Shown: one piece after another, positions 1 to 64,000 of the stretch
Layout of the letters: each line of letters starts with the position of its first letter
Numbering within the stretch: the stretch's first letter is position 1
Source: Actinomycetota bacterium
GTDB lineage: Bacteria > Actinomycetota > Acidimicrobiia > Acidimicrobiales > Palsa-688
Direction: 5' to 3'
Assembly (NCBI GenBank): GCA_021323695.1
Contig: JAJPKN010000038.1
Span: 1-64,000, forward strand
DNA length: 64,000 bases
Translations under genes and position numbers: made by a program
The notes under the pieces: model-generated
What the model was told of the DNA's origin: nothing
The model's input: the letters and a program-made list of their open reading frames with translations, nothing else
Database searches by the model: none

Positions 1-132
1 CAGATCGAGGACACCAACATGGCGTCCCAGATGGTCAACTTCACCCAGGACCAGGTCCTGGTGCAAGCGGGCGTGTCGATGCTGGCCCAGGCCAACCAGA
101 TACCCCAGATGGTGCTCAAGCTCCTCGGCTAG
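1..132 (+). CDS. fliC: flagellin, C-terminal 43 residues (5' end outside window)
   Basis: The open frame from base 1 ends at a TAG at 130-132. The peptide contains the flagellin D0 helix pattern: it starts IEDTNMASQMVNFTQ, continues with a VLVQAGVSMLAQANQ stretch and ends in a hydrophobic LLG tail. This region of flagellin packs in the filament core. Its position just before fliD and fliS, the filament cap and the flagellin chaperone, fits. The rest of the gene lies upstream, so length and variable domain cannot be judged. A strong hairpin follows directly. Confidence 0.93.
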   Translation, partial: QIEDTNMASQMVNFTQDQVLVQAGVSMLAQANQIPQMVLKLLG

Positions 133-149
133 CGCCCAGGCAGCTGACC

Positions 150-177
150 GGGCCGGCCGGCGGGTGCCGGCCGGCCC
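150..177 (+). terminator. intrinsic terminator-like hairpin after flagellin
   Basis: A perfect 12-bp inverted repeat (GGGCCGGCCGGC and its complement) surrounds a 4-base GGGT loop, starting 18 bp after the flagellin stop. There is no U-tract, which is common for actinobacterial hairpin terminators. It would let the abundant flagellin mRNA end before fliD. Confidence 0.7.
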
Positions 178-331
178 CGGCCCAGCACCACCTGGCCGGG
201 CCGCAGCAGCCAGCTGGCCGGGCCGGGTTAGCCAGCTGGGCGAACTTCGACCAGCACGAAAACCGCCGACCAACAAAAGAGCCGGCCCAACCGGACGAGC
301 AGGGACCAAGAAGAAGGGAGCAAGCCTCCAA

Positions 332-2911
332 ATGTCGCTCAGCAGCAGCGGGTCGTCCACCCAGCTCGGTTACCTGGACACCAGCGCCACCCTGGCGGCC
401 CTCCTTGGGACCACCAACACGGGCCTCACCTCCAACAGCCCCCCCATCACCATTTCCGGCCTGGTCTCGGGGATCAACACCCAAGAGATCGTGGCTGAGC
501 TCATGCAGGTCGCCGAGCTGCCTCAACAGCAGCTACAAGCCCAGCTCAACAGCGCCTCCACCGTCCTCGCCAGCTACCAGGAGCTGTCCAACGACGTCGC
601 CACCTTGCAGTCGGTCGCCGACACCCTGGCTTCCCCCTCGGGATGGCAAGCGTGGATCCCCAACGCCACGACCTCGGACGCGACGGCAACAGTGGGGGCG
701 GGAGCCATCGGGGGGTCGATCACCTTCTCGGTGGACGCTCTGGCCCAGGCCGACTCGCTGATCTCCTCAGGCAGCGTCACCTCAGAGAGCTCACAGGTGA
801 CGAGCGGCCCTCTGTTGGTGGCGGTAGGCGGTGGCGGCCTCGGCATCGGGACGCTCGCCTCGTCGAACCTGGCCATAGGCAACCACACCATAGCCGTCAC
901 CCAGGCTTCAGCGGGGGCGTCCCTCACGTCTGCCGCAGCCCCCGCATCTTCCACCACTATCACGACAGGCACCAACGACACCCTCACCTACAACCTCGAC
1001 GGCAACGCCGAGAGCCTCACCATCGCGGCCGGCACCTACACGGCGTCGCAGTTGGCCGCGGCAGTCCAGTCGGCGTCCGGCGGCAACCTCACCGCCACCA
1101 TCAACTCGAGCGGCGACATGGTGCTCACCACCACGGCCCAGGGCAGCGCCACTTCCCTGGAGGTGACGGGCGGGGACGCCGCCACCACGCTGGGGTTCAC
1201 GACGACCCCCACCTCGACCGCCTACGGCACCGACGGGGTGGTGACGGTGGACGGCGTCTCCAATACCCTGACGAGCTTTGCGCCCAACAGCCCGGTCACC
1301 TTGAACGGCCCCAACGGCTCGAGCGTGACCGCGACCTTCACTGGGCCCCTCACGGTCGGGTCGCTCACGGCCGCCGAGGTCAACACCGGGGACGGCAGCC
1401 TGCAGTCAGTCGTCGAGGCCATCAATTCTGCCGGCCTGGGCCTGTCCGCCAGCGCGGTGAGCACGGGCACCAACGAGTACCGCCTGTCCCTCCAGTCGAC
1501 CCAGACCGGTGCCGCCAACACCATCAACATAGCCACCAACGCCTTCGCGGGCCTGGGGCTGCTCACCACCGTGACCGCCGCAGCCAACGCCCAGATCACC
1601 GTGGGCAGCGGCTCAGGAGCCTTCGAAGTGACCAACAGCTCCAACAACATCACGGGCCTCATGCCTGGCGTCACGATCACCCTGCTACAAGCCGACCCCA
1701 CCCACCAAACGACGATATCGCTCCAGCCGGACGGCCAGACCATGGCCACCACCGTCCAGAGCCTGGTCACGGCGGCCAACAACCTGATCAAGGACCTCAA
1801 CACCCTCACCGCCTACACGCCGGCAAGCGGGTCGGGCACTTCCGGTACCGCCGGCCCACTGCTGGGCGACCCTACGGCGGAGGGCTTGCTCAACTCGGTC
1901 CTGTCGGCCATAAGCGGGACAGCTGGCGTCAACTCGACTGGTTCCGCCGCCCTCCTTGGCATCACCATGAACCAGGACGGCACCTTGGACTTCAACCCGG
2001 CGACCTTTGCCGCCGCTTATGACGCCAACCCCACACAGGTGGCCAACTCGTTCATATCCGGCGGCGACAGCACGAACCCTCTCATGTCCTTCTACGAGTC
2101 GACCGACGCCACCGCCCCGGGCCAGTACGAAGTGAGCGTCACCCAGGCGGCGACCCAGGCCACTGACACCGGGGCCGTGCTCCCCGGGGGGACGGTGAGC
2201 ACCCCCGAGACCCTCACGGTCAGCGCCGGCTCCGCCAGCGCCAGCTACACGACGACCAACGGCGAGACGTTGAGCGCGATCGCCTCCGGGCTCAACAATG
2301 CTTTCGCGGCCAACAACGTGAACGTGAACGCCACTGTGCTCAACGGTGACCAGTTGGTGCTCACCAGCATGGGCTTCGGCTCGGCTGCTTCGTTCAACGT
2401 GACCTCGACCGCTGTCGGCTCGGGCACCACCGGGCTGGCGTCTGTGGCCAACAGCCCCCAGACCTTCACCGGCACCGACGTGGTGGGGACGATCAACGGC
2501 CAGGCAGCCAAGGGGACCGGCCAGCTGCTGCAGGGCCAGACCAACACCAGCGCCCAAGGGCTCCTCGTGCTGGTCTCCGCCACCCCGGCCCAGCTGGCAT
2601 CGGCCGGAGGGACCATCACCGGCACGGTCAACTACCAGCCGGGCATCGCCCAGTCCCTGGCCAACGCCGCCTACGCGGCCGGCAACCCGGCGACCGGCAC
2701 CCTGGTCAACGCCATCGCCGGCGAGCAGGCCCAGATGAACAACCTCTCAACCGAGATCGCCAACTGGGACCCGGTCCTCCAGGCAGAGCAGCAGCAGCTG
2801 GAAGCAGAGTACACCGCCATGGAGACTTCTTTGGCTGCGCTCAAGTCGACCCAGAGCTACCTGGGACAGTTCGTAGCCAGCCAGTCCGGCTCGTCGCCCA
2901 CTGGCGGCTGA
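332..2911 (+). CDS. fliD: flagellar filament cap protein FliD
   Basis: FliD (HAP2) caps the growing filament and helps flagellin subunits fold into place. The 859-residue product has the FliD_N signature near residues 35-75 (ISGLVSGINTQEIVAELMQ), a long Ser/Thr/Gly-rich beta middle, and a C-terminal coiled coil (about 800-850, with LSTEIANWDPVLQAEQQQLE followed by YTAMETSLAAL). It is longer than the 450-700 residues usual for the family because of the repetitive middle. I chose the ATG at 332 because an AAGAAGGGAG ribosome site lies just ahead and the conserved region begins shortly after. The frame is open back to 164, but that part is low-complexity. It sits between flagellin and fliS. Confidence 0.93.
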   Translation: MSLSSSGSSTQLGYLDTSATLAALLGTTNTGLTSNSPPITISGLVSGINTQEIVAELMQVAELPQQQLQAQLNSASTVLASYQELSNDVATLQSVADTLASPSGWQAWIPNATTSDATATVGAGAIGGSITFSVDALAQADSLISSGSVTSESSQVTSGPLLVAVGGGGLGIGTLASSNLAIGNHTIAVTQASAGASLTSAAAPASSTTITTGTNDTLTYNLDGNAESLTIAAGTYTASQLAAAVQSASGGNLTATINSSGDMVLTTTAQGSATSLEVTGGDAATTLGFTTTPTSTAYGTDGVVTVDGVSNTLTSFAPNSPVTLNGPNGSSVTATFTGPLTVGSLTAAEVNTGDGSLQSVVEAINSAGLGLSASAVSTGTNEYRLSLQSTQTGAANTINIATNAFAGLGLLTTVTAAANAQITVGSGSGAFEVTNSSNNITGLMPGVTITLLQADPTHQTTISLQPDGQTMATTVQSLVTAANNLIKDLNTLTAYTPASGSGTSGTAGPLLGDPTAEGLLNSVLSAISGTAGVNSTGSAALLGITMNQDGTLDFNPATFAAAYDANPTQVANSFISGGDSTNPLMSFYESTDATAPGQYEVSVTQAATQATDTGAVLPGGTVSTPETLTVSAGSASASYTTTNGETLSAIASGLNNAFAANNVNVNATVLNGDQLVLTSMGFGSAASFNVTSTAVGSGTTGLASVANSPQTFTGTDVVGTINGQAAKGTGQLLQGQTNTSAQGLLVLVSATPAQLASAGGTITGTVNYQPGIAQSLANAAYAAGNPATGTLVNAIAGEQAQMNNLSTEIANWDPVLQAEQQQLEAEYTAMETSLAALKSTQSYLGQFVASQSGSSPTGG

Positions 2912-2945
2912 GGCACAAGCGGTAAGGGGAAGAAGGAGGTACCGA

Positions 2946-3464
2946 GTGCCCAACGACAGAGCTCGCAACGCGTACTTGGTGAACGCGGTGACCAGTGCGC
3001 CACCCGAACGGCTGTTGACCATGCTCTACGACGCGCTGGTCAACAACGTCGCGGCCGCAGAGGAGGCTATGGAGCGGCACGACTTCTATACCCTCAACCA
3101 ACGGCTCCTCAAGGCCCAGGACATCGTCCTCGAACTGCGCGGGACACTGAAGCCCGAGCTGTGGGAAGGTGGCCCCGCGCTCTTGGCCATCTACAACTAC
3201 GTTTACCGCCTGCTGGTCCGGGGCAATGTCCACAAGGACGCCGGTGCCCTCTCCGAAGCCCGCAAATTGCTGGAGCCGCTACAGTCCGCCTGGCACCAGG
3301 CCGCCGACATCGTCGCTGCCGAACGGGCCGGGGTGGCGGCGGGAGCTGCAGTTGTGGCTGCAGCTGGGTCGGGCTCCGTGGCTGAGACGGCAACGGGAGG
3401 GGTGGTTGGTGACGAAGCTGGCGCGCCAAGGGCCCGAGCCACCGCTTTGAGCGTCAGTGCCTAG
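2946..3464 (+). CDS. fliS: flagellin export chaperone FliS
   Basis: FliS binds flagellin in the cytoplasm and keeps it unpolymerised until export. The first 120 residues match the family: an N-terminal Ala-Tyr motif (RNAYLVNAVTSAPPERLLTM), the LYDALV helix, and an IYNYVYRLL helix. The C-terminal 40 residues are an Ala/Gly-rich tail beyond the usual length of about 130. The GTG start is fixed by a perfect AAGGAGGT ribosome site at 2933-2940. The 3' end overlaps the next ORF by 8 bp. Confidence 0.93.
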   Translation: MPNDRARNAYLVNAVTSAPPERLLTMLYDALVNNVAAAEEAMERHDFYTLNQRLLKAQDIVLELRGTLKPELWEGGPALLAIYNYVYRLLVRGNVHKDAGALSEARKLLEPLQSAWHQAADIVAAERAGVAAGAAVVAAAGSGSVAETATGGVVGDEAGAPRARATALSVSA

Positions 3465-3933
3465 GCGCCAACGGACAACCGTTGCCCCCGTCCCGGAGGG
3501 TGAGCCGGCTGACATCACCATGCCCCCTCCCGCCGGTGGCCCGTCAGCCAGCCTCGTCCTGCCTCCGCCCCAGCGCCATGGCGCCCCTGAGCTCGTCGCG
3601 CCTCCCTCCCCAGGCGAGGACGCGCTCGGGCCCGAGGAACGGCTGCACCGCCTGGAGCACATGGTGGCCGCGCGAAGCGCTGCTCTCCGCCGGCTGCCGC
3701 TGTCCGCGCCCGTGCCTGCCGAGGTGCTGGCCCTGTTGACTGCCCCGCCTGTCCCGCTGACCGGCATCCCCCCCAAGGACATACCCCGGGTGGTAGCCCT
3801 CCTTGACGAACTGCAAGAGCTCATAGAGGACCTGGCCCTGCGCCAGCGGGCGCTGGCCGGGCGCCTGGCCGCCGTCCGCTCGGCCCGGCGGGGGGCCGGG
3901 CCCCCGGTCCACCTGCTGGACTGCTCCACCTGA
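3457..3933 (+). CDS. uncharacterised flagellar-operon protein in FliT position
   Basis: This 158-residue ORF is not recognised by sequence. Its GTG start overlaps the end of fliS by 8 bp, which suggests translational coupling. The first 60 residues are Pro/Ala-rich. The rest is predicted helical, with a charged helix (EERLHRLEHMVAARSAALRR) and a second one (IPRVVALLDELQELIEDLAL) ending in an Arg-rich segment. In many bacteria a small helical chaperone, FliT, follows fliS and serves the cap protein. Size, position and helical content agree with that role, but no residue signature proves it. Confidence 0.6.
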   Translation: MPRRQRTTVAPVPEGEPADITMPPPAGGPSASLVLPPPQRHGAPELVAPPSPGEDALGPEERLHRLEHMVAARSAALRRLPLSAPVPAEVLALLTAPPVPLTGIPPKDIPRVVALLDELQELIEDLALRQRALAGRLAAVRSARRGAGPPVHLLDCST

Positions 3934-3980
3934 GCCCGAAGCTGGCGGCTAGCGGTCGGGCCCAGCCCGGCACCCCTCCT

Positions 3981-4072
3981 CGTTCTTTGCCCTGATGGCG
4001 GGTTCTCTGTCCTGATATGGCTCGTACATGCCACAAAACAGGGAGGAGAACTGCAGACGGGGGCAAAGAACG
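3981..4072. repeat. 12-bp inverted repeat arms in the flgB leader region
   Basis: CGTTCTTTGCCC at 3981-3992 is exactly complementary to GGGCAAAGAACG at 4061-4072, with 68 bp between the arms. It could be the base of a long hairpin or two half-sites of a regulator. Confidence 0.6.
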
Positions 4073-4300
4073 GCGGGACAGGCATGGACGGGACGGGCAT
4101 GGGCGGGACGGGCATGGGACGGGCCGAGGGCATGCAACCTGCTCAAACGCGCTCCAAGGGGAAAACCCCGACAGGCGAGCACTCTGAGTGGCGCCTTTGG
4201 CTCAGGTGGGCCGACCGCCTGCCGATGACGCTACTGAGCAGGGAAGCAACAACCCGTACGCCACGGACTGGCAGGGCCTACTTCTTCGGAGGCAGTGGTG

Positions 4301-4306
4301 TACATT
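4301..4306 (+). promoter_or_regulatory. candidate -10 box upstream of flgB
   Basis: TACATT lies in a short AT-richer patch 59 bp before the flgB ATG. No clear -35 element is visible. The call rests on the TANNNT pattern and the need for a promoter after the long gap. Confidence 0.25.
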
Positions 4307-4365
4307 TTGCTCGCTCGAGCTTGGCCAGCAGGCGGGCCTGGCGCCACGGCGCGGGGGGCAGGGTT

Positions 4366-4740
4366 ATGAGCCCCCAAGCCAATGCTCCCCTCTCAGATCT
4401 GGCCACCAACGCCCTCTACCAGGCGATGCAAGGGCTGTGGGCAGAACAACAGGCCGTGGCCAACAATGTGGCCAACGTCGACACGCCTGGCTACCTGGCC
4501 AAAGACGTCAACTTCGAGCCCAGCCTGGCCCAGGCCATCGCCAACGGCGACCCGTCCCAGATGCAGGTGACGGTGACGACCTCGACCGCCGCCCCTCAGC
4601 AGGACGGCAACAACGTCAACCTGGCCGACCAGATGGTGGAGGGCGAGAAGGCAAGCCTGCAGTTCCAGACGATGGTGGACGCCTTGAACGCCAAGTTCCA
4701 ACTTCTCGGCACGGCTATAAGCGAGTCACCGACGGGCTGA
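4366..4740 (+). CDS. flgB: flagellar proximal rod protein FlgB
   Basis: FlgB forms part of the proximal rod joining the MS ring to the hook. The 124-residue product has the rod/hook N-terminal motif (about residues 15-45, LYQAMQGLWAEQQAVANNVA then NVDTPGYLAKDVNF) and a C-terminal helix ending FQTMVDALNAKFQLLGTAI. The length is normal. The ATG at 4366 gives the family's usual N-terminus; the frame stays open further upstream but encodes low-complexity sequence. flgC follows after 38 bp. Confidence 0.93.
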   Translation: MSPQANAPLSDLATNALYQAMQGLWAEQQAVANNVANVDTPGYLAKDVNFEPSLAQAIANGDPSQMQVTVTTSTAAPQQDGNNVNLADQMVEGEKASLQFQTMVDALNAKFQLLGTAISESPTG

Positions 4741-4778
4741 ACAAGAGCCACCGACAGGCTGGACAAGGAGCACAACAA

Positions 4779-5216
4779 ATGGGCCTCTTCGACCCCATCG
4801 ACACGGCGGCGACAGGCGTTGACGCCTCGCAGACCTGGCTCAATGCCATCTCGGACAACATCGCCAACATCAACGATGTCACCTCCACATCACAAGGTGC
4901 CTACCAGACGCGCTACGTGGTCATGGCCGCAGTACCGGGCCAGCCGGGGGGGACGGGCCCGGCCAGCGCGCTGGACGCCAGCATCGGCGGCGGCGTCGAG
5001 GTGGCGGGCGTCGCCCTGGGCAGCCCGGCCGGTGTGCTCGAGTACGACCCGAGCAACCCGCTGGCTGACAAGCAGGGCATGGTCAGGGCGGCCAACGTCG
5101 ACCTCGGTGCGCAAATGACCGACATGATCATGGCCCAGGACGGCTACGAGGCGAACATCGCCACCATCAGCCGCGCCCAACAGGCCTACCAGGCGGCCCT
5201 GGGGTTGAAAGTATGA
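4779..5216 (+). CDS. flgC: flagellar proximal rod protein FlgC
   Basis: FlgC is the second proximal rod subunit. The 145-residue product has the family pattern: ATGVDASQTWLNAISDNIAN near the N-terminus and a C-terminal helix with VDLGAQMTDMIMAQDGYEAN then ALGLKV. The ATG at 4779 has an AAGGAG ribosome site 9 bp ahead and gives the expected short N-terminus. Its TGA overlaps the fliE ATG (ATGA), so fliE is probably coupled. Confidence 0.95.
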   Translation: MGLFDPIDTAATGVDASQTWLNAISDNIANINDVTSTSQGAYQTRYVVMAAVPGQPGGTGPASALDASIGGGVEVAGVALGSPAGVLEYDPSNPLADKQGMVRAANVDLGAQMTDMIMAQDGYEANIATISRAQQAYQAALGLKV

Positions 5217-5662
5217 GCATGGTCTCGCCCGTCGGGGCGGTCACCGGCCCGAGCGCCCTGTGGCCACCGGGTGCCGCCCAACCACCAGGGGCCCAGCAGC
5301 CCGGAGCCGGCCCTATGGGGGCCGCAGGGGCCGGGGCCCAGCTCCCCCAGCCTGCCCAGCCGACTTTGCCCACCTCCCCGACCCTGGGGACGGGCGTCGC
5401 CCCAGCCGGAGCTGGCCTCACGGCGGCCGGCAACGGCACCGACAACGGTTTCGCGGGCGTCTTGGGCAGCGCCATAGACAGCCTCCAAGCGGCCCAGAGC
5501 GGCGCGGACAGCCTGGCCACCCAAGCCGCCACGGGCAGCCTCACGAACGTTTCCGACTACATGGTGGCAGCTGAGGAGGCCAACCTCGACACCCAGCTCA
5601 CCGTGGCGGTAAGGAACAACGCCTTGCAGGCCTTCCAACAGGTCATGGGGATGCAACTTTGA
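5213..5662 (+). CDS. fliE: flagellar hook-basal body protein FliE
   Basis: FliE links the MS ring (FliF) to the rod. The last 75 residues match the family, with a NVSDYMVAAEEANLDTQLTV segment then VRNNALQAFQQVMGMQL at the C-terminus. The first 70 residues are a Pro/Gly/Ala-rich extension, making it 149 residues instead of about 100. It starts inside the flgC stop (ATGA), and its own TGA overlaps the likely TTG start of fliF. Confidence 0.93.
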   Translation: MSMVSPVGAVTGPSALWPPGAAQPPGAQQPGAGPMGAAGAGAQLPQPAQPTLPTSPTLGTGVAPAGAGLTAAGNGTDNGFAGVLGSAIDSLQAAQSGADSLATQAATGSLTNVSDYMVAAEEANLDTQLTVAVRNNALQAFQQVMGMQL

Positions 5663-7332
5663 CCGCGGTCATGAGCCCCAAGCGGCCCGAGGGGGCCGGC
5701 ACTGCAGGGCCCAGGAACGGCAACGTCCTGCTGCACCTGCGGGAAAGAGCCAAGGCGGTGGCAGCCGGGTTTTCCAGCGGCCAGAAGGCCGTCGTCGCCG
5801 TGGCCGTGCTGGGCCTGGTCGTCGGTGGCTACCTGTTCATGTCGTGGGCCGCCAAACCAACCTACGTGCCTTTGTTCTCCAACCTGAGCCCGACGGACGC
5901 GGCGGCCATCACCCAGAAGCTGGCGGCCAACAAGGTCCCTTACCAGCTGGGCGAAGACGGCCAACAAATCCTGGTCCCGGAGGCCGACGTCTACCAGCAG
6001 CGGCTGGACATGGCCGCGGCCGGGCTGCCTTCGACCGGCCAGCAGGGTTACAGCCTGCTGGACAACGCCGGGGTGACCACCTCTGAGTTCCAGCAGCAGG
6101 TGGAGTACCAGCAGGCGGTCGCCGGCGAACTGGAAAAAACGATCGAGTCGATAAACGGCGTCGACTCGGCTCTGGTCAACGTCGTCATACCCCAGCAAAG
6201 CCTTTTTGCCACCAGCTCGGAGCAGCCCAGCGCGTCGGTGCTGGTGTCCCTGGCCAATGGGACTACCCTTTCGGCCGAGCAGGTGCAAGCCATCGTGCAC
6301 CTGGTCGCGTCCAGCATCGAGGGCCTCTCCCCCGACAACGTCACCGTGGCGGACAGCAACGGCGACGTCCTCAACGCGCCGGGGACAGGCGCGGCGAGCG
6401 TGGCCGCCGGGTCGCTCGAACAACAAGAGACCCAGTCCTACGAGCAGGACCTCGACAACTCCCTCCAGGACTGGCTGGCCAGCGTGCTCGGGCCGGGCAA
6501 CGCCGTGGTCCACACCAGCGCCGAGCTCAACTTCGACCAAAGCCAGACCACCAGCCAGATCTACGACCCCAACAAGCAGGGGCCCATCCCGGTGCAGCAG
6601 GCCACCTCCAGCCAGAGCTATACCGGCCCCGGCGCCAGCCAGGTGGCCTACGGGAACCTGGGCGTCACCACCACGACCGTGCCGGCGGGGAAGAAGCCAA
6701 CCGGGTCGCCCACACCTACTTCCACCACCGTCCCTACCTACACCCAACAAGGCAGCTCCCAGCAGGACGTGGTCAGCGAGGTGACCAAGACCGTCGATTC
6801 CGCTCCCGGGACGCTGGTCCGGCTGTCAGTGGCAGTGATCGTCAACAGCTCCGTGAAGGGGGTCACGGCCAACGAGGTCAAGCAGCTCGTGTCCCAGGCT
6901 GCCGGGCTGCAACCTTCAAGGGGCGACACCATCCAGGTCGGGTTCTTGCCGTTCAACCAGGCCGCCGCCAATGCTCAGGCGGCCCAGCTCAAAGCCGCGG
7001 CCGGCGCCAAGAGCCAGGCCCAGCTGATGAGCGAGGCCCGCGACCTGCTGGTCGCGCTGGTGGTCCTGGGCCTGTTGTTCTTCGCCATGAGGCGGGTCAC
7101 CAAGACCACCCGGGTGCCCTTGGCCCTGCCCACCCCCCCAGTGCCGCTCGAGCTCGACGCGGCAGAGCACTACCCAGACGAGGAGGACCGGACGCTCGCG
7201 CTGGCCCCCGTGCCCGCCCAGGTGCCGCCCCCGGCCGAGCACGAGGTGCACCAGATAGGCCAGATGATCGAGAACGAGCCCGAGCGCATCGCCGAGATGC
7301 TGCGCTCTTGGCTGGAGGCGGGCGAGAGGTGA
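5659..7332 (+). CDS. fliF: flagellar MS-ring protein FliF
   Basis: FliF builds the MS ring in the cytoplasmic membrane, the platform for rotor and export apparatus. The 557-residue protein has TM1 at about 43-63, the YscJ/FliF ring domain (FSNLSPTDAAAITQKLAANK, then a GYSLLDNAGVTTSEFQQQVE segment), a Ser/Thr-rich loop, TM2 near 463-481 and a C-terminal FliG-binding tail (IENEPERIAEMLRSWL). The TTG at 5659 overlaps the fliE stop; an ATG at 5671 is an alternative. The last five codons, including the stop, are the first unit of a 15-bp tandem repeat that runs on into the gap before fliG. Confidence 0.95.
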   Translation: MTAVMSPKRPEGAGTAGPRNGNVLLHLRERAKAVAAGFSSGQKAVVAVAVLGLVVGGYLFMSWAAKPTYVPLFSNLSPTDAAAITQKLAANKVPYQLGEDGQQILVPEADVYQQRLDMAAAGLPSTGQQGYSLLDNAGVTTSEFQQQVEYQQAVAGELEKTIESINGVDSALVNVVIPQQSLFATSSEQPSASVLVSLANGTTLSAEQVQAIVHLVASSIEGLSPDNVTVADSNGDVLNAPGTGAASVAAGSLEQQETQSYEQDLDNSLQDWLASVLGPGNAVVHTSAELNFDQSQTTSQIYDPNKQGPIPVQQATSSQSYTGPGASQVAYGNLGVTTTTVPAGKKPTGSPTPTSTTVPTYTQQGSSQQDVVSEVTKTVDSAPGTLVRLSVAVIVNSSVKGVTANEVKQLVSQAAGLQPSRGDTIQVGFLPFNQAAANAQAAQLKAAAGAKSQAQLMSEARDLLVALVVLGLLFFAMRRVTKTTRVPLALPTPPVPLELDAAEHYPDEEDRTLALAPVPAQVPPPAEHEVHQIGQMIENEPERIAEMLRSWLEAGER

Positions 7333-7452
7333 GCGGGCGAGACGTGAGCGGGCGAGAGGTGAGCGGGCCAGAGGTGGGTGCCCGAAAACTAGCAGCCCGA
7401 AAACTAGCAGCCCGAAAAGTAGCCGCCCGAGAAGTGCGCGGCCGAGAGGTGA
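7318..7452 (+). repeat. nine 15-bp tandem repeat units between fliF and fliG
   Basis: Nine contiguous 15-bp units occupy exactly 135 bp. Units 1-4 resemble GCGGGCGAGAGGTGA, units 5-7 resemble CAGCCCGAAAACTAG, and units 8-9 are intermediate. Unit 1 contains the last codons and stop of fliF. The fliG start lies 17 bp after the last unit. Confidence 0.85.
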
Positions 7453-7469
7453 CGGGGGTAGGGCACTAG

Positions 7470-8489
7470 ATGGCCGACACCATGGCCCCGATCTCGGGCG
7501 CCCGCAAAGCAGCCCTCCTCCTGGTCGCCATCGGCCAGGAACGGGCGGCCCGCATCCTGCAGTCGCTGACCGAGGAGGAAGTGGAAAAGGTCATGGCCGA
7601 GGTCGCCAACCTCGGCCCGGTGGAAGAAGGAGTCGTCAACCAGGTACTGCAGGAGTTCGTGACCGAGGCGCGCCAGCACGTGCGCTGGACACAAGGTGGC
7701 ATCGAGGTGGCCAAGGAGCTGCTGGCCCAGGCCCTGGGGAGCACGGCCAAGGCTGAGGCCATGCTCGCCCGCATCGGGGGCACCCCGGTCGGTTCCCACT
7801 TCCGTGCCCTCACCGCCCTGGACTCGTCGGTCGCGGCCTCCCTGCTGGCGCGCGAGCACCCCCAGACCGTCGCCCTGGTCATCTCGAAGCTCCCTCCGGA
7901 ACGGGGCCTGGCCATGCTGAGGGAGCTCCCCGACCCGCTGAAGGGGGACGTCGCTTACCGCATCGCCACCCTGGCCACGCCAAGCCCAGAAGCCATAAAG
8001 GCGGTGGAGTCTGGCCTGGAGCGGCGTATCGTTGCCGCCGCCGCGGGCCAGCGCCTGCGTGCCGACAGTGACCCCGTCAAGCCCCTGGTGGAGATCCTGG
8101 TCCGGGCAGACGGCGACACCGAGCGCGAGATCTTGGAACGCATGGACGAGATCGACCCTCAGCTGGCCCAGGACGTGCGCCAGCGCCTGTTCACCATCGA
8201 GGACCTGGTCAAGCTGGAGGACAAGGCTCTCCAGCTGCTGTTGCGCCAGGTCGACACCAAGGAACTGGCGCTGGCGCTCAAGGGCACCAGCGAGCCGGTA
8301 CGCCAAAAGGTGTTCGCCAACCTGTCGGAGCGTGCCCAGGAGAACCTGAAGGAAGAAATGGACCTCCTCGGCCCCCAACGCCTTCGCGACGTCGAAAAAG
8401 CGCGCAAGGAAGTCGTCCGGACGGTGCGCCAACTGGAACAGGAGGGCTCCATAGTGCTTTCCAGGGCGGTCGAGGACTATGTCGAGTGA
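7470..8489 (+). CDS. fliG: flagellar motor switch protein FliG
   Basis: FliG sits on the MS ring and transmits torque from MotA. The 339-residue product is full length. It has the FliF-binding N-terminal domain (GARKAALLLVAIGQERAARI), the conserved EHPQTVALVISKL motif at 129-141 of the middle domain, and a C-terminal torque domain with the charged helix around KLEDKALQLLLRQVDTKELA. The ATG at 7470 is the first in frame after the repeat array. The 3' end overlaps fliH by 11 bp. Confidence 0.96.
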   Translation: MADTMAPISGARKAALLLVAIGQERAARILQSLTEEEVEKVMAEVANLGPVEEGVVNQVLQEFVTEARQHVRWTQGGIEVAKELLAQALGSTAKAEAMLARIGGTPVGSHFRALTALDSSVAASLLAREHPQTVALVISKLPPERGLAMLRELPDPLKGDVAYRIATLATPSPEAIKAVESGLERRIVAAAAGQRLRADSDPVKPLVEILVRADGDTEREILERMDEIDPQLAQDVRQRLFTIEDLVKLEDKALQLLLRQVDTKELALALKGTSEPVRQKVFANLSERAQENLKEEMDLLGPQRLRDVEKARKEVVRTVRQLEQEGSIVLSRAVEDYVE

Positions 8490-9231
8490 GCTGTTCGTCC
8501 CCGCTTCGGCTGGGCCCACCACCGTGCTACCGGCCAGCGTCGACGACGCCCTGCCCGAGCTCACCACGCTCCAGGAGCGCTACGACCATGGCTACCAGAA
8601 AGGTTTCATGGCCGGCTATGCCGAGGGGGTCAGGCAGGCCCAGGCCGAACGGGCCGCCGACCTGGCCAACCACAAGGCGGCGTGCGCGGCGGCCCAAGCT
8701 CGGGCCTCGAGCCTCCTCGGCCACCTGGCCGCAGCCGCCGACGAGCAGCTGGCAAGGCTTGCGGGACAGTCGGCAGCGCTGACCGAAGAACTGGTGGAGG
8801 CGGCCTTCGAGTTGGCGGAGGCGGCCTTGGGCGCCGAGCTGCGGTGCCGGCCCGAGCGTGCCCTGGAAGCGGCCCGCCAGGCCCTGGCCGGCCTCCCGCC
8901 CGAGCCGGCCGTGGTGCGGGTCAACCCCCAGGACGAACCCCTCCTGCGTGGCGGGCTGCACAGCGAGCCAGCGCCGGCCACGGCGCCAGCGCAGCCCGGC
9001 CTCCACCCCTCCGCCACGGCCAGGTCAGGGCAGGCAGTCACGGTGGTGGCCGACCCGGGTGTCGAACCGGGCGGCTGCATAGTGACGGTGGGGGCGACGA
9101 CGATAGACGCTCGGGTCGGCCAGGCCTTGGCTCGTGCCCGGGAAGCTTTCTACCGGGCGAGCGCCGAGGACGACGTCTTGGGCGGCACCCCTGAGGAGCA
9201 CTCGGGTGGCACCCCTGAGGAGCAGCGGTGA
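8479..9231 (+). CDS. fliH: flagellar export regulator FliH
   Basis: FliH binds the FliI ATPase and tethers it to the export gate and C ring. The 250-residue product has the typical GxxxG-rich segment (YDHGYQKGFMAGYAEGVRQA), a long Ala/Glu/Gln helix with a region typical of stator stalk proteins, and a C-terminal beta domain (VVADPGVEPGGCIVTVGATT). The ATG overlaps fliG by 11 bp; the end overlaps fliI by GTGA. The C-terminus carries a short duplicated GGTPEE motif. Confidence 0.92.
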   Translation: MSSELFVPASAGPTTVLPASVDDALPELTTLQERYDHGYQKGFMAGYAEGVRQAQAERAADLANHKAACAAAQARASSLLGHLAAAADEQLARLAGQSAALTEELVEAAFELAEAALGAELRCRPERALEAARQALAGLPPEPAVVRVNPQDEPLLRGGLHSEPAPATAPAQPGLHPSATARSGQAVTVVADPGVEPGGCIVTVGATTIDARVGQALARAREAFYRASAEDDVLGGTPEEHSGGTPEEQR

Positions 9232-10577
9232 CCCCTGCCATCGCCCAGGACCGGCGGGGGAGCACCTCGAGCTCGGCCTCCGTCCGCGCCCGCCTGGAGG
9301 CGGCCATCTCCGCCGCCCGCCCTCGTCCCGTGGGCCGCGTCCGCTCCGTGGTCGGCTTGAGCATCTTGGTCGAGGGGGTCAACGCCGCCATCGGAGAGGC
9401 TGTCACCCTCCCCGCCCCCTCGGGTGAGCTCGTGGCCGAAGTGGTGGCCATCGATGACGACGGCCTGGTCTGCCTGCCCCTGGGCGACCTTCAGGGCATC
9501 CGCGCGGGAGCCCCGGTCGAGGTCGCGCCGGGCCGCCTGACCATACCAGTTGGCCCCGAGCTGCGGGGCCGGGTCCTCAACGGGCTCGGCCGGCCGATCG
9601 ACGGAGGCCCCAGCCTCCGGGACCTGGCCCGGGTGCCCACCGCGGGCACCCCGCCCCACCCCCTGCGGCGGTCCCTGGTCGAGACCCAGTTGCCCCTCGG
9701 GGTGCGCGCCATCGACGCCCTCCTCCCCTGCGGACGGGGACAGCGGCTCGGGATATTCGCGGGTTCGGGAGTAGGCAAGTCCAGCCTCCTGTCCATGGTG
9801 GCCAGAGGCACCGAAGCCGACTTGTCCGTCATCGCGCTCGTGGGGGAACGGGGCCGCGAGGTCCGAGAAATGATCGAGCACGACCTCGGGCCGGCCGGCC
9901 TGGCCCGTTCCGTGGTGGTGGTCGCCACTTCGGACGAGCCAGCACTCGTGCGCCTGCAGGCCGCCCAAACGGCCACCCGCATCGCGGAGTGGGCCCGCGA
10001 CACCGGCCAGCACGTCGTGCTCATGATGGACAGCCTCACTCGCTACTGCATGGCCCAACGGGAGGTCGGCCTGTCCGCCGGGGAACCGCCGGCCACCCGA
10101 GGCTACCCCCCGTCGGTCTTCTCCCTCCTGCCTCGGTTGTTGGAGCGGGCCGGCGCCGGCGAGCGGGGCAGCATCACCGGTCTCTACACGGTCCTGGTCG
10201 AAGGCGACGACATGAACGAGCCGATCGCAGACGCCGCCCGGGCGATCCTCGACGGCCACATCGTGCTCTCCCGCCAACTGGCCACCGCGGGGCATTTCCC
10301 GAGCATCGACGTGCTGGAATCAGTGTCCCGGGTGGCCCCCAAAGTGACGACGGCGGAGCACTACGGCCAAGCCAACGAGCTGCGCCGCTTGATGGCTGCC
10401 TACCGTGACGCCAAGGACCTGGTGGAAATAGGTGCCTACGTGAAGGGCACCAACCCCACTGTGGACCGGGCCATCTCGCTGAAACCAGCGATAGACCATT
10501 TCCTCCGGCAAGACGCAGCCACCGTGGCCCCCATTTCCCAGAGCCTGGCTGCCCTGGCGACGTTGGTGGCACCATGA
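9228..10577 (+). CDS. fliI: flagellum-specific ATPase FliI
   Basis: FliI is the hexameric ATPase that helps unfold and release export substrates from chaperones. The 449-residue length is typical. Visible motifs are the Walker A GSGVGKS at 179-185, Walker B VVLMMDSLTR, and the conserved AGEPPATRGYPPSVF loop shared with F1-like export ATPases. The GTG start lies in the GTGA overlap with fliH, and the stop overlaps the fliJ ATG. The gene order fliH-fliI-fliJ is the standard ATPase complex. Confidence 0.97.
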   Translation: MTPAIAQDRRGSTSSSASVRARLEAAISAARPRPVGRVRSVVGLSILVEGVNAAIGEAVTLPAPSGELVAEVVAIDDDGLVCLPLGDLQGIRAGAPVEVAPGRLTIPVGPELRGRVLNGLGRPIDGGPSLRDLARVPTAGTPPHPLRRSLVETQLPLGVRAIDALLPCGRGQRLGIFAGSGVGKSSLLSMVARGTEADLSVIALVGERGREVREMIEHDLGPAGLARSVVVVATSDEPALVRLQAAQTATRIAEWARDTGQHVVLMMDSLTRYCMAQREVGLSAGEPPATRGYPPSVFSLLPRLLERAGAGERGSITGLYTVLVEGDDMNEPIADAARAILDGHIVLSRQLATAGHFPSIDVLESVSRVAPKVTTAEHYGQANELRRLMAAYRDAKDLVEIGAYVKGTNPTVDRAISLKPAIDHFLRQDAATVAPISQSLAALATLVAP

Positions 10578-11017
10578 AGCGGTACCGCTTCAACCTGGCG
10601 GCGGTGCTGCGAGCCAGGAGGGCACAAGAAAGCCTGGCCCGGGCAACGCTGGTGGCGGCCAACACTTCTGCCCATGCCGCGGAGTCGGCGGCCAGGCAGA
10701 GCCTGGCCCATTACGAGCAAGTCCTGCGGCTCACCGGGCTGGGCGAGCAAGGCTTCATGGCCTCCCGCCAGCGTGCCAGCCTGGCGGCCAAGTCCTTCCT
10801 CGATGCCAAGGCCTCGTCGGAACAGGCCAAGGCCGCCGCCGAGGCAGCCACCATGAGGTACCTGGGAGCGCGCCGGGCAGTAGCCGTGCTGGAGCGCCTC
10901 GAGGCCCGGCGCCGAGCCGAGCACGCCCGTGCCGTCCAGCACGAGGAGGCCCTGCTGGCCGACGAGCTGGCGGTCGGCCGCCACCGGGGCAGGGCGCTGG
11001 CGGGGAAAAGGAACTGA
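10574..11017 (+). CDS. fliJ: flagellar export central stalk protein FliJ
   Basis: FliJ is the coiled-coil stalk inside the FliI hexamer. The 147-residue product is almost entirely helical, with Ala/Arg/Glu-rich heptads, and opens with MKRYRFNLAAVLRARRAQE, the usual FliJ N-terminal pattern. The length matches the family. The ATG overlaps the fliI stop (ATGA). Sequence conservation in FliJ is weak, so position after fliI carries much of the call. Confidence 0.88.
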   Translation: MKRYRFNLAAVLRARRAQESLARATLVAANTSAHAAESAARQSLAHYEQVLRLTGLGEQGFMASRQRASLAAKSFLDAKASSEQAKAAAEAATMRYLGARRAVAVLERLEARRRAEHARAVQHEEALLADELAVGRHRGRALAGKRN

Positions 11018-11027
11018 AGGTGCGCCC

Positions 11028-12197
11028 ATGACCTACACCGACGGCCTCTCGGGCGTGCTGGCTGAGATCGGCCAGATCCAAGCGGCACTGTCCTGTCTTC
11101 CTCAGCTGGCCCAGCCGGGCGACTTCGAGAGCTTCTTGGCCATGGCCTCTGCCCTGCCCGACGAAGGAGGGCCGGTCACCAGCGCCCCCGGCAGCGCCAC
11201 GATCGGCTGGCCCCTGGAAGAGGGCTTGCCCGTCAGCCCTCAGCTCACGACGGCCGGCTCCGTCTCGGACGCACCCCAAGGTACCTACGAGTCGGCGGCC
11301 CTGGGCCTGTCGCCCGGCGCCCCCGCCCTGGCCAGCCCCCAAGCCGCCCTAGCCGGCTCCCAGGGCCTTGGCCAGCAGGTAGTGGCCGAGGCGGAGAGGT
11401 ACCTGGGCACCCCCTACCGCTGGGGCGGGACGGACCCCTCCCAAGGGCTCGACTGCTCGGGCTTGGTGCAGGACGTGTTCGCCAACCTGGGCATCCACCT
11501 GCCCCGGACCTCCCAGGAGCAGGCTCAGGTCGGCACCCCGGTCCCCAGCCTGGCCGATGCCCAGCCAGGTGACCTCGTTTTCTTCCCTGGGTCCGACGGC
11601 ACCGCGGCGGCACCGGGCCACGTGGGTATCTACATCGGCAACGGCCAGATGATCGACGCCCCTTACACGGGCGCCAGGGTACGGGTGGACCCGGTGGGCA
11701 GCCCGACGGCTATACGCCGTGTCATCGGCGGCCAGGCTGCTCTCGGCCTCTCGGCTGGCTCGGCCTCCAGCGCTCCCGCCCCGGGGCTCTCGGGCTACGG
11801 GCTTTCTGGCTACGGGCTTTCTGGCTACGGGCCAGTTTTCGCTCAGGCGGCAGCCCGCACCGGCGTGCCCCAGGACCTCCTGGCCGCCCTGGCCAGTACC
11901 GAGTCAGGTGGTCAGCCCGGCGCCGTGAGCCGGGCGGGGGCAGAAGGGCTCATGCAGCTGATGCCGGCCACGGCGGCCAAGCTGGGGGCCAACCCCTTTG
12001 ACCCCTCCCAAGCCATAAACGCAGCCGCGGACCTGCTGTCCTCCTATTACCAGCAGTTCGGTTCGTGGCCGCTGGCACTGGCCGCGTACAACGCCGGCCC
12101 GGCCGCGGTCCGCTCGAGCGGCGGCATCCCCCCGTACCCACAAACCCAGGCCTACGTCCAGTCCGTCCTCAGCCGTGCAGGAATGGAGCAACCATGA
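11028..12197 (+). CDS. fused NlpC/P60 peptidase and lytic transglycosylase in the flagellar operon
   Basis: This 389-residue protein joins two peptidoglycan hydrolases. Residues about 115-240 form an NlpC/P60 cysteine peptidase: the nucleophile is in LDCSGLVQDVF and the histidine in PGHVGIYIGNGQMIDAP. Residues about 275-385 form an SLT-type transglycosylase: the catalytic Glu is in STESGGQPGAV, followed by GLMQLMPATA and LAAYNAGPAAV. Three LSGYG repeats link the domains. No signal peptide is visible, so export by the flagellar apparatus is plausible. It sits between fliJ and fliK, where a cell-wall hydrolase could open a path for the rod as FlgJ does in proteobacteria. Its stop overlaps the fliK ATG. 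Confidence 0.9.
   Translation: MTYTDGLSGVLAEIGQIQAALSCLPQLAQPGDFESFLAMASALPDEGGPVTSAPGSATIGWPLEEGLPVSPQLTTAGSVSDAPQGTYESAALGLSPGAPALASPQAALAGSQGLGQQVVAEAERYLGTPYRWGGTDPSQGLDCSGLVQDVFANLGIHLPRTSQEQAQVGTPVPSLADAQPGDLVFFPGSDGTAAAPGHVGIYIGNGQMIDAPYTGARVRVDPVGSPTAIRRVIGGQAALGLSAGSASSAPAPGLSGYGLSGYGLSGYGPVFAQAAARTGVPQDLLAALASTESGGQPGAVSRAGAEGLMQLMPATAAKLGANPFDPSQAINAAADLLSSYYQQFGSWPLALAAYNAGPAAVRSSGGIPPYPQTQAYVQSVLSRAGMEQP
11784..11828 (+). repeat. three in-frame 15-bp repeats encoding the LSGYG linker
   Basis: Units GGGCTCTCGGGCTAC, GGGCTTTCTGGCTAC and GGGCTTTCTGGCTAC follow each other and encode the Gly/Tyr-rich linker between peptidase and transglycosylase domains. Confidence 0.85.
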
Positions 12198-14482
12198 CCT
12201 TGACGAGCATCGCCCCAACCGAGCCGAGCCCCAACCAGGCCACGGCGCCTTTGCCTGGCTCCTCGGCCGCCACCACCAGCGCGGCGACCTTCGCCGGCAT
12301 GCTCGCCGTCCTGGGGGCGGTACCCCTCCAACCAGGGCTGTCGCCGGAGGTCCTCAGCCCGCCGGCAGATAGCACGTCCGCGGCCGGCGTGGCCTCTGTC
12401 GACAGCGTCGGTGGCACCGGCGGGGCAACCGGCACCGGCGGGACCGCCAGCACGGACGAGGCAGCTGGCACCGGCGGCATCGCTGGCACCGGCGGCATCG
12501 CCGGCACCGGGCCGGGTGCCACTGGCACCCCCGCTGGCCGCGCCTCCTCTGGCAGCGCCCCCGCTGCCAGCACCGGCACGGGCGGCACTGACCCGCCCTC
12601 AGGGCCCGCCGCAGCCAAGGGCGAGGGCGGGGGCAGCTCGCAAGCCCAGGGCGCGTCCAGCAGCTGGTCCTCGGGTGGGCCGAGCTCGGCAGGCTCGACT
12701 GGCTCGGCAGGCTCAACAGGCTCGTCTGGCCCCGCCGGCCCCACGACGAACGTGGCAGCGACGTCGGCCAGCCCGGCAGGCACCGGCAGTGCAGGTGCCA
12801 GCTCCGCTGGCCACACCGACCCCTCAGCCTCGGGCGCCGGCACCGTCCGTCCCGCAGGGCCCAGAGCAAGTGCGCCCGGCCCGGGTGCGCCCGGACCAAG
12901 TGCACCTGGTGCTCCTGCCCGGGTGACCGTTACCGTCACAGCCAACGATGCACAAGGACCGCCCGGAGGCTCATCTAAGCCCGGAGGCCAAGCCGGCTCT
13001 GGCCAGGCGGGGGGACCTCTGGGCACTGGGGCCAGCCCCGCAGCCAGCCACGGGGCCACGCCCGAGGCCGGGGGCTTCCCACCCCAGGGGGTTGCCGGGC
13101 CAGCGGCAGAGGCTGCCGCACCCCTGCCCCCCGCCGCTTCGGCCGCACTAGCCGGGCCCGGAGGCCCACCGACCACGGGCGGCCCCCCGGGCCTGGCCGA
13201 CCGAGCAGCTGGAAGTGCGCCTGACGGCGAGCCTCCGGGAGGCAACCGGGCAGCCGTGGCTACCTCGGGAGCAGGGGGCAGCCGACAGCCAGCCGTGGGC
13301 CAGGCGGGGGTACCGGCCGCGCCACCCACCGGCCCGGGCACCGGGCCCAGCCAGCCCACCGCCGGAGCCCAGGGACTGGCCAGCCAGCCAGCACGGGGGC
13401 CACTACCCCAGGCCGGCCCCGGTGCCGGGACCGCCACCACTGGCCCGCTCCCCGGTAGCCACGGCGCTCTGCCGCCAGGTGGGCCCCAGGACGCCGCCCG
13501 ACTGGCGCCCACTGGTACCGCCGCGGCCCCAGGCACTGGCACTGGCACTGGCCCCGCCCCGGGCGCGGGCGCTGGGCCAAGCCCCGCAACTGGCCCGGGT
13601 ACCACAGCAAACAGTGCTGGCCCGCAGGCCCCACTTGCAGGGCCCCAGCCAGCCCCCAACGGCTCCGGCACCACTTCGGTTGGCGGCTCCGCTTCGGCTG
13701 GCCCGCTCCGCCCAGGGCCTGCCACGCCCGGGGCACCAGGAGCGCCAGGGACACCTATAGAGGGTGCGCCGGCACCAAGTACCGGCGAGAGAGGCGGCCC
13801 CGACGGTGGGAACACCGGGACTAGCAGCCCCGGTACTGGCAACATCGGGACCGGGGGCCCCGGCGGCGGTGCAGGCGGGCCCTCGGGTGCCCCCGCGTCC
13901 CAGCCGCCGACCGGGGTGGAGGGCACCCACCCGGGCAGCGCCGGCAGCACCCTGGCCGGTGGGAGCCCGGTCATCGGCACCCTGGCCAGCACCCCGGCAC
14001 CGGGGCCTTCCCCGGCACCCGCGCCAGGCGCGCTGGCCAGCGGCCCAGGCCCGGTACCCCACCCTGAGCCGGTGGCCGACCAACTGGCCACCGCCATCGG
14101 GCCGGCCGCCCGCCAACCGGACGGCAACTACCAAGTGAGCATCCGGCTCCACCCTGAGGAACTGGGCGTCGTCCACGTTGAGCTGCACATCGACGCGGGA
14201 GTCGTGAACGTGTCCGTACACGCGGACGGTGACGCCACCCGGGACCTGCTCCGCCAGAACATGGGCCATCTGCGCCAGCAACTGGCCAGCAGCGGCTTGG
14301 CGACCGGCCGCTTCGACGTGGGGGGCGGGTCACCACAGACCACCCAGGGGCAGGGCCAGCAGCGGGCCGCCTCGCCCGGCGTGCCCCCGGGAGCCGGGCT
14401 CCCCGGCCAACCTGCAGCGCTCAGTGCGGCCGAGCCCCTTCTCCCAGCATCGACCGAGCGCGCCCTGGACATGAGGTTGTAA
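12194..14482 (+). CDS. fliK: flagellar hook-length control protein FliK
   Basis: FliK measures hook length and switches export from hook to filament proteins. Only the last 130 residues are clearly conserved: the Flg_hook domain with YQVSIRLHPEELGVVHVELH and VSVHADGDATRDLLRQNMGH. The preceding 600 or so residues are Gly/Pro/Ala/Ser/Thr-rich and almost free of aromatic residues, consistent with a long flexible ruler. At 762 residues it is longer than the usual 400-600. The ATG lies in the ATGA overlap with the hydrolase gene. flgD follows after 4 bp. Confidence 0.9.
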   Translation: MTLTSIAPTEPSPNQATAPLPGSSAATTSAATFAGMLAVLGAVPLQPGLSPEVLSPPADSTSAAGVASVDSVGGTGGATGTGGTASTDEAAGTGGIAGTGGIAGTGPGATGTPAGRASSGSAPAASTGTGGTDPPSGPAAAKGEGGGSSQAQGASSSWSSGGPSSAGSTGSAGSTGSSGPAGPTTNVAATSASPAGTGSAGASSAGHTDPSASGAGTVRPAGPRASAPGPGAPGPSAPGAPARVTVTVTANDAQGPPGGSSKPGGQAGSGQAGGPLGTGASPAASHGATPEAGGFPPQGVAGPAAEAAAPLPPAASAALAGPGGPPTTGGPPGLADRAAGSAPDGEPPGGNRAAVATSGAGGSRQPAVGQAGVPAAPPTGPGTGPSQPTAGAQGLASQPARGPLPQAGPGAGTATTGPLPGSHGALPPGGPQDAARLAPTGTAAAPGTGTGTGPAPGAGAGPSPATGPGTTANSAGPQAPLAGPQPAPNGSGTTSVGGSASAGPLRPGPATPGAPGAPGTPIEGAPAPSTGERGGPDGGNTGTSSPGTGNIGTGGPGGGAGGPSGAPASQPPTGVEGTHPGSAGSTLAGGSPVIGTLASTPAPGPSPAPAPGALASGPGPVPHPEPVADQLATAIGPAARQPDGNYQVSIRLHPEELGVVHVELHIDAGVVNVSVHADGDATRDLLRQNMGHLRQQLASSGLATGRFDVGGGSPQTTQGQGQQRAASPGVPPGAGLPGQPAALSAAEPLLPASTERALDMRL

Positions 14483-14486
14483 ACCG

Positions 14487-15074
14487 ATGAGCGACATCAC
14501 CGCCACCACCGGCGCCGCCGGGGCCACCACCACCGCCACCCAGCCCACGGCCACCCTCCCGCCCGGCTATGTGGCCCCCCCGGCGTCGGCGGGCACGACC
14601 AGCCAGGGGCTGAACGGGGTCAACGCGGGCACGTTCCTGCAGCTGCTGGTGGCCCAGCTCCAGTACCAGGACCCCACCAGCCCGGTCGATTCGACCCAGT
14701 TCCTCTCCCAGACCGCGGCGTTCGAGGAGGTGCAGCAGCTGCAAAGCCTCCAGTCATCGCTTTCGAGCCTGGTGAGCGCCCAGCAGGCCGGTGCGGCCAC
14801 CGCGCTGCTGGGAGCCCATGTCACCGGTACAGACGCCAACGGCAAACCCGTGTCCGGCGTCGTCACCGAGGTCCAACTGACGCCCAGCGGCCCGCAGCTG
14901 ACCGTGGGGGACCAGGCCATCGCCTACAGCTCGGTCAGCACAGTCACGCAGGCGTCAGGCACGCAGGCGTCGAGCTCGCCCACCCTGACGAGCTCAACCG
15001 GCACGGGCTCAGGCCCGTCCAGCACCCAGAGCTCGCCCACCCTGACGAGCTCGCCCACACCGTCGAGCTCCTAA
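14487..15074 (+). CDS. flgD: flagellar hook assembly scaffold FlgD
   Basis: FlgD caps the growing hook. Of its 195 residues, the part at 43-90 matches the family (NAGTFLQLLVAQLQYQDPTS then PVDSTQFLSQTAAFEEVQQL). After it comes a short beta region that is the likely remnant of the FlgD Ig-like part, then a Ser/Thr-rich tail with a repeated SSPTLTSS motif. It is close to the typical size. flgE follows after an 88-bp purine-rich leader. Confidence 0.93.
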   Translation: MSDITATTGAAGATTTATQPTATLPPGYVAPPASAGTTSQGLNGVNAGTFLQLLVAQLQYQDPTSPVDSTQFLSQTAAFEEVQQLQSLQSSLSSLVSAQQAGAATALLGAHVTGTDANGKPVSGVVTEVQLTPSGPQLTVGDQAIAYSSVSTVTQASGTQASSSPTLTSSTGTGSGPSSTQSSPTLTSSPTPSSS

Positions 15075-15162
15075 CGGCGAGACGGCCCACAAAAGACACG
15101 ACCAACGAAAGCAACAAGACAAGGGAAGACAAGGAAGACAACGAAGACAAGGAGGCTACAAA

Positions 15163-16425
15163 GTGCTTCGCTCGCTGTTCAGCGGCGTCTCGGGGCTCGA
15201 TGCCAACCAGGAGATGATCGACACAATCGGCAACGACATAGCCAATGTCAACACGACTGGGTACAAGAGCAACAGCATCGAGTTCGAGGACCTGCTCAGC
15301 CAGACCATCTCCGGCGCCACGGCTCCCAGCGCGAACATCGGTGGCATAAACCCCACCCAGGTCGGCCTGGGGGTGAAGGTGGCCGGCATAGAGGCCAACT
15401 TCACTCAGGGGACCTCGGAACAGACCGGCAACCCGCTCGACCTGTCCATCCAGGGCGACGGCTTTTTCATCTGCAACGGCAACGGCCAGACCTACTACAC
15501 CCGGGCAGGGGCATTGCAGCTGGACGCCAACGGCCAGCTGGTCACCCCCGACGGTTACCTGGTGCAGGGGTGGGCGGCTGACTCCCAAGGCAACATCAAC
15601 TCCAGTGGCCCGCTGACCAACCTGGCCATACCGTCGGGCCAGTCGATCGGGGCCAACGCGACCCAGAACGTGGACCTGGGAGGGAACCTGGCGCCGCAGT
15701 CGGGCTGGACCGACCCAGCCGGCACGGCGACCGACGGCACCTCCACCTCGGTCACCGTCTACTCGGCCAACGGCTCGACCCAGACCCTCAACCTGGTGTT
15801 CACCGAGGCCACCGCCGGCGACCCGACCAGCTGGAACGTACAGGCGGCGCTCATCACGCCCGGTTCGAGCACGACCCCCACCTACACCAACATTGGGACG
15901 CTCAGCTTCAACTCGGACGGGACCCTGAAGAGCACCACGCCCCTCAAGTTCACTTCCGGGAGCACGACCATCAACATCAACCTGACCGACTCCTCAGGCA
16001 ACCCCACGGTGACCGCCTACGCCAGTGACGACACCCTCTCGGTGCTGAGCCAGGACGGCAACGCCCCGGGCACCCTGCAGAGCTACAGCATCGGCAGCAA
16101 CGGCGTGATCCAAGGCGTGTTCAGCAACGGCCAGACCAAGGACCTGGGCCAGATCGCTCTCGCCACGTTCTCCAACCCCGACGGCCTGCTCAGGGCCGGG
16201 GACACCAACTTCACGGCCACCGCCAACTCGGGCTTGGCCCAGGTGGGGCCTCCCGGCAACGGCAGCCGGGGCACGGTCCAAGCCGGGACCCTGGAGGCGT
16301 CCAACGTGGACCTGGCCACCGAGTTCACCCAGCTCATCGAAGGTGAGCGCGGCTTCCAGGCCAACGGCAGCGTCATCACCACCTCCGACCAGCTGCTGCA
16401 GACCCTCCTCAGCCTGAAGCCATAG
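15163..16425 (+). CDS. flgE: flagellar hook protein FlgE
   Basis: FlgE polymerises into the hook. The 420-residue product has the N-terminal rod/hook motif (LRSLFSGVSGLDANQEMIDT then IGNDIANVNTTGYKSNSIEF), the NPLDLSIQGDGFFI segment shared by FlgE/F/G, a Ser/Thr-rich exposed domain, and the C-terminal motif ASNVDLATEFTQLIEGERGF followed by LLQTLLSLKP. The GTG start is supported by an AAGGAGG ribosome site at 15149-15155. It is the only FlgE/F/G-family gene in the window. Confidence 0.95.
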   Translation: MLRSLFSGVSGLDANQEMIDTIGNDIANVNTTGYKSNSIEFEDLLSQTISGATAPSANIGGINPTQVGLGVKVAGIEANFTQGTSEQTGNPLDLSIQGDGFFICNGNGQTYYTRAGALQLDANGQLVTPDGYLVQGWAADSQGNINSSGPLTNLAIPSGQSIGANATQNVDLGGNLAPQSGWTDPAGTATDGTSTSVTVYSANGSTQTLNLVFTEATAGDPTSWNVQAALITPGSSTTPTYTNIGTLSFNSDGTLKSTTPLKFTSGSTTININLTDSSGNPTVTAYASDDTLSVLSQDGNAPGTLQSYSIGSNGVIQGVFSNGQTKDLGQIALATFSNPDGLLRAGDTNFTATANSGLAQVGPPGNGSRGTVQAGTLEASNVDLATEFTQLIEGERGFQANGSVITTSDQLLQTLLSLKP

Positions 16426-16819
16426 GCCCTCAGCCCGGGGCCCTGGGCGGCTGCCCCGGCGGCACCGGGCAGCTGGCCCTGGCCGGCGCGGGCCCTGGCT
16501 GGCGCGGGCGCTTCTGCCGGCCAAGCCTGGGGCCACGCCTGGCACTCCGCCCGCCCTAGCTGGCGCGGGCAAGTACGCAGCCCCTAAGCGCGCCCCTGGC
16601 CACGGCCGCTCGGTGCCCCACAGCCGGCCGCCCCGGGTACCGCCCCGGAGGCTTCGCCGGTTTCTGGCTTCTCGCCGCCGGGCCGCTGGTGGGAGCACCC
16701 AAGGGCTGAGGTTGGCCCGGCGGGCTCAGCCGCCCCCGCGCGCCTGCCGATGGTGAAAGCGCCGGCCAATGGAGTGGCCGGGCGCTTCTGGCGCCGGTAT
16801 ACCCGACGGAGCGGGGCAG
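16426..16819. other. 394-bp gap between flgE and flbD
   Basis: No credible gene. It contains a terminator-like hairpin (16451-16472) soon after flgE and three copies of a CTGGCnGGCGCGGGC-like motif between about 16485 and 16570. No clear promoter box was found. Confidence 0.5.
16451..16472 (+). terminator. terminator-like hairpin after flgE
   Basis: CTGCCC-C-GG pairs with CC-GGGCAG around a short CGGCA loop, giving an 8-bp GC stem with one bulged base 25 bp after the flgE stop. There is no U-tract. Confidence 0.45.
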
Positions 16820-17089
16820 ATGATCCTCCTGACACGGCTCAACGGCCCGCAGTTCGCGGTGAACGCAGACCTGATCGAGCGGGCCGAAGCAACCCCGGAC
16901 ACCGTGCTCACCCTGGTCGACGGGACCAAGTACCTCGTGGAGGAGAGCGTGCAGGAGGTGATCGAACGGGTGCGCATGTTCCGCGCCTCGGTACTGGTCG
17001 CGGCCAAGGAACTGGAAAGGGCGGCAGACCAACCGCTCGCCACCCTCCGGGCGCTGCCTGGAGCCGGTAGCGAGGACAAGGAGAGCTAG
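16820..17089 (+). CDS. flbD: FlbD family flagellar protein
   Basis: FlbD is a small conserved protein found next to flgE or motA in spirochaetes, Firmicutes and actinobacteria; its exact role is not settled. The 89-residue product matches the family almost from its first residue (MILLTRLNGPQFAVNADLIE, then PDTVLTLVDGTKYLVEESVQ and EVIERVRMFRA). The ATG at 16820 gives this canonical N-terminus, with a GGAGCGGGG ribosome site ahead. motA starts 2 bp after its stop. Confidence 0.9.
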   Translation: MILLTRLNGPQFAVNADLIERAEATPDTVLTLVDGTKYLVEESVQEVIERVRMFRASVLVAAKELERAADQPLATLRALPGAGSEDKES

Positions 17090-17091
17090 GC

Positions 17092-17889
17092 GTGGACCCG
17101 GCAAGCTTCGTAGGGATAGGCCTCGCCCTGTTCTCCCTCTTCGTGGCCATGATCATGGACGGCGGCAACCCCGCCGCGCTCATAGCCCCCTCCTCTATAC
17201 TCCTGACCTTCGGCGGGACCATCGGTGCCGCGGTCGCCGGCATGCTCATGAGCGACGCCAAGGCCCTGCCCACCATCTTGAAAAGCGCCCTCACCACCAA
17301 GCTGACGACCCCGGACGACGCGGTCAGCACCGTCGTCCACTTCGCCGAAAAGGCCAGGCGGCAAGGCCTCCTGGCCCTCGAAGAAGAGGCGCGCCACATT
17401 GACGACGCCTTCTTGCGCAAGGGCATAGAGATGGCCGTCGACGGCACGGACCCCGAGGAAATACGGGAAATACTGGGCAACGACCTCGACGCCATGAAGT
17501 CCCGGCACCGAGCCGGGGCCAAGTTCTTCGGGGACATGGGCGGCTTTGCCCCGACGATGGGGATCATCGGGACGGTGATGGGGCTTCTCCACGTGCTGCA
17601 GAACCTGTCCACGCCGAGCACCCTCGGCCCCATGATCGCGGCGGCCTTCACCGCCACCCTGTGGGGGGTCATGCAGGCGAACGTGTTCTGGATCCCCATC
17701 TCAAACAAGCTGAAGCGGGCCAGCGAGATCGAGGTGCGACGGATGGAGCTCCTCTTGGAGGGGATCCTCGCCATCCAGGCCGGCGCCAACCCCCGCGTGG
17801 TGGAACAGCGGCTGCTCTCCTACCTTTCGCCCAAGGAGCAGGCCGCAGCCCGCGAGGCTCGAGAAGCCGCCAAGACCAAGGCGGCCTGA
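17092..17889 (+). CDS. motA: flagellar stator protein MotA
   Basis: MotA forms the ion channel with MotB and pushes on FliG. The 265-residue product has the four-TM layout: TM1-2 in residues 1-55, a cytoplasmic loop (the charged region around EEARHIDDAFLRKGIEMAVD), and TM3-4 with FFGDMGGFAPTMGIIGTVMG and ATLWGVMQANVFWIPISNKL. The proline in FAPTMG is the conserved channel residue. The GTG start has an AAGGAG site inside the end of flbD. motB starts 1 bp after its stop. Confidence 0.95.
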   Translation: MDPASFVGIGLALFSLFVAMIMDGGNPAALIAPSSILLTFGGTIGAAVAGMLMSDAKALPTILKSALTTKLTTPDDAVSTVVHFAEKARRQGLLALEEEARHIDDAFLRKGIEMAVDGTDPEEIREILGNDLDAMKSRHRAGAKFFGDMGGFAPTMGIIGTVMGLLHVLQNLSTPSTLGPMIAAAFTATLWGVMQANVFWIPISNKLKRASEIEVRRMELLLEGILAIQAGANPRVVEQRLLSYLSPKEQAAAREAREAAKTKAA

Positions 17890-17890
17890 C

Positions 17891-18790
17891 ATGGCCCGCC
17901 GCCACCCGCGCACCGAGCCAGAGGACGAGGGGCCCAGCCGGGAACGCTGGCTGCTCACCTATTCCGACATGATCACGCTGCTCATGGTGCTGTTCATCGT
18001 GCTGTTCGCCCTGGGCCAGACCGATATCCGCAAGTTCAACGCCTTCAAGGACAGCTTCCGGGCCATCCAGCAGCCGGTGCCCAACACCCCGCCGGGGGGG
18101 CCGGGGGTGCTGTCCGCCCCATCGGTGATCGCCCTGGAGGAGCAGAACGCCTTCGCCCTGCTCAACCGGTCCTCGGCCAACTCCTCCTACGGGGGCAGCC
18201 AGCAGTACCCCTACAAGTCGGGCAAGGCGGCCTCGGGCCAGCAACGGCCCGGCCAGCTGCCTGCCGGCCAGCACCAGGCTGGGCAGGCAGACCAGGCGGC
18301 CCAGGCCGCCCTGCGCGAGTACCAGGCCCTGAGCAGGGCGGAGGCAGAGATGCAGGCTGCGCTGGCCCGAGCCGGGCTGGCTGACCAGGTGGCGTTCAGG
18401 ATCGACCAGCGAGGCCTGGTGGTGACGATCCTCACGGACCGGATCCTGTTCCCCGTCGATTCCGCGCAGCTACAGCCGGAAGGGCTGCGGATCCTGGACG
18501 CACTGGCCCCCGTGCTCGCCGCCCTCCCCAACCTGGTCGACGTGGAAGGGGACACCGACAACCAGCCCATCCGGGGCGGCCCCTACCCCGACAACTGGGC
18601 GCTGTCGGCCGCTCGCGCCGTCTCGGTGGTGGAGGACCTCATACACCAGCACGGCATAAGCCCCTACCGCCTCCAGGCAACCGGCCTCTCCGACACTCGC
18701 CCTCTGGTGCCGAACAACTCCGCTCAGCACCAAGCAGAGAACCGCCGCGTCGAGATCGTGGTCTTCTCCACCACGGTGGCCACGCCTTGA
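17891..18790 (+). CDS. motB: flagellar stator protein MotB
   Basis: MotB anchors the stator to peptidoglycan and carries the proton-binding aspartate. The 299-residue product has this residue as D26 in LLTYSDMITLLMVLFIVLFA, then a linker rich in Gln/Ala, and a C-terminal OmpA-like domain (VEGDTDNQPI, then NWALSAARAVSVVEDL and NRRVEIVV). The TM sequence looks like the H+ type rather than the Na+ type, which is inference. It follows motA directly and fliL begins 36 bp later. Confidence 0.95.
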   Translation: MARRHPRTEPEDEGPSRERWLLTYSDMITLLMVLFIVLFALGQTDIRKFNAFKDSFRAIQQPVPNTPPGGPGVLSAPSVIALEEQNAFALLNRSSANSSYGGSQQYPYKSGKAASGQQRPGQLPAGQHQAGQADQAAQAALREYQALSRAEAEMQAALARAGLADQVAFRIDQRGLVVTILTDRILFPVDSAQLQPEGLRILDALAPVLAALPNLVDVEGDTDNQPIRGGPYPDNWALSAARAVSVVEDLIHQHGISPYRLQATGLSDTRPLVPNNSAQHQAENRRVEIVVFSTTVATP

Positions 18791-18826
18791 GCCGCACCCG
18801 AGCACCCATGTCCCTGAGCTTCCACC

Positions 18827-19288
18827 ATGGCCGACAAACCCGCTGACACCGCAGCCGAAGCCGAGGGCACCAAGGCCAAGCCCAAGCGCAAGAGCAAAAA
18901 GAAGCTCGTCCTAGTCCTTTTGGTCGTAGTGGTTGGGGTTGCCGGCTTCGGGTACAAGGCCATGGCCAAAAAGCCGGCCGGCAAGGCGCCACCCGCCTCT
19001 GGCCCCGTTGTGGTCGAGAACTCCCTCACCGTCAACCTGAGGGACGGGCACTACCTGCAGTTCACGGCCGCCTTGCAACTGGCAGTAGGGAGCTCCCCCA
19101 AGGCGCTGGACAACTACACACCCCGGGTCATGGACATCCTGATCGCACAAGCGTCGGGCTTTACCGAAGGGGCCCTGCTCGCCCCCGGGGGCCGCCACGC
19201 CTTGAAGTCGGACATCCTGAGCGCGCTCAACCAGTTCTGGCCCGGGATCGTAGTAGCCGTGTACTTCGAGCAGTTCGTCATGCAGTAG
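18827..19288 (+). CDS. fliL: flagellar basal-body protein FliL
   Basis: FliL is a single-pass membrane protein that supports stator function. The 153-residue product has a Lys-rich cytoplasmic N-terminus (residues 15-26), one TM segment (KLVLVLLVVVVGVAGFGY) and a periplasmic domain with NSLTVNLRDGHYLQFTAALQ, then a Pro-Arg-Val-Met-Asp-Ile-Leu stretch, as in the family. Length is normal. A strong hairpin follows 48 bp after the stop. Confidence 0.92.
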   Translation: MADKPADTAAEAEGTKAKPKRKSKKKLVLVLLVVVVGVAGFGYKAMAKKPAGKAPPASGPVVVENSLTVNLRDGHYLQFTAALQLAVGSSPKALDNYTPRVMDILIAQASGFTEGALLAPGGRHALKSDILSALNQFWPGIVVAVYFEQFVMQ

Positions 19289-19336
19289 CCACCCTCCAGC
19301 AGCACCCAAGCCGCCTGCTCCGGACTGGGGCTCGCT

Positions 19337-19363
19337 CCCAGCCCGGGCCAGCACCCGGCTGGG
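19337..19363 (+). terminator. terminator-like hairpin between fliL and fliM
   Basis: CCCAGCC(C)GGG pairs with CCCGGCTGGG around a CCAGCA loop: a 10-bp GC stem with one bulge. It could end or attenuate transcription before fliM. Confidence 0.5.
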
Positions 19364-19380
19364 ACCAGGGCGGGGCTGGG

Positions 19381-19440
19381 GCTGGGCCGAGGTGTGAGGG
19401 GCCGGGCCGGGCTGGGCCGAGGTGTGAGGGGCCGGGCTGG
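19381..19440 (+). repeat. two 30-bp direct repeats upstream of fliM
   Basis: Bases 19381-19410 and 19411-19440 are identical except for one base near the end of the unit; both open GCTGGGCCGAGGTGTGAGGG. A partial third copy follows. They fill most of the 249-bp fliL-fliM gap. Confidence 0.85.
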
Positions 19441-19537
19441 GCTGGGCTGGGCCGGGCCAGCCGTCTGGCCCCTGGCCCGGCACGCCCCGGGCCGCTTGGT
19501 CCTCAGGTCGCGCCCGGCCCTGCCGATCTGAGCGCAG

Positions 19538-20464
19538 ATGACCGCGCTCGCCGCACAGAGCACCGTCGTGCCCCTGGGACGGGACGGCAAGCCCAAGCCG
19601 CTCCGGCGCTTCCGCCTCCGGCCGGCCAGCACCCTGAAGGACGAGCACGAACAGGTACTCGCCCTGGTGGGCCAGAGCTTTTGCCGCCTTTTCGGGGCCG
19701 ACATGTCCACCTTCGTGCGTTCCGACGTGGACATCGACATGGTGCCGGTACAGCAGTGGTCGTGGGACGACCTGCTCAACGCCCTGCCCGAGCCCTACTG
19801 TGCCGCTCGGCTGGTGATGCCGCCGATGGTGGGGACGGGCCTCATCACGCTCGACATGGCCCTGGCTACCGCCGTGGTGGAGAAGCTCCTCGGGGGGGCG
19901 GGGAAGCCTACCGAGCGGCGCGAACCGCTGACCGACGTCGAGGTGACCCTGCTGTCGGAGCTGCACCAGCACGCGGCAGAGGACATGGCAGAGGCGCTGT
20001 CCTTGGTGGTCGCGACCAAACCGCTCACCAGCCGGCAGGAGAGCCGCCTGGAGCTCATCCGGGCCGCCCCCGGGCGCAGCCTGCTCGTCGCCCTCGAGTT
20101 CGACATCGACATGAAGACGGCAAGCGGGCACCTGAGGATCGCCATCCCTGCCGAGGCGCTGCTGGCCAAACTGGAGGCGTTCGCGGGCACCTCCACCAGC
20201 ACGGCTACCGTGAGCGACACCGGGAGGCTGCCTCTCTGCGAGGTGGAGGCGGCGGTGCGGTTCAACGACACCCCGGTCCGCTCCCAGCGGCTGGTCGAGC
20301 TCTCACCCGGGGACGTGATCACCCTGGGCCACCCCACGACCAGCCCTCTGACCCTTTACGTGGGTGGCATGCCGTTCCTTTCGGTCCTGGCCGGCCGCCG
20401 GGGCGCGTTCAAGGCGTTCGCGGTTGTCGGGCCCTGTACGCAAAACAGGCGAGGTGGCCAATGA
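19538..20464 (+). CDS. fliM: flagellar motor switch protein FliM lacking the CheY-binding N-terminus
   Basis: FliM forms the middle of the C ring and normally binds phosphorylated CheY through an N-terminal peptide like LSQDEIDALL. The 308-residue product has the FliM middle domain (STLKDEHEQVLALVGQSFCR, then TFVRSDVDIDMVPVQQW, and a VEKLLGGAG segment) and the C-terminal SpoA domain (CEVEAAVRFNDTPVRSQRLV then LSPGDVITLG). The N-terminus reads MTALAAQSTVVPLGRDGKPK, with no CheY motif. A TGA in frame at 19529-19531 rules out an extended start. Either switching works differently or CheY binds elsewhere, for example on FliN. Confidence 0.92.
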   Translation: MTALAAQSTVVPLGRDGKPKPLRRFRLRPASTLKDEHEQVLALVGQSFCRLFGADMSTFVRSDVDIDMVPVQQWSWDDLLNALPEPYCAARLVMPPMVGTGLITLDMALATAVVEKLLGGAGKPTERREPLTDVEVTLLSELHQHAAEDMAEALSLVVATKPLTSRQESRLELIRAAPGRSLLVALEFDIDMKTASGHLRIAIPAEALLAKLEAFAGTSTSTATVSDTGRLPLCEVEAAVRFNDTPVRSQRLVELSPGDVITLGHPTTSPLTLYVGGMPFLSVLAGRRGAFKAFAVVGPCTQNRRGGQ

Positions 20465-20528
20465 ACTACCGAGCGGGCTCGGGGCCCTTGCCCTCGGAGG
20501 GGCCCATGGCCAACAGGCGAGGTGCCCC

Positions 20529-21497
20529 ATGAGCGAGACCCTCACCGCACAAGGGCACGACGTCCTGGACGGCGAAGAGGCGGCGAGCACCGAAGCCAAG
20601 GACCAGGGGACTGCTGGGCCCGAGGAGGCACCCCGGAGCGAGGCTGTGGCGCCTGTCAGCCAGCCGGGACCTGCTCGCAGCCCGCAAGGGCCACCTCTGG
20701 GCGCAGCTGAGAGCCGGCAAGGCCCTCCTCGCGACGAGCAAGGGCCGCCCCAGGGCCAAGCTGAGAGCCACGACACTGCTTTCGCGGTGCTCGCCCCGGC
20801 GGCATCCGAAGCGGCTTCCCTCCTCACCACCGCCCTGGGCCTGGAGGCCAAAGCTGGCCAGGCGGTGGACCTGTGGGGAGCCGAGGGGGCCGAACTGGCT
20901 GCCACCCTGTCCAAGGACGCCAAGACCTGGGGCGCGCCGCTCATGGGCAAAGACGGGGTGTGCGGTGAGCTGGCTTTGGCCCTGCTGGCGGGTGCGGCGG
21001 TCCCCGGCGAGGGGCGGCTGGCGTCAGCCCTGGCTGCCTGCGTGCCCGCCCTCACCAACGCCTGCGGCGCCCAGCACCTGGGCAAGCTCCAGCGCCTGAA
21101 GGCCGAGGCCCTGCTCGAGGCCCGTCCCGGGCAGCGGGCCTTAGCCCTGCCGCTGGCCTCCGGGGAACAGCTCGCCGGGCTCTTGGTCGTGACCGTGCCC
21201 GCCACCCGGGCGGCGGCCGAGCTCCCCCACCTGGAACCGGCAGCCGGCCAGGCACCAGCGCGCTCCATAGCCAGCCTGAGCGACGTGGAGATGACGGTCA
21301 GCGTGGAACTGGGCCGCACCAAGATCGCCATCAAGGACCTGCTCACCATCCACAACGGGGCCGTGGTGCAGCTCGACCGGGCGGTCAGCCACCCGGTGGA
21401 CGTGTTCGTCAACGGCACCCTGATCGCCCGGGGCGAGGTCGTCGTGGTCGACGAGTGCTTCGCCGTGCGGGTCACCGAGCTCATCACCGGGGACTAG
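20529..21497 (+). CDS. fliN: flagellar motor switch protein FliN with long N-terminal extension
   Basis: FliN forms the base of the C ring. The last 75 residues are a clear SpoA domain (LSDVEMTVSVELGRTKIAIK, then LTIHNGAVVQLDR, VDVFVNGTLIARGEVVV and VTELITGD). The first 240 residues are extra: a Pro/Gln/Glu-rich linker (about 20-80), then an Ala/Leu-rich folded-looking domain (about 85-225). Extended FliN proteins called FliY carry a CheC-like phosphatase domain here; I do not see the CheC active-site motif, so the domain is unassigned. The ATG at 20529 is used because an upstream open frame overlaps the end of fliM. A motif ACAGGCGAGGTG occurs twice in the 64-bp leader. Confidence 0.88.
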   Translation: MSETLTAQGHDVLDGEEAASTEAKDQGTAGPEEAPRSEAVAPVSQPGPARSPQGPPLGAAESRQGPPRDEQGPPQGQAESHDTAFAVLAPAASEAASLLTTALGLEAKAGQAVDLWGAEGAELAATLSKDAKTWGAPLMGKDGVCGELALALLAGAAVPGEGRLASALAACVPALTNACGAQHLGKLQRLKAEALLEARPGQRALALPLASGEQLAGLLVVTVPATRAAAELPHLEPAAGQAPARSIASLSDVEMTVSVELGRTKIAIKDLLTIHNGAVVQLDRAVSHPVDVFVNGTLIARGEVVVVDECFAVRVTELITGD

Positions 21498-21507
21498 GCA
21501 GCGAGCT

Positions 21508-22146
21508 ATGCCCGGCACCTTGGACCTCCTTGTGCGCCTGGCCGTCTCCATGGCCGTGGTCATGGTGGTGATGGGCCTGGCCGCACGGCTTTTGAGGCGC
21601 CGGGCCAACGGCGGCTGGCCCCGGGGTACCCTGCTCGGTCGCGCTTCCCGGGCAACAGGGCCCCAGGGGCCGCAGCTCGAGGTCGTCCACCGCCGCCCCC
21701 TCGCCAAGGGCTCGTCGGTAGCACTGGTGAACGCAGCCGGCAGGAGCTACCTGCTCGGCGTCACTGAACGGTCCGTCACCCTGCTGGCCAGCCTCCCCGG
21801 CCCGGCGGGGCCGCAAGGTGCACCGGGGGGACAAGGCGCACCGGGGAGATCCGTCTCACCCGTTCGCACCGGCAACCCGGCCAGCGGGCCTACGGCAGAA
21901 CTGGGCGGCCGTGGGGGCAAACTGGCCGGTCGCACAGGCGACCTGACAGCTGCGCCTGGTGACTTGCCCGGGCCGGCAGGTGACTTGCTCGGCCCGGCGC
22001 TCGACTTGCCCGGTCCTCTGGGCCACGAGGACGGCCGGAAGCCGTCCTCGCTTGCTGCCCTGCGCCCGGCCACGGCCGGCCAGGGGCAGCCCAATGCATG
22101 GAAGCTAGCCATTGACTCGCTGCGGGAGCGTACCGTCAGGCGGTAG
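21508..22146 (+). CDS. fliO: flagellar export gate assembly protein FliO
   Basis: FliO helps assemble the FliP ring of the export gate. The 212-residue product has one TM segment (LVRLAVSMAVVMVVMGLAAR) and a short beta domain (LEVVHRRPLAKGSSVALVNA then YLLGVTERSVTLLA) that match FliO. The C-terminal half is a Gly/Pro-rich tail with collagen-like spacing and repeated GDL motifs, ending in a basic helix. Position between fliN and fliP supports the call. Confidence 0.88.
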   Translation: MPGTLDLLVRLAVSMAVVMVVMGLAARLLRRRANGGWPRGTLLGRASRATGPQGPQLEVVHRRPLAKGSSVALVNAAGRSYLLGVTERSVTLLASLPGPAGPQGAPGGQGAPGRSVSPVRTGNPASGPTAELGGRGGKLAGRTGDLTAAPGDLPGPAGDLLGPALDLPGPLGHEDGRKPSSLAALRPATAGQGQPNAWKLAIDSLRERTVRR

Positions 22147-22188
22147 CCCTCGCCCTTTGCCCGTGGTTGCGGGGTTGGTTGGAGCTTC

Positions 22189-23085
22189 ATGCGCAGATTG
22201 CAGGTTCGAGTGGGCCATGTGGTGGGCGGGCTGTTGGTGCTCGCCGCAGCCGTGGCGCTGGTGCAGTCCAGCACCTCTGGGCGTGCGGGAGCGCTACCAC
22301 CGGGCGGACCAGGCAGCACGCAGGCGGCCAGCAGCACCCTCACGCCGGTCACGGCTCAGTCCCCCGCCGCGCCGCAGCCGCCGGCCCAGCCCTTGGCCCC
22401 CGGCACCGGTCAAACCGGCCAAGGGGGGTCGGTGTCGGTCAACCTGGGCGGCAGCCTGGGCAAGCCGAGCACAAGCATCACCATCATCATCGGCCTCACG
22501 CTCCTCGCCGTCGCCCCTTCCCTGCTGATCCTGCTCACCAGCTTCACCCGCATAATTATCGTGCTGTCCTTGACCCGCCAGGCACTGGGCCTGCAAAACG
22601 TGCCGCCCAACCAGGTACTGGCCGGTTTGGCCCTCTTCCTCACCCTCTTCGTCATGGGCCCGGTCATAAGCCAGGTGAACGCCCAGGCCGTGCAGCCCTA
22701 CCTGTCAGGCAAGATCACGGCTTCCCAGGCCTACTCCGCCGCCGAGGCGCCCATAAAGACCTGGATGTTGAAACAGACCCAGGCAGACGACCTGGCCCTC
22801 TTCGACAAGGCCAACCCCAAGCCCCCGTCCCCCCAGGCGCTGCCCATGTCAGCCGTGGTGCCGGCGTTCGCCCTCTCCGAGGTGCGGACGGCCTTCATAA
22901 TCGGTTTCGTCATATTCATCCCCTTCCTGGTGATAGACCTCGTGGTGAGCTCGACGCTGATGTCGCTCGGGATGATGATGCTCCCACCGTCATTGGTCTC
23001 CCTGCCATTCAAACTGCTGCTGTTCGTGATGGTGAACGGCTGGGCACTGGTCGTCCAGTCCCTCATCACCAGTTTCCATACCTGA
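22189..23085 (+). CDS. fliP: flagellar export gate protein FliP
   Basis: FliP forms the core pore of the flagellar type III export gate. The 298-residue product has a signal peptide-like N-terminus, a Pro/Gln-rich linker, then the FliP domain: LLILLTSFTRIIIVLSLTRQ, a FALSEVRTAFIIGFVIFIPF segment, and a last TM with PFKLLLFVMVNGWALVV. The N-terminal linker (about residues 30-85) is longer than usual. fliQ follows after 19 bp. Confidence 0.96.
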   Translation: MRRLQVRVGHVVGGLLVLAAAVALVQSSTSGRAGALPPGGPGSTQAASSTLTPVTAQSPAAPQPPAQPLAPGTGQTGQGGSVSVNLGGSLGKPSTSITIIIGLTLLAVAPSLLILLTSFTRIIIVLSLTRQALGLQNVPPNQVLAGLALFLTLFVMGPVISQVNAQAVQPYLSGKITASQAYSAAEAPIKTWMLKQTQADDLALFDKANPKPPSPQALPMSAVVPAFALSEVRTAFIIGFVIFIPFLVIDLVVSSTLMSLGMMMLPPSLVSLPFKLLLFVMVNGWALVVQSLITSFHT

Positions 23086-23104
23086 GCAAGCCGACAGGAC
23101 GCAT

Positions 23105-23377
23105 ATGAACGATTCTTCAGTCATAGAAATAGCGGTGCGGATGATGACGGTCACCGGCGAGCTGGCCGCCCCCATGCTGGTCACTGCCCTGGCTATCGGG
23201 CTGGCCGTGGCGCTGGTGCAATCGGTCACCTCCATCCAGGAGATAACCCTCACTTTCGTGCCCAAGATGGCCGGGGTGGCCCTGGCCATCGTGCTGGCCG
23301 GCCACTGGATGCTGAGCTCGCTGGTGGGGTTCACGGACCAGCTGTTCCAGATGGTGCCCCAGCTGGTAGGCCCCTGA
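23105..23377 (+). CDS. fliQ: flagellar export gate protein FliQ
   Basis: FliQ packs around FliP and FliR in the export gate. The 90-residue length and two TM helices are typical. Family residues include LVTALAIGLAVALVQSVTSI and QEITLTFVPKMAGVALAIVL. The ATG at 23105 has an AGGACG site. fliR begins 7 bp after its stop. Confidence 0.95.
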   Translation: MNDSSVIEIAVRMMTVTGELAAPMLVTALAIGLAVALVQSVTSIQEITLTFVPKMAGVALAIVLAGHWMLSSLVGFTDQLFQMVPQLVGP

Positions 23378-23384
23378 GCCGGCC

Positions 23385-24158
23385 ATGGCCGTACAGCTCG
23401 GGGCGGCCGGGTTGTTCGCTTTCCTCTTGGCGCTGGCCCGGGCCAGCGCCTGGCTCGCTTTCGCCCCCCCGTTCTCCACCAGCGCCATACCCGCGGTGGT
23501 GAAGTTCGGCCTGGCGGCCGCGCTCGCCCTGGCGGTGAGCGCGCAGTTCGCCGGGGTTGCCGGCACCGCTTCTTTGATTACTGCGTCGTTCATCGGGGAC
23601 GTGGTGGCCCAGGTCGCCACTGGGGCGGCGCTCGGGTTCGTGACGTCCATCTTCATGTCCGTGCTGAGCTCCGCTGGGGCGCTGATGGACGTCTCGAGCG
23701 GGCTCAGCGCCGCCCAGTCGTTCAACCCCCTGTCGGGGACGGTCAACCCGGTGACGGCCAACACCTACACCCTGCTCGGGACGACGCTGCTGTTCTCCAC
23801 GCAGGGCTACCTGTTGGTGGTCAAGGGGTTCCTGACCTCCTTCCAGGCCGTGGGCCTGACCGCCGGCCCCGCCGGGCTGCTCGGCCCGGCCCTGGTCTCA
23901 GAGGTGGGCTTCTTCTTCCTGGCCGCGGTCGAGATGGCCGCCCCGCTGATCGCGGCCATGTTCCTCGCCTACGTGGCCCTCGGGCTGCTGACCCGGGCCG
24001 CGCCCCAGCTCAACGTCATGGCTCTCGGCTTTGGTATCAACATCGCTCTCGGCTTCGTGGTCGTCACCGCCTGCCTGCCTCTGCTCCCCGGGGCAGTGAG
24101 CACCCTGGTGGACCGGTCCGTGCGCGACGGCCTGGGGCTGCTCGGCGTCCACCCCTGA
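23385..24158 (+). CDS. fliR: flagellar export gate protein FliR
   Basis: FliR completes the FliP-FliQ-FliR pore. The 257-residue product has about six TM helices, with family segments ARASAWLAFAPPFSTSAIPA, then VKFGLAAALALAVS, a Leu-Leu-Gly-Thr-Thr-Leu stretch, and LNVMALGFGINIALGFVVVT. Length is normal. flhB follows after 64 bp. Confidence 0.95.
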   Translation: MAVQLGAAGLFAFLLALARASAWLAFAPPFSTSAIPAVVKFGLAAALALAVSAQFAGVAGTASLITASFIGDVVAQVATGAALGFVTSIFMSVLSSAGALMDVSSGLSAAQSFNPLSGTVNPVTANTYTLLGTTLLFSTQGYLLVVKGFLTSFQAVGLTAGPAGLLGPALVSEVGFFFLAAVEMAAPLIAAMFLAYVALGLLTRAAPQLNVMALGFGINIALGFVVVTACLPLLPGAVSTLVDRSVRDGLGLLGVHP

Positions 24159-24222
24159 GGGCTGTGAGTTGAGGCCTGCCCCCGCGCCCCGCCCCGGGGC
24201 CAACCCCTGAGGGGACCAGGAC

Positions 24223-25488
24223 ATGGCGAGCGGCGACAAGCACTCCAAGACCGAAGCACCAACCCCTAAGCGCAAGAAAGAGGCCCGCCGCGAAGGCACG
24301 GTGGCCCGCACGCCCGAGCTGGTCACCTGGGTGGTGGTGCTGGCCGGCACCTACCTGGCCCAGTACACGGTGCAAAGGACCTACACCCTCTGCCAGCAGC
24401 TCGTCCCGAAGGTGGCCGGGGCGATGAGCCGCCCGGCACTGGCCAACGACCTGGCTGTGGCCGGGAGCGCAGCCACCGGCGCCCTCAGCGCCATGGCCCC
24501 CGCCCTCCTCGGCTCCATGGCCTTGGCCCTGGTGGTCAACCTGGCCCAGACCCGCGGGCTCATCAGCTTCAAGCGCCTCAAGCCCTCCCTCCGCAGCCTC
24601 AACCCCAAGGCCGGCCTGGCCCGCATGTTCGGCACCCGAGGGCTGTGGGAGGTGGCCAAGCAGGCGCTCAGGGTAGGGGTGCTCAGCCTGGTCGCCTGGC
24701 AGACGGTAGCCGGGCTGCTGCCGGTTATGACCGCTCACGGCCCCCTGGCGGTCACGGCGGTCGCCTCCCAGGTGGCCACCCGCGCGCTGGCGTTGGCCAG
24801 GGAGGTGGCCGCCATCAGCCTGGTCCTGGCCGCGCTGGACTACCTGTTCCAGCGGCACAAGACGGCCCAGAGCCTGAAGATGACCAAGGAAGAGGTAAAA
24901 GAAGAGCGGCGCCAGAGCGAAGGCAGCCCACTGGTGCGCGGCGCCCTGCGCCGCCGGCAGCGCCAGCTCTCCCGCCACCGCATGATCATGGCGGTGGCCA
25001 AGGCCGACGCCGTGGTGGTCAACCCGACCCACTACGCAGTGGCCGTCTTGTACGTCCGGGGCCAAGGCGCGCCCCGCGTGGTCGCCAAAGGGACGGACCT
25101 GCTGGCCCTGCGCATCCGGGAGGAGGCCACTACCCGTGGCGTGCCTGTGGTGGAGGACCCGCCCCTGGCCCGCGCCCTGTACGTCGCCTGCGAACTGGAG
25201 CAGGAGGTGCCCAGGGAACTGTACGAGGCCGTCGCCCGCCTGCTGACCTTCATCTACTCGCTGCGGGCCCAGGGCAGGACCAGGCGGCTCGACGGGGGCC
25301 CCCACCGGACGGCGTTGCTGGAACCGGTCGGCGGGGGGGCCGCGGGGGCCCGGGCCACTGCCACCAGCGCTGCCGCCCGGGTGGCCGCCGTCACCGGGAT
25401 GGCCACCATCACCGGGACCGCCGCCGGCCGGGTGGCTGCCGCCGGGATGGCCACCATCACCGGGACGGCCGCCGGAGTGGCCGGCTAA
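24223..25488 (+). CDS. flhB: flagellar export specificity switch protein FlhB
   Basis: FlhB wraps the gate and changes substrate specificity from hook to filament after self-cleavage. The 421-residue product starts with the family motif KTEAPTPKRKKEARREGTVA, has four TM helices, and carries the autocleavage site NPTH at 267-270 in VVVNPTHYAVAVLY. The last 60 residues are an extra Ala/Gly/Thr-rich tail built from a duplicated GMATITGTAAG motif, not part of the usual domain. Confidence 0.96.
   Translation: MASGDKHSKTEAPTPKRKKEARREGTVARTPELVTWVVVLAGTYLAQYTVQRTYTLCQQLVPKVAGAMSRPALANDLAVAGSAATGALSAMAPALLGSMALALVVNLAQTRGLISFKRLKPSLRSLNPKAGLARMFGTRGLWEVAKQALRVGVLSLVAWQTVAGLLPVMTAHGPLAVTAVASQVATRALALAREVAAISLVLAALDYLFQRHKTAQSLKMTKEEVKEERRQSEGSPLVRGALRRRQRQLSRHRMIMAVAKADAVVVNPTHYAVAVLYVRGQGAPRVVAKGTDLLALRIREEATTRGVPVVEDPPLARALYVACELEQEVPRELYEAVARLLTFIYSLRAQGRTRRLDGGPHRTALLEPVGGGAAGARATATSAAARVAAVTGMATITGTAAGRVAAAGMATITGTAAGVAG
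25394..25475 (+). repeat. 34-bp direct repeat in the flhB 3' end
   Basis: Bases 25394-25427 recur at 25442-25475 with one mismatch, 48 bp apart (16 codons). Both copies stay in frame and encode GMATITGTAAG. Confidence 0.85.
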
Positions 25489-25602
25489 GGCTCAGCCAGG
25501 GCCGGCCCTGGCCGATAGTAAGGCCAGCCAGCACGGACGCGGCCAGGCAGGCCCAGGGACCGGGGCCACCCAAGATGGCTGAAAGGCAGCGGAGGCTCCG
25601 AG

Positions 25603-27654
25603 TTGCGTCCCAACCAAATGACACTGGTGGGCGTCCCAGCGGCGGTGGTCTGCATCGCGGTCATGCTTGTGGTGCCCCTGCCCACCCCGCTCATAGACGT
25701 GCTGATAACCCTCAACCTGGTGGGCTCGGTGATAATCCTGCTCACCAGCATGTACGTCAAGCGGGCGCTCGACTTTTCCGTGTTCCCGTCCCTGTTGCTG
25801 ATCGCCACCATGTACCGGCTGGCCCTGAACGTGAGCGTCACCCGCCAGGTGCTCCTCCATGCCCAGGCCGGCAACGTGGTCGCCGCCTTCGGTCATTTCG
25901 TGATCGGGGGCTCGTTGATCGTCGGCCTGGTGGTCTTCTTGATCGTCATCGTCATCCAGTTCATCGTCATCACCAACGGCGCCCAGCGGGTGGCCGAGGT
26001 AGCGGCCCGCTTCACCCTCGACGGCATGCCGGGCAAGCAGATGGCCATCGACGCCGACTTGAACAGCGGCCTCATAGACAAAGACGAGGCGAGGCGGCGC
26101 CGGCGCGAGGTGGCGGCCGAGGCCGACTTCTACGGGGCCATGGACGGGGCGTCCAAGTTCGTCCGGGGCGACGCCATAGCCGCCATGGTGATAATGGCGA
26201 TCAACCTGGTCGGCGGGCTCGCCATCGGGGTGCTGCAGGACGGGGACAGCTTCGGCCAGGCCATAAGCACCTACAGCCTGCTGTCGGTGGGCGACGGCCT
26301 CGCCTCCCAGCTGCCCGCCCTCCTCATTTCCATATCGACAGGCATCATCGTCACCCGGGCAGGCACGGAGTCCGACCTGGGGACGGAGTTCGTGTTCCAG
26401 ATGCTCCGCCAGCGCCGGGCGGTCCGCATCGCCGGCACGGCCGTCGCTGTCCTCGCCCTGGTGCCCGGGCTCCCGAAGATCCCGTTCCTGTTGGTGGGGG
26501 GGGCAGTGCTGTTGGTCGCGGGCCGGCTCCCCGACGACGCCTCCCTAGGCGCCAGGGCGGAAAAGCAGGCAGCAGCGGCCGCTCCTCCCCCACCCCCGCC
26601 CAGTTCCCCCGAGGTGCTGGCCCGGGACATGAAAGTCGACCCGCTGGAGCTCGAAGTGTCCTTCAACCTGGTCGAGCTGGTGGACCCCTCCCGCGGCGGC
26701 GACCTGCTGGAGCGGGTGAAGGCGTTGCGGCGCAAGATCGCCCTGGAGATAGGGGTGGTGCTCCCCTTGGTCCGCACCCGCGACAACATCGACCTCCCGG
26801 CTTCCACCTACACGATCAAGGTCCAGGCGGCCGAGGTCGCCCGGGGCAGCGCCCTGCCCGGCCACGTCCTCGCCATCGGCGACATGCTGGGGTCGCTCCC
26901 GGGCAGCCCCACCAAGGAGCCGGTGTTCGGCCTGGACGCGAAGTGGGTCCCGGTCACGGCTCGGGCCCAGGCCGAGCGCATGGGCGCCACCGTGGTCGAC
27001 CCGGCCTCGGTCATCACCACGCACCTGTCCGAGGTGGTGAAACAGTACGCCGGCAAGATGCTGACCCGGTCGGCCACCAAGGAACTGGTGGAGATCACCA
27101 AGCGCTCCGACCCGGTCGTCGTGGAGGAGCTGAGCTCGGCCCAGGTTTCTTTGGCCGAGATCCAGCGGGTCTTGCGCGACCTGCTGGACGAGGGTGTCTC
27201 GGTACGGAACCTGTCGCGGATCTTCGAGGCCCTGACCGAAAAGGCGCGGACCACCCACGACCCCGAGGCCTTCGTGGAAGCCAGCCGCCAGGCGCTCGGC
27301 CCCGCGCTTTCCTCGGCGCTGGCCACTGGCAACCGCCTGCCCGTCATCACCCTCGACCCCGTGCTGGAGCACCAGCTGAGCGAGGTGCTGCGGACCGCTG
27401 AGGGGGGGAGCTTCCTGGCCCTGGCCCCGGACAAAGCCGAGGAGCTCACCTTGGCGGTGGCCCAGCGCAGCCGGGAAGCGGAACAGGAAGGCGACAACCC
27501 GGTGCTCGTCTGCGCCACGCCCTTGCGCCCGGCGCTCCGCAAGCTGGTACGCACGGCCGTGCCGCGCCTGCCCGTGCTCTCCTACGCGGAGCTGTCGCCC
27601 CAGCTCCGCCTGGACACAAAGGGGGTGGTGAGCCTTGCCCACGCTGCGGTTTGA
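25603..27654 (+). CDS. flhA: flagellar export gate protein FlhA
   Basis: FlhA forms the nonameric ring that receives substrates and couples proton flow to export. The 683-residue length is typical. The N-terminal membrane half has about eight TM helices and the FHIPEP region (a run of Arg then EVAAEADFYGAMDGASKFVR). The C-terminal cytoplasmic half has DPLELEVSFNLVELVDPSRG and a RTTHDPEAFVEASRQALGPA region. The TTG at 25603 has a GGAGG site 7 bp ahead; an ATG five codons in is an alternative. The next ORF overlaps its 3' end by 20 bp. Confidence 0.96.
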   Translation: MRPNQMTLVGVPAAVVCIAVMLVVPLPTPLIDVLITLNLVGSVIILLTSMYVKRALDFSVFPSLLLIATMYRLALNVSVTRQVLLHAQAGNVVAAFGHFVIGGSLIVGLVVFLIVIVIQFIVITNGAQRVAEVAARFTLDGMPGKQMAIDADLNSGLIDKDEARRRRREVAAEADFYGAMDGASKFVRGDAIAAMVIMAINLVGGLAIGVLQDGDSFGQAISTYSLLSVGDGLASQLPALLISISTGIIVTRAGTESDLGTEFVFQMLRQRRAVRIAGTAVAVLALVPGLPKIPFLLVGGAVLLVAGRLPDDASLGARAEKQAAAAAPPPPPPSSPEVLARDMKVDPLELEVSFNLVELVDPSRGGDLLERVKALRRKIALEIGVVLPLVRTRDNIDLPASTYTIKVQAAEVARGSALPGHVLAIGDMLGSLPGSPTKEPVFGLDAKWVPVTARAQAERMGATVVDPASVITTHLSEVVKQYAGKMLTRSATKELVEITKRSDPVVVEELSSAQVSLAEIQRVLRDLLDEGVSVRNLSRIFEALTEKARTTHDPEAFVEASRQALGPALSSALATGNRLPVITLDPVLEHQLSEVLRTAEGGSFLALAPDKAEELTLAVAQRSREAEQEGDNPVLVCATPLRPALRKLVRTAVPRLPVLSYAELSPQLRLDTKGVVSLAHAAV

Positions 27655-28957
27655 GGGGGCGACCCTGGAGGAGGCCCTGCAGGCTGCCCGCCAGGACGCC
27701 GGTCCCGGTGCCAGGGTGACCGGGGCGGCACGGGTGCGCCGAGGGGGGGTCGCGGGCTTCTTCGCCCGCGAGCGAGTGGAGGTGGAGGTGCAGGTCCCCG
27801 AGCCCAAGCCGCCCGTGGCCTCCCCCGGGCCCTTGGTGCCTCCCGGGCCCTTGGTGCCTCCCGGGCCCCAGCCCGAGGAGATGGGGCCGCTCGAACAGCT
27901 CATCTCCCAGATGGCCTCCGAAGGCCCGACCTCCGTACTGGACCTGGCCGAGAGCATCAACTCCCTGGAAGGCAACGGGGGCAACGGGGCTTGCACCCGG
28001 GCCGTCTTTTCCTTGCCCAGTACCGATGACGTCCCTGCGGGCGACCGCGTCGCTGCGGGCGACGGCGTCGGTGCGGGCGACGGCGTCCCGGCCGGCACCA
28101 CCCCCGGCCCCGAATTCGCCGCCGTCTTGGAGCGCATAGCCCGCGAAGGCGACCCCGGCGGGCCCGTACCGCAACTGGGGCCGCCCGTCCATCACGACCC
28201 GGCCCTGCTCACCGACTTGAGCGGGAGGCCGCTCCTCGCAAGCCGCGACCAGGGCCAAGTACAGGGACAGGGGCCAGCGTCCCCAGGTGCGCCGGCCACG
28301 GGAGGCGGCCGCGTGAGCCAGTCCCTGGCCCGGCTCGGGCTCCCGCCCGCCCTCTGCCACCAGGTCCTACCCACCCTCGAGCGCGAGGCCCTGGAAGCAG
28401 GACTGGTGAGGGCGTTGAGGGCTGCCCTCCCACCCCTGCCCCCGCTGCCGGCCTCAGCCTCCAGTGTCATGGCGGTGGTCGGGCCGGCCAAGGCTGCCCT
28501 GGCCACCGCCCGCGCCCTGGCCACCGAGGTCGGTACACCCCCAGACGCGATCGCCATCGCCACCCCCCGCAAGATCTGGAGCCGCCGCCAAGCGGTCATT
28601 TCCTCCCCCGAAGAGGCGGCCGAGCAGCGCCGGAGCTGGCGGTGGCGGCCCTGGCCGGCGGTGGTGGTAGTGGAGCAGCCGGTGCGGCCCTCCCCTGTGG
28701 CTTGGTCCGCTTCGGTGCTGCAGGCCTTGGAGCCAACCCTCTGCTGGGGTGTGGCCGAAGCTTCCCGCAAGCCCGAGGACCTGGCCAGCTGGTCCGCGGC
28801 CCTGGGCGGCCTGGACGTGCTGGCGGTCGTGGACCTCGAGGGCACGACCACCCCAGCCAGCGTCCTGGCCTGCCCGGTGCCGGTGGGGAGGCTCGACGGG
28901 GTGCCGGCCACGGCCGAGGCCTGGGCCAGCCTGCTCTGCAGCCGGTTGGCCGCCTAG
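27635..28957 (+). CDS. FlhF-like protein with degenerate GTPase domain
   Basis: FlhF is an SRP-type GTPase that sets flagellar position and number. The N-terminal 50 residues match the FlhF B domain (LRFEGATLEEALQAARQDAG, then RVRRGGVAGFFARERVEVEV). The middle has Pro-rich and Gly/Asp-rich repeats. The C-terminal 180 residues align in layout with the NG domain, but the P-loop position reads VMAVVGPAKAALATARALA: the GxxGxGKT/S motif is gone, and the later G motifs are weak too. GTP hydrolysis by the usual mechanism is unlikely. The TTG start overlaps flhA by 20 bp, which fits the usual flhA-flhF order. Confidence 0.7.
   Translation: MPTLRFEGATLEEALQAARQDAGPGARVTGAARVRRGGVAGFFARERVEVEVQVPEPKPPVASPGPLVPPGPLVPPGPQPEEMGPLEQLISQMASEGPTSVLDLAESINSLEGNGGNGACTRAVFSLPSTDDVPAGDRVAAGDGVGAGDGVPAGTTPGPEFAAVLERIAREGDPGGPVPQLGPPVHHDPALLTDLSGRPLLASRDQGQVQGQGPASPGAPATGGGRVSQSLARLGLPPALCHQVLPTLEREALEAGLVRALRAALPPLPPLPASASSVMAVVGPAKAALATARALATEVGTPPDAIAIATPRKIWSRRQAVISSPEEAAEQRRSWRWRPWPAVVVVEQPVRPSPVAWSASVLQALEPTLCWGVAEASRKPEDLASWSAALGGLDVLAVVDLEGTTTPASVLACPVPVGRLDGVPATAEAWASLLCSRLAA
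27824..27868 (+). repeat. 18-bp tandem repeat in the FlhF-like gene
   Basis: CCCGGGCCCTTGGTGCCT occurs twice at 27824-27841 and 27842-27859, with a partial third copy. In frame it encodes PGPLVP repeats. Confidence 0.8.
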
Positions 28958-28995
28958 CTGCCCGGCCCACGGGCCCGACTTAGCGAGGAACGGTT

Positions 28996-29241
28996 GTGAG
29001 GACTGCTGAGAAGACCAAGAGCGCGAAGCCAGCTGCCCTGGTGCTGCTGGCCCTGGTGCTCTCGGCCCCCACCCTGGCCAACATCGTCTCGGGGTCGGTG
29101 TCCGCCACCAGCGCCGGGGTACGGCTGGCGGCAGCGGTGCTGGCCTCTTGGGTGGCCGTCAGCGTCCTCAGCCACCTGGTGGACAGCTATCGCAACGAGG
29201 CCTGGCGCTCCGGCCAGCACGACCGCAGCGAACCGCGCTGA
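28996..29241 (+). CDS. small two-TM membrane protein at the end of the flagellar cluster
   Basis: Not recognised. The 81-residue product has a basic N-terminus, a first hydrophobic helix (AALVLLALVLSAPTLANIVS) and a second (LAAAVLASWVAVSVLSHLVD), then a polar tail with YRNEAWRSGQHDRSEPR. The GTG start lies 38 bp after the FlhF-like gene on the same strand, so it may be the last gene of the operon. Codon use matches its neighbours, with G/C at nearly all third positions. A link to motility is inferred from position only. Confidence 0.6.
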   Translation: MRTAEKTKSAKPAALVLLALVLSAPTLANIVSGSVSATSAGVRLAAAVLASWVAVSVLSHLVDSYRNEAWRSGQHDRSEPR

Positions 29242-29244
29242 GCC

Positions 29245-29337
29245 GGGCCACCTCGGGGCCGCGGACGCCACCGGCAACGGCCCCGGGGCCACCTCGGGGC
29301 CGCGGACGCCGCCGGCAACGGCCCCGGGGCCACCTCA
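29245..29337. repeat. two 41-bp tandem repeats between convergent genes
   Basis: Units at 29245-29285 and 29286-29326 differ by one base; a third partial unit runs into the stop of the helicase gene. Each contains the 12-bp palindrome GGCCCCGGGGCC, which could fold in RNA from either strand and may end transcription of both genes. Confidence 0.8.
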
Positions 29338-31557
29338 GCCGCCCGCCGACGGGCCCGGGAACGCATCCCGCAACGGCTCAGGCAGAGGCTCCCGGTGGAC
29401 GATGGCGAGCCGGCGGGTACAGCGGGTGAGGGCCACGTAAAGGGCACGCCAGCCTTGGGGGCCCTCGGCGACGATGCGGGCTGGCTCCACGACCACCACC
29501 GCGTCGAACTCGAGGCCCTTGGCGTGGCGCAGGCCGAGGACGCTGACCCGGGCATCGAGGGCATGGGCACCCACCTGCCCGTAATCGATGCCGGCCTGGC
29601 CCAAGGCGTCCCCGGTGGCCACCACCAGGCTGTCGGGTGCCAGCACCCCGACGGTCCCGTCGGCCACGCTTTGCAGCTCCTCGCTCACCGTCCGGCTGAC
29701 CAGCTCGGACCAGGCCCGGTCGTCACCCATAGGCGCCAGGGCCACGGCCCGGGGCGAGCTGCCCGTCCGGCGGACGGGCTCGGGGACCGTGGCTCCGGGC
29801 AGCGCCATGGCCAGGGCCCGGGCGGCGAGGGCCATCACCTCGGCCGGTGCCCGGTAGCTGACCGACAGGGTGGCCAGCTTCCAACCCCGGCGGGTGGGGA
29901 GGTGGGCCAGCAGCTCCTCCCAGGAGGCAGGGGCCCACGGCCCGGTGGCCTGGGCCAGGTCGCCGACCACGGTCATGGAGCCCGAGCGGGCCCGCCTGGC
30001 CACCATCCGCAGCTCCATCGGCGTCAGGTCCTGGGCTTCGTCCACGACCACGTGGCCATAGGACCGCGCCTGTGCTGTTGGTCCCCGGCGCCCTGGCAAC
30101 GGGCCCAGCAGGGCACCGGCCTCGTCCAGCAGGGCCATGTCCGCTGCGGTCCAGGGCACCTCTTCGGCCGACGGGCTTCGGGGCCGGTAGAGGAGCTCCT
30201 GCTCGGCTGGGCTGAGGAGCCCCCGCCCAGCCAGCTGGATGAGAGGTGGGGCACCGAAGAGGTCATGGAGGAACGCTTCGGGGGTGAGCAAGGGCCACAT
30301 CCGCTCGAGCATCTCCTTGACTTCGGGCCGGGTACGCAGCTCGGCGGCCAGCGCCTTCGCATCGACCGCCGCTCGGCCCTCCAGCTGAGCAGCGAAGTGG
30401 TGCCACAGCAACCCCTCCAGGGCCCGCCGCCGCCCGTTGTGGGTACCGGGCCGGGCCTTGACCGCCCGCACCAGCTCCTCGGACGCCTCGGGGCTCAAGG
30501 TGAGGGTGGTGCCGCCATAGGGCACTGTGGCCGGGCGGCGCAGGGCGCGTTCTCGCTGGCGGACCGCCCGGCGAAGCACCTTGGCCATGCGTGGCCCCCC
30601 CTTCAGGCGGGCTGCTGCAGCGCTTTCACAGGCGACCGGCGAAGCGGCCCCGTAGAGGCCGCTGGCCGTCGACATCTCGGCGCCGGTCTCCCCCAGCGAG
30701 GGCAGGACCTGGTCGATGTAGTGCAAGAAGGTGGGGTTGGGGCCGACCACCAGTACACCCTGGGCCTCCAGCGGGAACCGGTGGGTGTACAGGAGGTACG
30801 CGGCCCGGTGCAGCGCCACCGCCGTCTTGCCCGTGCCCGGACCGCCCTGGACGACCAGCACCCCGGGCAAGGGGGCGCGTATCACCTCGTCCTGTTCGGA
30901 CTGGACAGTGGCCACTATGTCGCGCATCCGGCCGGTGTGGGCCCGCTCCAGGGCAGCCAGCAGGACCGCTGGCCCGGCCAACCGCCGGCTGGTGCCGGCC
31001 TCGCCAGCCGGCTCCCCCTCCAGGCTGAACAGCTCGTCTTCCAGGTCGGTCACCCGGCGCCCTTCGGTCAGGAAGTGCCGGCGGCGGCGGAGGCCCATCG
31101 GGTGGGCGCCGGTGGCTCGGTAGAAGGGCTCGGCTACGGGCGCTCGCCAGTCCACGACCAGCGGCTCGTGGTCGGCGTCGGATATGGCCAGGCGGCCGAT
31201 GTGGAAACTGCCGCCCTCGCCGGCCCGGCCACCGGCCTCCTGGCCACCGGCCTCCGGGCCACCGGCCTCCGGGCCACCGGCCTCCTGGCCACCCGCCTCC
31301 TGGCCACCGGCGGGTAAGGCGCCGGCCTGGCGGTCGATGCGCCCGAACACCAGGGCCTCCCCGCCCACATAAAGGCGCTCTAGGCGGGCCAGGGCGTTGC
31401 GGACCCGGATGTCGCGCTCGGTGTAGGACTGGAACGTCCCGCCTCTTTCCCTGAACGCCTCCCTCAGGCGCTGCTCGGTCTCGGCGCGCATGACCTCCAG
31501 CCGCTCGTAGGCCCGGTCCAGGTGAGCCTGCTCGGAGGCAAGGTCGGGGTGCGCCAT
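29335..31557 (-). CDS. helD: HelD-type superfamily 1 helicase (RNA polymerase recycling factor)
   Basis: HelD/HelR proteins bind RNA polymerase and remove stalled complexes from DNA; some protect against rifamycins. The 740-residue product has the HelD layout: an N-terminal coiled coil (about 5-40), a YTERDIRVRNALARLERLYV segment followed by VVDWRAPVAEPFYRAT, Walker A GGPGTGKT at 238-245, Walker B VVVDEAQDLTPME, and a late motif GLEFDAVVVVEPARI. Residues 84-110 are a GGQEA/GGPEA repeat encoded by 15-bp units. The start has no ribosome site; a TATGGT box lies 14 bp upstream. It is divergent from hemE. Confidence 0.9.
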   Translation of the reverse strand: MAHPDLASEQAHLDRAYERLEVMRAETEQRLREAFRERGGTFQSYTERDIRVRNALARLERLYVGGEALVFGRIDRQAGALPAGGQEAGGQEAGGPEAGGPEAGGQEAGGRAGEGGSFHIGRLAISDADHEPLVVDWRAPVAEPFYRATGAHPMGLRRRRHFLTEGRRVTDLEDELFSLEGEPAGEAGTSRRLAGPAVLLAALERAHTGRMRDIVATVQSEQDEVIRAPLPGVLVVQGGPGTGKTAVALHRAAYLLYTHRFPLEAQGVLVVGPNPTFLHYIDQVLPSLGETGAEMSTASGLYGAASPVACESAAAARLKGGPRMAKVLRRAVRQRERALRRPATVPYGGTTLTLSPEASEELVRAVKARPGTHNGRRRALEGLLWHHFAAQLEGRAAVDAKALAAELRTRPEVKEMLERMWPLLTPEAFLHDLFGAPPLIQLAGRGLLSPAEQELLYRPRSPSAEEVPWTAADMALLDEAGALLGPLPGRRGPTAQARSYGHVVVDEAQDLTPMELRMVARRARSGSMTVVGDLAQATGPWAPASWEELLAHLPTRRGWKLATLSVSYRAPAEVMALAARALAMALPGATVPEPVRRTGSSPRAVALAPMGDDRAWSELVSRTVSEELQSVADGTVGVLAPDSLVVATGDALGQAGIDYGQVGAHALDARVSVLGLRHAKGLEFDAVVVVEPARIVAEGPQGWRALYVALTRCTRRLAIVHREPLPEPLRDAFPGPSAGG
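31227..31310 (-). repeat. 15-bp in-frame tandem repeat in the helicase gene
   Basis: Five and a half units of GGCCACCGGCCTCCT (plus-strand reading, with T/G and C/G changes) encode GGQEA or GGPEA on the minus strand, between the coiled coil and the conserved helicase part. Confidence 0.85.
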
Positions 31558-31603
31558 GAGGGAACTAATGCACCATAGCCCGTAGCGGCCTCCCCCCAGC
31601 CGT

Positions 31604-31609
31604 TACCGT
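31604..31609 (+). promoter_or_regulatory. TANNNT box 7 bp before hemE
   Basis: TACCGT is followed by 7 bp and the hemE ATG. No Shine-Dalgarno is present. Matches the leaderless pattern seen at other first genes of this window. Confidence 0.5.
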
Positions 31610-31616
31610 TGGCCTG

Positions 31617-32633
31617 ATGAGCGCCGGCGAACCGAGGCAGGAGCCACCGTTCCTGGCGGCCTGCCGCTCCCACCCCACCCCCTACACACCCGTGTGGTTC
31701 ATGCGCCAGGCGGGACGGTCCCTGCCGGAGTACCGCGCCCTGCGCGGCGACGGGAGCATCTTGGAAGCGGTCCGCCAGCCCGAGCTCGCCGCCGAACTGA
31801 CGCTCCAGCCCGTGCGCCGCTACGGCGTCGACGCCGCCATCGTCTTCTCCGACATCGTCGTGCCCTTCTTGGCTTTTGGGGTCGACGTCGTGCCCGGCAC
31901 CGGTCCGGTGGTGGCGGAGCCCTTCCGCCGCGAAGCGGACCTCGACCGGCTCCGTCCCCTGGGCCGGCCCTACGCCGCCGATGCGGTGCGCCTGGCCGTC
32001 CGGGAGCTGCAAGTACCCCTGATCGGCTTCGCTGGCGGCCCGTTCACCATCGCCAGCTACCTGGTGGAAGGAGGCCCCTCGCATGACCACGCCCTCACCA
32101 AGGCCCTCATGTGGTCCGAGCCAGGCCTCTGGGCCCGCCTGGTCGACCGCCTGGCGGAGATCGCCCTGGCCAGCCTGCAGGAACAGGTCGCAGCCGGGGC
32201 CGCCGCCGTGCAGGTGTTCGAGAGCTGGGCCGGCGCCCTGTCCCCCGCCGACTACCGCCGCCATGTCCTGCCAGCGCTGCGCCGGGTGCTGGCCGACCTG
32301 GGCGTGCCCCGTATCGTCTTTGGGGTAGGCACGGGCGAGCTGCTGGCGAGCTTTGCCGAGGCGGGAGCGGACGTGGTAGGGGTGGACTGGAGGGTCCCGC
32401 TGGACGTGGCCCGTTCCCGGGTGGGCGACGGCAAGGCCCTACAGGGCAACCTCGACCCCGCCGCCTGCCTGGCCCCCTGGCCCGTCCTCGCCGCCCAGGC
32501 GCGCCACGTGCTCGCCCTCGGAGGGGAAAGGGGGCACGTGTTCAACCTGGGCCACGGGGTCCTGCCCACGACCGACCCCGACCAGCTGGCACGCCTGGTC
32601 GACCTGGTCCACCAGGAGACCAGCCGAGGCTGA
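31617..32633 (+). CDS. hemE: uroporphyrinogen decarboxylase
   Basis: HemE removes four carboxyl groups from uroporphyrinogen III to give coproporphyrinogen III in haem synthesis. The 338-residue length is typical. Family motifs are [20 protein letters not shown] at the N-terminus, [15 protein letters not shown], a [17 protein letters not shown] stretch, and [11 protein letters not shown] with [20 protein letters not shown] near the C-terminus. The conserved Arg and Asp residues (in MRQAGR and FSD) are present. Other haem genes are not adjacent. Its last 195 bp overlap the end of the toroid protein gene on the opposite strand. Confidence 0.96.
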
Positions 32634-33620
32634 GGGGCCGAAGACGGCGGCGGCAGGGCTGCGCCCGTAGATGACATGGTCGGCGATGAGGACCGCGGCC
32701 GTGGAGTAGGTGCTCTTCTGGCCCCCCGGGAAACGCACGCACTGGGGGTGGGCGCAGCCGGTCCAGTAGGCACCGTCGCTCGGGTCGCGCAGGTGGGCTG
32801 TCCAGGCCAGTAGGGCCTCGGCCTCGGCCCTCAGGCCGGCCCGGTTGGCGGCCATGGCGCACTCGGCGGTCTCGGCCGCGGTGACCCAGTCGCGGTCAGC
32901 CACGCAGCGTACCCCCAGGCCCTCCATCACGAACTCGGGCCAGCGGCCGAGGAGGCGCTGGCGCCCAGCCGCCGGCCCCAGCGCACCGGTCAGGACGGGG
33001 TAGTACCAGTCCATCGCCCAACGGTGCTTGGGGCTGAACAACCCCGGGCGGCCGCAGACCGCGGCCCTGGCCCTCTCGGCCGCCGCCTGCCACGCCGGCC
33101 GGTCCAGCCCCAGGGTGGACGCCAGCTGGGCCCCCGAGCTGAGCGAGTGCTGGAGCGACGAGCTGGCGGCCAGGAGGGCGAAGCGCCCGGGCACCCCGTC
33201 GGGGCTCACGGACCAGGCGAACTCCCCGCCCGGCCGTTGGAAGCGCACGGACCAGCCCAGGGCGGCCTCTACCAGCGGCCAGTAGGCAGCCACCTGGGCG
33301 CCCAGGAGGTGGCACCACCAGGCGCTGGTGGCCACATAGGCGCAGGCGTTGGGGTCCCGGCGGGCGTCTTCGACGCCATCGGGCAGGTAGAAGCGGCACC
33401 AGCTCCCGTCGGGCAACTGGGTGGCGGCCAGCCAGTGGAAGGCCCTTCCCACCTCGGCCCAACGGCCGCCGGCCGCCAGGCCCATGGCGACCTCGACATG
33501 GTTCCAGGGGTCGGCGTGGCCCCCCGGGTACCAGGGGACCATCCCGTTGCCCAGCTGGCAGTTAGCGAGCCAGCGGGAGCTGGCCGCCACCTCGGCCGCT
33601 GACAGGCCCCGAGGGCTCAC
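32439..33620 (-). CDS. prenyltransferase/squalene-oxidase-repeat-like alpha/alpha-toroid protein
   Basis: The 393-residue product looks like an alpha/alpha-toroid protein of the prenyltransferase/squalene cyclase-repeat type. QW-like segments are visible, such as [20 protein letters not shown] and a [19 protein letters not shown] region, with regularly spaced Trp and aromatic residues. The cyclase catalytic DxDD motif is not seen, so the activity is unknown. The GTG start overlaps the stop of the upstream methyltransferase (GTGA). The last 65 residues are antisense to hemE and look less conserved. It is the last gene of a five-gene operon with a glycosyltransferase and two methyltransferases. 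Confidence 0.72.
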
Positions 33621-34351
33621 CGGCCCGGGCTCCCGGCGGGCTTGTGCGCGTAGACCACCAGGCTCTTGCCCAACAGGGGGTTGAGCACGGCCTCGGGCCA
33701 GCGGGTCAGGCGACTGCGGGTCTCGATGTCCCAGACCAGCAGCCGGTGGTAGGCACGCACGAGCGGGTGGTCAGCCCTCTGGAGGCCCACGGCGCAGCGC
33801 AGCCACCAATAGGGGCTGTGCAGGGCGTGGGCGTGGTGCTGGGCGTAGGGCACGAGCCCCGCCCCGGCCAGCCTGGCCCGCAGCTGAGAACGACGGTAGA
33901 TGCGGACGTGGCCGCCGGGGACGTTGTGGTAGTCGTCGGACAGCGCCCAGTTGACCACCTCCGGCCAGTACCGGGGGACAGTTGCCGCCAGGGCCCCTCC
34001 TGGCCTGAGGACCCGGGCCAGCTCGGCCAGGGCGGCCCGGTCGTCGGGCAGGTGCTCCAGGACCTCAGCGGCTATGACCCGGTCGAAGCACCCGTCGGGG
34101 AAGGGCAGGCTCAGCGCGTCGCCAACCACCGTGTGGCCGCACCCGCCAGCCTCTGCGGTCGCCTTGTCCTGCTCGGCCAGGGCGGCGACCCAGGCGGCAG
34201 TGACCTGGGCCTGGTGGTGGTCCCGGTCGAGCGCCGTCACCACCGCCCCCCGGCGGAGGCCTTCGAAGCTGTGGCGGCCCTCCCCGCAGCCCAGGTCCAA
34301 CAGCCGCTCGCCAGGACGGGTACCCAACCAACTGAAGCGGACGGTCAGCAC
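33617..34351 (-). CDS. class I SAM-dependent methyltransferase (glycan operon)
   Basis: The 244-residue product has the Rossmann SAM site (RLLDLGCGEGRHSFEGLRRG then AVVTALDRD), a VVGDALSLPFPDGCFDRVIA stretch containing motif II, and VLRPGGALAATVPRYWPEVV, as in Methyltransf_11 proteins. I chose the GTG at 34351 (VLTVRFSWLGTRPGERLLDL), which starts just before the fold; a GTG at 34393 is possible. The frame runs further upstream only as overlap with the glycosyltransferase gene. The substrate is unknown; neighbours suggest a sugar or glycolipid. Its stop overlaps the start of the toroid gene. Confidence 0.85.
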   Translation of the reverse strand: MLTVRFSWLGTRPGERLLDLGCGEGRHSFEGLRRGAVVTALDRDHHQAQVTAAWVAALAEQDKATAEAGGCGHTVVGDALSLPFPDGCFDRVIAAEVLEHLPDDRAALAELARVLRPGGALAATVPRYWPEVVNWALSDDYHNVPGGHVRIYRRSQLRARLAGAGLVPYAQHHAHALHSPYWWLRCAVGLQRADHPLVRAYHRLLVWDIETRSRLTRWPEAVLNPLLGKSLVVYAHKPAGSPGR

Positions 34352-34357
34352 CGCCCG

Positions 34358-34462
34358 CCGCCCCGGCCCGCCTCGGCCAGCACCTGGCAGCACTGCGTCC
34401 GGCGGCCGTCGCCGGCCCTCACCCGTCCCCTCCGCCCCGGCCCGCCTCGGCCAGCACCTGGC
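34358..34462 (-). repeat. 31-bp direct repeat at the glycosyltransferase/methyltransferase junction
   Basis: Bases 34358-34388 are identical to 34432-34462. The second copy encodes the C-terminus of the glycosyltransferase (QVLAEAGRGG); the first lies at the 5' end of the methyltransferase gene, at or just before its start. A local duplication probably created the junction. Confidence 0.8.
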
Positions 34463-35735
34463 GGTACTGGTCCACGGTCTGGCGGGCGCAGCCCTGCCAG
34501 GTGAAGCGTTGTAGCACCCTTTGCCGGCCGGCCCGGCCCATCCGCAGGGCCAGCTCGCTCGGCCGGGGCCCCGGGGCCAGCAAGCGGGCCAGGGCGCCGG
34601 CCAGGGCTCCCGCGTCCGCCGGCGGCACGAGGAGCGCGGCCTCGCCATCAGGGCCAAGGACTTCGGGCAATGCCCCCCCGGTGGTCGCCACCACCGGCAC
34701 CTCACAGGCCATGGCCTCCACGGCCGGCAGTGAGAACCCCTCGTAGAGCGAAGGGACGGCCACCACCATGGCCTCGGCATAGAGCCGGACGATCTCCGCG
34801 TCGCTGACCCCGGGGCGGAAGGTCACCGCCCCTTCCAGGCCCATCGCCTCCAGGGTGCGAGCGGCCTCGGAGCCGGGCCGAGGCTCGCCCACGACCACCA
34901 GGTGGGCCTCGGGCAGCTCCGTGCGTAACTTGGCCAGCGCCTCCAGCAGGTAGGCGAGGCCCTTCAGCGGCACGTCGGCGCTGGCGGTGGTCATGACCCG
35001 GCCGGCGACGCGCCGCACCCCAGGCAAAGGACGGAACAGATCGTGGTCCACGCCAATGGGCACGACCGCGATGCGTTCGGGGGGGACCCCCATCTGTTCG
35101 GCGATGTCACGGCGGGACGACGCCGACACGGTGAGGACGCGGCTCAGGCGCCGGGCCACCCGGTTCTGCATACGGACGAACCCGTACCAACGGCGGACCG
35201 ACAGTTGCCGGGCCCGGCTCGGGGCGCAGGACAGTTCCACCATGCGGTCGACGGTGACGGGGTGATGGCAGGTACCGATGACCGGCCAGCCGTCCCGGAC
35301 CAGGCCCAGGAGGCCCGTGCCGAAGGACTGGTTGTCGTGCAGGACGTCGAACCGGCCGCGCTGGCCTCGGAGCAGCCGCCTGACCCGCAGGCTGAAGGTG
35401 CGTGGCTCGGGGAACCCCCCAGACAGCATGGTGGCAACCTCGAGCAGGTCGACCGGGCCGTTGAGCTCGCGCAGGCGGGGGACCCGGAACGGGTCGGGCT
35501 CCCGGTACAGGTCGAGGCTGGGCACCGCCACGAAGTGGACGCCTTCGTCCTGGTCGAGCAACGGCCAGGGAGGGCCAGCCAGGACCGTCACCTGGTGGCC
35601 AAGGCGAGCGAGCTCACGAGACAAAAAACGGGTATAGACGCCCTGGCCCCCCGAGCGGGGGTTGCCCCGGTAGGCGAGGAGGCCAACGCGTAGCTGCTCG
35701 CGCTCAGGGGCCGAGATGGCAGAAGAAGGGGGCAT
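34419..35735 (-). CDS. GT4-family glycosyltransferase
   Basis: The 438-residue product is a GT-B fold, retaining glycosyltransferase of family 4. It has the N-terminal donor-domain glycine loop (RSGGQGVYTRFLSRELARLG), VVPIGVDHDLFRPL in the hinge, and the EX7E motif in SLYEGFSLPAVEAMACEVPV. The donor is probably a nucleotide sugar; the acceptor is unknown. I chose the ATG at 35735; the frame stays open upstream but there it is a shadow of the next methyltransferase gene. It lies between two methyltransferases in one operon. Confidence 0.9.
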   Translation of the reverse strand: MPPSSAISAPEREQLRVGLLAYRGNPRSGGQGVYTRFLSRELARLGHQVTVLAGPPWPLLDQDEGVHFVAVPSLDLYREPDPFRVPRLRELNGPVDLLEVATMLSGGFPEPRTFSLRVRRLLRGQRGRFDVLHDNQSFGTGLLGLVRDGWPVIGTCHHPVTVDRMVELSCAPSRARQLSVRRWYGFVRMQNRVARRLSRVLTVSASSRRDIAEQMGVPPERIAVVPIGVDHDLFRPLPGVRRVAGRVMTTASADVPLKGLAYLLEALAKLRTELPEAHLVVVGEPRPGSEAARTLEAMGLEGAVTFRPGVSDAEIVRLYAEAMVVAVPSLYEGFSLPAVEAMACEVPVVATTGGALPEVLGPDGEAALLVPPADAGALAGALARLLAPGPRPSELALRMGRAGRQRVLQRFTWQGCARQTVDQYRQVLAEAGRGGGDG

Positions 35736-35874
35736 GCCAGGTCCAGCGTTGCCGCGTCTCGTGCCCCGGTCAAGCTGGCTGCCCTCACCGCACGGCGCCG
35801 CCCCGTTGGGCACCAGTCCCGGTGGGCACCGGCCAGCTCCTCCCCGCTGGCCCGGGGCCTCAGGCGCGTGCCGC
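35736..35874. other. 139-bp gap inside the glycan operon
   Basis: GC-rich, no gene or clear signal seen. It separates the O-methyltransferase-like gene from the glycosyltransferase gene on the same strand. Confidence 0.4.
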
Positions 35875-36507
35875 TCAGGCGCGTGCCCGCAAGAGCCGCA
35901 GCGAGCCGACCGCCTCCAGGTCATCGAAGCGGCCAGACGCCCGGGCCGCTCGGTAGACCTCATAGGGGCCCTGGCCGCCCTCGTCCGGGTTGGCAAATAC
36001 GTCGTGGACGGCCAGGATGCCGCCGGGGGCCAGCTTGGGCGACCAGGCCCTGTAGTCCGCCCAGGCCACCTCGGGCGCGTGCCCGCCGTCGATGAAGACC
36101 AGGGACAGGGGGGCAGCCCACGCGCTGGCCACGGCCGTCGACTCACCCACCACCAGCACGACGTGGTCTTCCAGCCCGGCCTGGGCCAAGGTGCGGCGCG
36201 CCCAGGGCAGGGTGTCGACCCGGCCGCTCTCGGGGTCCACCACCTCCGGGTCGTGGTGGGGCCAGCCCGGCTGCAGTTCCAATGAGCCGCGGTGGTGGTC
36301 CACGCTGAACAACCGGGCCCCGGTGCGCCGAGCGGCCGCACCCAGGTAAACAGCCGACTTGCCGCAGTAGGTGCCGACCTCCAAGAGAGGCCCGAGCCGG
36401 CTGCGCCCGGCGCTCAGCCCCGCCTCGTGCAACGCCATGCCCTCGTCGTCGGGCATGAAGCCCTTGGCCGCACGAGCCACCGCCCGCCAGCGGCCCCCCA
36501 CGGCCAT
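35875..36507 (-). CDS. SAM-dependent methyltransferase, O-methyltransferase-like
   Basis: The 210-residue product has the SAM-binding loop PLLEVGTYCGKSAVYLGAAA, then ARLFSVDHHRGSLELQPGW, and SLVFIDGGHAPEVAWADYRA with GGILAVHDVF. This is the Methyltransf_24 pattern, in which an Asp in FIDGGH and His-Asp in VHD often bind a metal, as in cephalosporin- or sugar O-methyltransferases. The ATG at 36507 starts a folded-looking sequence; the frame extends upstream with a Val/Gly-rich low-complexity stretch that I treated as noncoding. Substrate unknown. Confidence 0.82.
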   Translation of the reverse strand: MAVGGRWRAVARAAKGFMPDDEGMALHEAGLSAGRSRLGPLLEVGTYCGKSAVYLGAAARRTGARLFSVDHHRGSLELQPGWPHHDPEVVDPESGRVDTLPWARRTLAQAGLEDHVVLVVGESTAVASAWAAPLSLVFIDGGHAPEVAWADYRAWSPKLAPGGILAVHDVFANPDEGGQGPYEVYRAARASGRFDDLEAVGSLRLLRARA

Positions 36508-36690
36508 GTCCTGCGCCCCTACGCCCTCCACGTCCCCCGCCCCTACGCCCTCGCCCTCCACCACCACACCTCCAGCGGGCCTGCCCTCAACGGCCACTCC
36601 GCCAGCAGGCACGTGCCCGGCAGCCCTGCCTTCGGGCCCACGTGCTCAGCGCCCACGTGCTCAGCGCCCACGTGCTCAGCGCCGACGTGC
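36508..36690. other. gap between gtrA and methyltransferase genes
   Basis: Low-complexity DNA with CCCTACGCCCTC-like motifs and a 15-bp tandem array at 36636-36695. No gene is supported. Confidence 0.4.
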
Positions 36691-36695
36691 TCAGC
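36636..36695. repeat. four 15-bp tandem repeats containing CACGTG
   Basis: GCCCACGTGCTCAGC occurs three times in a row, then GCCGACGTGCTCAGC. The array touches the 3' end of the GtrA-like gene. Three units contain the palindrome CACGTG. Confidence 0.88.
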
Positions 36696-37320
36696 GGCCA
36701 GGCGCAGAAGCCTCCAGGGCAGCCGCCGGTAGCGCCTGGGAGGCCGGCTCCGGGCCGGCCCCGGGCGCCCCACCGGGTGAAGGGTGGCCTGCCGCGTCAG
36801 CAGCCCGGGCCACGAAGACCAGTTTGTTGAACACCACGAACTTGACCACCCAGACCACGCCCCAGGCGAACAGAGAGGCGGCCATGATCACCAGGGACCG
36901 GGCCAACCCGGTCACATGGTCATGGTGGGCCATGTCGTCGGCCAGCTGGGTGGTACCAGTCGAGGCCAAGAACCCGATGATGGTCAATGCCCAAAAGGGC
37001 ACGACCTCTTTCCACAGGTGGCTCTTGCCGTGCTTGCCCCAGGCCCACTTGCGGTTGAGCTCGTAGGAGGCCGGGGTGGCAGCGATGCTGCCGACGGTGT
37101 TGGCCGCTATCCCGGAGAACCCGAACGCCCAGGTGCACACCAGGATCACGGCCTGGCTGATCACGATGGCGATGCCGGAGACCATCGAATAGCGGATGAA
37201 CTTGTGGATGTTGCGGTCGCCCCGGGTGGGCAGCAGGACCCGCTCCACTACCGGGACGCGCAGCAGGCGGCGTACCGCCGGGGCGCGCCGCAGGCGTTCG
37301 TAGAGGGACAGGTGGCTCAC
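36691..37320 (-). CDS. GtrA-like family membrane protein
   Basis: GtrA-family proteins are four-TM membrane proteins thought to flip lipid-linked sugars (such as bactoprenyl-glucose) or aid their transfer. The 209-residue product has the family start FIRYSMVSGIAIVISQAVIL, then TPASYELNRKWAWGKHG, the typical loop between TM2 and TM3, and a fourth TM ending VVKFVVFNKLVFV. N- and C-terminal tails are longer than usual. The GTG start has an AAGGGGG ribosome site. A TAGACT box 38 bp upstream is a candidate -10. It is the first gene of the five-gene operon. Confidence 0.85.
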   Translation of the reverse strand: MSHLSLYERLRRAPAVRRLLRVPVVERVLLPTRGDRNIHKFIRYSMVSGIAIVISQAVILVCTWAFGFSGIAANTVGSIAATPASYELNRKWAWGKHGKSHLWKEVVPFWALTIIGFLASTGTTQLADDMAHHDHVTGLARSLVIMAASLFAWGVVWVVKFVVFNKLVFVARAADAAGHPSPGGAPGAGPEPASQALPAAALEASAPGR

Positions 37321-37358
37321 GGCTGGCCCCCTTGCACCTTGCTCACGAGCACCCGCCC

Positions 37359-37364
37359 AGTCTA
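37359..37364 (-). promoter_or_regulatory. candidate -10 box for the gtrA-led operon
   Basis: TAGACT on the minus strand lies 38 bp before the GTG, leaving room for a leader with the AAGGGGG ribosome site. No -35 match is visible. Confidence 0.35.
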
Positions 37365-37508
37365 CTTAGGTGCCGCGCCGGGCACCTGGCCCGAGGCTTA
37401 ACGGCAGCTGAGAACGCTGGACCGGCATGCCGCTGGGCGCCCTGGCCGGGGCACGAGCGGACGGGTGGCCCAAGGGGGCCGTCCTTTCCCCCCACCAGCC
37501 GCGTCCCC

Positions 37509-37514
37509 TAACAT
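37509..37514 (+). promoter_or_regulatory. TANNNT box 10 bp before proS
   Basis: TAACAT is followed by 10 bp and the proS ATG; no Shine-Dalgarno is present. Confidence 0.45.
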
Positions 37515-37524
37515 CAGCTTTGCC

Positions 37525-38943
37525 ATGGCCAGGGCCGACGTGCTGACACCACAGGGGGTGGACTTCCCGCGCTGGTACCAAGACGTCGTGGCGAAAGCAG
37601 AACTGGCGGACAACGGGCCGGTGCGGGGCACCATGGTGATCCGCCCCTATGGCTACGCCATCTGGGAACGGCTGCAAGCCGAGATCGATGCCCGCATCAA
37701 GGCGGCTGGGGCGCAGAACGCCTACTTCCCTTTGTTCATCCCCGAGAGCTACTTCCGCCGGGAAGCAGAGCACGTCGAAGGCTTCAGCCCGGAACTGGCC
37801 GTCGTGACCCATGGGGGCGGCAAGAAGCTCGAAGAACCGGCTGTGGTCCGCCCGACCAGTGAGACGATCATCGACTCTTTCCTTGCCAAGTGGGCACAGA
37901 GCTACCGGGACCTGCCCCTGTTGATCAACCAGTGGTCGAACGTGGTGCGCTGGGAGCTCCGGCCCCGCCTGTTCCTGCGGACCACCGAGTTCCTCTGGCA
38001 GGAGGGACATACCGCCCATGCCACCGAGGCTGAAGCCCATGAGTACGCGCTGCGGATCCTGCGCGAGGTGTACGAGGACACCATGGTCAACGTGATGGCC
38101 ATCCCGGTGCTGGTCGGCCGCAAGACCGAGCGGGAACGCTTCGCCGGGGCCACCACGACCTGGTCAGCCGAGGCCATGATGCGCGACGGCAAGGCCCTCC
38201 AGATGGGCACCAGCCATGAGCTGGGCCAGAACTTCGCCAAGGTGTTCGGCATCAGCTTCTCGGACGAGTCCGGCCAGCAGGCCTACGCCTGGCAGACTTC
38301 TTGGGGAGCGTCCACCCGGCTCATGGGGGCACTGGTGATGGCGCACGGCGACGACGCCGGGTTACGCCTCCCGCCCCACCTGGCCCCGGTCCAGGTGGTC
38401 GTGCTCGCGGTGCGGACCGAGGACGGCGCCGGTGAAGCGGCCGAGAAGCTGGTCCTCGAGCTGCGGGCGGCCGGCCTCCGGGCCCAGCTCGACAACCGCA
38501 CGCAGCTGTCCTTTGGGCGCCGGGTGGTGGACTGGGAGCTGAAGGGGGTGCCCGTCCGGGTCGAACTGGGGCCGCGGGACCTGGCCGGCGGTACAGCAGT
38601 GGTCTGCCGCCGGGACGACGGCACCAAGTCACCTGTGCCGCTGGCCGGCGTCGTGGCCAAAGCAAAGGAACTGACCGGCGCTGTCCAAGAATCGCTCTTG
38701 CAGCAAGCCCGTCACCGGCTGGCGCAGGGCACCGTCCAGGCCAGCACCGTGGCCGACGCCATAGAGGCAGCCCAGTCGGGTTTCGCGGCCCTGCCCGGCC
38801 CAGCCCTGCGGGGTGGCGAGGGCGAAGACGAGCTCAACGCGTCCGGGGTTTCGGTGCGGGTGCTCCAACGGCCGGACGGGTCGCTCCCTTCCCCCGAGGA
38901 GAGCCCAGACGGCTTGGTGGCCATCGTGGCCCGGGCCTACTGA
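37525..38943 (+). CDS. proS: prolyl-tRNA synthetase, eukaryote/archaeal type
   Basis: ProRS charges tRNA-Pro. The 472-residue product lacks the editing insertion of the long bacterial type and matches the shorter archaeal/eukaryotic type. Class II motifs are visible: FPRWYQDVVAKAELADNGPV near the N-terminus, VVRPTSETIIDSFLAKW, motif 2 with RLFLRTTEFLWQEGHTAHAT, and motif 3 with SWGASTRLMGALVMAHGDD. The anticodon-binding and C-terminal domains follow. I chose the ATG at 37525; the longer open frame adds a proline-rich stretch of 20 residues. It ends 7 bp into the convergent carbonic anhydrase gene. Confidence 0.96.
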   Translation: MARADVLTPQGVDFPRWYQDVVAKAELADNGPVRGTMVIRPYGYAIWERLQAEIDARIKAAGAQNAYFPLFIPESYFRREAEHVEGFSPELAVVTHGGGKKLEEPAVVRPTSETIIDSFLAKWAQSYRDLPLLINQWSNVVRWELRPRLFLRTTEFLWQEGHTAHATEAEAHEYALRILREVYEDTMVNVMAIPVLVGRKTERERFAGATTTWSAEAMMRDGKALQMGTSHELGQNFAKVFGISFSDESGQQAYAWQTSWGASTRLMGALVMAHGDDAGLRLPPHLAPVQVVVLAVRTEDGAGEAAEKLVLELRAAGLRAQLDNRTQLSFGRRVVDWELKGVPVRVELGPRDLAGGTAVVCRRDDGTKSPVPLAGVVAKAKELTGAVQESLLQQARHRLAQGTVQASTVADAIEAAQSGFAALPGPALRGGEGEDELNASGVSVRVLQRPDGSLPSPEESPDGLVAIVARAY

Positions 38944-39452
38944 GCCCGCACCTCCCGCACCTCCCTCAGCTGGCCCGTACCCACATCGAACACGAAACCC
39001 CGCACAGCCGCCTTGTTGGCCACGAAGGGGCTGGCCTGGAGCCGGGCCAGGCTCTCGCGGACATGGCCGTCCAAGTCGGCGAAGGCCTCCACCGGCCATG
39101 AGGGCCGGGCCCCCGTCTCGGCTTCGAGCTGGTCCTTGAAGCCCTCGTCGGTGATGCCCATCATCCCGCAACCGGTGTGGTGCACGACCACGACCTCCTC
39201 CGTCCCCAGCAGGCGCTGGGATATGGCGATGGACCGCACGACGTCGTCGGTCACCGCACCACCGGCGTTGCGCAGTACGTGCGCGTCGCCCTCGGCCAGA
39301 CCGAAGATCCGATAAGGGTCCACCCTGGCGTCCATGCAGGTCACTATCACCGTCCGCTTGGCTGGCCGGGCGCCGAGGCCGCCCAGGCCCCGGGCGGCAA
39401 AGCCGGCAGCGTAGTGCTGCGCATTGGCTAACAGTTCGTCGGAGAAGCTCAT
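38937..39452 (-). CDS. beta-class carbonic anhydrase
   Basis: It interconverts CO2 and bicarbonate. The 171-residue product shows the zinc ligands C39, H92 and C95 and the D41/R43 dyad, in VTCMDARVDP and VVHHTGCGMMGI. This is the short beta-CA type. I chose the ATG at 39452 because the family begins there and a TACTGT box lies 10 bp upstream; the frame is open further. It converges on proS with a 7-bp overlap. Confidence 0.94.
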   Translation of the reverse strand: MSFSDELLANAQHYAAGFAARGLGGLGARPAKRTVIVTCMDARVDPYRIFGLAEGDAHVLRNAGGAVTDDVVRSIAISQRLLGTEEVVVVHHTGCGMMGITDEGFKDQLEAETGARPSWPVEAFADLDGHVRESLARLQASPFVANKAAVRGFVFDVGTGQLREVREVRAQ

Positions 39453-39462
39453 GGTGGCCCGT

Positions 39463-39468
39463 ACAGTA
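39463..39468 (-). promoter_or_regulatory. TANNNT box 10 bp before the carbonic anhydrase gene
   Basis: TACTGT on the minus strand, 10 bp before the ATG, with no ribosome site between. Confidence 0.45.
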
Positions 39469-39510
39469 CCGGGCCCGCGGGCCGGGCCGGCGGGCCGAAA
39501 GAGGGGCCCC

Positions 39511-39630
39511 GGTGCCACCACGACCAGCCCAGTGCCACCACGACCAGCCCACTGCCACCACGACCAGCCCGGTGCCAGCGTGCCCCAACCAGTCCCAGCG
39601 TGCTCAGCCCGACACCAGCGTGCTCAGCCC
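39511..39630. repeat. six 20-bp tandem repeat units
   Basis: Three near-identical units (GGTGCCACCACGACCAGCCC and variants) are followed by three diverged units (such as GACACCAGCGTGCTCAGCCC). The array fills the gap between carbonic anhydrase and the GNAT gene and enters the last codons of the latter. Confidence 0.85.
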
Positions 39631-40094
39631 AGTGCCCGCCGGTACACGTTGGTGCCCCGGAGCTCGAAGCCCATTTTCTGGTAGAGGCGGTTGGCCGCTT
39701 GGCGGGTGGGGCGCGACGTGAGGTCGACCGTCCTGGCCCCCCGGGCGGCAGCCAGTTCGATCGCGGCCTGCGTCAGGGCCTCACCTATCCCCCGGCCCCG
39801 GTGAGCCTCATCGACCACGACGTCTTCGATCCATGCCCGGGTGCCGGTCGGGATCTGGAACACGGCCAGCGTGAGCATCCCCACGACCCGGCCCGGGGGT
39901 AGCTCTGCCGAAGCTGCCGGCGGCTCCCCTTCGTCGTCCCTGGCCACGAGCAGGGTGGTGGCGGGCGACCCCACCACCTGCTCTAGCTGGGCACGCGTGG
40001 GCAGCTGAGCCGAGGTGGAGAGCTGCGGCAGCAGCCGGCGCACCGCAGCCAACAGCTCCTCGGTCACCTCCTGTGCAGCCGAGACCCGGAGCAT
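39624..40094 (-). CDS. GNAT family N-acetyltransferase
   Basis: The 156-residue product has the GNAT acetyl-CoA-binding fold: AWIEDVVVDEAHRGRGIGEA (motif A, with R/Q-x-x-G-x-G/A), then LTQAAIELAAARGARTVDLT, and a C-terminal ANRLYQKMGFELRGTNVYRR. The substrate is unknown. The ATG at 40094 has a TAGTCT box 7 bp upstream. The frame stays open much further, but that part is antisense to bioA. 20-bp repeats lie on both sides of the gene. Confidence 0.9.
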   Translation of the reverse strand: MLRVSAAQEVTEELLAAVRRLLPQLSTSAQLPTRAQLEQVVGSPATTLLVARDDEGEPPAASAELPPGRVVGMLTLAVFQIPTGTRAWIEDVVVDEAHRGRGIGEALTQAAIELAAARGARTVDLTSRPTRQAANRLYQKMGFELRGTNVYRRALG

Positions 40095-40101
40095 GGGCCC
40101 A

Positions 40102-40107
40102 AGACTA
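40102..40107 (-). promoter_or_regulatory. TANNNT box 7 bp before the GNAT gene
   Basis: TAGTCT on the minus strand, then 7 bp, then ATG; no Shine-Dalgarno. Confidence 0.5.
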
Positions 40108-40114
40108 CGCCCGG

Positions 40115-40213
40115 GCGCTCGGCGCCAAGTGATATCGCTCGCGCCAGGTGATGTCGCTCGGCACCAGGTGATGTCGCTCGGCGCCAGGTGATGTCGCTCG
40201 GCACCAGGTGGTG
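40115..40213. repeat. five 20-bp tandem repeat units between GNAT and bioA
   Basis: Units follow TCGCTCGGCGCCAGGTGATG, with a one-base deletion in unit 2 and A/G changes elsewhere. The array lies between two divergent genes. Confidence 0.88.
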
Positions 40214-40334
40214 GAACAGTGTCCCGGGCTTGGTCCCGCCGAAGCATCGCGCTCACCGTCTTCGGCGCTCGGTGACCGGCCCAGGACCGCTGGCCCTGCC
40301 GGGGCCGGCAGCCCGAAGACGCCCAAGTAGCCCG

Positions 40335-40340
40335 TAGAGT
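40335..40340 (+). promoter_or_regulatory. TANNNT box 9 bp before bioA
   Basis: TAGAGT is followed by 9 bp and the bioA ATG; no Shine-Dalgarno. Confidence 0.45.
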
Positions 40341-40349
40341 GCCTGACCG

Positions 40350-41630
40350 ATGGGTATGCCCCCCGAGTGGCAGGCCCTGTTGGCCTACGACTACGAGCAC
40401 GTCTGGCACCCTTATGCCCCGTTGCCCGCCACCATGGCACCCCTGCCGGTCGTGTCGGCCTGCGGCGTGCGGCTCCAGCTGGCCGACGGGCGCCAGCTCA
40501 TCGACGCGATGGCGTCGTGGTGGGCGGTGGTCCACGGCTATAGGCACCCGGCGATCGAACAGGCGGTGGTCGAGCAGCTGCGGCAGCTCCCCCACGTGAT
40601 GTTCGGAGGCCTGACTCATGCACCGGCGGTCCATCTGGCCGAGCGGCTGGCCTCGATGGCGCCTCCAGGGCTGGAACAGGTCTTTTTTGCCGACTCCGGT
40701 TCTGTCGCCGTGGAGGTGGCGCTCAAGCTCTGCCTCCAGTACCAGCGCAACTCCGGGCATCCTGAGCGGTCGAGGTTCTTGGCCTTGGGAGGCGGCTACC
40801 ACGGCGACACCTTCGGGGCGATGGCGGTGTGCGACCCGATCGGAGGCATGCACCAGCTGTGGAAAGGGATCCTGCCCGAGCACGTCTTTGCCCCCCGGCC
40901 GCCAGCGCGAGCCAATGAGGAGTGGTCGGCGCGGCTGCGCGAGCTGGCCGCCAGGCACGCAGGGCAACTGGCAGCCGTGGTGGCCGAACCAGTCGTGCAG
41001 GGGGCGGGGGGGATGTGGTTCTACGACCCAGCGTGCGTCCGTGAGCTGCGGGAAGTTTGTGACGAGCATGGGCTCCTGCTGGTGCTGGACGAGATAGCCA
41101 CCGGCTTCGGGCGCACAGGAGAGCTCTTCGCGGCCAACCGGGCCGGAGTGGCACCAGACGTCATGTGCGTAGGCAAGGCCCTCACGGGCGGGTACATGAG
41201 CCTGGCGGCGACACTGTGCACGAGCGAGGTGGCGCGAGTGGCTTCGGGCGGCGAGGCCGGCTGCCTTATGCACGGGCCCACGTACATGGCCAACCCTCTC
41301 GCCTGTTCGGCGGCCTTGGCGTCCACCGAGCTGTTGCTGTCGGGCCGCTGGCGCCAGGATGTGAAGCGCCTGGAGCCAGGCCTCCGGCGCGGCTTGGTCC
41401 CGGCTCGTGATGTTGCCGGGGTGAAGGACGTGCGGGTGCTCGGTGCCATTGGCGTGGTACAGCTGGACCACCCCGTCGACGTGGCCGCCGCCACCCGGGC
41501 CGCGGTCGACCGGGGCGTGTGGCTCCGGCCGTTCCGGGACCTCATCTACACGATGCCTCCCTACATCACACCCGACGAGGACCTGGCGGCCATATGCGCA
41601 GCTATGGTGGCCGCGGCCAAGGTGGCCTGA
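40350..41630 (+). CDS. bioA: adenosylmethionine-8-amino-7-oxononanoate aminotransferase
   Basis: BioA makes 7,8-diaminopelargonate in biotin synthesis, using SAM as amino donor and PLP as cofactor. The 426-residue length is typical. Family motifs are [20 protein letters not shown], then a [20 protein letters not shown] segment, [32 protein letters not shown], and the PLP lysine K276 in [17 protein letters not shown]. No other biotin gene is adjacent, so it is probably a lone bio gene. Confidence 0.95.
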
Positions 41631-41983
41631 GCGGGCACCATCGGGTCGGACCGCGAACGGCTGCGACATCTCGTGCCACAACCCCACGCTGGCCGGCCGG
41701 CGCCGGCTGCGGTCGGGCCAGGCGGTGCAGCGGCAGGCAATGGGCGGCGGGCAAAGTGGCCCAGGTCGCCCAGGCGCGGCGAGTTGATCATGGCGGCAAC
41801 GGGCGTCCGGCAATGGGCGCCCGGCAATGGGCGCCCGGCAATGGCAGTCAGCGCCGGCTCAGGCAGCGGCCAGGAGGAGCGGTCCCGACCGGCCCTCTCG
41901 GGCGAGAAGCTGCCGGCACAGCCCGGCCCAGGCGGGAGCAGCGGGCTTACCGGTGCCCGTGGCCATCCCCAGGGCCGGCCGCG
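41631..41983. other. 353-bp gap between convergent bioA and HNH genes
   Basis: No gene is supported. It holds a palindromic GGCCGGCCGGCGCCGGC-like stretch near 41690-41712 and a 14-bp tandem array at 41797-41843. Confidence 0.5.
41797..41843. repeat. 14-bp tandem repeat
   Basis: CAACGGGCGTCCGG is followed by CAATGGGCGCCCGG twice and then a partial CAATG unit. Confidence 0.8.
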
Positions 41984-43231
41984 TCAAGTCGATGTGGCAG
42001 AGGACGGCACGGTCACAGCAGGGCTGGCAGAGCCGCTCGAGGTGGGCGGGCCGGTCGGGACGCGGGCGCCGGTCCCCGGGTGACGAGGGTCGCCTGGGGG
42101 GACGAAGTCCCGCTTGCCCCGGCCCTCTACCAGCGCCCAGCCCTGGTAGGTCTTGAGAGCATGGTGGCGCCGGCACAGCCGGTCAAGCAGGTCGACCACC
42201 GTGAGGTGGGTCTTGGCCCACTCGGCCCGGTGGTCGGTCTGCAAGCAGGTGGCTCTCACGCCGCACCCGGCGACCGCGCAGGTGGGGTACAGCCAGTCCA
42301 AAGCGCTGCGCTGGTGGGCGTTGGGGCGCCGGCCCAGGTGAGCCACCCCGGCCACGGCCTTGCCCTTGGTGACCACCGCCTTCAAGAACGGGTCCTCGGT
42401 GGCCATGATGTCCTGCACCACCGAGACCGGCACCGGGCCGTAGCCCGCCAGCTCGCAGGTCTCGCCGCCCAGGGGGCGGCCCCGCAGCAATGCGTCCAGG
42501 TCTACTCTCACCATCACCTCGTAGCCGGCCTTGGCCGGCGGCCCCAAAGTGGCAAGGCGGACCAGGCCGTCGAAGGCGTAAGCCTCCGGACGCTCCCGGC
42601 GCCCCTGGCTCCTCGCCTCCTCGAAACAGGCGTCGGCCAGTCGTTGGACGGCGGCCATCACCTTGGCCCCCTGCTCGGGCGGGCCGCTGGCGTGGAGGTG
42701 CCAGGTGCCTTCTGCGTCCGACCAGGACCGGAGCGCCCGCTGCTCGTGGCAACGGCGGCGGCGAGCCTCCAGGTCAGCCCCTTGGGCGACGGTGCGGACC
42801 ACCTGTTCGGCCAGCTCGCCCAGCGAGGATGATTGGGCCAGGTCCAACAGCTCCCCGGTAGCCGAGGGGGCGGCCTCGGCCGCCTTGGACACCAGCTCCG
42901 CCTGGTCCCAGGACAACCGGCCCGAGCGGACGGCCTCGGCCACCTCGGGCTGGGCGGCCAGGCGGCCGGCGGTCTCCATGGCCCGGCGGGCTGCGGCCCG
43001 GGAGGTCCCCGATGCCCTGGCCAACAGGTCGGCCACCCCCGCCTGGGAACCAGGCGGGCTGGCTGCCGCCGTGTGGGCGGCGAGCAGGCAGGCCAGGGCA
43101 GCGGCTGTCTTTTCGATGGCGCCCAACGCCTGGAGGGCAGCGGCCCGCTCCCCGGGGGCGACCAAGGCCGGGTCGAAGCCCGAGGCATAAGCGCGCACGG
43201 CTTCGCGTAGCCCAGCCAGGTCAACGCACAT
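41984..43231 (-). CDS. DUF222 and HNH endonuclease domain protein
   Basis: These proteins are abundant in actinobacteria, often in many copies and sometimes carrying an intein or mobile element link; the role is unclear. The 415-residue product has the helical DUF222 part (about 1-230) and a C-terminal HNH nuclease region with CAVAGCGVRATCLQTDHRAE and LCRRHHALKTYQGW, giving zinc cysteines and the HNH-type histidines. I chose the ATG at 43231, with an AAGGGAG ribosome site, over the ORF's first codon, which overlaps the -35 box of a consensus promoter. Confidence 0.88.
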   Translation of the reverse strand: MCVDLAGLREAVRAYASGFDPALVAPGERAAALQALGAIEKTAAALACLLAAHTAAASPPGSQAGVADLLARASGTSRAAARRAMETAGRLAAQPEVAEAVRSGRLSWDQAELVSKAAEAAPSATGELLDLAQSSSLGELAEQVVRTVAQGADLEARRRRCHEQRALRSWSDAEGTWHLHASGPPEQGAKVMAAVQRLADACFEEARSQGRRERPEAYAFDGLVRLATLGPPAKAGYEVMVRVDLDALLRGRPLGGETCELAGYGPVPVSVVQDIMATEDPFLKAVVTKGKAVAGVAHLGRRPNAHQRSALDWLYPTCAVAGCGVRATCLQTDHRAEWAKTHLTVVDLLDRLCRRHHALKTYQGWALVEGRGKRDFVPPGDPRHPGTGARVPTGPPTSSGSASPAVTVPSSATST

Positions 43232-43348
43232 GCGGCAGCTCCCTTGACGGTGCTCCCCGGGTACGAAGGCCGGTGCCAAGCCGGCGAGGGCTCCCTCACG
43301 CTGGCCGCCCCAAGGGCCGCTCCCCATGGCCAAGGGAACCTGTGTTCG

Positions 43349-43378
43349 ATTATAGGTCCCAGGCGCCGGGGAAGTCAA
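43349..43378 (-). promoter_or_regulatory. consensus housekeeping promoter of the DUF222-HNH gene
   Basis: On the minus strand TTGACT (43373-43378) and a perfect TATAAT (43349-43354) are separated by 18 bp. The start site would be near 43342, giving a leader of about 110 nt before the ATG at 43231. Confidence 0.75.
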
Positions 43379-43406
43379 GCCAGCCAGGGTGGTACCCGAG
43401 CAGGGC

Positions 43407-44939
43407 TCACTGACCCCCCGAGGGCACGTCGGCTGAGCCGGGAGACAGGCTGCGCACCAGGGCAGGGCCGAGGAGGGACAAGAAGACCAGTTCCAGCCCG
43501 CCAGCCATCACTATGGCGGTGGACGTCCCCGCCGCGCCAGCGATGACGCCGCCGAGCAACGCACCCAGGGGTGCCGCCCCGGCCACGGCCAAGCGGTGGA
43601 TGCTGACCACTCGTCCATATAGGTGGGTGGGGATCAGGCGCTGGCGGGTCGTGATGGCGCCCACGTTGCCGATGATCGTGCCCACGTCTTGGAGGCCGAA
43701 GACGAACACGGCGAGGACGGCCGTGCGGGTGAAACCCAGGCCCAGGTAGCTGACCACCACCAGGCTGAAGCCCACGAGGATGGCCCTGCCGGCCCCAAGG
43801 TGACGCGTGACGCGGTCTGCCCCAAAGCCAGCGAGCACCCCCAGGAGGGAGGCAAAGCCATAGAACAGCCCGTAGCCGGTCGAGGTCAGGTGCAACATGC
43901 GGGTGGCGTAGACGACCAGGATGCCGAAGACCATGTACTGGCAGATCACCAGCGAGGCGACCACACCGGCCACCAGCTGGACGGGGCGCTCCCGCCTGAA
44001 CCAGCGCCAGCCCTCGAGGAAATCGCCACTCCAGGTGCTCCTGCCGGTGCCCGCTCCGGGCTGGCCGGGGCCAGGGGCCCGGCCCGGGGGGGCCACGGCC
44101 CCGTCGGTGGAGGCAGGGGGAGCTGAAGGAGCCCCGTCCGCCGGCCCAGGGCCGAGGGCGCTGGTCGCAGAGGTGCAAGTGCCGTGGGCAGGGGCCCCGT
44201 CGGTGGGTGCAAGGGCAGCAGGGGCATCGGCGCCAGGGGCAGCCAGACTGCCCCGAGCACCACCTGAGCCGCCCCCGGCAACCGCCGCTGCGGGCCTTGG
44301 CCGGCTGGCCCGCACCAGCACGGCCGAGAGGAAAAAGGACACCGCGTCCACGACGAAGGGCACCCGCTGGGCGAGGGCGAACAACGCCCCCCCCACCCCG
44401 GGGCCCACGAACTGCTCACCGGAGTTGGCCACCACCTGCAGCCGGGCGTTGGCCTTGGGCAGCTGCTCCCGGCCCACGACGGCGGGCACGTAGGCCTGGG
44501 CCGCCAGTTCGTAGGTGACGTCGCAGGCGGCGAGCACCGCGCCCACCACGTAGAGCATGGCCAGGCTGGCGGTGCCCGAGGACATGACAGCCACCAGGCC
44601 AGCCACCACCGCCCCGGCGACCAGGTTGCAGGCGACCATGAGCCGGCGCCGGTCCACCCGGTCGGCCAGCAGCCCTCCGGGCAGGGACGAGAGCGCGGCG
44701 GCAGCCCGGTTGGCCGCCGTCACCCCCGCGATCAGGACCGGGCTCCGGGTGAGCGAGACGGCCAGCAGAGGCATGGCCACCAGCACCAGGCCGTCCCCGC
44801 TGGACGAGATGCCCGCGGCCCACCACAGCCGACGGAAGGCCGCGCCCAATGGGCGTGGCCTTCCGGCAACAGCCTGGCCAGGCTGCTCATAGCCAGGTGC
44901 CGAGGCCGCGCTGGATGGCGCGTGCTTGACTGCTGCCAA
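43407..44939 (-). CDS. major facilitator superfamily transporter
   Basis: The 510-residue product looks like an MFS exporter of the MFS_3/enterobactin-exporter type. It has 12 predicted TM helices; family-like parts include SSSGDGLVLVAMPLLAVSLT, LPGGLLADRVDRRRLMVACN (the motif A loop), and a second-half motif FGADRVTRHLGAGRAIL. Between TM6 and TM7 is an Ala/Pro/Gly-rich insert of about 90 residues that makes it longer than the usual 400-430. The TTG at 44939 has a GGGAGG site 5 bp ahead. The substrate is unknown. Confidence 0.85.
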   Translation of the reverse strand: MAAVKHAPSSAASAPGYEQPGQAVAGRPRPLGAAFRRLWWAAGISSSGDGLVLVAMPLLAVSLTRSPVLIAGVTAANRAAAALSSLPGGLLADRVDRRRLMVACNLVAGAVVAGLVAVMSSGTASLAMLYVVGAVLAACDVTYELAAQAYVPAVVGREQLPKANARLQVVANSGEQFVGPGVGGALFALAQRVPFVVDAVSFFLSAVLVRASRPRPAAAVAGGGSGGARGSLAAPGADAPAALAPTDGAPAHGTCTSATSALGPGPADGAPSAPPASTDGAVAPPGRAPGPGQPGAGTGRSTWSGDFLEGWRWFRRERPVQLVAGVVASLVICQYMVFGILVVYATRMLHLTSTGYGLFYGFASLLGVLAGFGADRVTRHLGAGRAILVGFSLVVVSYLGLGFTRTAVLAVFVFGLQDVGTIIGNVGAITTRQRLIPTHLYGRVVSIHRLAVAGAAPLGALLGGVIAGAAGTSTAIVMAGGLELVFLSLLGPALVRSLSPGSADVPSGGQ

Positions 44940-45134
44940 GCGTCCTCCCTCCCCATGCCAGCAACGTGGCAGACGAGAGGCTACCAATATGCAACCACCC
45001 CCGCCCCCGCCATAGGCACGACCGGACCTTGTGCTCGGCCCTCCGGCGGCGGCTACCTCACCGGTCCTCCCAGCCGCACGGGAGGCCGTCCCCAAACTGG
45101 CGGGAGGCCATTTCCCGGCTGGCCGGCAGGCCAT

Positions 45135-45171
45135 TTCCGAGCTGAGCGGCGTCGTCGTCTAGGCTGTTAGC
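45135..45171 (+). promoter_or_regulatory. TANNNT box 6 bp before the orphan ORF
   Basis: TAGGCT at 45160-45165 is followed by 6 bp and the GTG at 45172, matching the leaderless pattern seen elsewhere. No -35 is clear. Confidence 0.4.
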
Positions 45172-45999
45172 GTGGGGCGAAGCTGCCGGGTAGGCGCGCA
45201 AACCATCGTGACCGGCTCAACGACGCCACCTGCGCCCCAGGAGCACCAGGGCGCCCACAGCGCGAGCGCGCCGAACAGGAAGGCCCTTGCCCCAACGGGT
45301 GGCGCGGACGTTAGGGCGGTTGGCGCCGGCACACCAGTAACAGCTAACGACGAAGCAAGCACCAAAAACAGGCACCCGTCGACCACTGCCCGCGCGGACA
45401 CAACTACCCAAAACCCGCGCGGTACAGGACCGAACAGCGTTGCCGCCCGGCAAACGGCCCGACAAGGACAATCACGCGGTAACCTAGCGCCCACCGGCCA
45501 TACCGGCGACCGCTCCAAGGCACCCGATTTTCCCGGCCTCCACCCGGTGCCGCCGACAGGGCGCTACACCCACGAGGCCGCTAAAGGTACCGCGATTAAC
45601 TCGAACCAAACTCTTCAATGCCCCTGGCCCAAGCTGGCTCAGCCAGGAGGTCACAAGCTCACCCCGTGCTCACCGCTCTCAGTGGCGCAGGTATCGCTGT
45701 ACGTCGGGGTACGCACAGGAAAAAGGAACCTCAGTCGCCGGAGAAGCCGCGCATTTTCACCCCCGTCCGCTCAGAAACCCGGCCCAGGACCCGGCCTGCC
45801 AGGTGCAGGCGAGGGACAGCCCGGGGTGCGTGGAATAGCGCACATTGCGCATTCTTCCAGGTCTGCCGATTTCGCGCAAGACCAGAAGCTGGCCTCCGCC
45901 CAGGACCGGGGAAAGCCAAACGCCTACAGCCGGCGGTGCCGCTCACCGATGAAAAGATGGGGTACAGCCGCCCCCGTCATCGGAGCCGGGTTATTTTGA
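45172..45999 (+). CDS. unrecognised 275-residue ORF before the GGDEF-EAL gene
   Basis: Not recognised. The frame stays open for 276 codons in a stretch with only about 60% GC, where stops should be common. The product is polar and probably disordered: rich in Pro, Gly, Thr, Ser, Arg and Gln, basic, with no TM helix or known motif. Codon use differs from the neighbours, with far more A/T third positions. The GTG has a TAGGCT box 6 bp upstream. Its stop overlaps a possible TTG start of the next gene (TTGA). It may be a real, possibly acquired, gene, or a long leader region that happens to stay open. Confidence 0.38.
   Translation: MGRSCRVGAQTIVTGSTTPPAPQEHQGAHSASAPNRKALAPTGGADVRAVGAGTPVTANDEASTKNRHPSTTARADTTTQNPRGTGPNSVAARQTARQGQSRGNLAPTGHTGDRSKAPDFPGLHPVPPTGRYTHEAAKGTAINSNQTLQCPWPKLAQPGGHKLTPCSPLSVAQVSLYVGVRTGKRNLSRRRSRAFSPPSAQKPGPGPGLPGAGEGQPGVRGIAHIAHSSRSADFAQDQKLASAQDRGKPNAYSRRCRSPMKRWGTAAPVIGAGLF
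45832..45858. promoter_or_regulatory. operator-like imperfect palindrome
   Basis: GCGCA (45838-45842) and TGCGC (45846-45850) flank CAT, and outer GGAAT and ATTC-TTCC also nearly pair. It lies 99 bp before the first possible start of the GGDEF-EAL gene and could be a regulator site. Confidence 0.35.
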
Positions 46000-48581
46000 G
46001 CAAGCAACCGAGCCGACAGGCCATACCCGACGGGCAACTGGGGCAGTTCTCGTCCCCCCGTGCCCTGGCCCTGGTGACCCTGGGGGCGGGAGCGGTGGCC
46101 GCCTTGTACTTCTGGGAGCTGGCCCGGCTGGCCCCCCCCGGCGGGCAGCGCCCCGAGCTGTGGCCGGTGGTGGCGGCCGGGGTCTGGCTGGCGGGTGCCC
46201 AGCCGGTCGCCGTGCGCAACCAGAGGTTCAGCATCTCGGCCGGCCTGCAGGAGATACCGGTCCTGGTGGGCATCGCGTTCTTACGCCCCTGGGCGGTGCT
46301 GGTGGCGGCCGCCTGCGGCCAGCTGGCAGCAGAGGCCCAGCGGAGGCGGCCGGTGCCCAAGCTGCTCACCAACTCGGTGGCCTACGTCGCCTCCGTGGGC
46401 CTGGGCACCTTCGTCTACGACCGCTTCATGGCCGGGGCGTCGCCGGTGGGCGCCCAGGGTTGGGGCCTGGCGGCGGCCGCGGTCGCCGTCATCACCCTGG
46501 CGGACCTGGTCCTCGTGACCGGCACCTTTGCCGCCGCCGACCCGAGGTGGCGCCACCCACCTGTCAGCGCGATAGTCCTCCAGGCCGGGCTGGGCACCGC
46601 GGTCTGCACCACCGCCGGCTTCGTGGCCATATCCCTGGTCTGGGTGAGCACCTGGGGCATCCTGCTGTTCATCGCCATGGCGGCGGCGGCCGACCTCGGG
46701 TACCGGGCCACCTTGGTGGCCAAGCAACGCTACGCCAACCTGGAGAAGCTGTACGAGTTCACCCGGCGGCTGTCGTCGCTGACCGAGGGACGGGACGTGA
46801 TCAGCGCCGTGCTGGAGGAGACCGCCACCATGCTGTCGGCGGGCAAGGTGCAGCTGGTGGCCCCCCTGGACCCACCCCTCGACCAACTGGCCCTGCGCTG
46901 CACCAAGAGGGGGGACGACAACCCCGAAGTGCGCGAGGGCGTGCCCCTTTCCCCCCTGGAAGCCCTGGTCCGCAAGCACGGGGCCCTGCTGCTCAGCTCC
47001 ACCACCCAGGACACCGAGGTCATCGACGCCATGGCCGCCGAGGGCATCACCGAGGGCATGGTCGCCCCCCTCCAGCGTGACGACCCGCTGGCCGGCTACC
47101 TGCTGGTCGCCGACCGGCCCTTCCGGCACGAGGGTTTCAAGCGTTCCGACCTGCGCTTCTTCGAGGCGCTGGCGGTGAACGCGGGCGTGGCCCTGCGCAG
47201 CAGCGAGCTGTTGGAGCAGCTCCGCCACGAGGCGGCCACCCGCCAGTACCAGGCCCACCACGACTCGCTCACCGGCCTGCCCAACCGGGTGCTTTTCTCC
47301 GAACGGCTGGAGAGCATCTTGGACACAGCCGCCAACAACGCCCGCACAGCCGTCATGTTGATGGACCTGGACGGTTTCAAGGAGGTCAACGACACCCTGG
47401 GCCACGGGACCGGCGACGGGATCCTGAAAGAGGTGGCCCGGCGCCTGGGCTCGCTGGAAGAGGACGGCTTCATGGTGGCCCGCCTGGGTGGCGACGAGTT
47501 CGCCGTCCTGGTCCCCGCTGCCCCCAGCGACGAGGCCCTGTCGGTGCTCGGCCAGCAGGTCATCGACTCGATCCGGGAGCCCATGGCAGTGGAGGGCCTC
47601 CTGCTCGACGTGAGGGCGAGCCTGGGGGTGGCGGTGTTCCCCGAGCACGCCAGCCACGCCACGGGGCTGTTGCGCTGCTCGGACGTGGCCATGTACGCGG
47701 CCAAGGGTGCCGGCGGGGGGGTGCAGGTCTACAAGCCTTCCGAGGACCGGGCAACACCGCGGCGCCTGCGCCTGGCCACCGAGCTGCGCCGGGCCATCGA
47801 CTCCCGGAGCCTGGACCTGTGGTACCAGCCGGTAGTCGGCCTGGACAGCGGGACGGTCATCTCCTGCGAGGCCCTGCTGCGCTGGAGCCACGACCAGTTC
47901 GGGCCCATCCCGCCCAACGAGTTCATACCCATCGCCGAGAGCGCGGGGCTGATCGACCCCCTCACCTGGTGGGTGCTCGAGGTCGCCCTGGGCCAGGTGA
48001 AGCAGTGGAGGCTGCACGTGCCTGGCCTCAGCGTGGCGGTCAACCTCTCTGCCCGCAGCCTCATGAACATGGACATCTCCAAGCGCCTGGGCAGCCTGCT
48101 CGAGCGGGTGGGGGTAAGCCCGTCGGTGCTCACCTTGGAGCTGACCGAGTCTTCCACCATGGCCGACCCGGTGGGTTCCCATCGAGTGCTCAACAGCCTG
48201 AACGAACTGGGGGTCAACCTCTCGATCGACGACTTCGGCACCGGTTACTCCTCATTGAGCCGCCTGAAGCAGTTGCCCTTCGACGAGCTGAAGATCGACA
48301 AGAGCTTCGTGAAGGAGATGGTGACCGACCGGGGCGACGAGGCGATCGTGCGCAGCACGATCGAACTGGCCCGCAACCTGGGCCGGACGGTCACCGCCGA
48401 AGGGGTCGAGGACCGGGCCACCCTCCAGCGCCTGGCCGCATTGGGCTGCAACGCGGCCCAAGGGTTCTACCTGGCCCGGCCGCTGCCGCCTGCTCAGTGC
48501 GAGTCGTGGCTGCTGGCCGCCCCCAGCGTGTGGCCGAGCGGCCTCATCCTGCCCAGCCGCTACCACGAGGGCACCAACTAG
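45957..48581 (+). CDS. membrane-bound GGDEF-EAL cyclic-di-GMP enzyme
   Basis: It should make and/or break cyclic di-GMP. The 874-residue product has about seven N-terminal TM helices (residues 40-260, a MASE-like sensor), a GAF-like region (about 275-420), a GGDEF domain with intact RLGGDEFAVLV (509-519), and an EAL domain with E638-A639-L640 in CEALLRWSH, NLSARSL, LTESSTM, and D758-D759-F760 in DDFGTGYSSLSRL. Both active sites look intact. The ATG at 45957 has no ribosome site; a TTG at 45996 overlaps the stop of the ORF before it and has a GGAG site, so it may be the true start (861 residues). Confidence 0.93.
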   Translation: MGYSRPRHRSRVILSKQPSRQAIPDGQLGQFSSPRALALVTLGAGAVAALYFWELARLAPPGGQRPELWPVVAAGVWLAGAQPVAVRNQRFSISAGLQEIPVLVGIAFLRPWAVLVAAACGQLAAEAQRRRPVPKLLTNSVAYVASVGLGTFVYDRFMAGASPVGAQGWGLAAAAVAVITLADLVLVTGTFAAADPRWRHPPVSAIVLQAGLGTAVCTTAGFVAISLVWVSTWGILLFIAMAAAADLGYRATLVAKQRYANLEKLYEFTRRLSSLTEGRDVISAVLEETATMLSAGKVQLVAPLDPPLDQLALRCTKRGDDNPEVREGVPLSPLEALVRKHGALLLSSTTQDTEVIDAMAAEGITEGMVAPLQRDDPLAGYLLVADRPFRHEGFKRSDLRFFEALAVNAGVALRSSELLEQLRHEAATRQYQAHHDSLTGLPNRVLFSERLESILDTAANNARTAVMLMDLDGFKEVNDTLGHGTGDGILKEVARRLGSLEEDGFMVARLGGDEFAVLVPAAPSDEALSVLGQQVIDSIREPMAVEGLLLDVRASLGVAVFPEHASHATGLLRCSDVAMYAAKGAGGGVQVYKPSEDRATPRRLRLATELRRAIDSRSLDLWYQPVVGLDSGTVISCEALLRWSHDQFGPIPPNEFIPIAESAGLIDPLTWWVLEVALGQVKQWRLHVPGLSVAVNLSARSLMNMDISKRLGSLLERVGVSPSVLTLELTESSTMADPVGSHRVLNSLNELGVNLSIDDFGTGYSSLSRLKQLPFDELKIDKSFVKEMVTDRGDEAIVRSTIELARNLGRTVTAEGVEDRATLQRLAALGCNAAQGFYLARPLPPAQCESWLLAAPSVWPSGLILPSRYHEGTN

Positions 48582-48698
48582 CCCTCGACCAGCTCGGTCC
48601 CAGCCGGCTGGCAGCGCCGCCGGCGCACCAGCAGCAGGGGCGCTCAGCGGCGGGGCTCTTCGCTGTTGTGCCCAGCGTCAGGCACCTCGCTGTTGTGC

Positions 48699-49169
48699 TC
48701 AGCGGCGGGGTGCCTCGCTGTAAGACTGCGACCGGGGGACGCCCCGAGGCACCTTGCCCGTGATGCGCACGGCAAGCCGCTCGAACAGCCACCCACTGAT
48801 GGTATGGACCGGGTCGCTCAGGGCCACCCTGGCCGGCGCCCGGCCCCACTTCTTGCTCGCGGCGCAGTAAGGGACGCAGAGGTTCCACGTGTAGGTCCCG
48901 GTGGCCACCGCCTGGTTGGGCCCCCACTGCGACCACTTGAGGGCGACGGCCATGGCGTTGGCGTCCGCACAGGCCAGGACCAGGGTCTTGGGCCGCACTT
49001 TGGGGGTACCCAGCCCGCAGTCCATGACCGCCACCCGGCGGGGAGGTGGCGACGGGGCAGCCGAAGCAGCCGAGTAGGTGACGGGCAGGGGGACGAAGTT
49101 GGCGGTGGCCACCACCACGGTGGCAGCCACCAGGGACGAGGCCAAGTTGGCCAGCCGGCGCCTGTGCAT
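48699..49169 (-). CDS. secreted protein with paired cysteines, function unknown
   Basis: The 156-residue product begins with a basic MHRRRL and a hydrophobic signal sequence (LVAATVVVATANFVPLPVTY) with a likely cleavage after an Ala-rich stretch. The mature part has four cysteines in a pattern (MDCGLG, LACADANAM, NLCVPYCAASK) that probably form disulfides. I recall similar small secreted proteins of actinobacteria but no known function. The ATG at 49169 has a TAACCT box 8 bp upstream. It is divergent from the hydrolase gene over 72 bp. Confidence 0.7.
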   Translation of the reverse strand: MHRRRLANLASSLVAATVVVATANFVPLPVTYSAASAAPSPPPRRVAVMDCGLGTPKVRPKTLVLACADANAMAVALKWSQWGPNQAVATGTYTWNLCVPYCAASKKWGRAPARVALSDPVHTISGWLFERLAVRITGKVPRGVPRSQSYSEAPRR

Positions 49170-49177
49170 GCCCAGGC

Positions 49178-49183
49178 AGGTTA
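49178..49183 (-). promoter_or_regulatory. TANNNT box 8 bp before the secreted protein gene
   Basis: TAACCT on the minus strand, 8 bp before the ATG. Confidence 0.45.
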
Positions 49184-49229
49184 CCGGGCTGACCGATGCC
49201 GGTGAGGCACCCGGTGGCCCTCCGGGCAG

Positions 49230-49235
49230 TATGGT
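49230..49235 (+). promoter_or_regulatory. TANNNT box 6 bp before the hydrolase gene
   Basis: TATGGT is followed by 6 bp and the ATG at 49242, so transcription would start at the start codon. Confidence 0.5.
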
Positions 49236-49241
49236 GCAGGG

Positions 49242-50822
49242 ATGGGCGTGGGTACCCGGTTGCTCGGCACCAGCGCACTGGCGGCCGCCTGCCTCAGCAG
49301 CGCCATGCCCGGAGTCGTCGCTCTCCCAGCCGCCGCTGTGCCAGCCGCCGCCGTGCCAACCGCCAGCTCTGGGCCAAGAGGCGCCGCTGTTGTAGGAGCC
49401 GGCTCTGTGCCCGTCGCCGCCGGTGCCCGGGCCGGGGGCCTGAGCTGGCACCCGTGCGCCTCGGGCTACCGGTGCGCCAGCCTGGCCGTGCCAGTCGACT
49501 ACGCCGACCCGCAGGAGGGCACGTTGAAGCTGGCCCTCATCGAGCTCCCCGCCACCGGCCGGCACGTGGTCGGTGACCTGGTGATGAACCCGGGGGGGCC
49601 GGGGGCCTCGGGCCTCGAGTTCCTCCAAGAGGTGAGCTTCCCGGCTGGGCTGCGGGCGTCGTTCAACCTGGTGAGCTTCGACCCCCGGGGTGTGGGCCAA
49701 AGCGACCCGGTGACCTGCGTGGGGGCGGCCGGCATCCGCTCGTTGGTGTCGCTCAACCCCGACCCCAAGACGCCGGCCCAGGTGGCCACCGTGGTGCGGG
49801 CCACCCAGGCTTTCGACCAGGCCTGCGCCAAGCACACCTCGGCCCAGCTGCTCCGCAACGTGAGCACGCTGGACGAAGCCCGGGACCTCGACCGGATCCG
49901 GGCCGCCCTGGGCCAGCCCAAGCTGGACTACCTAGGCCTTTCCTACGGCACCTACCTGGGGGAGCTGTACGCCGAGCAGTACCCCACCCATGTGCGGGCC
50001 ATGGTCCTCGACGGGGCCGTCGACCCCGCCTTGTCCGACAACCAGGTGGCGGCCCAACAGGCAGCCGGCTTCGAGGCTGACCTGGGCGACTTCTTCGGCT
50101 GGTGCCACACCAGCCAGTACTGCGCCAGTGAGCTGCCCCATGGAGCCAAGCCCTCCTACCTGCAGCTCGTACACCAGGTGTCCCAGGGCAAGCCGTTGCT
50201 GGCCAACCTCCAGCCCCTCTACGGGGGGGTGCAGCGGGTCACCATGGGCGTCCTGGAAACGGCCGTCCTGGGGTCGTTGTACTCCGACCAGACCTGGCCC
50301 GACCTGGCCCAGGCCATCGCCCAGGGCCTGGACGGGGACGGGAGCTTCCTGGCCGGGCTGGCCTACAGCTACGAAGGGCTCCAGCCGACCGGCCAGTTCG
50401 ACAACCTGGTGGCGGCCAACGCAGCCATCAACTGCGTGGACCACCAGTACCCGACCGGCGTCTCGGCTTATGAGGTACTGGCCGGCCAGCTGGCCAAGGC
50501 CTACCCCGACTTCGGCGCCCTGTCGGCCTGGAGCAACATCGAGTGCGCCTTCTGGCCCGTCCGCAGCACCCAGCAGCCGGCCCCGGCCCACGTCAGTGGG
50601 CACTTCCCCATCTTGGTGATCGGCTCCACCGGGGACCCGGCCACTCCCTACAGCTGGGCGCAGGCGCTGACCCGGGAGCTCGGCCATGCCCGCCTGCTTA
50701 CCCGCAAGGGCCCGGGGCACACAGGCTACCTCTACAGCACCTGCGTCCAGCACTGGGCTGACCGCTACCTGGAGACCCTCCGCCTGCCGCCGGTGGGCAC
50801 CGTCTGCCCCACGACGGGCTAG
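49242..50822 (+). CDS. secreted alpha/beta-hydrolase, tripeptidyl aminopeptidase type
   Basis: The 526-residue product resembles secreted actinobacterial Slp/TAP-type peptidases that remove short peptides from N-termini. It has a signal peptide (about 1-37), an oxyanion region MNPGGPGASGLEF, the nucleophile motif GLSYGTYLGEL, a C-terminal Asp in STGDPATPYSWAQAL, and the His in GPGHTGYLYSTC. Several cysteines, such as HPCASGYRCASL, suggest disulfides. Length is typical. Substrate not shown. Confidence 0.9.
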   Translation: MGVGTRLLGTSALAAACLSSAMPGVVALPAAAVPAAAVPTASSGPRGAAVVGAGSVPVAAGARAGGLSWHPCASGYRCASLAVPVDYADPQEGTLKLALIELPATGRHVVGDLVMNPGGPGASGLEFLQEVSFPAGLRASFNLVSFDPRGVGQSDPVTCVGAAGIRSLVSLNPDPKTPAQVATVVRATQAFDQACAKHTSAQLLRNVSTLDEARDLDRIRAALGQPKLDYLGLSYGTYLGELYAEQYPTHVRAMVLDGAVDPALSDNQVAAQQAAGFEADLGDFFGWCHTSQYCASELPHGAKPSYLQLVHQVSQGKPLLANLQPLYGGVQRVTMGVLETAVLGSLYSDQTWPDLAQAIAQGLDGDGSFLAGLAYSYEGLQPTGQFDNLVAANAAINCVDHQYPTGVSAYEVLAGQLAKAYPDFGALSAWSNIECAFWPVRSTQQPAPAHVSGHFPILVIGSTGDPATPYSWAQALTRELGHARLLTRKGPGHTGYLYSTCVQHWADRYLETLRLPPVGTVCPTTG

Positions 50823-50934
50823 CTGAGGGCTAGCGGGCAGCCGTCCGCACCCCAGCCACGGGGGACAGGTCGTGCGGCCGGCGGCCTTGGCCCCGGAACG
50901 GCGCCCGCACCCCAGCGGTCGGCGACCAGGGTCC

Positions 50935-50940
50935 TAGGCT
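50935..50940 (+). promoter_or_regulatory. TANNNT box 9 bp before glpD
   Basis: TAGGCT is followed by 9 bp and the glpD GTG; no Shine-Dalgarno. Same box and spacing as at bioA. Confidence 0.45.
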
Positions 50941-50949
50941 CGTTACCTC

Positions 50950-52650
50950 GTGACCGCCGGGCTTTCCCCCCAGCGTTGGGCGCGCGACGTCGCCACCCTG
51001 GCTGACGCCCAGCTCGACGTGCTGGTGGTAGGGGGCGGGATCGTGGGAGCCGGGACGGCTCTGGACGCGGCCCGCCGGGGCCTCAGCGTGGGCCTGGTGG
51101 AAGCCCAGGACTGGGCCTCAGGCAGTTCGAGCCGTACCTCGCGGCTGGTGCACGGCGGGCTGCGTTACCTGCGGACCTTCGACTGGGCGCTGGTGCGCGA
51201 AGGCCTCGTCCAGCGGGCCCACCTCCTCAGGTTGGCCCCCCATCTCGTCCGCCCCGTGCGCTTCGTCTACCCGCTGCGCCAGCGCCGGGCCGAAAGGGCG
51301 TATGTCGGGGCCGGGGTAACGCTCTACGACCTGCTGGCCCGTTCCTCCCGGACGTCCGCTGGCTTGCCCTGGCACAGCCTGCTCAGCCGCCAGGAACTGG
51401 CCCGGCTGGCTCCTGCCCTGCGGGCTCAGCACTTCGGCGGGGCCGTGAGCTACTACGACGCTCAAGTCGACGACGCCCGCTACGTACTGAGCGTCGTGCG
51501 GGCGGCCGCCAGCCAGGGAGCCCTAACCGTGAACCGGGCGCTCGTCACGGGGTTGTTGGGCCAGCGGGGCCGCGTCTGCGGTGCCCGCGTGCTCCTGGTC
51601 GAGACCGGCGAGGAGCTGGAGGTGCGGGCCAGAGTGGTGGTCTCGGCCACCGGGGCGTGGACCGAGCGCTTCGAGGAGCTGGCCGGCCGCTCTCGCCCAC
51701 TGCGGCTACGGCCGTCCAAAGGCGTCCACCTGGTCGTGCCCCGCCGCTGCATCGAGTCGTCCGCTGCCCTGGTCCTGCCGACACCCAAGAGCCTCCTGTT
51801 CGTGGTGCCCTGGGGCCGCTTCTGGCTGGTAGGCACCACGGACACGCCCTGGGGCTACGACCTCGCCCGTCCCGTCGCCAGCCGGCCGGATGTCGACTAC
51901 CTCTTGGCGCAGCTGAACCAGGTGCTGGAACGCCCCGTCCTCCCAGACGACGTGGTGTCGGTCTTCGCCGGCGTCCGGCCCCTCATAGCCGGGGCTTCGG
52001 ACGAGACCACGCGGCTGTCCCGGGAGCATGCCGTGAGCCGCCCCGGACCGGGCCTGGTGGTCGTCTCGGGCGGCAAGTTCACCACCTACCGGGTCATGGC
52101 CCACGATGCGGTCGATGCTGCGGTAGCGGCGGCGGGCCTGGGGGCCACCGCGCCCGCCGGGCCCGGGCCTGAGGTCGCCGGAGGGGACGGCTTCGGCCCG
52201 CTGTGGGAGGACAGGGAGAGGTTGGCGTCCAGTGCCGGCCTGGCGTTGGAGCAGGTCGAGCGGCTCTTGTACCGCTATGGCAGCTTGGCCCCGGATGTGC
52301 TGGGATCCACTGCCGTGGCCGAGCCCCTGGCTCCCCTCCAAGGAGGAAGTGGCTACCTTCGGGCCGAAGTAGCCTACGCGGTCAGCGACGAGGGTGCACG
52401 CCACGTGGAAGATGTGCTGCGGCGGCGGACGCGCTTGGCGGTGGAAACCCCCGACGGGGCTCTGGCTGCCGCCCAGGAAGTGGCGGGAGTCATGGCCCCG
52501 GTCCTGGGGTGGGGCCCGGTCACCGTCGATGAGGAACTGGCCTCCTACCGCCTCCAAGTCGAGGCGGAAATGACGGCCCGGTCTGCTCCAGGCGACCGTG
52601 AAGCCGATGCCCACATGGCAACAGCCAGGCCCCTTCTACCACTGCCGTGA
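50950..52650 (+). CDS. glpD: glycerol-3-phosphate dehydrogenase, FAD-dependent
   Basis: GlpD oxidises glycerol-3-phosphate to dihydroxyacetone phosphate at the membrane and passes electrons to quinones. The 566-residue length is typical. The FAD-binding motif is [20 protein letters not shown] near residue 24; further family motifs are [20 protein letters not shown], an [12 protein letters not shown] segment, [17 protein letters not shown] and [16 protein letters not shown]. Its stop overlaps the glpK GTG (GTGA), so the pair forms a glycerol-use operon. Confidence 0.95.
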
Positions 52651-54134
52651 AGCGCTACGTGGGGGCGATCGACCAGGGGACCACTTCCACCCGGTTCATG
52701 GTCTTCGACCACACCGGCACGGTGGTGGCAGCCAAGCAAAAGGAGCATCGGCAGGTCTTCCCCCAACCCGGCTGGGTCGAGCACGACGCCACCGAGATCT
52801 GGCAGGACGTCTTGGAGGTGGCCGAGGGCGCTTTGGGCGAGGCCGGCATCGGCGCCCGCGACCTGGCGGCCGTCGGCGTGGCCAACCAACGAGAGACGAC
52901 GGTCCTGTGGGACAGGTGGGACGGCCGGCCGGTCCACCATGCCATCGTTTGGCAGGACACGCGGACCGACCGGACATGCGCCGAGCTGGCGGCGTCCTTC
53001 GGCCCGGAGCACTTCCGGGCGAGGACCGGCCTTCCCCCGGCGACCTACTTCTCGGGGCCGAAGCTGATGTGGCTCTTGGAGCGCGTCCCTGGGGCCCGGC
53101 GACGGGCGGAGTCAGGTGACCTGCTGTTCGGGACCATGGACAGCTGGTGCATATGGAACCTGACGGGCGGGCCCAAAGGGGGTGCGCACGTGACCGACCT
53201 GACCAACGCCAGCCGGACGCTCATGATGGACCTGGCCCAGGCGTGCTGGGACGACGAGATCCTCAGGCTCATGGACGTCCCCAAGCCCGTCCTGCCGGCC
53301 ATAGTGCCGTCGAGCGCGCTGTACGGGGAAGCAGTGGGCCCACTTTCGGGCGTACCCGTGGCCGGCTGCTTGGGGGACCAGCAGGCAGCCCTGTTCGGCC
53401 AAGCCTGCTTCTCGCCCGGCGAAGCCAAGAACACCTACGGCACCGGCAATTTCCTGCTGCTCAACACCGGCCTGTCGCCCGTTTCCTCCCGCTACGGGCT
53501 GCTTACCGGCCCTGCCTACAAGATCGGTGACCAGCCAACGGTGTTCATGCTGGAGGGCCCCATTGCCGTGACGGGCGCATCGGTGCAGTGGCTGCGGGAC
53601 AACTTGGGGGTCATCAGCTCGGCAGCCGAGGTCGAGGACCTGGCGGCCTCGGTGGAGGACAACGGCGGTGTCTATTTCGTTCCTGCGTTCTCAGGCCTCT
53701 TTGCCCCTTACTGGCGCAACGACGCCCGGGGGGTCATCTGCGGCCTGACCCGTTTCGCCCGGGCTGGCCACCTGGCCCGGGCGGCCCTGGAAGCCGTTGC
53801 ATGGCAAACCCGCGAGGTCGTGGACGCGATGAAGGCGGACACAGGGGCGCAGCTGCCCGTGCTCAAGGTCGACGGGGGCATGGTGGCCAACGAACTGCTC
53901 ATGCAGTTCCAAGCCGATGTCCTGGGGGCCACCGTGGTGCGCCCGGCCGTCACCGAGACCACGGCCCTGGGCGCGGCCTACGCCGCCGGCCTGGCCGTGG
54001 GCTACTGGCCAGGGCTGGACGACCTGCGGGCCAACTGGCGACTGGGCCGGAGGTGGGAGCCCTCGATGGGCCCCGAGCAACGAGAGCGCCAGTACGCGGC
54101 GTGGAAGCGCGCCGTGGCCAAGACCTTCGACTGA
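52647..54134 (+). CDS. glpK: glycerol kinase
   Basis: GlpK phosphorylates glycerol to glycerol-3-phosphate, the substrate of GlpD next door. The 495-residue length is typical. FGGY-kinase motifs are [18 protein letters not shown] at the N-terminus, [20 protein letters not shown] with the DTRTD loop, [14 protein letters not shown], and [19 protein letters not shown]. The GTG start overlaps glpD. A repeat array and inverted repeat follow the stop. No glpF transporter is adjacent. Confidence 0.97.
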
Positions 54135-54147
54135 GGCCCGCCCCGCT

Positions 54148-54223
54148 GGGGTGGCAAGCCCCGGGCGGGGTGGCAAGCCCCGGGCAGGGTGGCAGGTCCC
54201 CGCTGGGGTGGCAGGCCCCGGGC
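54148..54223. repeat. four 19-bp tandem repeats between convergent glpK and protease genes
   Basis: GGGGTGGCAAGCCCCGGGC occurs twice exactly, then two variants (with GGCAGGTCCCCGCT and GGCAGGCCCCGGGC ends). Confidence 0.85.
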
Positions 54224-54242
54224 GAGCAAGGACCTGCCACCC
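54187..54242. terminator. bidirectional terminator-like inverted repeat
   Basis: GGGTGGCAGGTCC (54187-54199) is exactly complementary to GGACCTGCCACCC (54230-54242). The 13-bp stem with a 30-nt loop lies between two converging genes and partly within the 19-bp repeats. Confidence 0.55.
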
Positions 54243-54303
54243 AGGCCACGGCTACTGGACCACGGGGGCTACCGCTCGACAGGCGCTACAGGTCTGCGGG
54301 GGC

Positions 54304-55416
54304 TTACTGGTCGATGGGGCCTTCGCTCAACCGCACGTGCAGGACCTCGCTCCCATACCCGGTGAAGACGGTCAGCGCGACCACCTGGCCGGGCTTGTGG
54401 GCCTTCACCGCCTTGGACAGGGCGGCCGTGGTGGTGACGGGCTTGCCGTCCACCGCCGTGATCTCGTCCCCTGCCTGGATGCCGGCTCGAGCCGCGCCGC
54501 TGCCCGGGTCAACCGCTTCGACCACCACGCCCGGCTTGGTCGCGCTCAGCGGGCCGATGCCAAAGCCACCGAAGCCGAACGGCCCGAACCCAAAGGGGTT
54601 GTTGGCGAGCTGCGAGCTGGCCACTGCCTCGACCCCGAGGAACGCCGACCGGCCATAGACGAAGTTGGCCACGTCCTTGTGGGCCTCGATCTCCCCGGCG
54701 ATCGCCTTCACCCGGTTGGACGGGATGGCAAAGCCGAGAGTCGCCCCCACCGACCCGGCCGACGCGGCCGCGGTGTCCATCCCGATCACCTGGGCGGCAG
54801 CGTTGACCAGCGGGCCCCCGGAGTTGCCGGGAGCGATCGGGGCGTCGGTCTGCAGCAGCCCGTGGAGGGTCTCAGGGTTGGCACCGGTCTCGTCCTGGGC
54901 CGTGATCGTGCGGTTCGTCGCCGAGATTATGCCCTGGGTGACAGTCGGCTGGCCTCCCAGGCCCAGGGCGTTGCCGATGGCGACCACGGGGGTGCCGACC
55001 TGGACGGTGGAAGAATCGCCCCACTTGATGGTGGGCAGCCCGCTCAGGCCGTTCACCTTGATGACGGCGATGTCGCCGGTGGGGTCGCTGCCCACGAAGG
55101 TGGCCGGGTAGGTGCCGTGGCCGGGGATGACGACCATGACCTGGTCAGCACCCGAGACGACGTGGTTGTTGGTGACGATCACCCCGCTGGGGCTGACGAT
55201 CATGCCTGTCCCCGCTCCCCCGGTGGCCCCGTCCCCGCCCAAGGGGTCGAGAGTGGTGTTGACGTCCACTACGGCCGGCTCGACGGCCTTGGCCACTGCT
55301 GCGGTGTCGATCCCAACTGGCACGGGTGCGGCTGGCGCACCGACAGGGGCCAGTGCGAAAGCCGCCGCGAGCGCGCAACCGGTGGCTCCAGCGATCACTG
55401 GGACCTTGCCCATCAT
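54304..55416 (-). CDS. HtrA/DegP-type trypsin-like serine protease with PDZ domain
   Basis: HtrA proteases degrade misfolded proteins outside the cytoplasm. The 370-residue product has an N-terminal TM/signal segment (about 5-30), the catalytic triad H85 (VTNNHVVSGAD), D115 (GDIAVIKV) and S199 (APGNSGGPLVN), a Phe/Gly-rich linker (NPFGFGPFGFGGFGIG), and one PDZ domain (VVEAVDPGSGAARAGIQAGD then EITAVDGKPV). The start is a double ATG. A 3-codon ORF (ATG AGG CAA TGA) with a perfect AAGGAGG site precedes it and overlaps that start, so the gene may be translated by coupling. Confidence 0.93.
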   Translation of the reverse strand: MMGKVPVIAGATGCALAAAFALAPVGAPAAPVPVGIDTAAVAKAVEPAVVDVNTTLDPLGGDGATGGAGTGMIVSPSGVIVTNNHVVSGADQVMVVIPGHGTYPATFVGSDPTGDIAVIKVNGLSGLPTIKWGDSSTVQVGTPVVAIGNALGLGGQPTVTQGIISATNRTITAQDETGANPETLHGLLQTDAPIAPGNSGGPLVNAAAQVIGMDTAAASAGSVGATLGFAIPSNRVKAIAGEIEAHKDVANFVYGRSAFLGVEAVASSQLANNPFGFGPFGFGGFGIGPLSATKPGVVVEAVDPGSGAARAGIQAGDEITAVDGKPVTTTAALSKAVKAHKPGQVVALTVFTGYGSEVLHVRLSEGPIDQ

Positions 55417-55638
55417 TGCCTCATTGCCTCCTTCCCGAGTGGGTCACTTGCTCCATGAACCTCTTGTCCGAAGACATTGTGGCCACCCAAGTTGAAAGAA
55501 CTTTGAGCAGTTCATGAAAGGGCCCTCAGCTGGCGCGGCCTCGGCCGCCATCAGCCACGAGCGGCACAGCACGCCCCACCAAAGCCCCCGAGGCCGTGCC
55601 AGGGCGAAAGCCCCGGTGGCCGTCTCAGAGCAACCGTG
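55417..55638. other. 222-bp upstream region of the protease gene
   Basis: It holds the AAGGAGG site and mini-ORF next to the protease start, and an AT-richer patch at 55455-55517 with a GAACT-N6-AGTTC inverted repeat (minus strand). The promoter is probably here but no box is certain. Confidence 0.45.
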
Positions 55639-58083
55639 TCAGAGCACCTGCTGCGGAGGAACCTCTTGGCCGCCCTGGGCCTCTGGCCCTGCCGGAGCGC
55701 CCCGGGCCGCCCCGGCCACGCTCAGCCTCCGCCCGTCTTGCTCGCCCGCCCCCTCGGTGGCCGGCCCCGCGCCCGGCTCGGCTAGAGCCTCGGGGGCCTG
55801 CTCGAGGGCAGCCAGGTGGCCAGGCCACCAGTTGGCCCGGCCGAGGAGAGCCACCGTCGAGGGGACGAGCAAAGTGCGCACCAAGAACGTGTCCATGAGC
55901 ACGCCGATGGCCAACCCGAAACCGACGTCGCGGACCTGGCTCCCGCTCGGCCCGCCCCCGGCCTCGAAGGCCAGGACGGCGAAGGTGCCGGCCAGGACCA
56001 TGCCGGCCGATGTCACCGTGGGGCCAGTACGGCCTATAGCTCGCACGACTGCCTCTAGCAGCCGGCCCCGGCGCGCCTCTTCCCGGATCCGGGTCATGAC
56101 CAAGATGTTGTAGTCCTCTCCCAAGGCCAGCAGGAAGATGAACATGAGGAACGGGAGGATGAAGGTGATCCCGGCACTGCCGGCGATGTCGATGAACACG
56201 AGGGTGGAGAGCCCCAGGGCGGCCAGGTAGGACAGGCCGACGCTCACGATCAGGTAGAGGGGCGCGACGGCGCTGCGCAGCACGAGCGCCAGGAGCAGCC
56301 CGATGGCGACGATGGCGACCGGGACAATTGTCTTCAGGTCGCGGTTGGCAGTGCTGCTTACGTCGTAGAGCGCCGCCGCTTCCCCGGCGACCCCGCTTTG
56401 CACCGCGCCCGAGGCCCTCGCCGCCGCCTGGACCGCCCGCCGGACCTCGGGAGTAGCGTGGAGGGCGGCGGTGGAGTCCTGCGGCCCAGCCGTGAGCTTG
56501 GCCTGCCACTGCACCGTACGCCCGTCGGGCGAGACGAACTGCACCAGCGACCGGTACGAGCTGTAGGTTGCGGCTGGGACGCGGGGCGCCAGGGCAGCCG
56601 GCTCGGCCAAGGGCAAGGTGTTGGGCGGGCCCAGGCGGGCATGAAGCGCCTCTATGGTGCCCGGGCCGAGGGGTGCGCCGGTCGGGTCGAGCGGCCCGGC
56701 CAACTGGCTGAAGTAACCCGACCTCACCAGGGAGCGCTCAGCGCTCGCCAGGACGCTGGGGTCGGCCCAGATGGGCCGGCTGTAGCGGAAGACCAAGTTG
56801 GCCGGGTTGGCGCTGGTCTCAGGGAAGTGCTTGGCCAGCAGGGCATTGCCGGCGGCCGCATCGGAACCGGCCGGGGCGTCCAGCGCACCCGCGAACCCGG
56901 CCGAGTAGTAGCCGAGCGAGGCCGCCGACAGGGCGCCGAAGAGGGCCACGCCGGCTACGAGGGTCAGGGCGGGGCGCCTCACCAGCCGGCCCGCCACCCG
57001 TCCCCACCAGCCTTGCTTCTCTCCGCCGGGCAGGGCCGCCACCCGGCTGGGCCAGAACGCCGCCCGCCCGAAGATCGCCAGCAGCGCCGGCAGCAGGGTG
57101 AGGCCAGCCAGCAGCATCACCGCCACCCCGAGGGCCAGGGGCACGCCCAGGTCGTGGTACAACCCGAAGCTGGCCAGGAGCAAGGTGAGCAGGGCAAAGA
57201 TGACAGTGCCGGCCGAGGCGGTGATGGACTCGCCCACCCGGGCCAGCGCCACGGCCACGGCCTGCTTGGCCGGGAGCCCGCCGCGCATCTCCTCCCGGGT
57301 GCGGAACACCAAGAACAGCCCGTAGTCAGTGCCGGCACCCAGCAGGAGCACCACCAGCAGCAGTTCGGTGATCTCGGAGATCTTGAGCCCGTGCGCCCCA
57401 AGCGCACCGATGAAGCGCATGGACACGGTCAGGGCCACACCGGCCGGCGCCAGCGTGATGAGGGGGGCCAGGACCGAGCGGAAGATGAGGAGCAGCAGCA
57501 CCACTATGAACACCAGCGACAGGAACTGGATCTTGTTGCTGGTGCTGTTGCTCTTGGCCTGGTTGGCGACATTGGTGGCCACGGGGCCGGCCAGGTGGAA
57601 AACGAGGCCGGCGGGTGGCCGCGCCCGGGCAAAGGTGGCCTCCAGCCGGTGGGCCACTGGGGCCTGAGCGGTGACATCGGCCGGACCGGGGCTGGCCAGC
57701 ACCATGATGGTGGCCGCCTGGCCGTCGAGAGAGGTGCCGGCCACCCGAGCGGACAGGACGCCGGGTACCCGGGCCGCCAGGGCTGCCTCCCGGCTGATGG
57801 CCGCCAGGTCGGGTGGGGCCAGAGCGGGTTGGGCGGCCGCCACGACCAGGATCTCCGAGTGCTTGCTGCTGCTGCCCAGCACGGGGGCGGCCAGGGCCGC
57901 GGCCCGGTTGCTCGGGGCATTGACGGGCAGGAAGTCCGCGTTGTTGTTGTTGACCTCGCTCCCGAGCGAGGGCAGGGCCGTGGAGACGACGAGCACCGCC
58001 ACCCACGCGGCCACCACGAGCCAGCGGGCCCGGACCGAGAACCGGCCCAGGCCGGCAAACAACCGCTCAGGTAGAGAGACCAA
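55639..58083 (-). CDS. MMPL family RND-type transporter
   Basis: MMPL proteins export lipids or other hydrophobic compounds using the proton gradient. The 814-residue product has two copies of a TM1 plus five-TM layout with large outer loops. The proton-relay motifs are GAGTDYGLFLVFRTREEM in TM4 and LGEDYNILVMTRIREEARRG in TM10. The first outer loop carries SEVNNNNADFLPV. The TTG at 58083 has an AGGAG site 7 bp ahead, and a TAACAT box further up. Substrate unknown. Confidence 0.92.
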   Translation of the reverse strand: MVSLPERLFAGLGRFSVRARWLVVAAWVAVLVVSTALPSLGSEVNNNNADFLPVNAPSNRAAALAAPVLGSSSKHSEILVVAAAQPALAPPDLAAISREAALAARVPGVLSARVAGTSLDGQAATIMVLASPGPADVTAQAPVAHRLEATFARARPPAGLVFHLAGPVATNVANQAKSNSTSNKIQFLSLVFIVVLLLLIFRSVLAPLITLAPAGVALTVSMRFIGALGAHGLKISEITELLLVVLLLGAGTDYGLFLVFRTREEMRGGLPAKQAVAVALARVGESITASAGTVIFALLTLLLASFGLYHDLGVPLALGVAVMLLAGLTLLPALLAIFGRAAFWPSRVAALPGGEKQGWWGRVAGRLVRRPALTLVAGVALFGALSAASLGYYSAGFAGALDAPAGSDAAAGNALLAKHFPETSANPANLVFRYSRPIWADPSVLASAERSLVRSGYFSQLAGPLDPTGAPLGPGTIEALHARLGPPNTLPLAEPAALAPRVPAATYSSYRSLVQFVSPDGRTVQWQAKLTAGPQDSTAALHATPEVRRAVQAAARASGAVQSGVAGEAAALYDVSSTANRDLKTIVPVAIVAIGLLLALVLRSAVAPLYLIVSVGLSYLAALGLSTLVFIDIAGSAGITFILPFLMFIFLLALGEDYNILVMTRIREEARRGRLLEAVVRAIGRTGPTVTSAGMVLAGTFAVLAFEAGGGPSGSQVRDVGFGLAIGVLMDTFLVRTLLVPSTVALLGRANWWPGHLAALEQAPEALAEPGAGPATEGAGEQDGRRLSVAGAARGAPAGPEAQGGQEVPPQQVL

Positions 58084-58130
58084 CCAACCACTCCTGCTGC
58101 ACGCCGAGGACAGGTCCCCTCATGTTAGCG

Positions 58131-58180
58131 GCCAACCCGCAGGAGCAGCCATGGAGCCAACCCGCAGGAGCAGCCATGGA
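58131..58180. repeat. two exact 25-bp tandem repeats next to the rnpB 3' end
   Basis: Bases 58131-58155 and 58156-58180 are identical (unit begins GCCAACCCGCAGGAGCAGCC). The array abuts the mature 3' end of the RNase P RNA and lies just upstream of the MMPL gene. Confidence 0.9.
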
Positions 58181-58535
58181 AAGTGAGCCGGCCTGTAGGC
58201 GGGATTCTGTCCACCGGCCCAAGGCCGGATGGGTGGTCATCCATCTGAGCGGTCCACCTGGGGACATGGGCCGGGCCAGCCGTCCCCTGCTCGACCTTGC
58301 TCCGGGTGGGGTTTGCCAAGCCGGCCGGGTCGCCTCGGCCGCTGGTGCGCTCTTGCCGCACCGTTTCACCCTTACCTGTGGCGCCTCCGGGAGGCGCCCA
58401 TCGGCGGTCTGTTCTCTGTGGCACTTTCCTGCGGGTCACCCCGACTGGCCGTTAGCCAGCACCCTGCCCTGCGGAGTCCCGACCTTCCTCGACCAGGTCG
58501 CATTGCCTGGCCGCGACCACCCGGCCGGCTCACTC
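58181..58535 (-). ncRNA. rnpB: RNase P RNA, type A
   Basis: The catalytic RNA of RNase P removes 5' leaders from pre-tRNAs. On the minus strand the conserved parts appear in order: AGTGAGCCGGCC (P1 5' side), GAGGAAGGTCGGGACTCC (CR I), CAGGAAAGTGCCACAGA (CR II/III region), GGTAAGGGTGAAACGGTG (CR IV side), GGCAAACCCCACCCGGAGCA, and ACAGAATCCCGCCTACAGG (CR V), ending in GGCCGGCTCACTT, which pairs with the 5' end. About 355 nt, as in other actinobacteria. A TAAGCT box at 58542-58547 is placed as a -10. The lhr gene starts 60 bp away on the other strand. Confidence 0.95.
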
Positions 58536-58595
58536 ACCTCTAGCTTACAACCGCCACCTGCGGGCCACCGGTGGATGTCCCAGGGACGCTGTTGA

Positions 58596-61500
58596 ATGGT
58601 GGGGATGCCTCCTGGCCCACCGCCTCCTGGCCCACCGCCTCCTGGCCCACCGCCTCCTGGCCCACCGCCTCCTGGCCCACCGCCTCCTGGCCCCCCGCCT
58701 CCTGGCCCGCCGCCCCTGGGCCTTCACCCGGCTGTCGGCACCTGGTTCGCCCGCCGGTTCCCCGAAGGGCCGACCGAAGCCCAGGCGCGGGGCTGGCCGC
58801 GGGTACGGGAGGGCGCGGACGTGCTGATCGCCGCCCCTACCGGGTCAGGCAAGACGCTGGCCGGCTTTTTGATTGCCATCGACGACGCCTACCGGGCCCA
58901 CCAGGCTGGTGAGGACCTGGCTGGCCAGACCCGGCTGGTCTACGTCTCGCCCCTCAGGGCGCTGGCGGTGGACGTCCACCAGAACCTGGAGCGGCCGCTC
59001 GCTGAGATCGCCCAGGTGGCCACCGAGCTCGGGCTACCAGCACCACCCATCACCGTGGCCGTCCGCACCGGCGACACCCCCGCCCGGGCCCGAGCCGCCA
59101 TGGCCAAGGACCCTCCGACGTTCCTGGTCACCACCCCCGAAAGCCTGTACCTGTGCCTGACCGCCGAGCGCAGCCGCGCCTCGCTGGCCCATGTGAGGAC
59201 GGTCATCGTGGACGAGATCCACGCCCTTGCCCGTGACAAGAGAGGCTCCCACCTGGCCCTCACCCTCGAGCGCCTGGACCATGCCCAGGCCGGTGCCTGC
59301 CCGCAACGCATCGGGCTCTCGGCGACCCAAAAGCCGCTCGAGCTGACCGCCGACCTGCTGGCCGGCACGGCCCGGCGCGGCCCCGTCCAGCTCGTGGACT
59401 GCGGGCACCGACGCGACCTCCAGCTACGCTTGGAACTGCTCGACAGCGAGCTCGGAGCGGTCCTGTCCCAAGAACAGCTGGCCGAAGTGGTGCAGCGCAT
59501 TGCCGCCCACGTGCAGGGCCACCGCACGACGCTCGTGTTCGTCAACACCCGCCGGCTGTCCGAACGGCTGGCTCACCTCCTCGGCGAGGCCCTCGGCCCC
59601 GACCAGGTGTCCGCCCACCACGGCAGCCTCTCCGCCGAGCGCCGCCGCCGGACCGAGCAGCGGCTCCGGGCGGGCGAGCTGCGCGCCCTGGTGGCCACCG
59701 CCTCGCTGGAGCTCGGCATAGACGTCGGCCCAGTGGAGCTGGTCTGCCAGGTCGGCTCGCCCCGGTCGGTGTCCACCCTGCTGCAGCGGGTCGGGCGCGC
59801 CAACCACTCGCGCCACGGCGTGCCAGAAGGGGTGCTGTTCCCCACCACCCGCGACGAGCTGGTCGAGTGCTGCGCCTTGCTGGCGTGCGCCCGCAAGGGG
59901 AAGCTGGACTCGGTGCAGCCTCCGGTGGCACCGCTCGACATCCTCGCCCAGCAGCTGGTGGCGGAGGTGGCCGCCGCCGGCCAGTGGGCCGAAGAGGACC
60001 TGTTCGACCTGGTGCGCAGGGCGGGCCCCTACAAGGACCTGAGCCGGGAGGACTTCGACGGCGTGCTGGAGCTCGTCTCCGAGGGGATCCCAACCGGTCG
60101 CGGCACCCGCATGGCCTACCTGCACCGGGACCGGGTCAACCACGTCCTCCGGCCGAGGCGGGGAGCCCGTCTGGCCGCCCTGACGAGCGGCGGGGCCATC
60201 CCGGAGGTGGGCGACTACCGGGTGGTGGCCGAGCCGGACGAGACCTTCGTGGGGACGGTCAACGAGGACTTCGCCGTGGAGTCGATGGCAGGCGACGTGT
60301 TCTTGCTGGGCACCCACCCCTGGCGCATCCGCCGGGTCACTCCCGGCCAGGTCCGGGTCACCGACGCCGAGGGGGCGCGCCCCACGCTGCCGTTCTGGCT
60401 GGGTGAAGCCCCCAGCCGGGCCCCGGAGCTGTCGGAGGAGGTCGCCCTCCTGCGCCGCCAGGTGGGCGAAGCCCTCCCCGCCGGGCGGGCCCAAGCTGTC
60501 GCATCGGTACGGGAGGCCTGCGGTGTGGGCCAGGACGCAGCCGAACAGGTCGTTGCCTACCTGGCCACGGGCTTGGAGGAGCTGGGTGCCCTGCCCACCC
60601 AGGACGACGTGGTGCTCGAGCGTTTCTTCGACGAAGCCGGCGGCATGCAGCTCGTGGTCCACGCACCTTTCGGCGGGCGGGTGAACCGCGCCCTGGGGCT
60701 GGCGCTGCGCAAGCGGTTCTGCGTGACCTTCGACTTCGAACTGCAAGCCGCGGCCAGCGACGACGCCGTCTTGCTCTCCCTGGGCCCCCAGCACAGCTTC
60801 CCCCTCGCTTCCGTGCCCCGCCTCCTGCACCCCGCCACCGTGCGGGCGACGCTGGAGCAGGCGGTGCTGACATCGCCGATGTTCACCGCCCGGTGGCGCT
60901 GGGACTTGAACCGGTCCCTGGCCGTGCTGCGCTTCCGGGGAGGCAAGAAGAACCCGCTGCCGGTCCAGCGCATGGAGGCCGACGACCTCATGGCCGCCGT
61001 GTTCCCCGCCCTGGCCGCCTGCCAGGAGAACACCCCGCCCGGCCCGGTGACCGTGCCCGACCACCTGCTGGTGCGCCAGGTGCTGGACGACTGCCTCCAC
61101 GAGGCCATGGACGCCGAAGGGCTGGAGGCCCTGGTGGCGGGCCTGCGTTCGGGGCAGGTACGTGCCCACTTCGTCGACTCGGTGCAGCCCTCGGTGCTGT
61201 CCCACGAGATCCTCAACAGCCAGCCCTACACCTACCTCGACGACGCCCCCCTCGAAGAGAGGAGGGCGCGCCAGGTGCAGCTGCGGAGGGGCTTGCCGCT
61301 CGAGGCGAAGGACCTGTCGAAGCTGAGCCCAGCGGCCCTGGAAAAGGTGAGAGCAGAAGTGGCCCCCGCCCCTCGCCACGCCGACGAGCTCCATGACCTC
61401 CTGCTCAGCACCATCGTCCACCGCCCCCGGCCCGAATGGCAGCCTTGGTACGAGGAGCTGGCCTCCGCCGGGCGGGCCATGTCGGTGCGCCCGGTGCCAG

Positions 61501-63029
61501 CCGCCGGCGAGCTTTGGTGCGCGACGGAGCGTCGCCGGGAGGCAGAGGCCCTCTTCCCAGGGGCTCGTTTCGACCCTGACCACAACCCCGCTGGCCACCC
61601 CACCCAGCCAGACGGGGCCGCCACCGACGCCGACGCCGTGGTCGCTCAGGCCCTGCGGGGGCACCTGGAGCTGGCCGGCCCGGTAACGGCGAGGCAGCTG
61701 GCCGAGCGCTGCCAACTGAGCGAGAGCCGGGCCCGGGCCGGGCTGGCCCGCCTCGAGGGCGAGGGCTTCGCCCTGCAAGGGCGCTTCGACCCGGCACTGG
61801 GGGACGAGGAGCAGTGGTGCGCCCGTCACCTCCTGGCCCGCGTCCATGGCTACACCCAGGCCCGCCAGCGGCGGGAGGTGCAGGCCGTCAGCGCCCAGGA
61901 CTTCATGCGCTTCCTCCTGCGCTGGCACCACGTCGCGGCGGGCACCCGGCGCCAGGGCCGGGCGGGCCTGCTGGCCGTCATCGAGCAGCTGCAGGGCTTC
62001 GAGGTGGCCGCGGGCGCCTGGGAGGAAGCCGTCCTGCCCTCCCGGGTGGAGGGCTACAGACGTGAGTGGCTCGAGGAGCTGTGCCTGTCCGGCCAGGTGG
62101 CCTGGGGCCGCCTCTCGCTGCGCCCCCCGGAGGCCGGGGGCCAGAGGCGCAGGGGCGCATCGACCCCGTCGCGGGCCACGCCGGTGACCTTTGCCATGCG
62201 CAGTGACCTCCCCTGGCTCATGTCGGCCGTGAGGGGCCAGGCCGTCCCCGAGGAGCCGGCCCACGGGGCGGCCCGGGACGTCCTGGACGTGCTGCGGGCC
62301 CGAGGAGCCACCTTCGCCTCGGACCTGCCCGGCCTCACCCGCCGGCTGCCCCTGGACGTGGAAGAGGGGCTCTGGGACCTGGTGGCGCGGGGGGTCGTGA
62401 CATCGGACGGTTTCAGCGCGGTGCGCCACCTCTTCTCCCGGCGCGAGGTGCTCGCCCGCCGCCACCTGCCTGAGCGCCAGGGGCCCCACCGCTTCGGCCC
62501 CCGCCTGCGGCCGGTGGGCAGCAGGGCAGTGGGCAAAGGAGGTGAAGGGCGTTGGGCGCTGCTCCCGGCCCCCGCCGGCAGCGACGCCGAGGTGCCCGGG
62601 GCCGCGCCCACCCCAGACGAACTGGCGGAACTGGTGGCTGGCCAGCTCCTGTCCCGCTGGGGCGTCGTCTTCTGGGACCTGGCTGCCCACGAGGGGCTGG
62701 CCGTGCCCTGGCGGGAGATCCTCTGGGCACTGCGCCGCCTCGAGGCCCGCGGGGTGGCCCGGGGGGGACGCTTCGTCCACGGCTTCGCCGGGGAGCAGTA
62801 CGCCCTGCCCGAAGCGGTCGAGGAGCTGCGCCATGCTCGGCGCCTCCCACTCGAAGGCGAGCTGACCCGGCTGTCGGCCGCCGACCCCCTCAACCTGTCC
62901 GGGGCCCTGTTGCCAGGCAGGCGCATCCCCGCGGTCCGCAGCGCCACCATCGTCTACTGCGACGGGCTGCTGGTCGAGCCGGGAACAGCCCCCGCCCGGG
63001 CCAGCCTGCCGGCCGCCAGCGCCAGCTGA
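58596..63029 (+). CDS. lhr: large Lhr-type ATP-dependent helicase
   Basis: Lhr is a superfamily 2 3'-to-5' DNA helicase linked to DNA repair. The 1477-residue product is full length. It has Walker A APTGSGKT at 80-87, the DEIH box from D206 (VDEIHAL), a [20 protein letters not shown] motif with [20 protein letters not shown], a winged-helix and Lhr core region, and a long C-terminal domain. The first 42 residues are a PPGPP repeat from a 15-bp tandem array, with conserved sequence starting only at about residue 44 ([20 protein letters not shown]). The true start could therefore lie after the repeat. Confidence 0.94.
58607..58711 (+). repeat. seven in-frame 15-bp tandem repeats at the lhr 5' end
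   Basis: Seven units of GCCTCCTGGCCCACC (last two with changes) encode a PPGPP-type repeat at the N-terminus of Lhr. Confidence 0.9.
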
Positions 63030-63166
63030 GCCGCTACCAGCTCCCCGTTGGGCACCGCCTTGCGCATCTCGAACACGACGGCCAGGTTGGCCGGCTCCAA
63101 GATGCCCACAGCAACTATGGCCATCACCCCGACCACGCCGAAAGAAGCCACCACCCAGCCATGCAC
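62954..63166 (-). pseudogene. possible fragment of a small membrane protein gene
   Basis: A 70-residue frame on the minus strand has one hydrophobic helix (VVASFGVVGVMAIVAVGILE) followed by PANLAVVFEMRKAVPNGELV and then an Ala/Leu stretch. Third positions are mostly G/C, as in real genes here. It has no ribosome site or TANNNT box. Its 3' part lies antisense to the last codons of lhr. It may be the remains of a longer membrane protein; the family is not recognised. Confidence 0.33.
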
Positions 63167-63354
63167 GGGTTGAGCGGGGCCCAGCAGGCGGGACGTTGGT
63201 GAGAGAGGATCCTCTCAACCCAGCGTAGGCCCGTCAAGGACCTGTCCTGCGACCAGCCAACATGCACCGTGAGGGGTGCCGAGGAGAATGGGCCCTGCAC
63301 GCCTGGGCCCTTGGGCCCTGCCCCGGGGACGAGCCGCCGGCGTAGCTTCGGTGC
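63030..63354. other. 325-bp gap between lhr and hypC
   Basis: It contains the minus-strand gene fragment (to 63166) and otherwise no gene. A TAGCTT box before hypC lies at its right end. Confidence 0.45.
63343..63348 (+). promoter_or_regulatory. TANNNT box 6 bp before hypC
   Basis: TAGCTT is followed by 6 bp and the hypC ATG, with no Shine-Dalgarno. Confidence 0.5.
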
Positions 63355-63627
63355 ATGTGCCTGGGTATCCCCTGCCAGGTGGACGAGGTGGCGGCCGACC
63401 AGCCACAAACGGCCTGGGTAGACGTGGGCGGTGCTCGGCGCAAGGTGAGCATCGCCCTGTTGGACGACGAGCAGGTGGTGCCCGGGGACTGGGTGTTGGT
63501 CCACGTCGGCTTCGCCCTGTGCAAGCTGGACGAGGCTGAGGCCCAGGCCACCTTGGAGCTCCTGGAAGGTATGGCCAAGGCCTACCAGGACGAGCTGGCC
63601 GCCCTGGCCCGCTCGGACATCGCCTAG
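63355..63627 (+). CDS. hypC: hydrogenase maturation chaperone HypC
   Basis: HypC carries the Fe(CN)2CO unit with HypD during [NiFe]-hydrogenase assembly. The 90-residue product starts MCLGIPCQV, with the essential Cys2, and has AWVDVGGARRKVSIALLDDE and GDWVLVHVGFALCKLDEAEA as in the HypC/HybG family. Length is typical. hypD starts 8 bp after the stop. Confidence 0.95.
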   Translation: MCLGIPCQVDEVAADQPQTAWVDVGGARRKVSIALLDDEQVVPGDWVLVHVGFALCKLDEAEAQATLELLEGMAKAYQDELAALARSDIA

Positions 63628-63635
63628 GGGGCCCG

Positions 63636-64000
63636 GTGCGCTTCGTCGACGAGTACCGCGACCCGGCCAAGGCGCGCGCCCTGGCCCGACAGATAGCCTC
63701 GCTGTGCGAGCCTGGCCGCACCTACAAGCTGATGGAGGTGTGCGGCGGCCACACCCACACCATCTACAAGCACGGGCTGGAGGCGTACCTGCCCGAAGCG
63801 GTCAGCCTCGTGCATGGACCGGGGTGCCCGGTGTGCGTGATCCCCATGGGCCGGGTGGACGACGCCATCGCCATCGCCAGCCAGCCGGGGGTGACCATGG
63901 CGACCTTCGGCGACCTCATGCGGGTCCCCGGCCGCCGGGGCTCGTTCCTCGACGCCAAGGCGAAGGGCGCGGACATACGCATGGTCTACTCACCCCTCGA
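63636..64000 (+). CDS. hypD: hydrogenase maturation protein HypD, N-terminal part (3' end outside window)
   Basis: HypD, a 4Fe-4S protein, builds the iron-cyanide-CO ligand set with HypC. The 121 visible residues include MEVCGGHTHTIYKHGLEAYL and HGPGCPVCVIPMGRVDDAIA, the conserved cysteine motifs of the family. The GTG start has only a weak purine-rich site. The gene continues past the window, and more hyp or hydrogenase genes probably follow. Confidence 0.94.
   Translation, partial: MRFVDEYRDPAKARALARQIASLCEPGRTYKLMEVCGGHTHTIYKHGLEAYLPEAVSLVHGPGCPVCVIPMGRVDDAIAIASQPGVTMATFGDLMRVPGRRGSFLDAKAKGADIRMVYSPL

Follow-up and report, generated by a model that had tools for sequence, protein, structure and literature searches.

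FlgJ of the beta- and gamma-proteobacteria, which joins a rod cap to a beta-N-acetylglucosaminidase, is a flagellar wall hydrolase without a Sec signal. The CwlT-type hydrolases, in which an LT-like domain and NlpC/P60 occur in one protein, serve conjugation (type IV), another wall-crossing export machine. FlgJ leaves through the flagellar gate, and making an opening in the wall for the rod has been proposed as its task (PMC9307174, PMC8517470); for Salmonella, export of FlgJ itself by the flagellar system is on record (PMC9307174). SltF of Rhodobacter and LTaseBb (BB0259) of Borrelia are SLT-type enzymes dedicated to the flagellum, which have a Sec-type signal and act with a separate FlgJ (PMC8517470). 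In the monoderm Bacillus subtilis the SLT-type enzyme CwlQ (YjbJ) is tied to flagellar biology and, according to a title cited in PMC12153297, is needed for swarming and not for assembly. The Actinosynnema pretiosum gene 'nlpC' (CNX65_RS11925), annotated with a transglycosylase SLT domain, lies in the order fliI-tolA-nlpC-fliK-flgD and was up 9.8-fold together with flagellar genes in a phoP mutant; it is known by that annotation and expression value, and the relevant passages of PMC9019756 do not discuss its function, export or architecture. Actinobacterial flagella fall into two groups, those of basal classes with FlgFG and those of later classes that have neither FlgFG nor FlgJ (PMC10746217). 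How a rod lacking FlgF, FlgG and FlgJ assembles in a thick wall is left open by this study, the main comparative one on these flagella, and the words peptidase, lytic and hydrolase are absent from its main text. A search of the open-access literature found no description of a fused flagellar NlpC-SLT protein, nor experiments on the export or activity of the present hydrolase or its relatives.

The protein considered here is encoded in a 64-kb stretch of DNA, hereafter the window (positions 1-64,000, forward strand, of contig JAJPKN010000038.1, assembly GCA_021323695.1), from an Actinomycetota bacterium (Acidimicrobiales; Palsa-688). It is probably a flagellum-dedicated wall hydrolase, here bifunctional and FlgJ-free, that is exported through the flagellar gate; hydrolases with rearranged enzyme domains fill the fliJ-fliK slot in most of the flagellated actinobacteria surveyed. 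Like FlgJ, it is flagellar and has no apparent Sec signal, but it is without the rod-binding domain PF10135, NlpC/P60 and SLT domains replace the glucosaminidase, and its gene lies between fliJ and fliK. It shares SLT chemistry and a flagellar setting with SltF and LTaseBb, but it has no apparent signal peptide, its genome has no FlgJ, and a peptidase is fused to it. CwlQ resembles it as an SLT-type enzyme linked to the flagellum of a monoderm but is a single-domain protein, and the A. pretiosum gene occupies the same slot.

The start codon was taken to be the ATG at 11028 and not the GTG upstream at 10929, because GC content by codon position shifts at the ATG, disfavoring the longer frame. 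A sequence-only reading had placed the gene between fliJ and fliK, with a 4-bp overlap to the latter, and the coordinates in Table 1 agree; fliJ ends 10 bp upstream. Pfam also identified FliI, FliK, FlgD and FlgE among the neighbors, and FliR is encoded in the window alongside the other gate components FlhB, FlhA and FliP.

Table 1. Coordinates of the wall hydrolase, its parts, and flagellar genes of the window.
Feature	Position	Strand	Basis or remark
Bifunctional wall hydrolase (leader, linker, NlpC/P60, linker, SLT), 389 aa	11028..12197	+	ATG start
Predicted leader helix, aa 7-22	11046..11093	+	AlphaFold2; overlaps leader motif SGVLAEIGQIQAALSC, aa 8-23
FxxxΦ gate-recognition-like motif, F33-ESF-L37	11124..11138	+	opens predicted helix 33-42
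Low-confidence linker, probably disordered, ~aa 46-109	11163..11354	+	AlphaFold2
NlpC/P60 (C40) peptidase domain, aa 127-231	11406..11720	+	PF00877 NLPC_P60, E 1.4e-28
Cys143 of NlpC/P60 domain	11454-11456	+	
His198 of NlpC/P60 domain	11619-11621	+	
Three tandem LSGYG repeats, inter-domain linker, aa 254-268	11787..11831	+	
SLT lytic transglycosylase domain, aa 270-364	11835..12119	+	PF01464, E 2.2e-27
Glu292 of SLT domain	11901-11903	+	
fliJ, 5' neighbor	10574..11017	+	PF02050, E 0.0032, below cut-off; backed by position
ATGA overlap of hydrolase and fliK	12194..12197	+	hydrolase TGA (12195-12197) shares 4 bp with fliK ATG (12194)
fliK, 3' neighbor	12194..14482	+	one FxxxΦ, at F33
flgD, hook cap	14487..15074	+	FxxxΦ at F50
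fliE-like frame	5213..5662	+	FxxxΦ at F80; assigned from position and sequence, not Pfam
fliP, export gate component	22189..23085	+	
flhB, export gate component docking early substrates	24223..25488	+	
flhA, export gate component	25603..27654	+	

An NlpC/P60 Cys-His peptidase followed by an SLT transglycosylase with its Glu had been read from the letters alone, and this is borne out: both Pfam matches are well over their curated cut-offs, and C143, H198 and E292 are unchanged across 30 aligned relatives. The SLT half belongs to SLT family 1 (PF01464), with E292, G307, M312, P313 and Y354 invariant in the relatives and the signatures GLMQLMP (GLMQ-MP) and AYNAGP mostly kept among the 30; it is also the sole SLT domain of the genome, in an assembly that is 92% complete. 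The other half has the PF00877 fold with the catalytic Cys and His of the NlpC/P60 (C40) family, whereas the third polar position of the site (around residue 210) is not conserved, being D, A, V or H among the relatives. With that position variable, hydrolase activity is graded as likely. In the AlphaFold2 model both domains have pLDDT mostly above 90 and are joined by low-confidence linkers (residues 46-109 and 236-255). Foldseek matched NlpC/P60 structures directly (6b8c, TM-score on target 0.90), and sequence searches led from the SLT half to Slt70 and MltF and from the NlpC half to the CwlT-like 4hpe. The CwlT-type proteins (PDB 4hpe, 4fdy) likewise combine the two activities, but they have the LT-like domain before NlpC/P60 and belong to conjugative elements; here, the order is reversed, the context is flagellar, and only the NlpC/P60 half aligned significantly, so the protein is not a CwlT-type conjugation hydrolase.

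The LSGYG repeats that the sequence-only reading saw joining the domains do stand there, three in tandem, but they are incidental: among the relatives aligned they occur only in the window protein, and they were judged lineage-specific because the linkers of the relatives differ. A close relative (L005:4001-5281, on the same contig as L087) has GVSGL repeats in the linker 5' of NlpC/P60. The linkers thus look like replaceable repeat tracts, GVSGL before NlpC/P60 in one protein and LSGYG after it in the other.

The absence of a visible signal peptide, part of the same reading, held up by residue composition and Kyte-Doolittle hydropathy. Residues 1-123 contain neither K nor R, and over residues 1-60 the 11-residue hydropathy mean peaks at 1.4, with no hydrophobic core; by these measures the protein does not have the N-terminal signal of a Sec- or Tat-secreted autolysin. 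What the N-terminus has instead is a leader of two short predicted helices (7-22 and 33-42, AlphaFold2), the second of which opens with an FxxxΦ sequence. FxxxΦ is a form of the flagellar gate recognition motif. The recognition motif is small and hydrophobic and serves early rod and hook subunits for docking at FlhB; it lies 30 or more residues in from the N-terminus, preceded by small nonpolar residues (PMC8983047). In E. coli FlgE, FADMF at 39-43 corresponds to the residues deleted as the motif in Salmonella FlgE, and FlgB, FlgD, FlgG and FlgJ of E. coli each have an FxxxΦ starting at 35-45, so that FlgJ, like the window hydrolase, has it within the first 50 residues. Within their first 130 residues, FliE, FliK, FlgD and FlgE (F41) of the window have exactly one each. 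The hydrolase itself has a single one, F33-L37, at the distance from the N-terminus and with the small nonpolar residues upstream expected of an early flagellar export substrate.

The leader was described by a 16-residue PSSM (pattern approximately ..V..RI..IQ.R), trained on 25 sites in proteins that have SLT alone in the same slot and scored on proteins outside the training set, every region being shuffled 1000 times. Out of sample, it was detected at p<0.01 in 6/6 NlpC-only, 3/3 SLT-NlpC and 25/36 NlpC-SLT proteins, and at p<=0.01 in only 2/68 control NlpC or SLT proteins outside recognised flagellar loci; these p-values are optimistic, the test sequences being related, and are to be read as rank evidence and not as exact probabilities. 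The window protein itself matches weakly, at 3.9 bits and p=0.005 against shuffles, the PSSM having been trained on other proteins. FxxxΦ follows the leader in 52 of the 66 proteins with a leader at p<0.05, where shuffles led us to expect 13.6 +- 3.0; the Geodermatophilaceae retain the leader, but with W in place of the F of FxxxΦ. The export idea of the sequence-only reading gains from a leader common to swapped architectures and from FxxxΦ at 33, neither of which that reading had noted.

Leaders were also seen beyond the phylum. A Vampirovibrionales SLT protein (L026:4001 region), encoded beside flgE and outside Actinomycetota, has the same leader, EAATQRIQEIEQRIAS, followed by FGQIL. An SLT protein of the spirochaete Brevinema (L070:3668-4381), which is one of the two leader-positive controls and has no apparent signal peptide, has EHIVSRIQSIESRITE followed by FSDIL; its gene precedes one resembling the spirochaete flagellar protein FlbB/MotE. 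The presence of the leader on these two proteins suggests that it is older than the phylum Actinomycetota.

The hydrolase is not a FlgJ, because both defining domains are missing from it. Pfam gave no match to the rod-binding domain PF10135 in the protein or its genome; the glucosaminidase PF01832 is likewise absent from the protein, and the one match in the genome lies on another contig. Rod composition was surveyed with PF10135 for FlgJ and with matches to the FlgG model for FlgF and FlgG, whose presence was called by manual inspection of the matches. All 10 NlpC-SLT genomes were without FlgF, FlgG and FlgJ, and all 3 SLT-NlpC genomes had FlgF and FlgG, a pattern that agrees with the published FlgFG split (PMC10746217).

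The two-domain architecture recurs in other actinobacterial flagellar loci, as the sequence-only reading had thought worth looking for. A scan of genome contigs and 41 related genomes yielded about 30 fused relatives, in uncultured actinobacterial genomes, Blastococcus, Modestobacter, Marmoricola and one Pseudonocardiales genome; wherever the contig was long enough, the gene was 3' of fliI/fliJ and 5' of fliK/flgD. A chance fusion or an assembly artefact was rejected on the strength of these approximately 30 independent loci. For the phylum as a whole, 396 genomes were sampled for a FliI-type ATPase, and HMMs derived from the fused proteins were run on the region downstream. A wall hydrolase was present in 44 of 49 readable fliJ-fliK slots and in 19 of 21 families: SLT alone (24 intact and one broken in frame), NlpC/P60 alone (6), SLT-NlpC (3) and NlpC-SLT (10). 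The window protein has both domains that would cut peptide and glycan bonds, but cutting both is not a general requirement, since many relatives have a single enzyme. Trees of either domain group the architectures (5 changes for SLT against 24 in shuffles, 3 for NlpC against 8.7), which suggests separate fusions in opposite domain order; this falls short of proving two fusions, because the domains are short and the trees poorly resolved.

The slot was without a hydrolase in five surveyed flagellated genomes; the enzyme is therefore not essential in every case. In three genomes of family f46 (L139, L142, L187), a small membrane protein resembling MotE lies in the slot, and in six other f46 genomes an SLT protein occupies it. 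The flagellated genome L182 (G226:C13:198700-204300), from the window's own order, lacks a hydrolase in the fliI-flgD interval. That the enzyme is kept elsewhere in such genomes was considered and rejected: the extra SLT proteins inspected, from three genomes of f46, proved to be housekeeping enzymes with a membrane anchor, adjoining coaE/uvrB-like genes. The slot SLT gene of L184 (G311:C21:857300-862900) is broken across three reading frames, the result either of an error in sequencing or of decay of the gene.

Two wall enzymes with no ordinary secretion signal and a start that resembles an export signal make a protein that probably travels through the flagellum. The slot, the domains, the conserved catalytic residues, the leader found across architectures and the lack of FlgJ are observations; from them we infer how export, activity, site, time and role may fit together. 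The hydrolase would be co-expressed with the rod and hook genes, and its leader, a short helix and then FxxxΦ at 33, would be recognised by the flagellar type III gate in the way rod and hook subunits are. In an unfolded state it would pass the gate and the nascent rod, then refold outside the membrane at the growing rod's tip; there, NlpC/P60 would cut stem peptides and SLT glycan strands, giving a local hole for the rod. It would thereby replace the hydrolase half of the work of FlgJ in a lineage without FlgJ, FlgF and FlgG, and confinement to the export channel may spare the rest of a monoderm wall from a double-activity autolysin. We favor, with fair but incomplete confidence, a dedicated flagellar peptidoglycan hydrolase that is an early substrate of the export gate and opens the wall for a rod lacking FlgF, FlgG and FlgJ, a role close to the rod-hole function that the sequence-only reading had itself only inferred. 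The recurrence of the order fliI-fliJ-hydrolase-fliK-flgD in about 30 fused loci was counted in its support, as were the 44 filled slots, the confidently predicted folds of both domains, the single SLT domain and missing FlgJ of the genome, co-regulation with the flagellar operon in A. pretiosum, and the flagellar export of Salmonella FlgJ. There is perhaps an even chance of a broader statement: that the short leader (helix V..RI..IQ.R, then FxxxΦ) is a portable flagellar export tag, kept in monoderms while the enzyme behind it was swapped and fused in at least two opposite orders, and that NlpC-SLT goes with the loss of FlgF, FlgG and FlgJ and provides, without need of FlgJ, a route through a thick wall for a minimal rod.

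Counted against the proposed role are the weak leader motif of the window protein, the W of the Geodermatophilaceae, the variable third NlpC/P60 position, the five empty slots, and B. subtilis, which builds flagella and is said, in what PMC12153297 states on the matter, to be without a dedicated flagellar lyase. The case of B. subtilis and the precedent of CwlQ lend something to the idea that a gate-exported flagellar hydrolase is dispensable for rod penetration and remodels the wall at finished basal bodies or affects surface motility; the five empty slots, and an enzyme chemistry that differs among lineages, point the same way. Near-universal retention between fliJ and fliK, the early-class context of fliK and flgD, and the loss of FlgJ in the NlpC-SLT genomes nevertheless fit assembly better, and we regard a role outside rod assembly as unlikely. 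That the protein acts mainly as a rod cap or scaffold in place of FlgJ, with hydrolase activity secondary, is very unlikely: FlgJ is absent and the two predicted leader helices could dock on the rod tip, but the conserved part is the catalytic one, the leader comprises only about 45 residues, the linkers are variable and disordered, and no resemblance to PF10135 was found in the protein.

Slightly less probable still is a general autolysin that uses Sec, Tat or some other export route and simply shares the operon. Among housekeeping autolysins NlpC/P60 and SLT enzymes are common, and NlpC/SLT fusions occur on Streptomyces plasmids and in non-flagellar rhodococcal loci (L064, L071). Against this are the K/R-free start with no hydrophobic core, the membrane anchor that housekeeping SLT proteins of related genomes carry at their N-terminus, a leader nearly confined to flagellar loci, and a synteny kept across the phylum. 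An extracellular lysin that leaves through the flagellum to act against other cells or on sheddable wall layers could be imagined, since flagellar gates are able to secrete proteins that are not structural, and contractile and phage-like particles often carry lytic domains (8v3w, Foldseek). The place of the gene, amid genes for early rod and hook proteins in almost every flagellated lineage, and its early-substrate-like signal make this the least credible reading of all.

In monoderms there is no periplasm between a Sec-exported hydrolase and the whole wall. The gate-exported hydrolase proposed here is a concrete, operon-encoded candidate for the rod assembly problem that PMC10746217 leaves open. 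Should the leader be an export tag, it would also supply a sequence rule by which enzymes exported through the gate could be sought in monoderms. Downstream of the flagellar genes, the window also encodes a large GGDEF-EAL protein of cyclic-di-GMP turnover (45618-48581), and a 1477-aa Lhr-type large helicase lies at 58596-63029.
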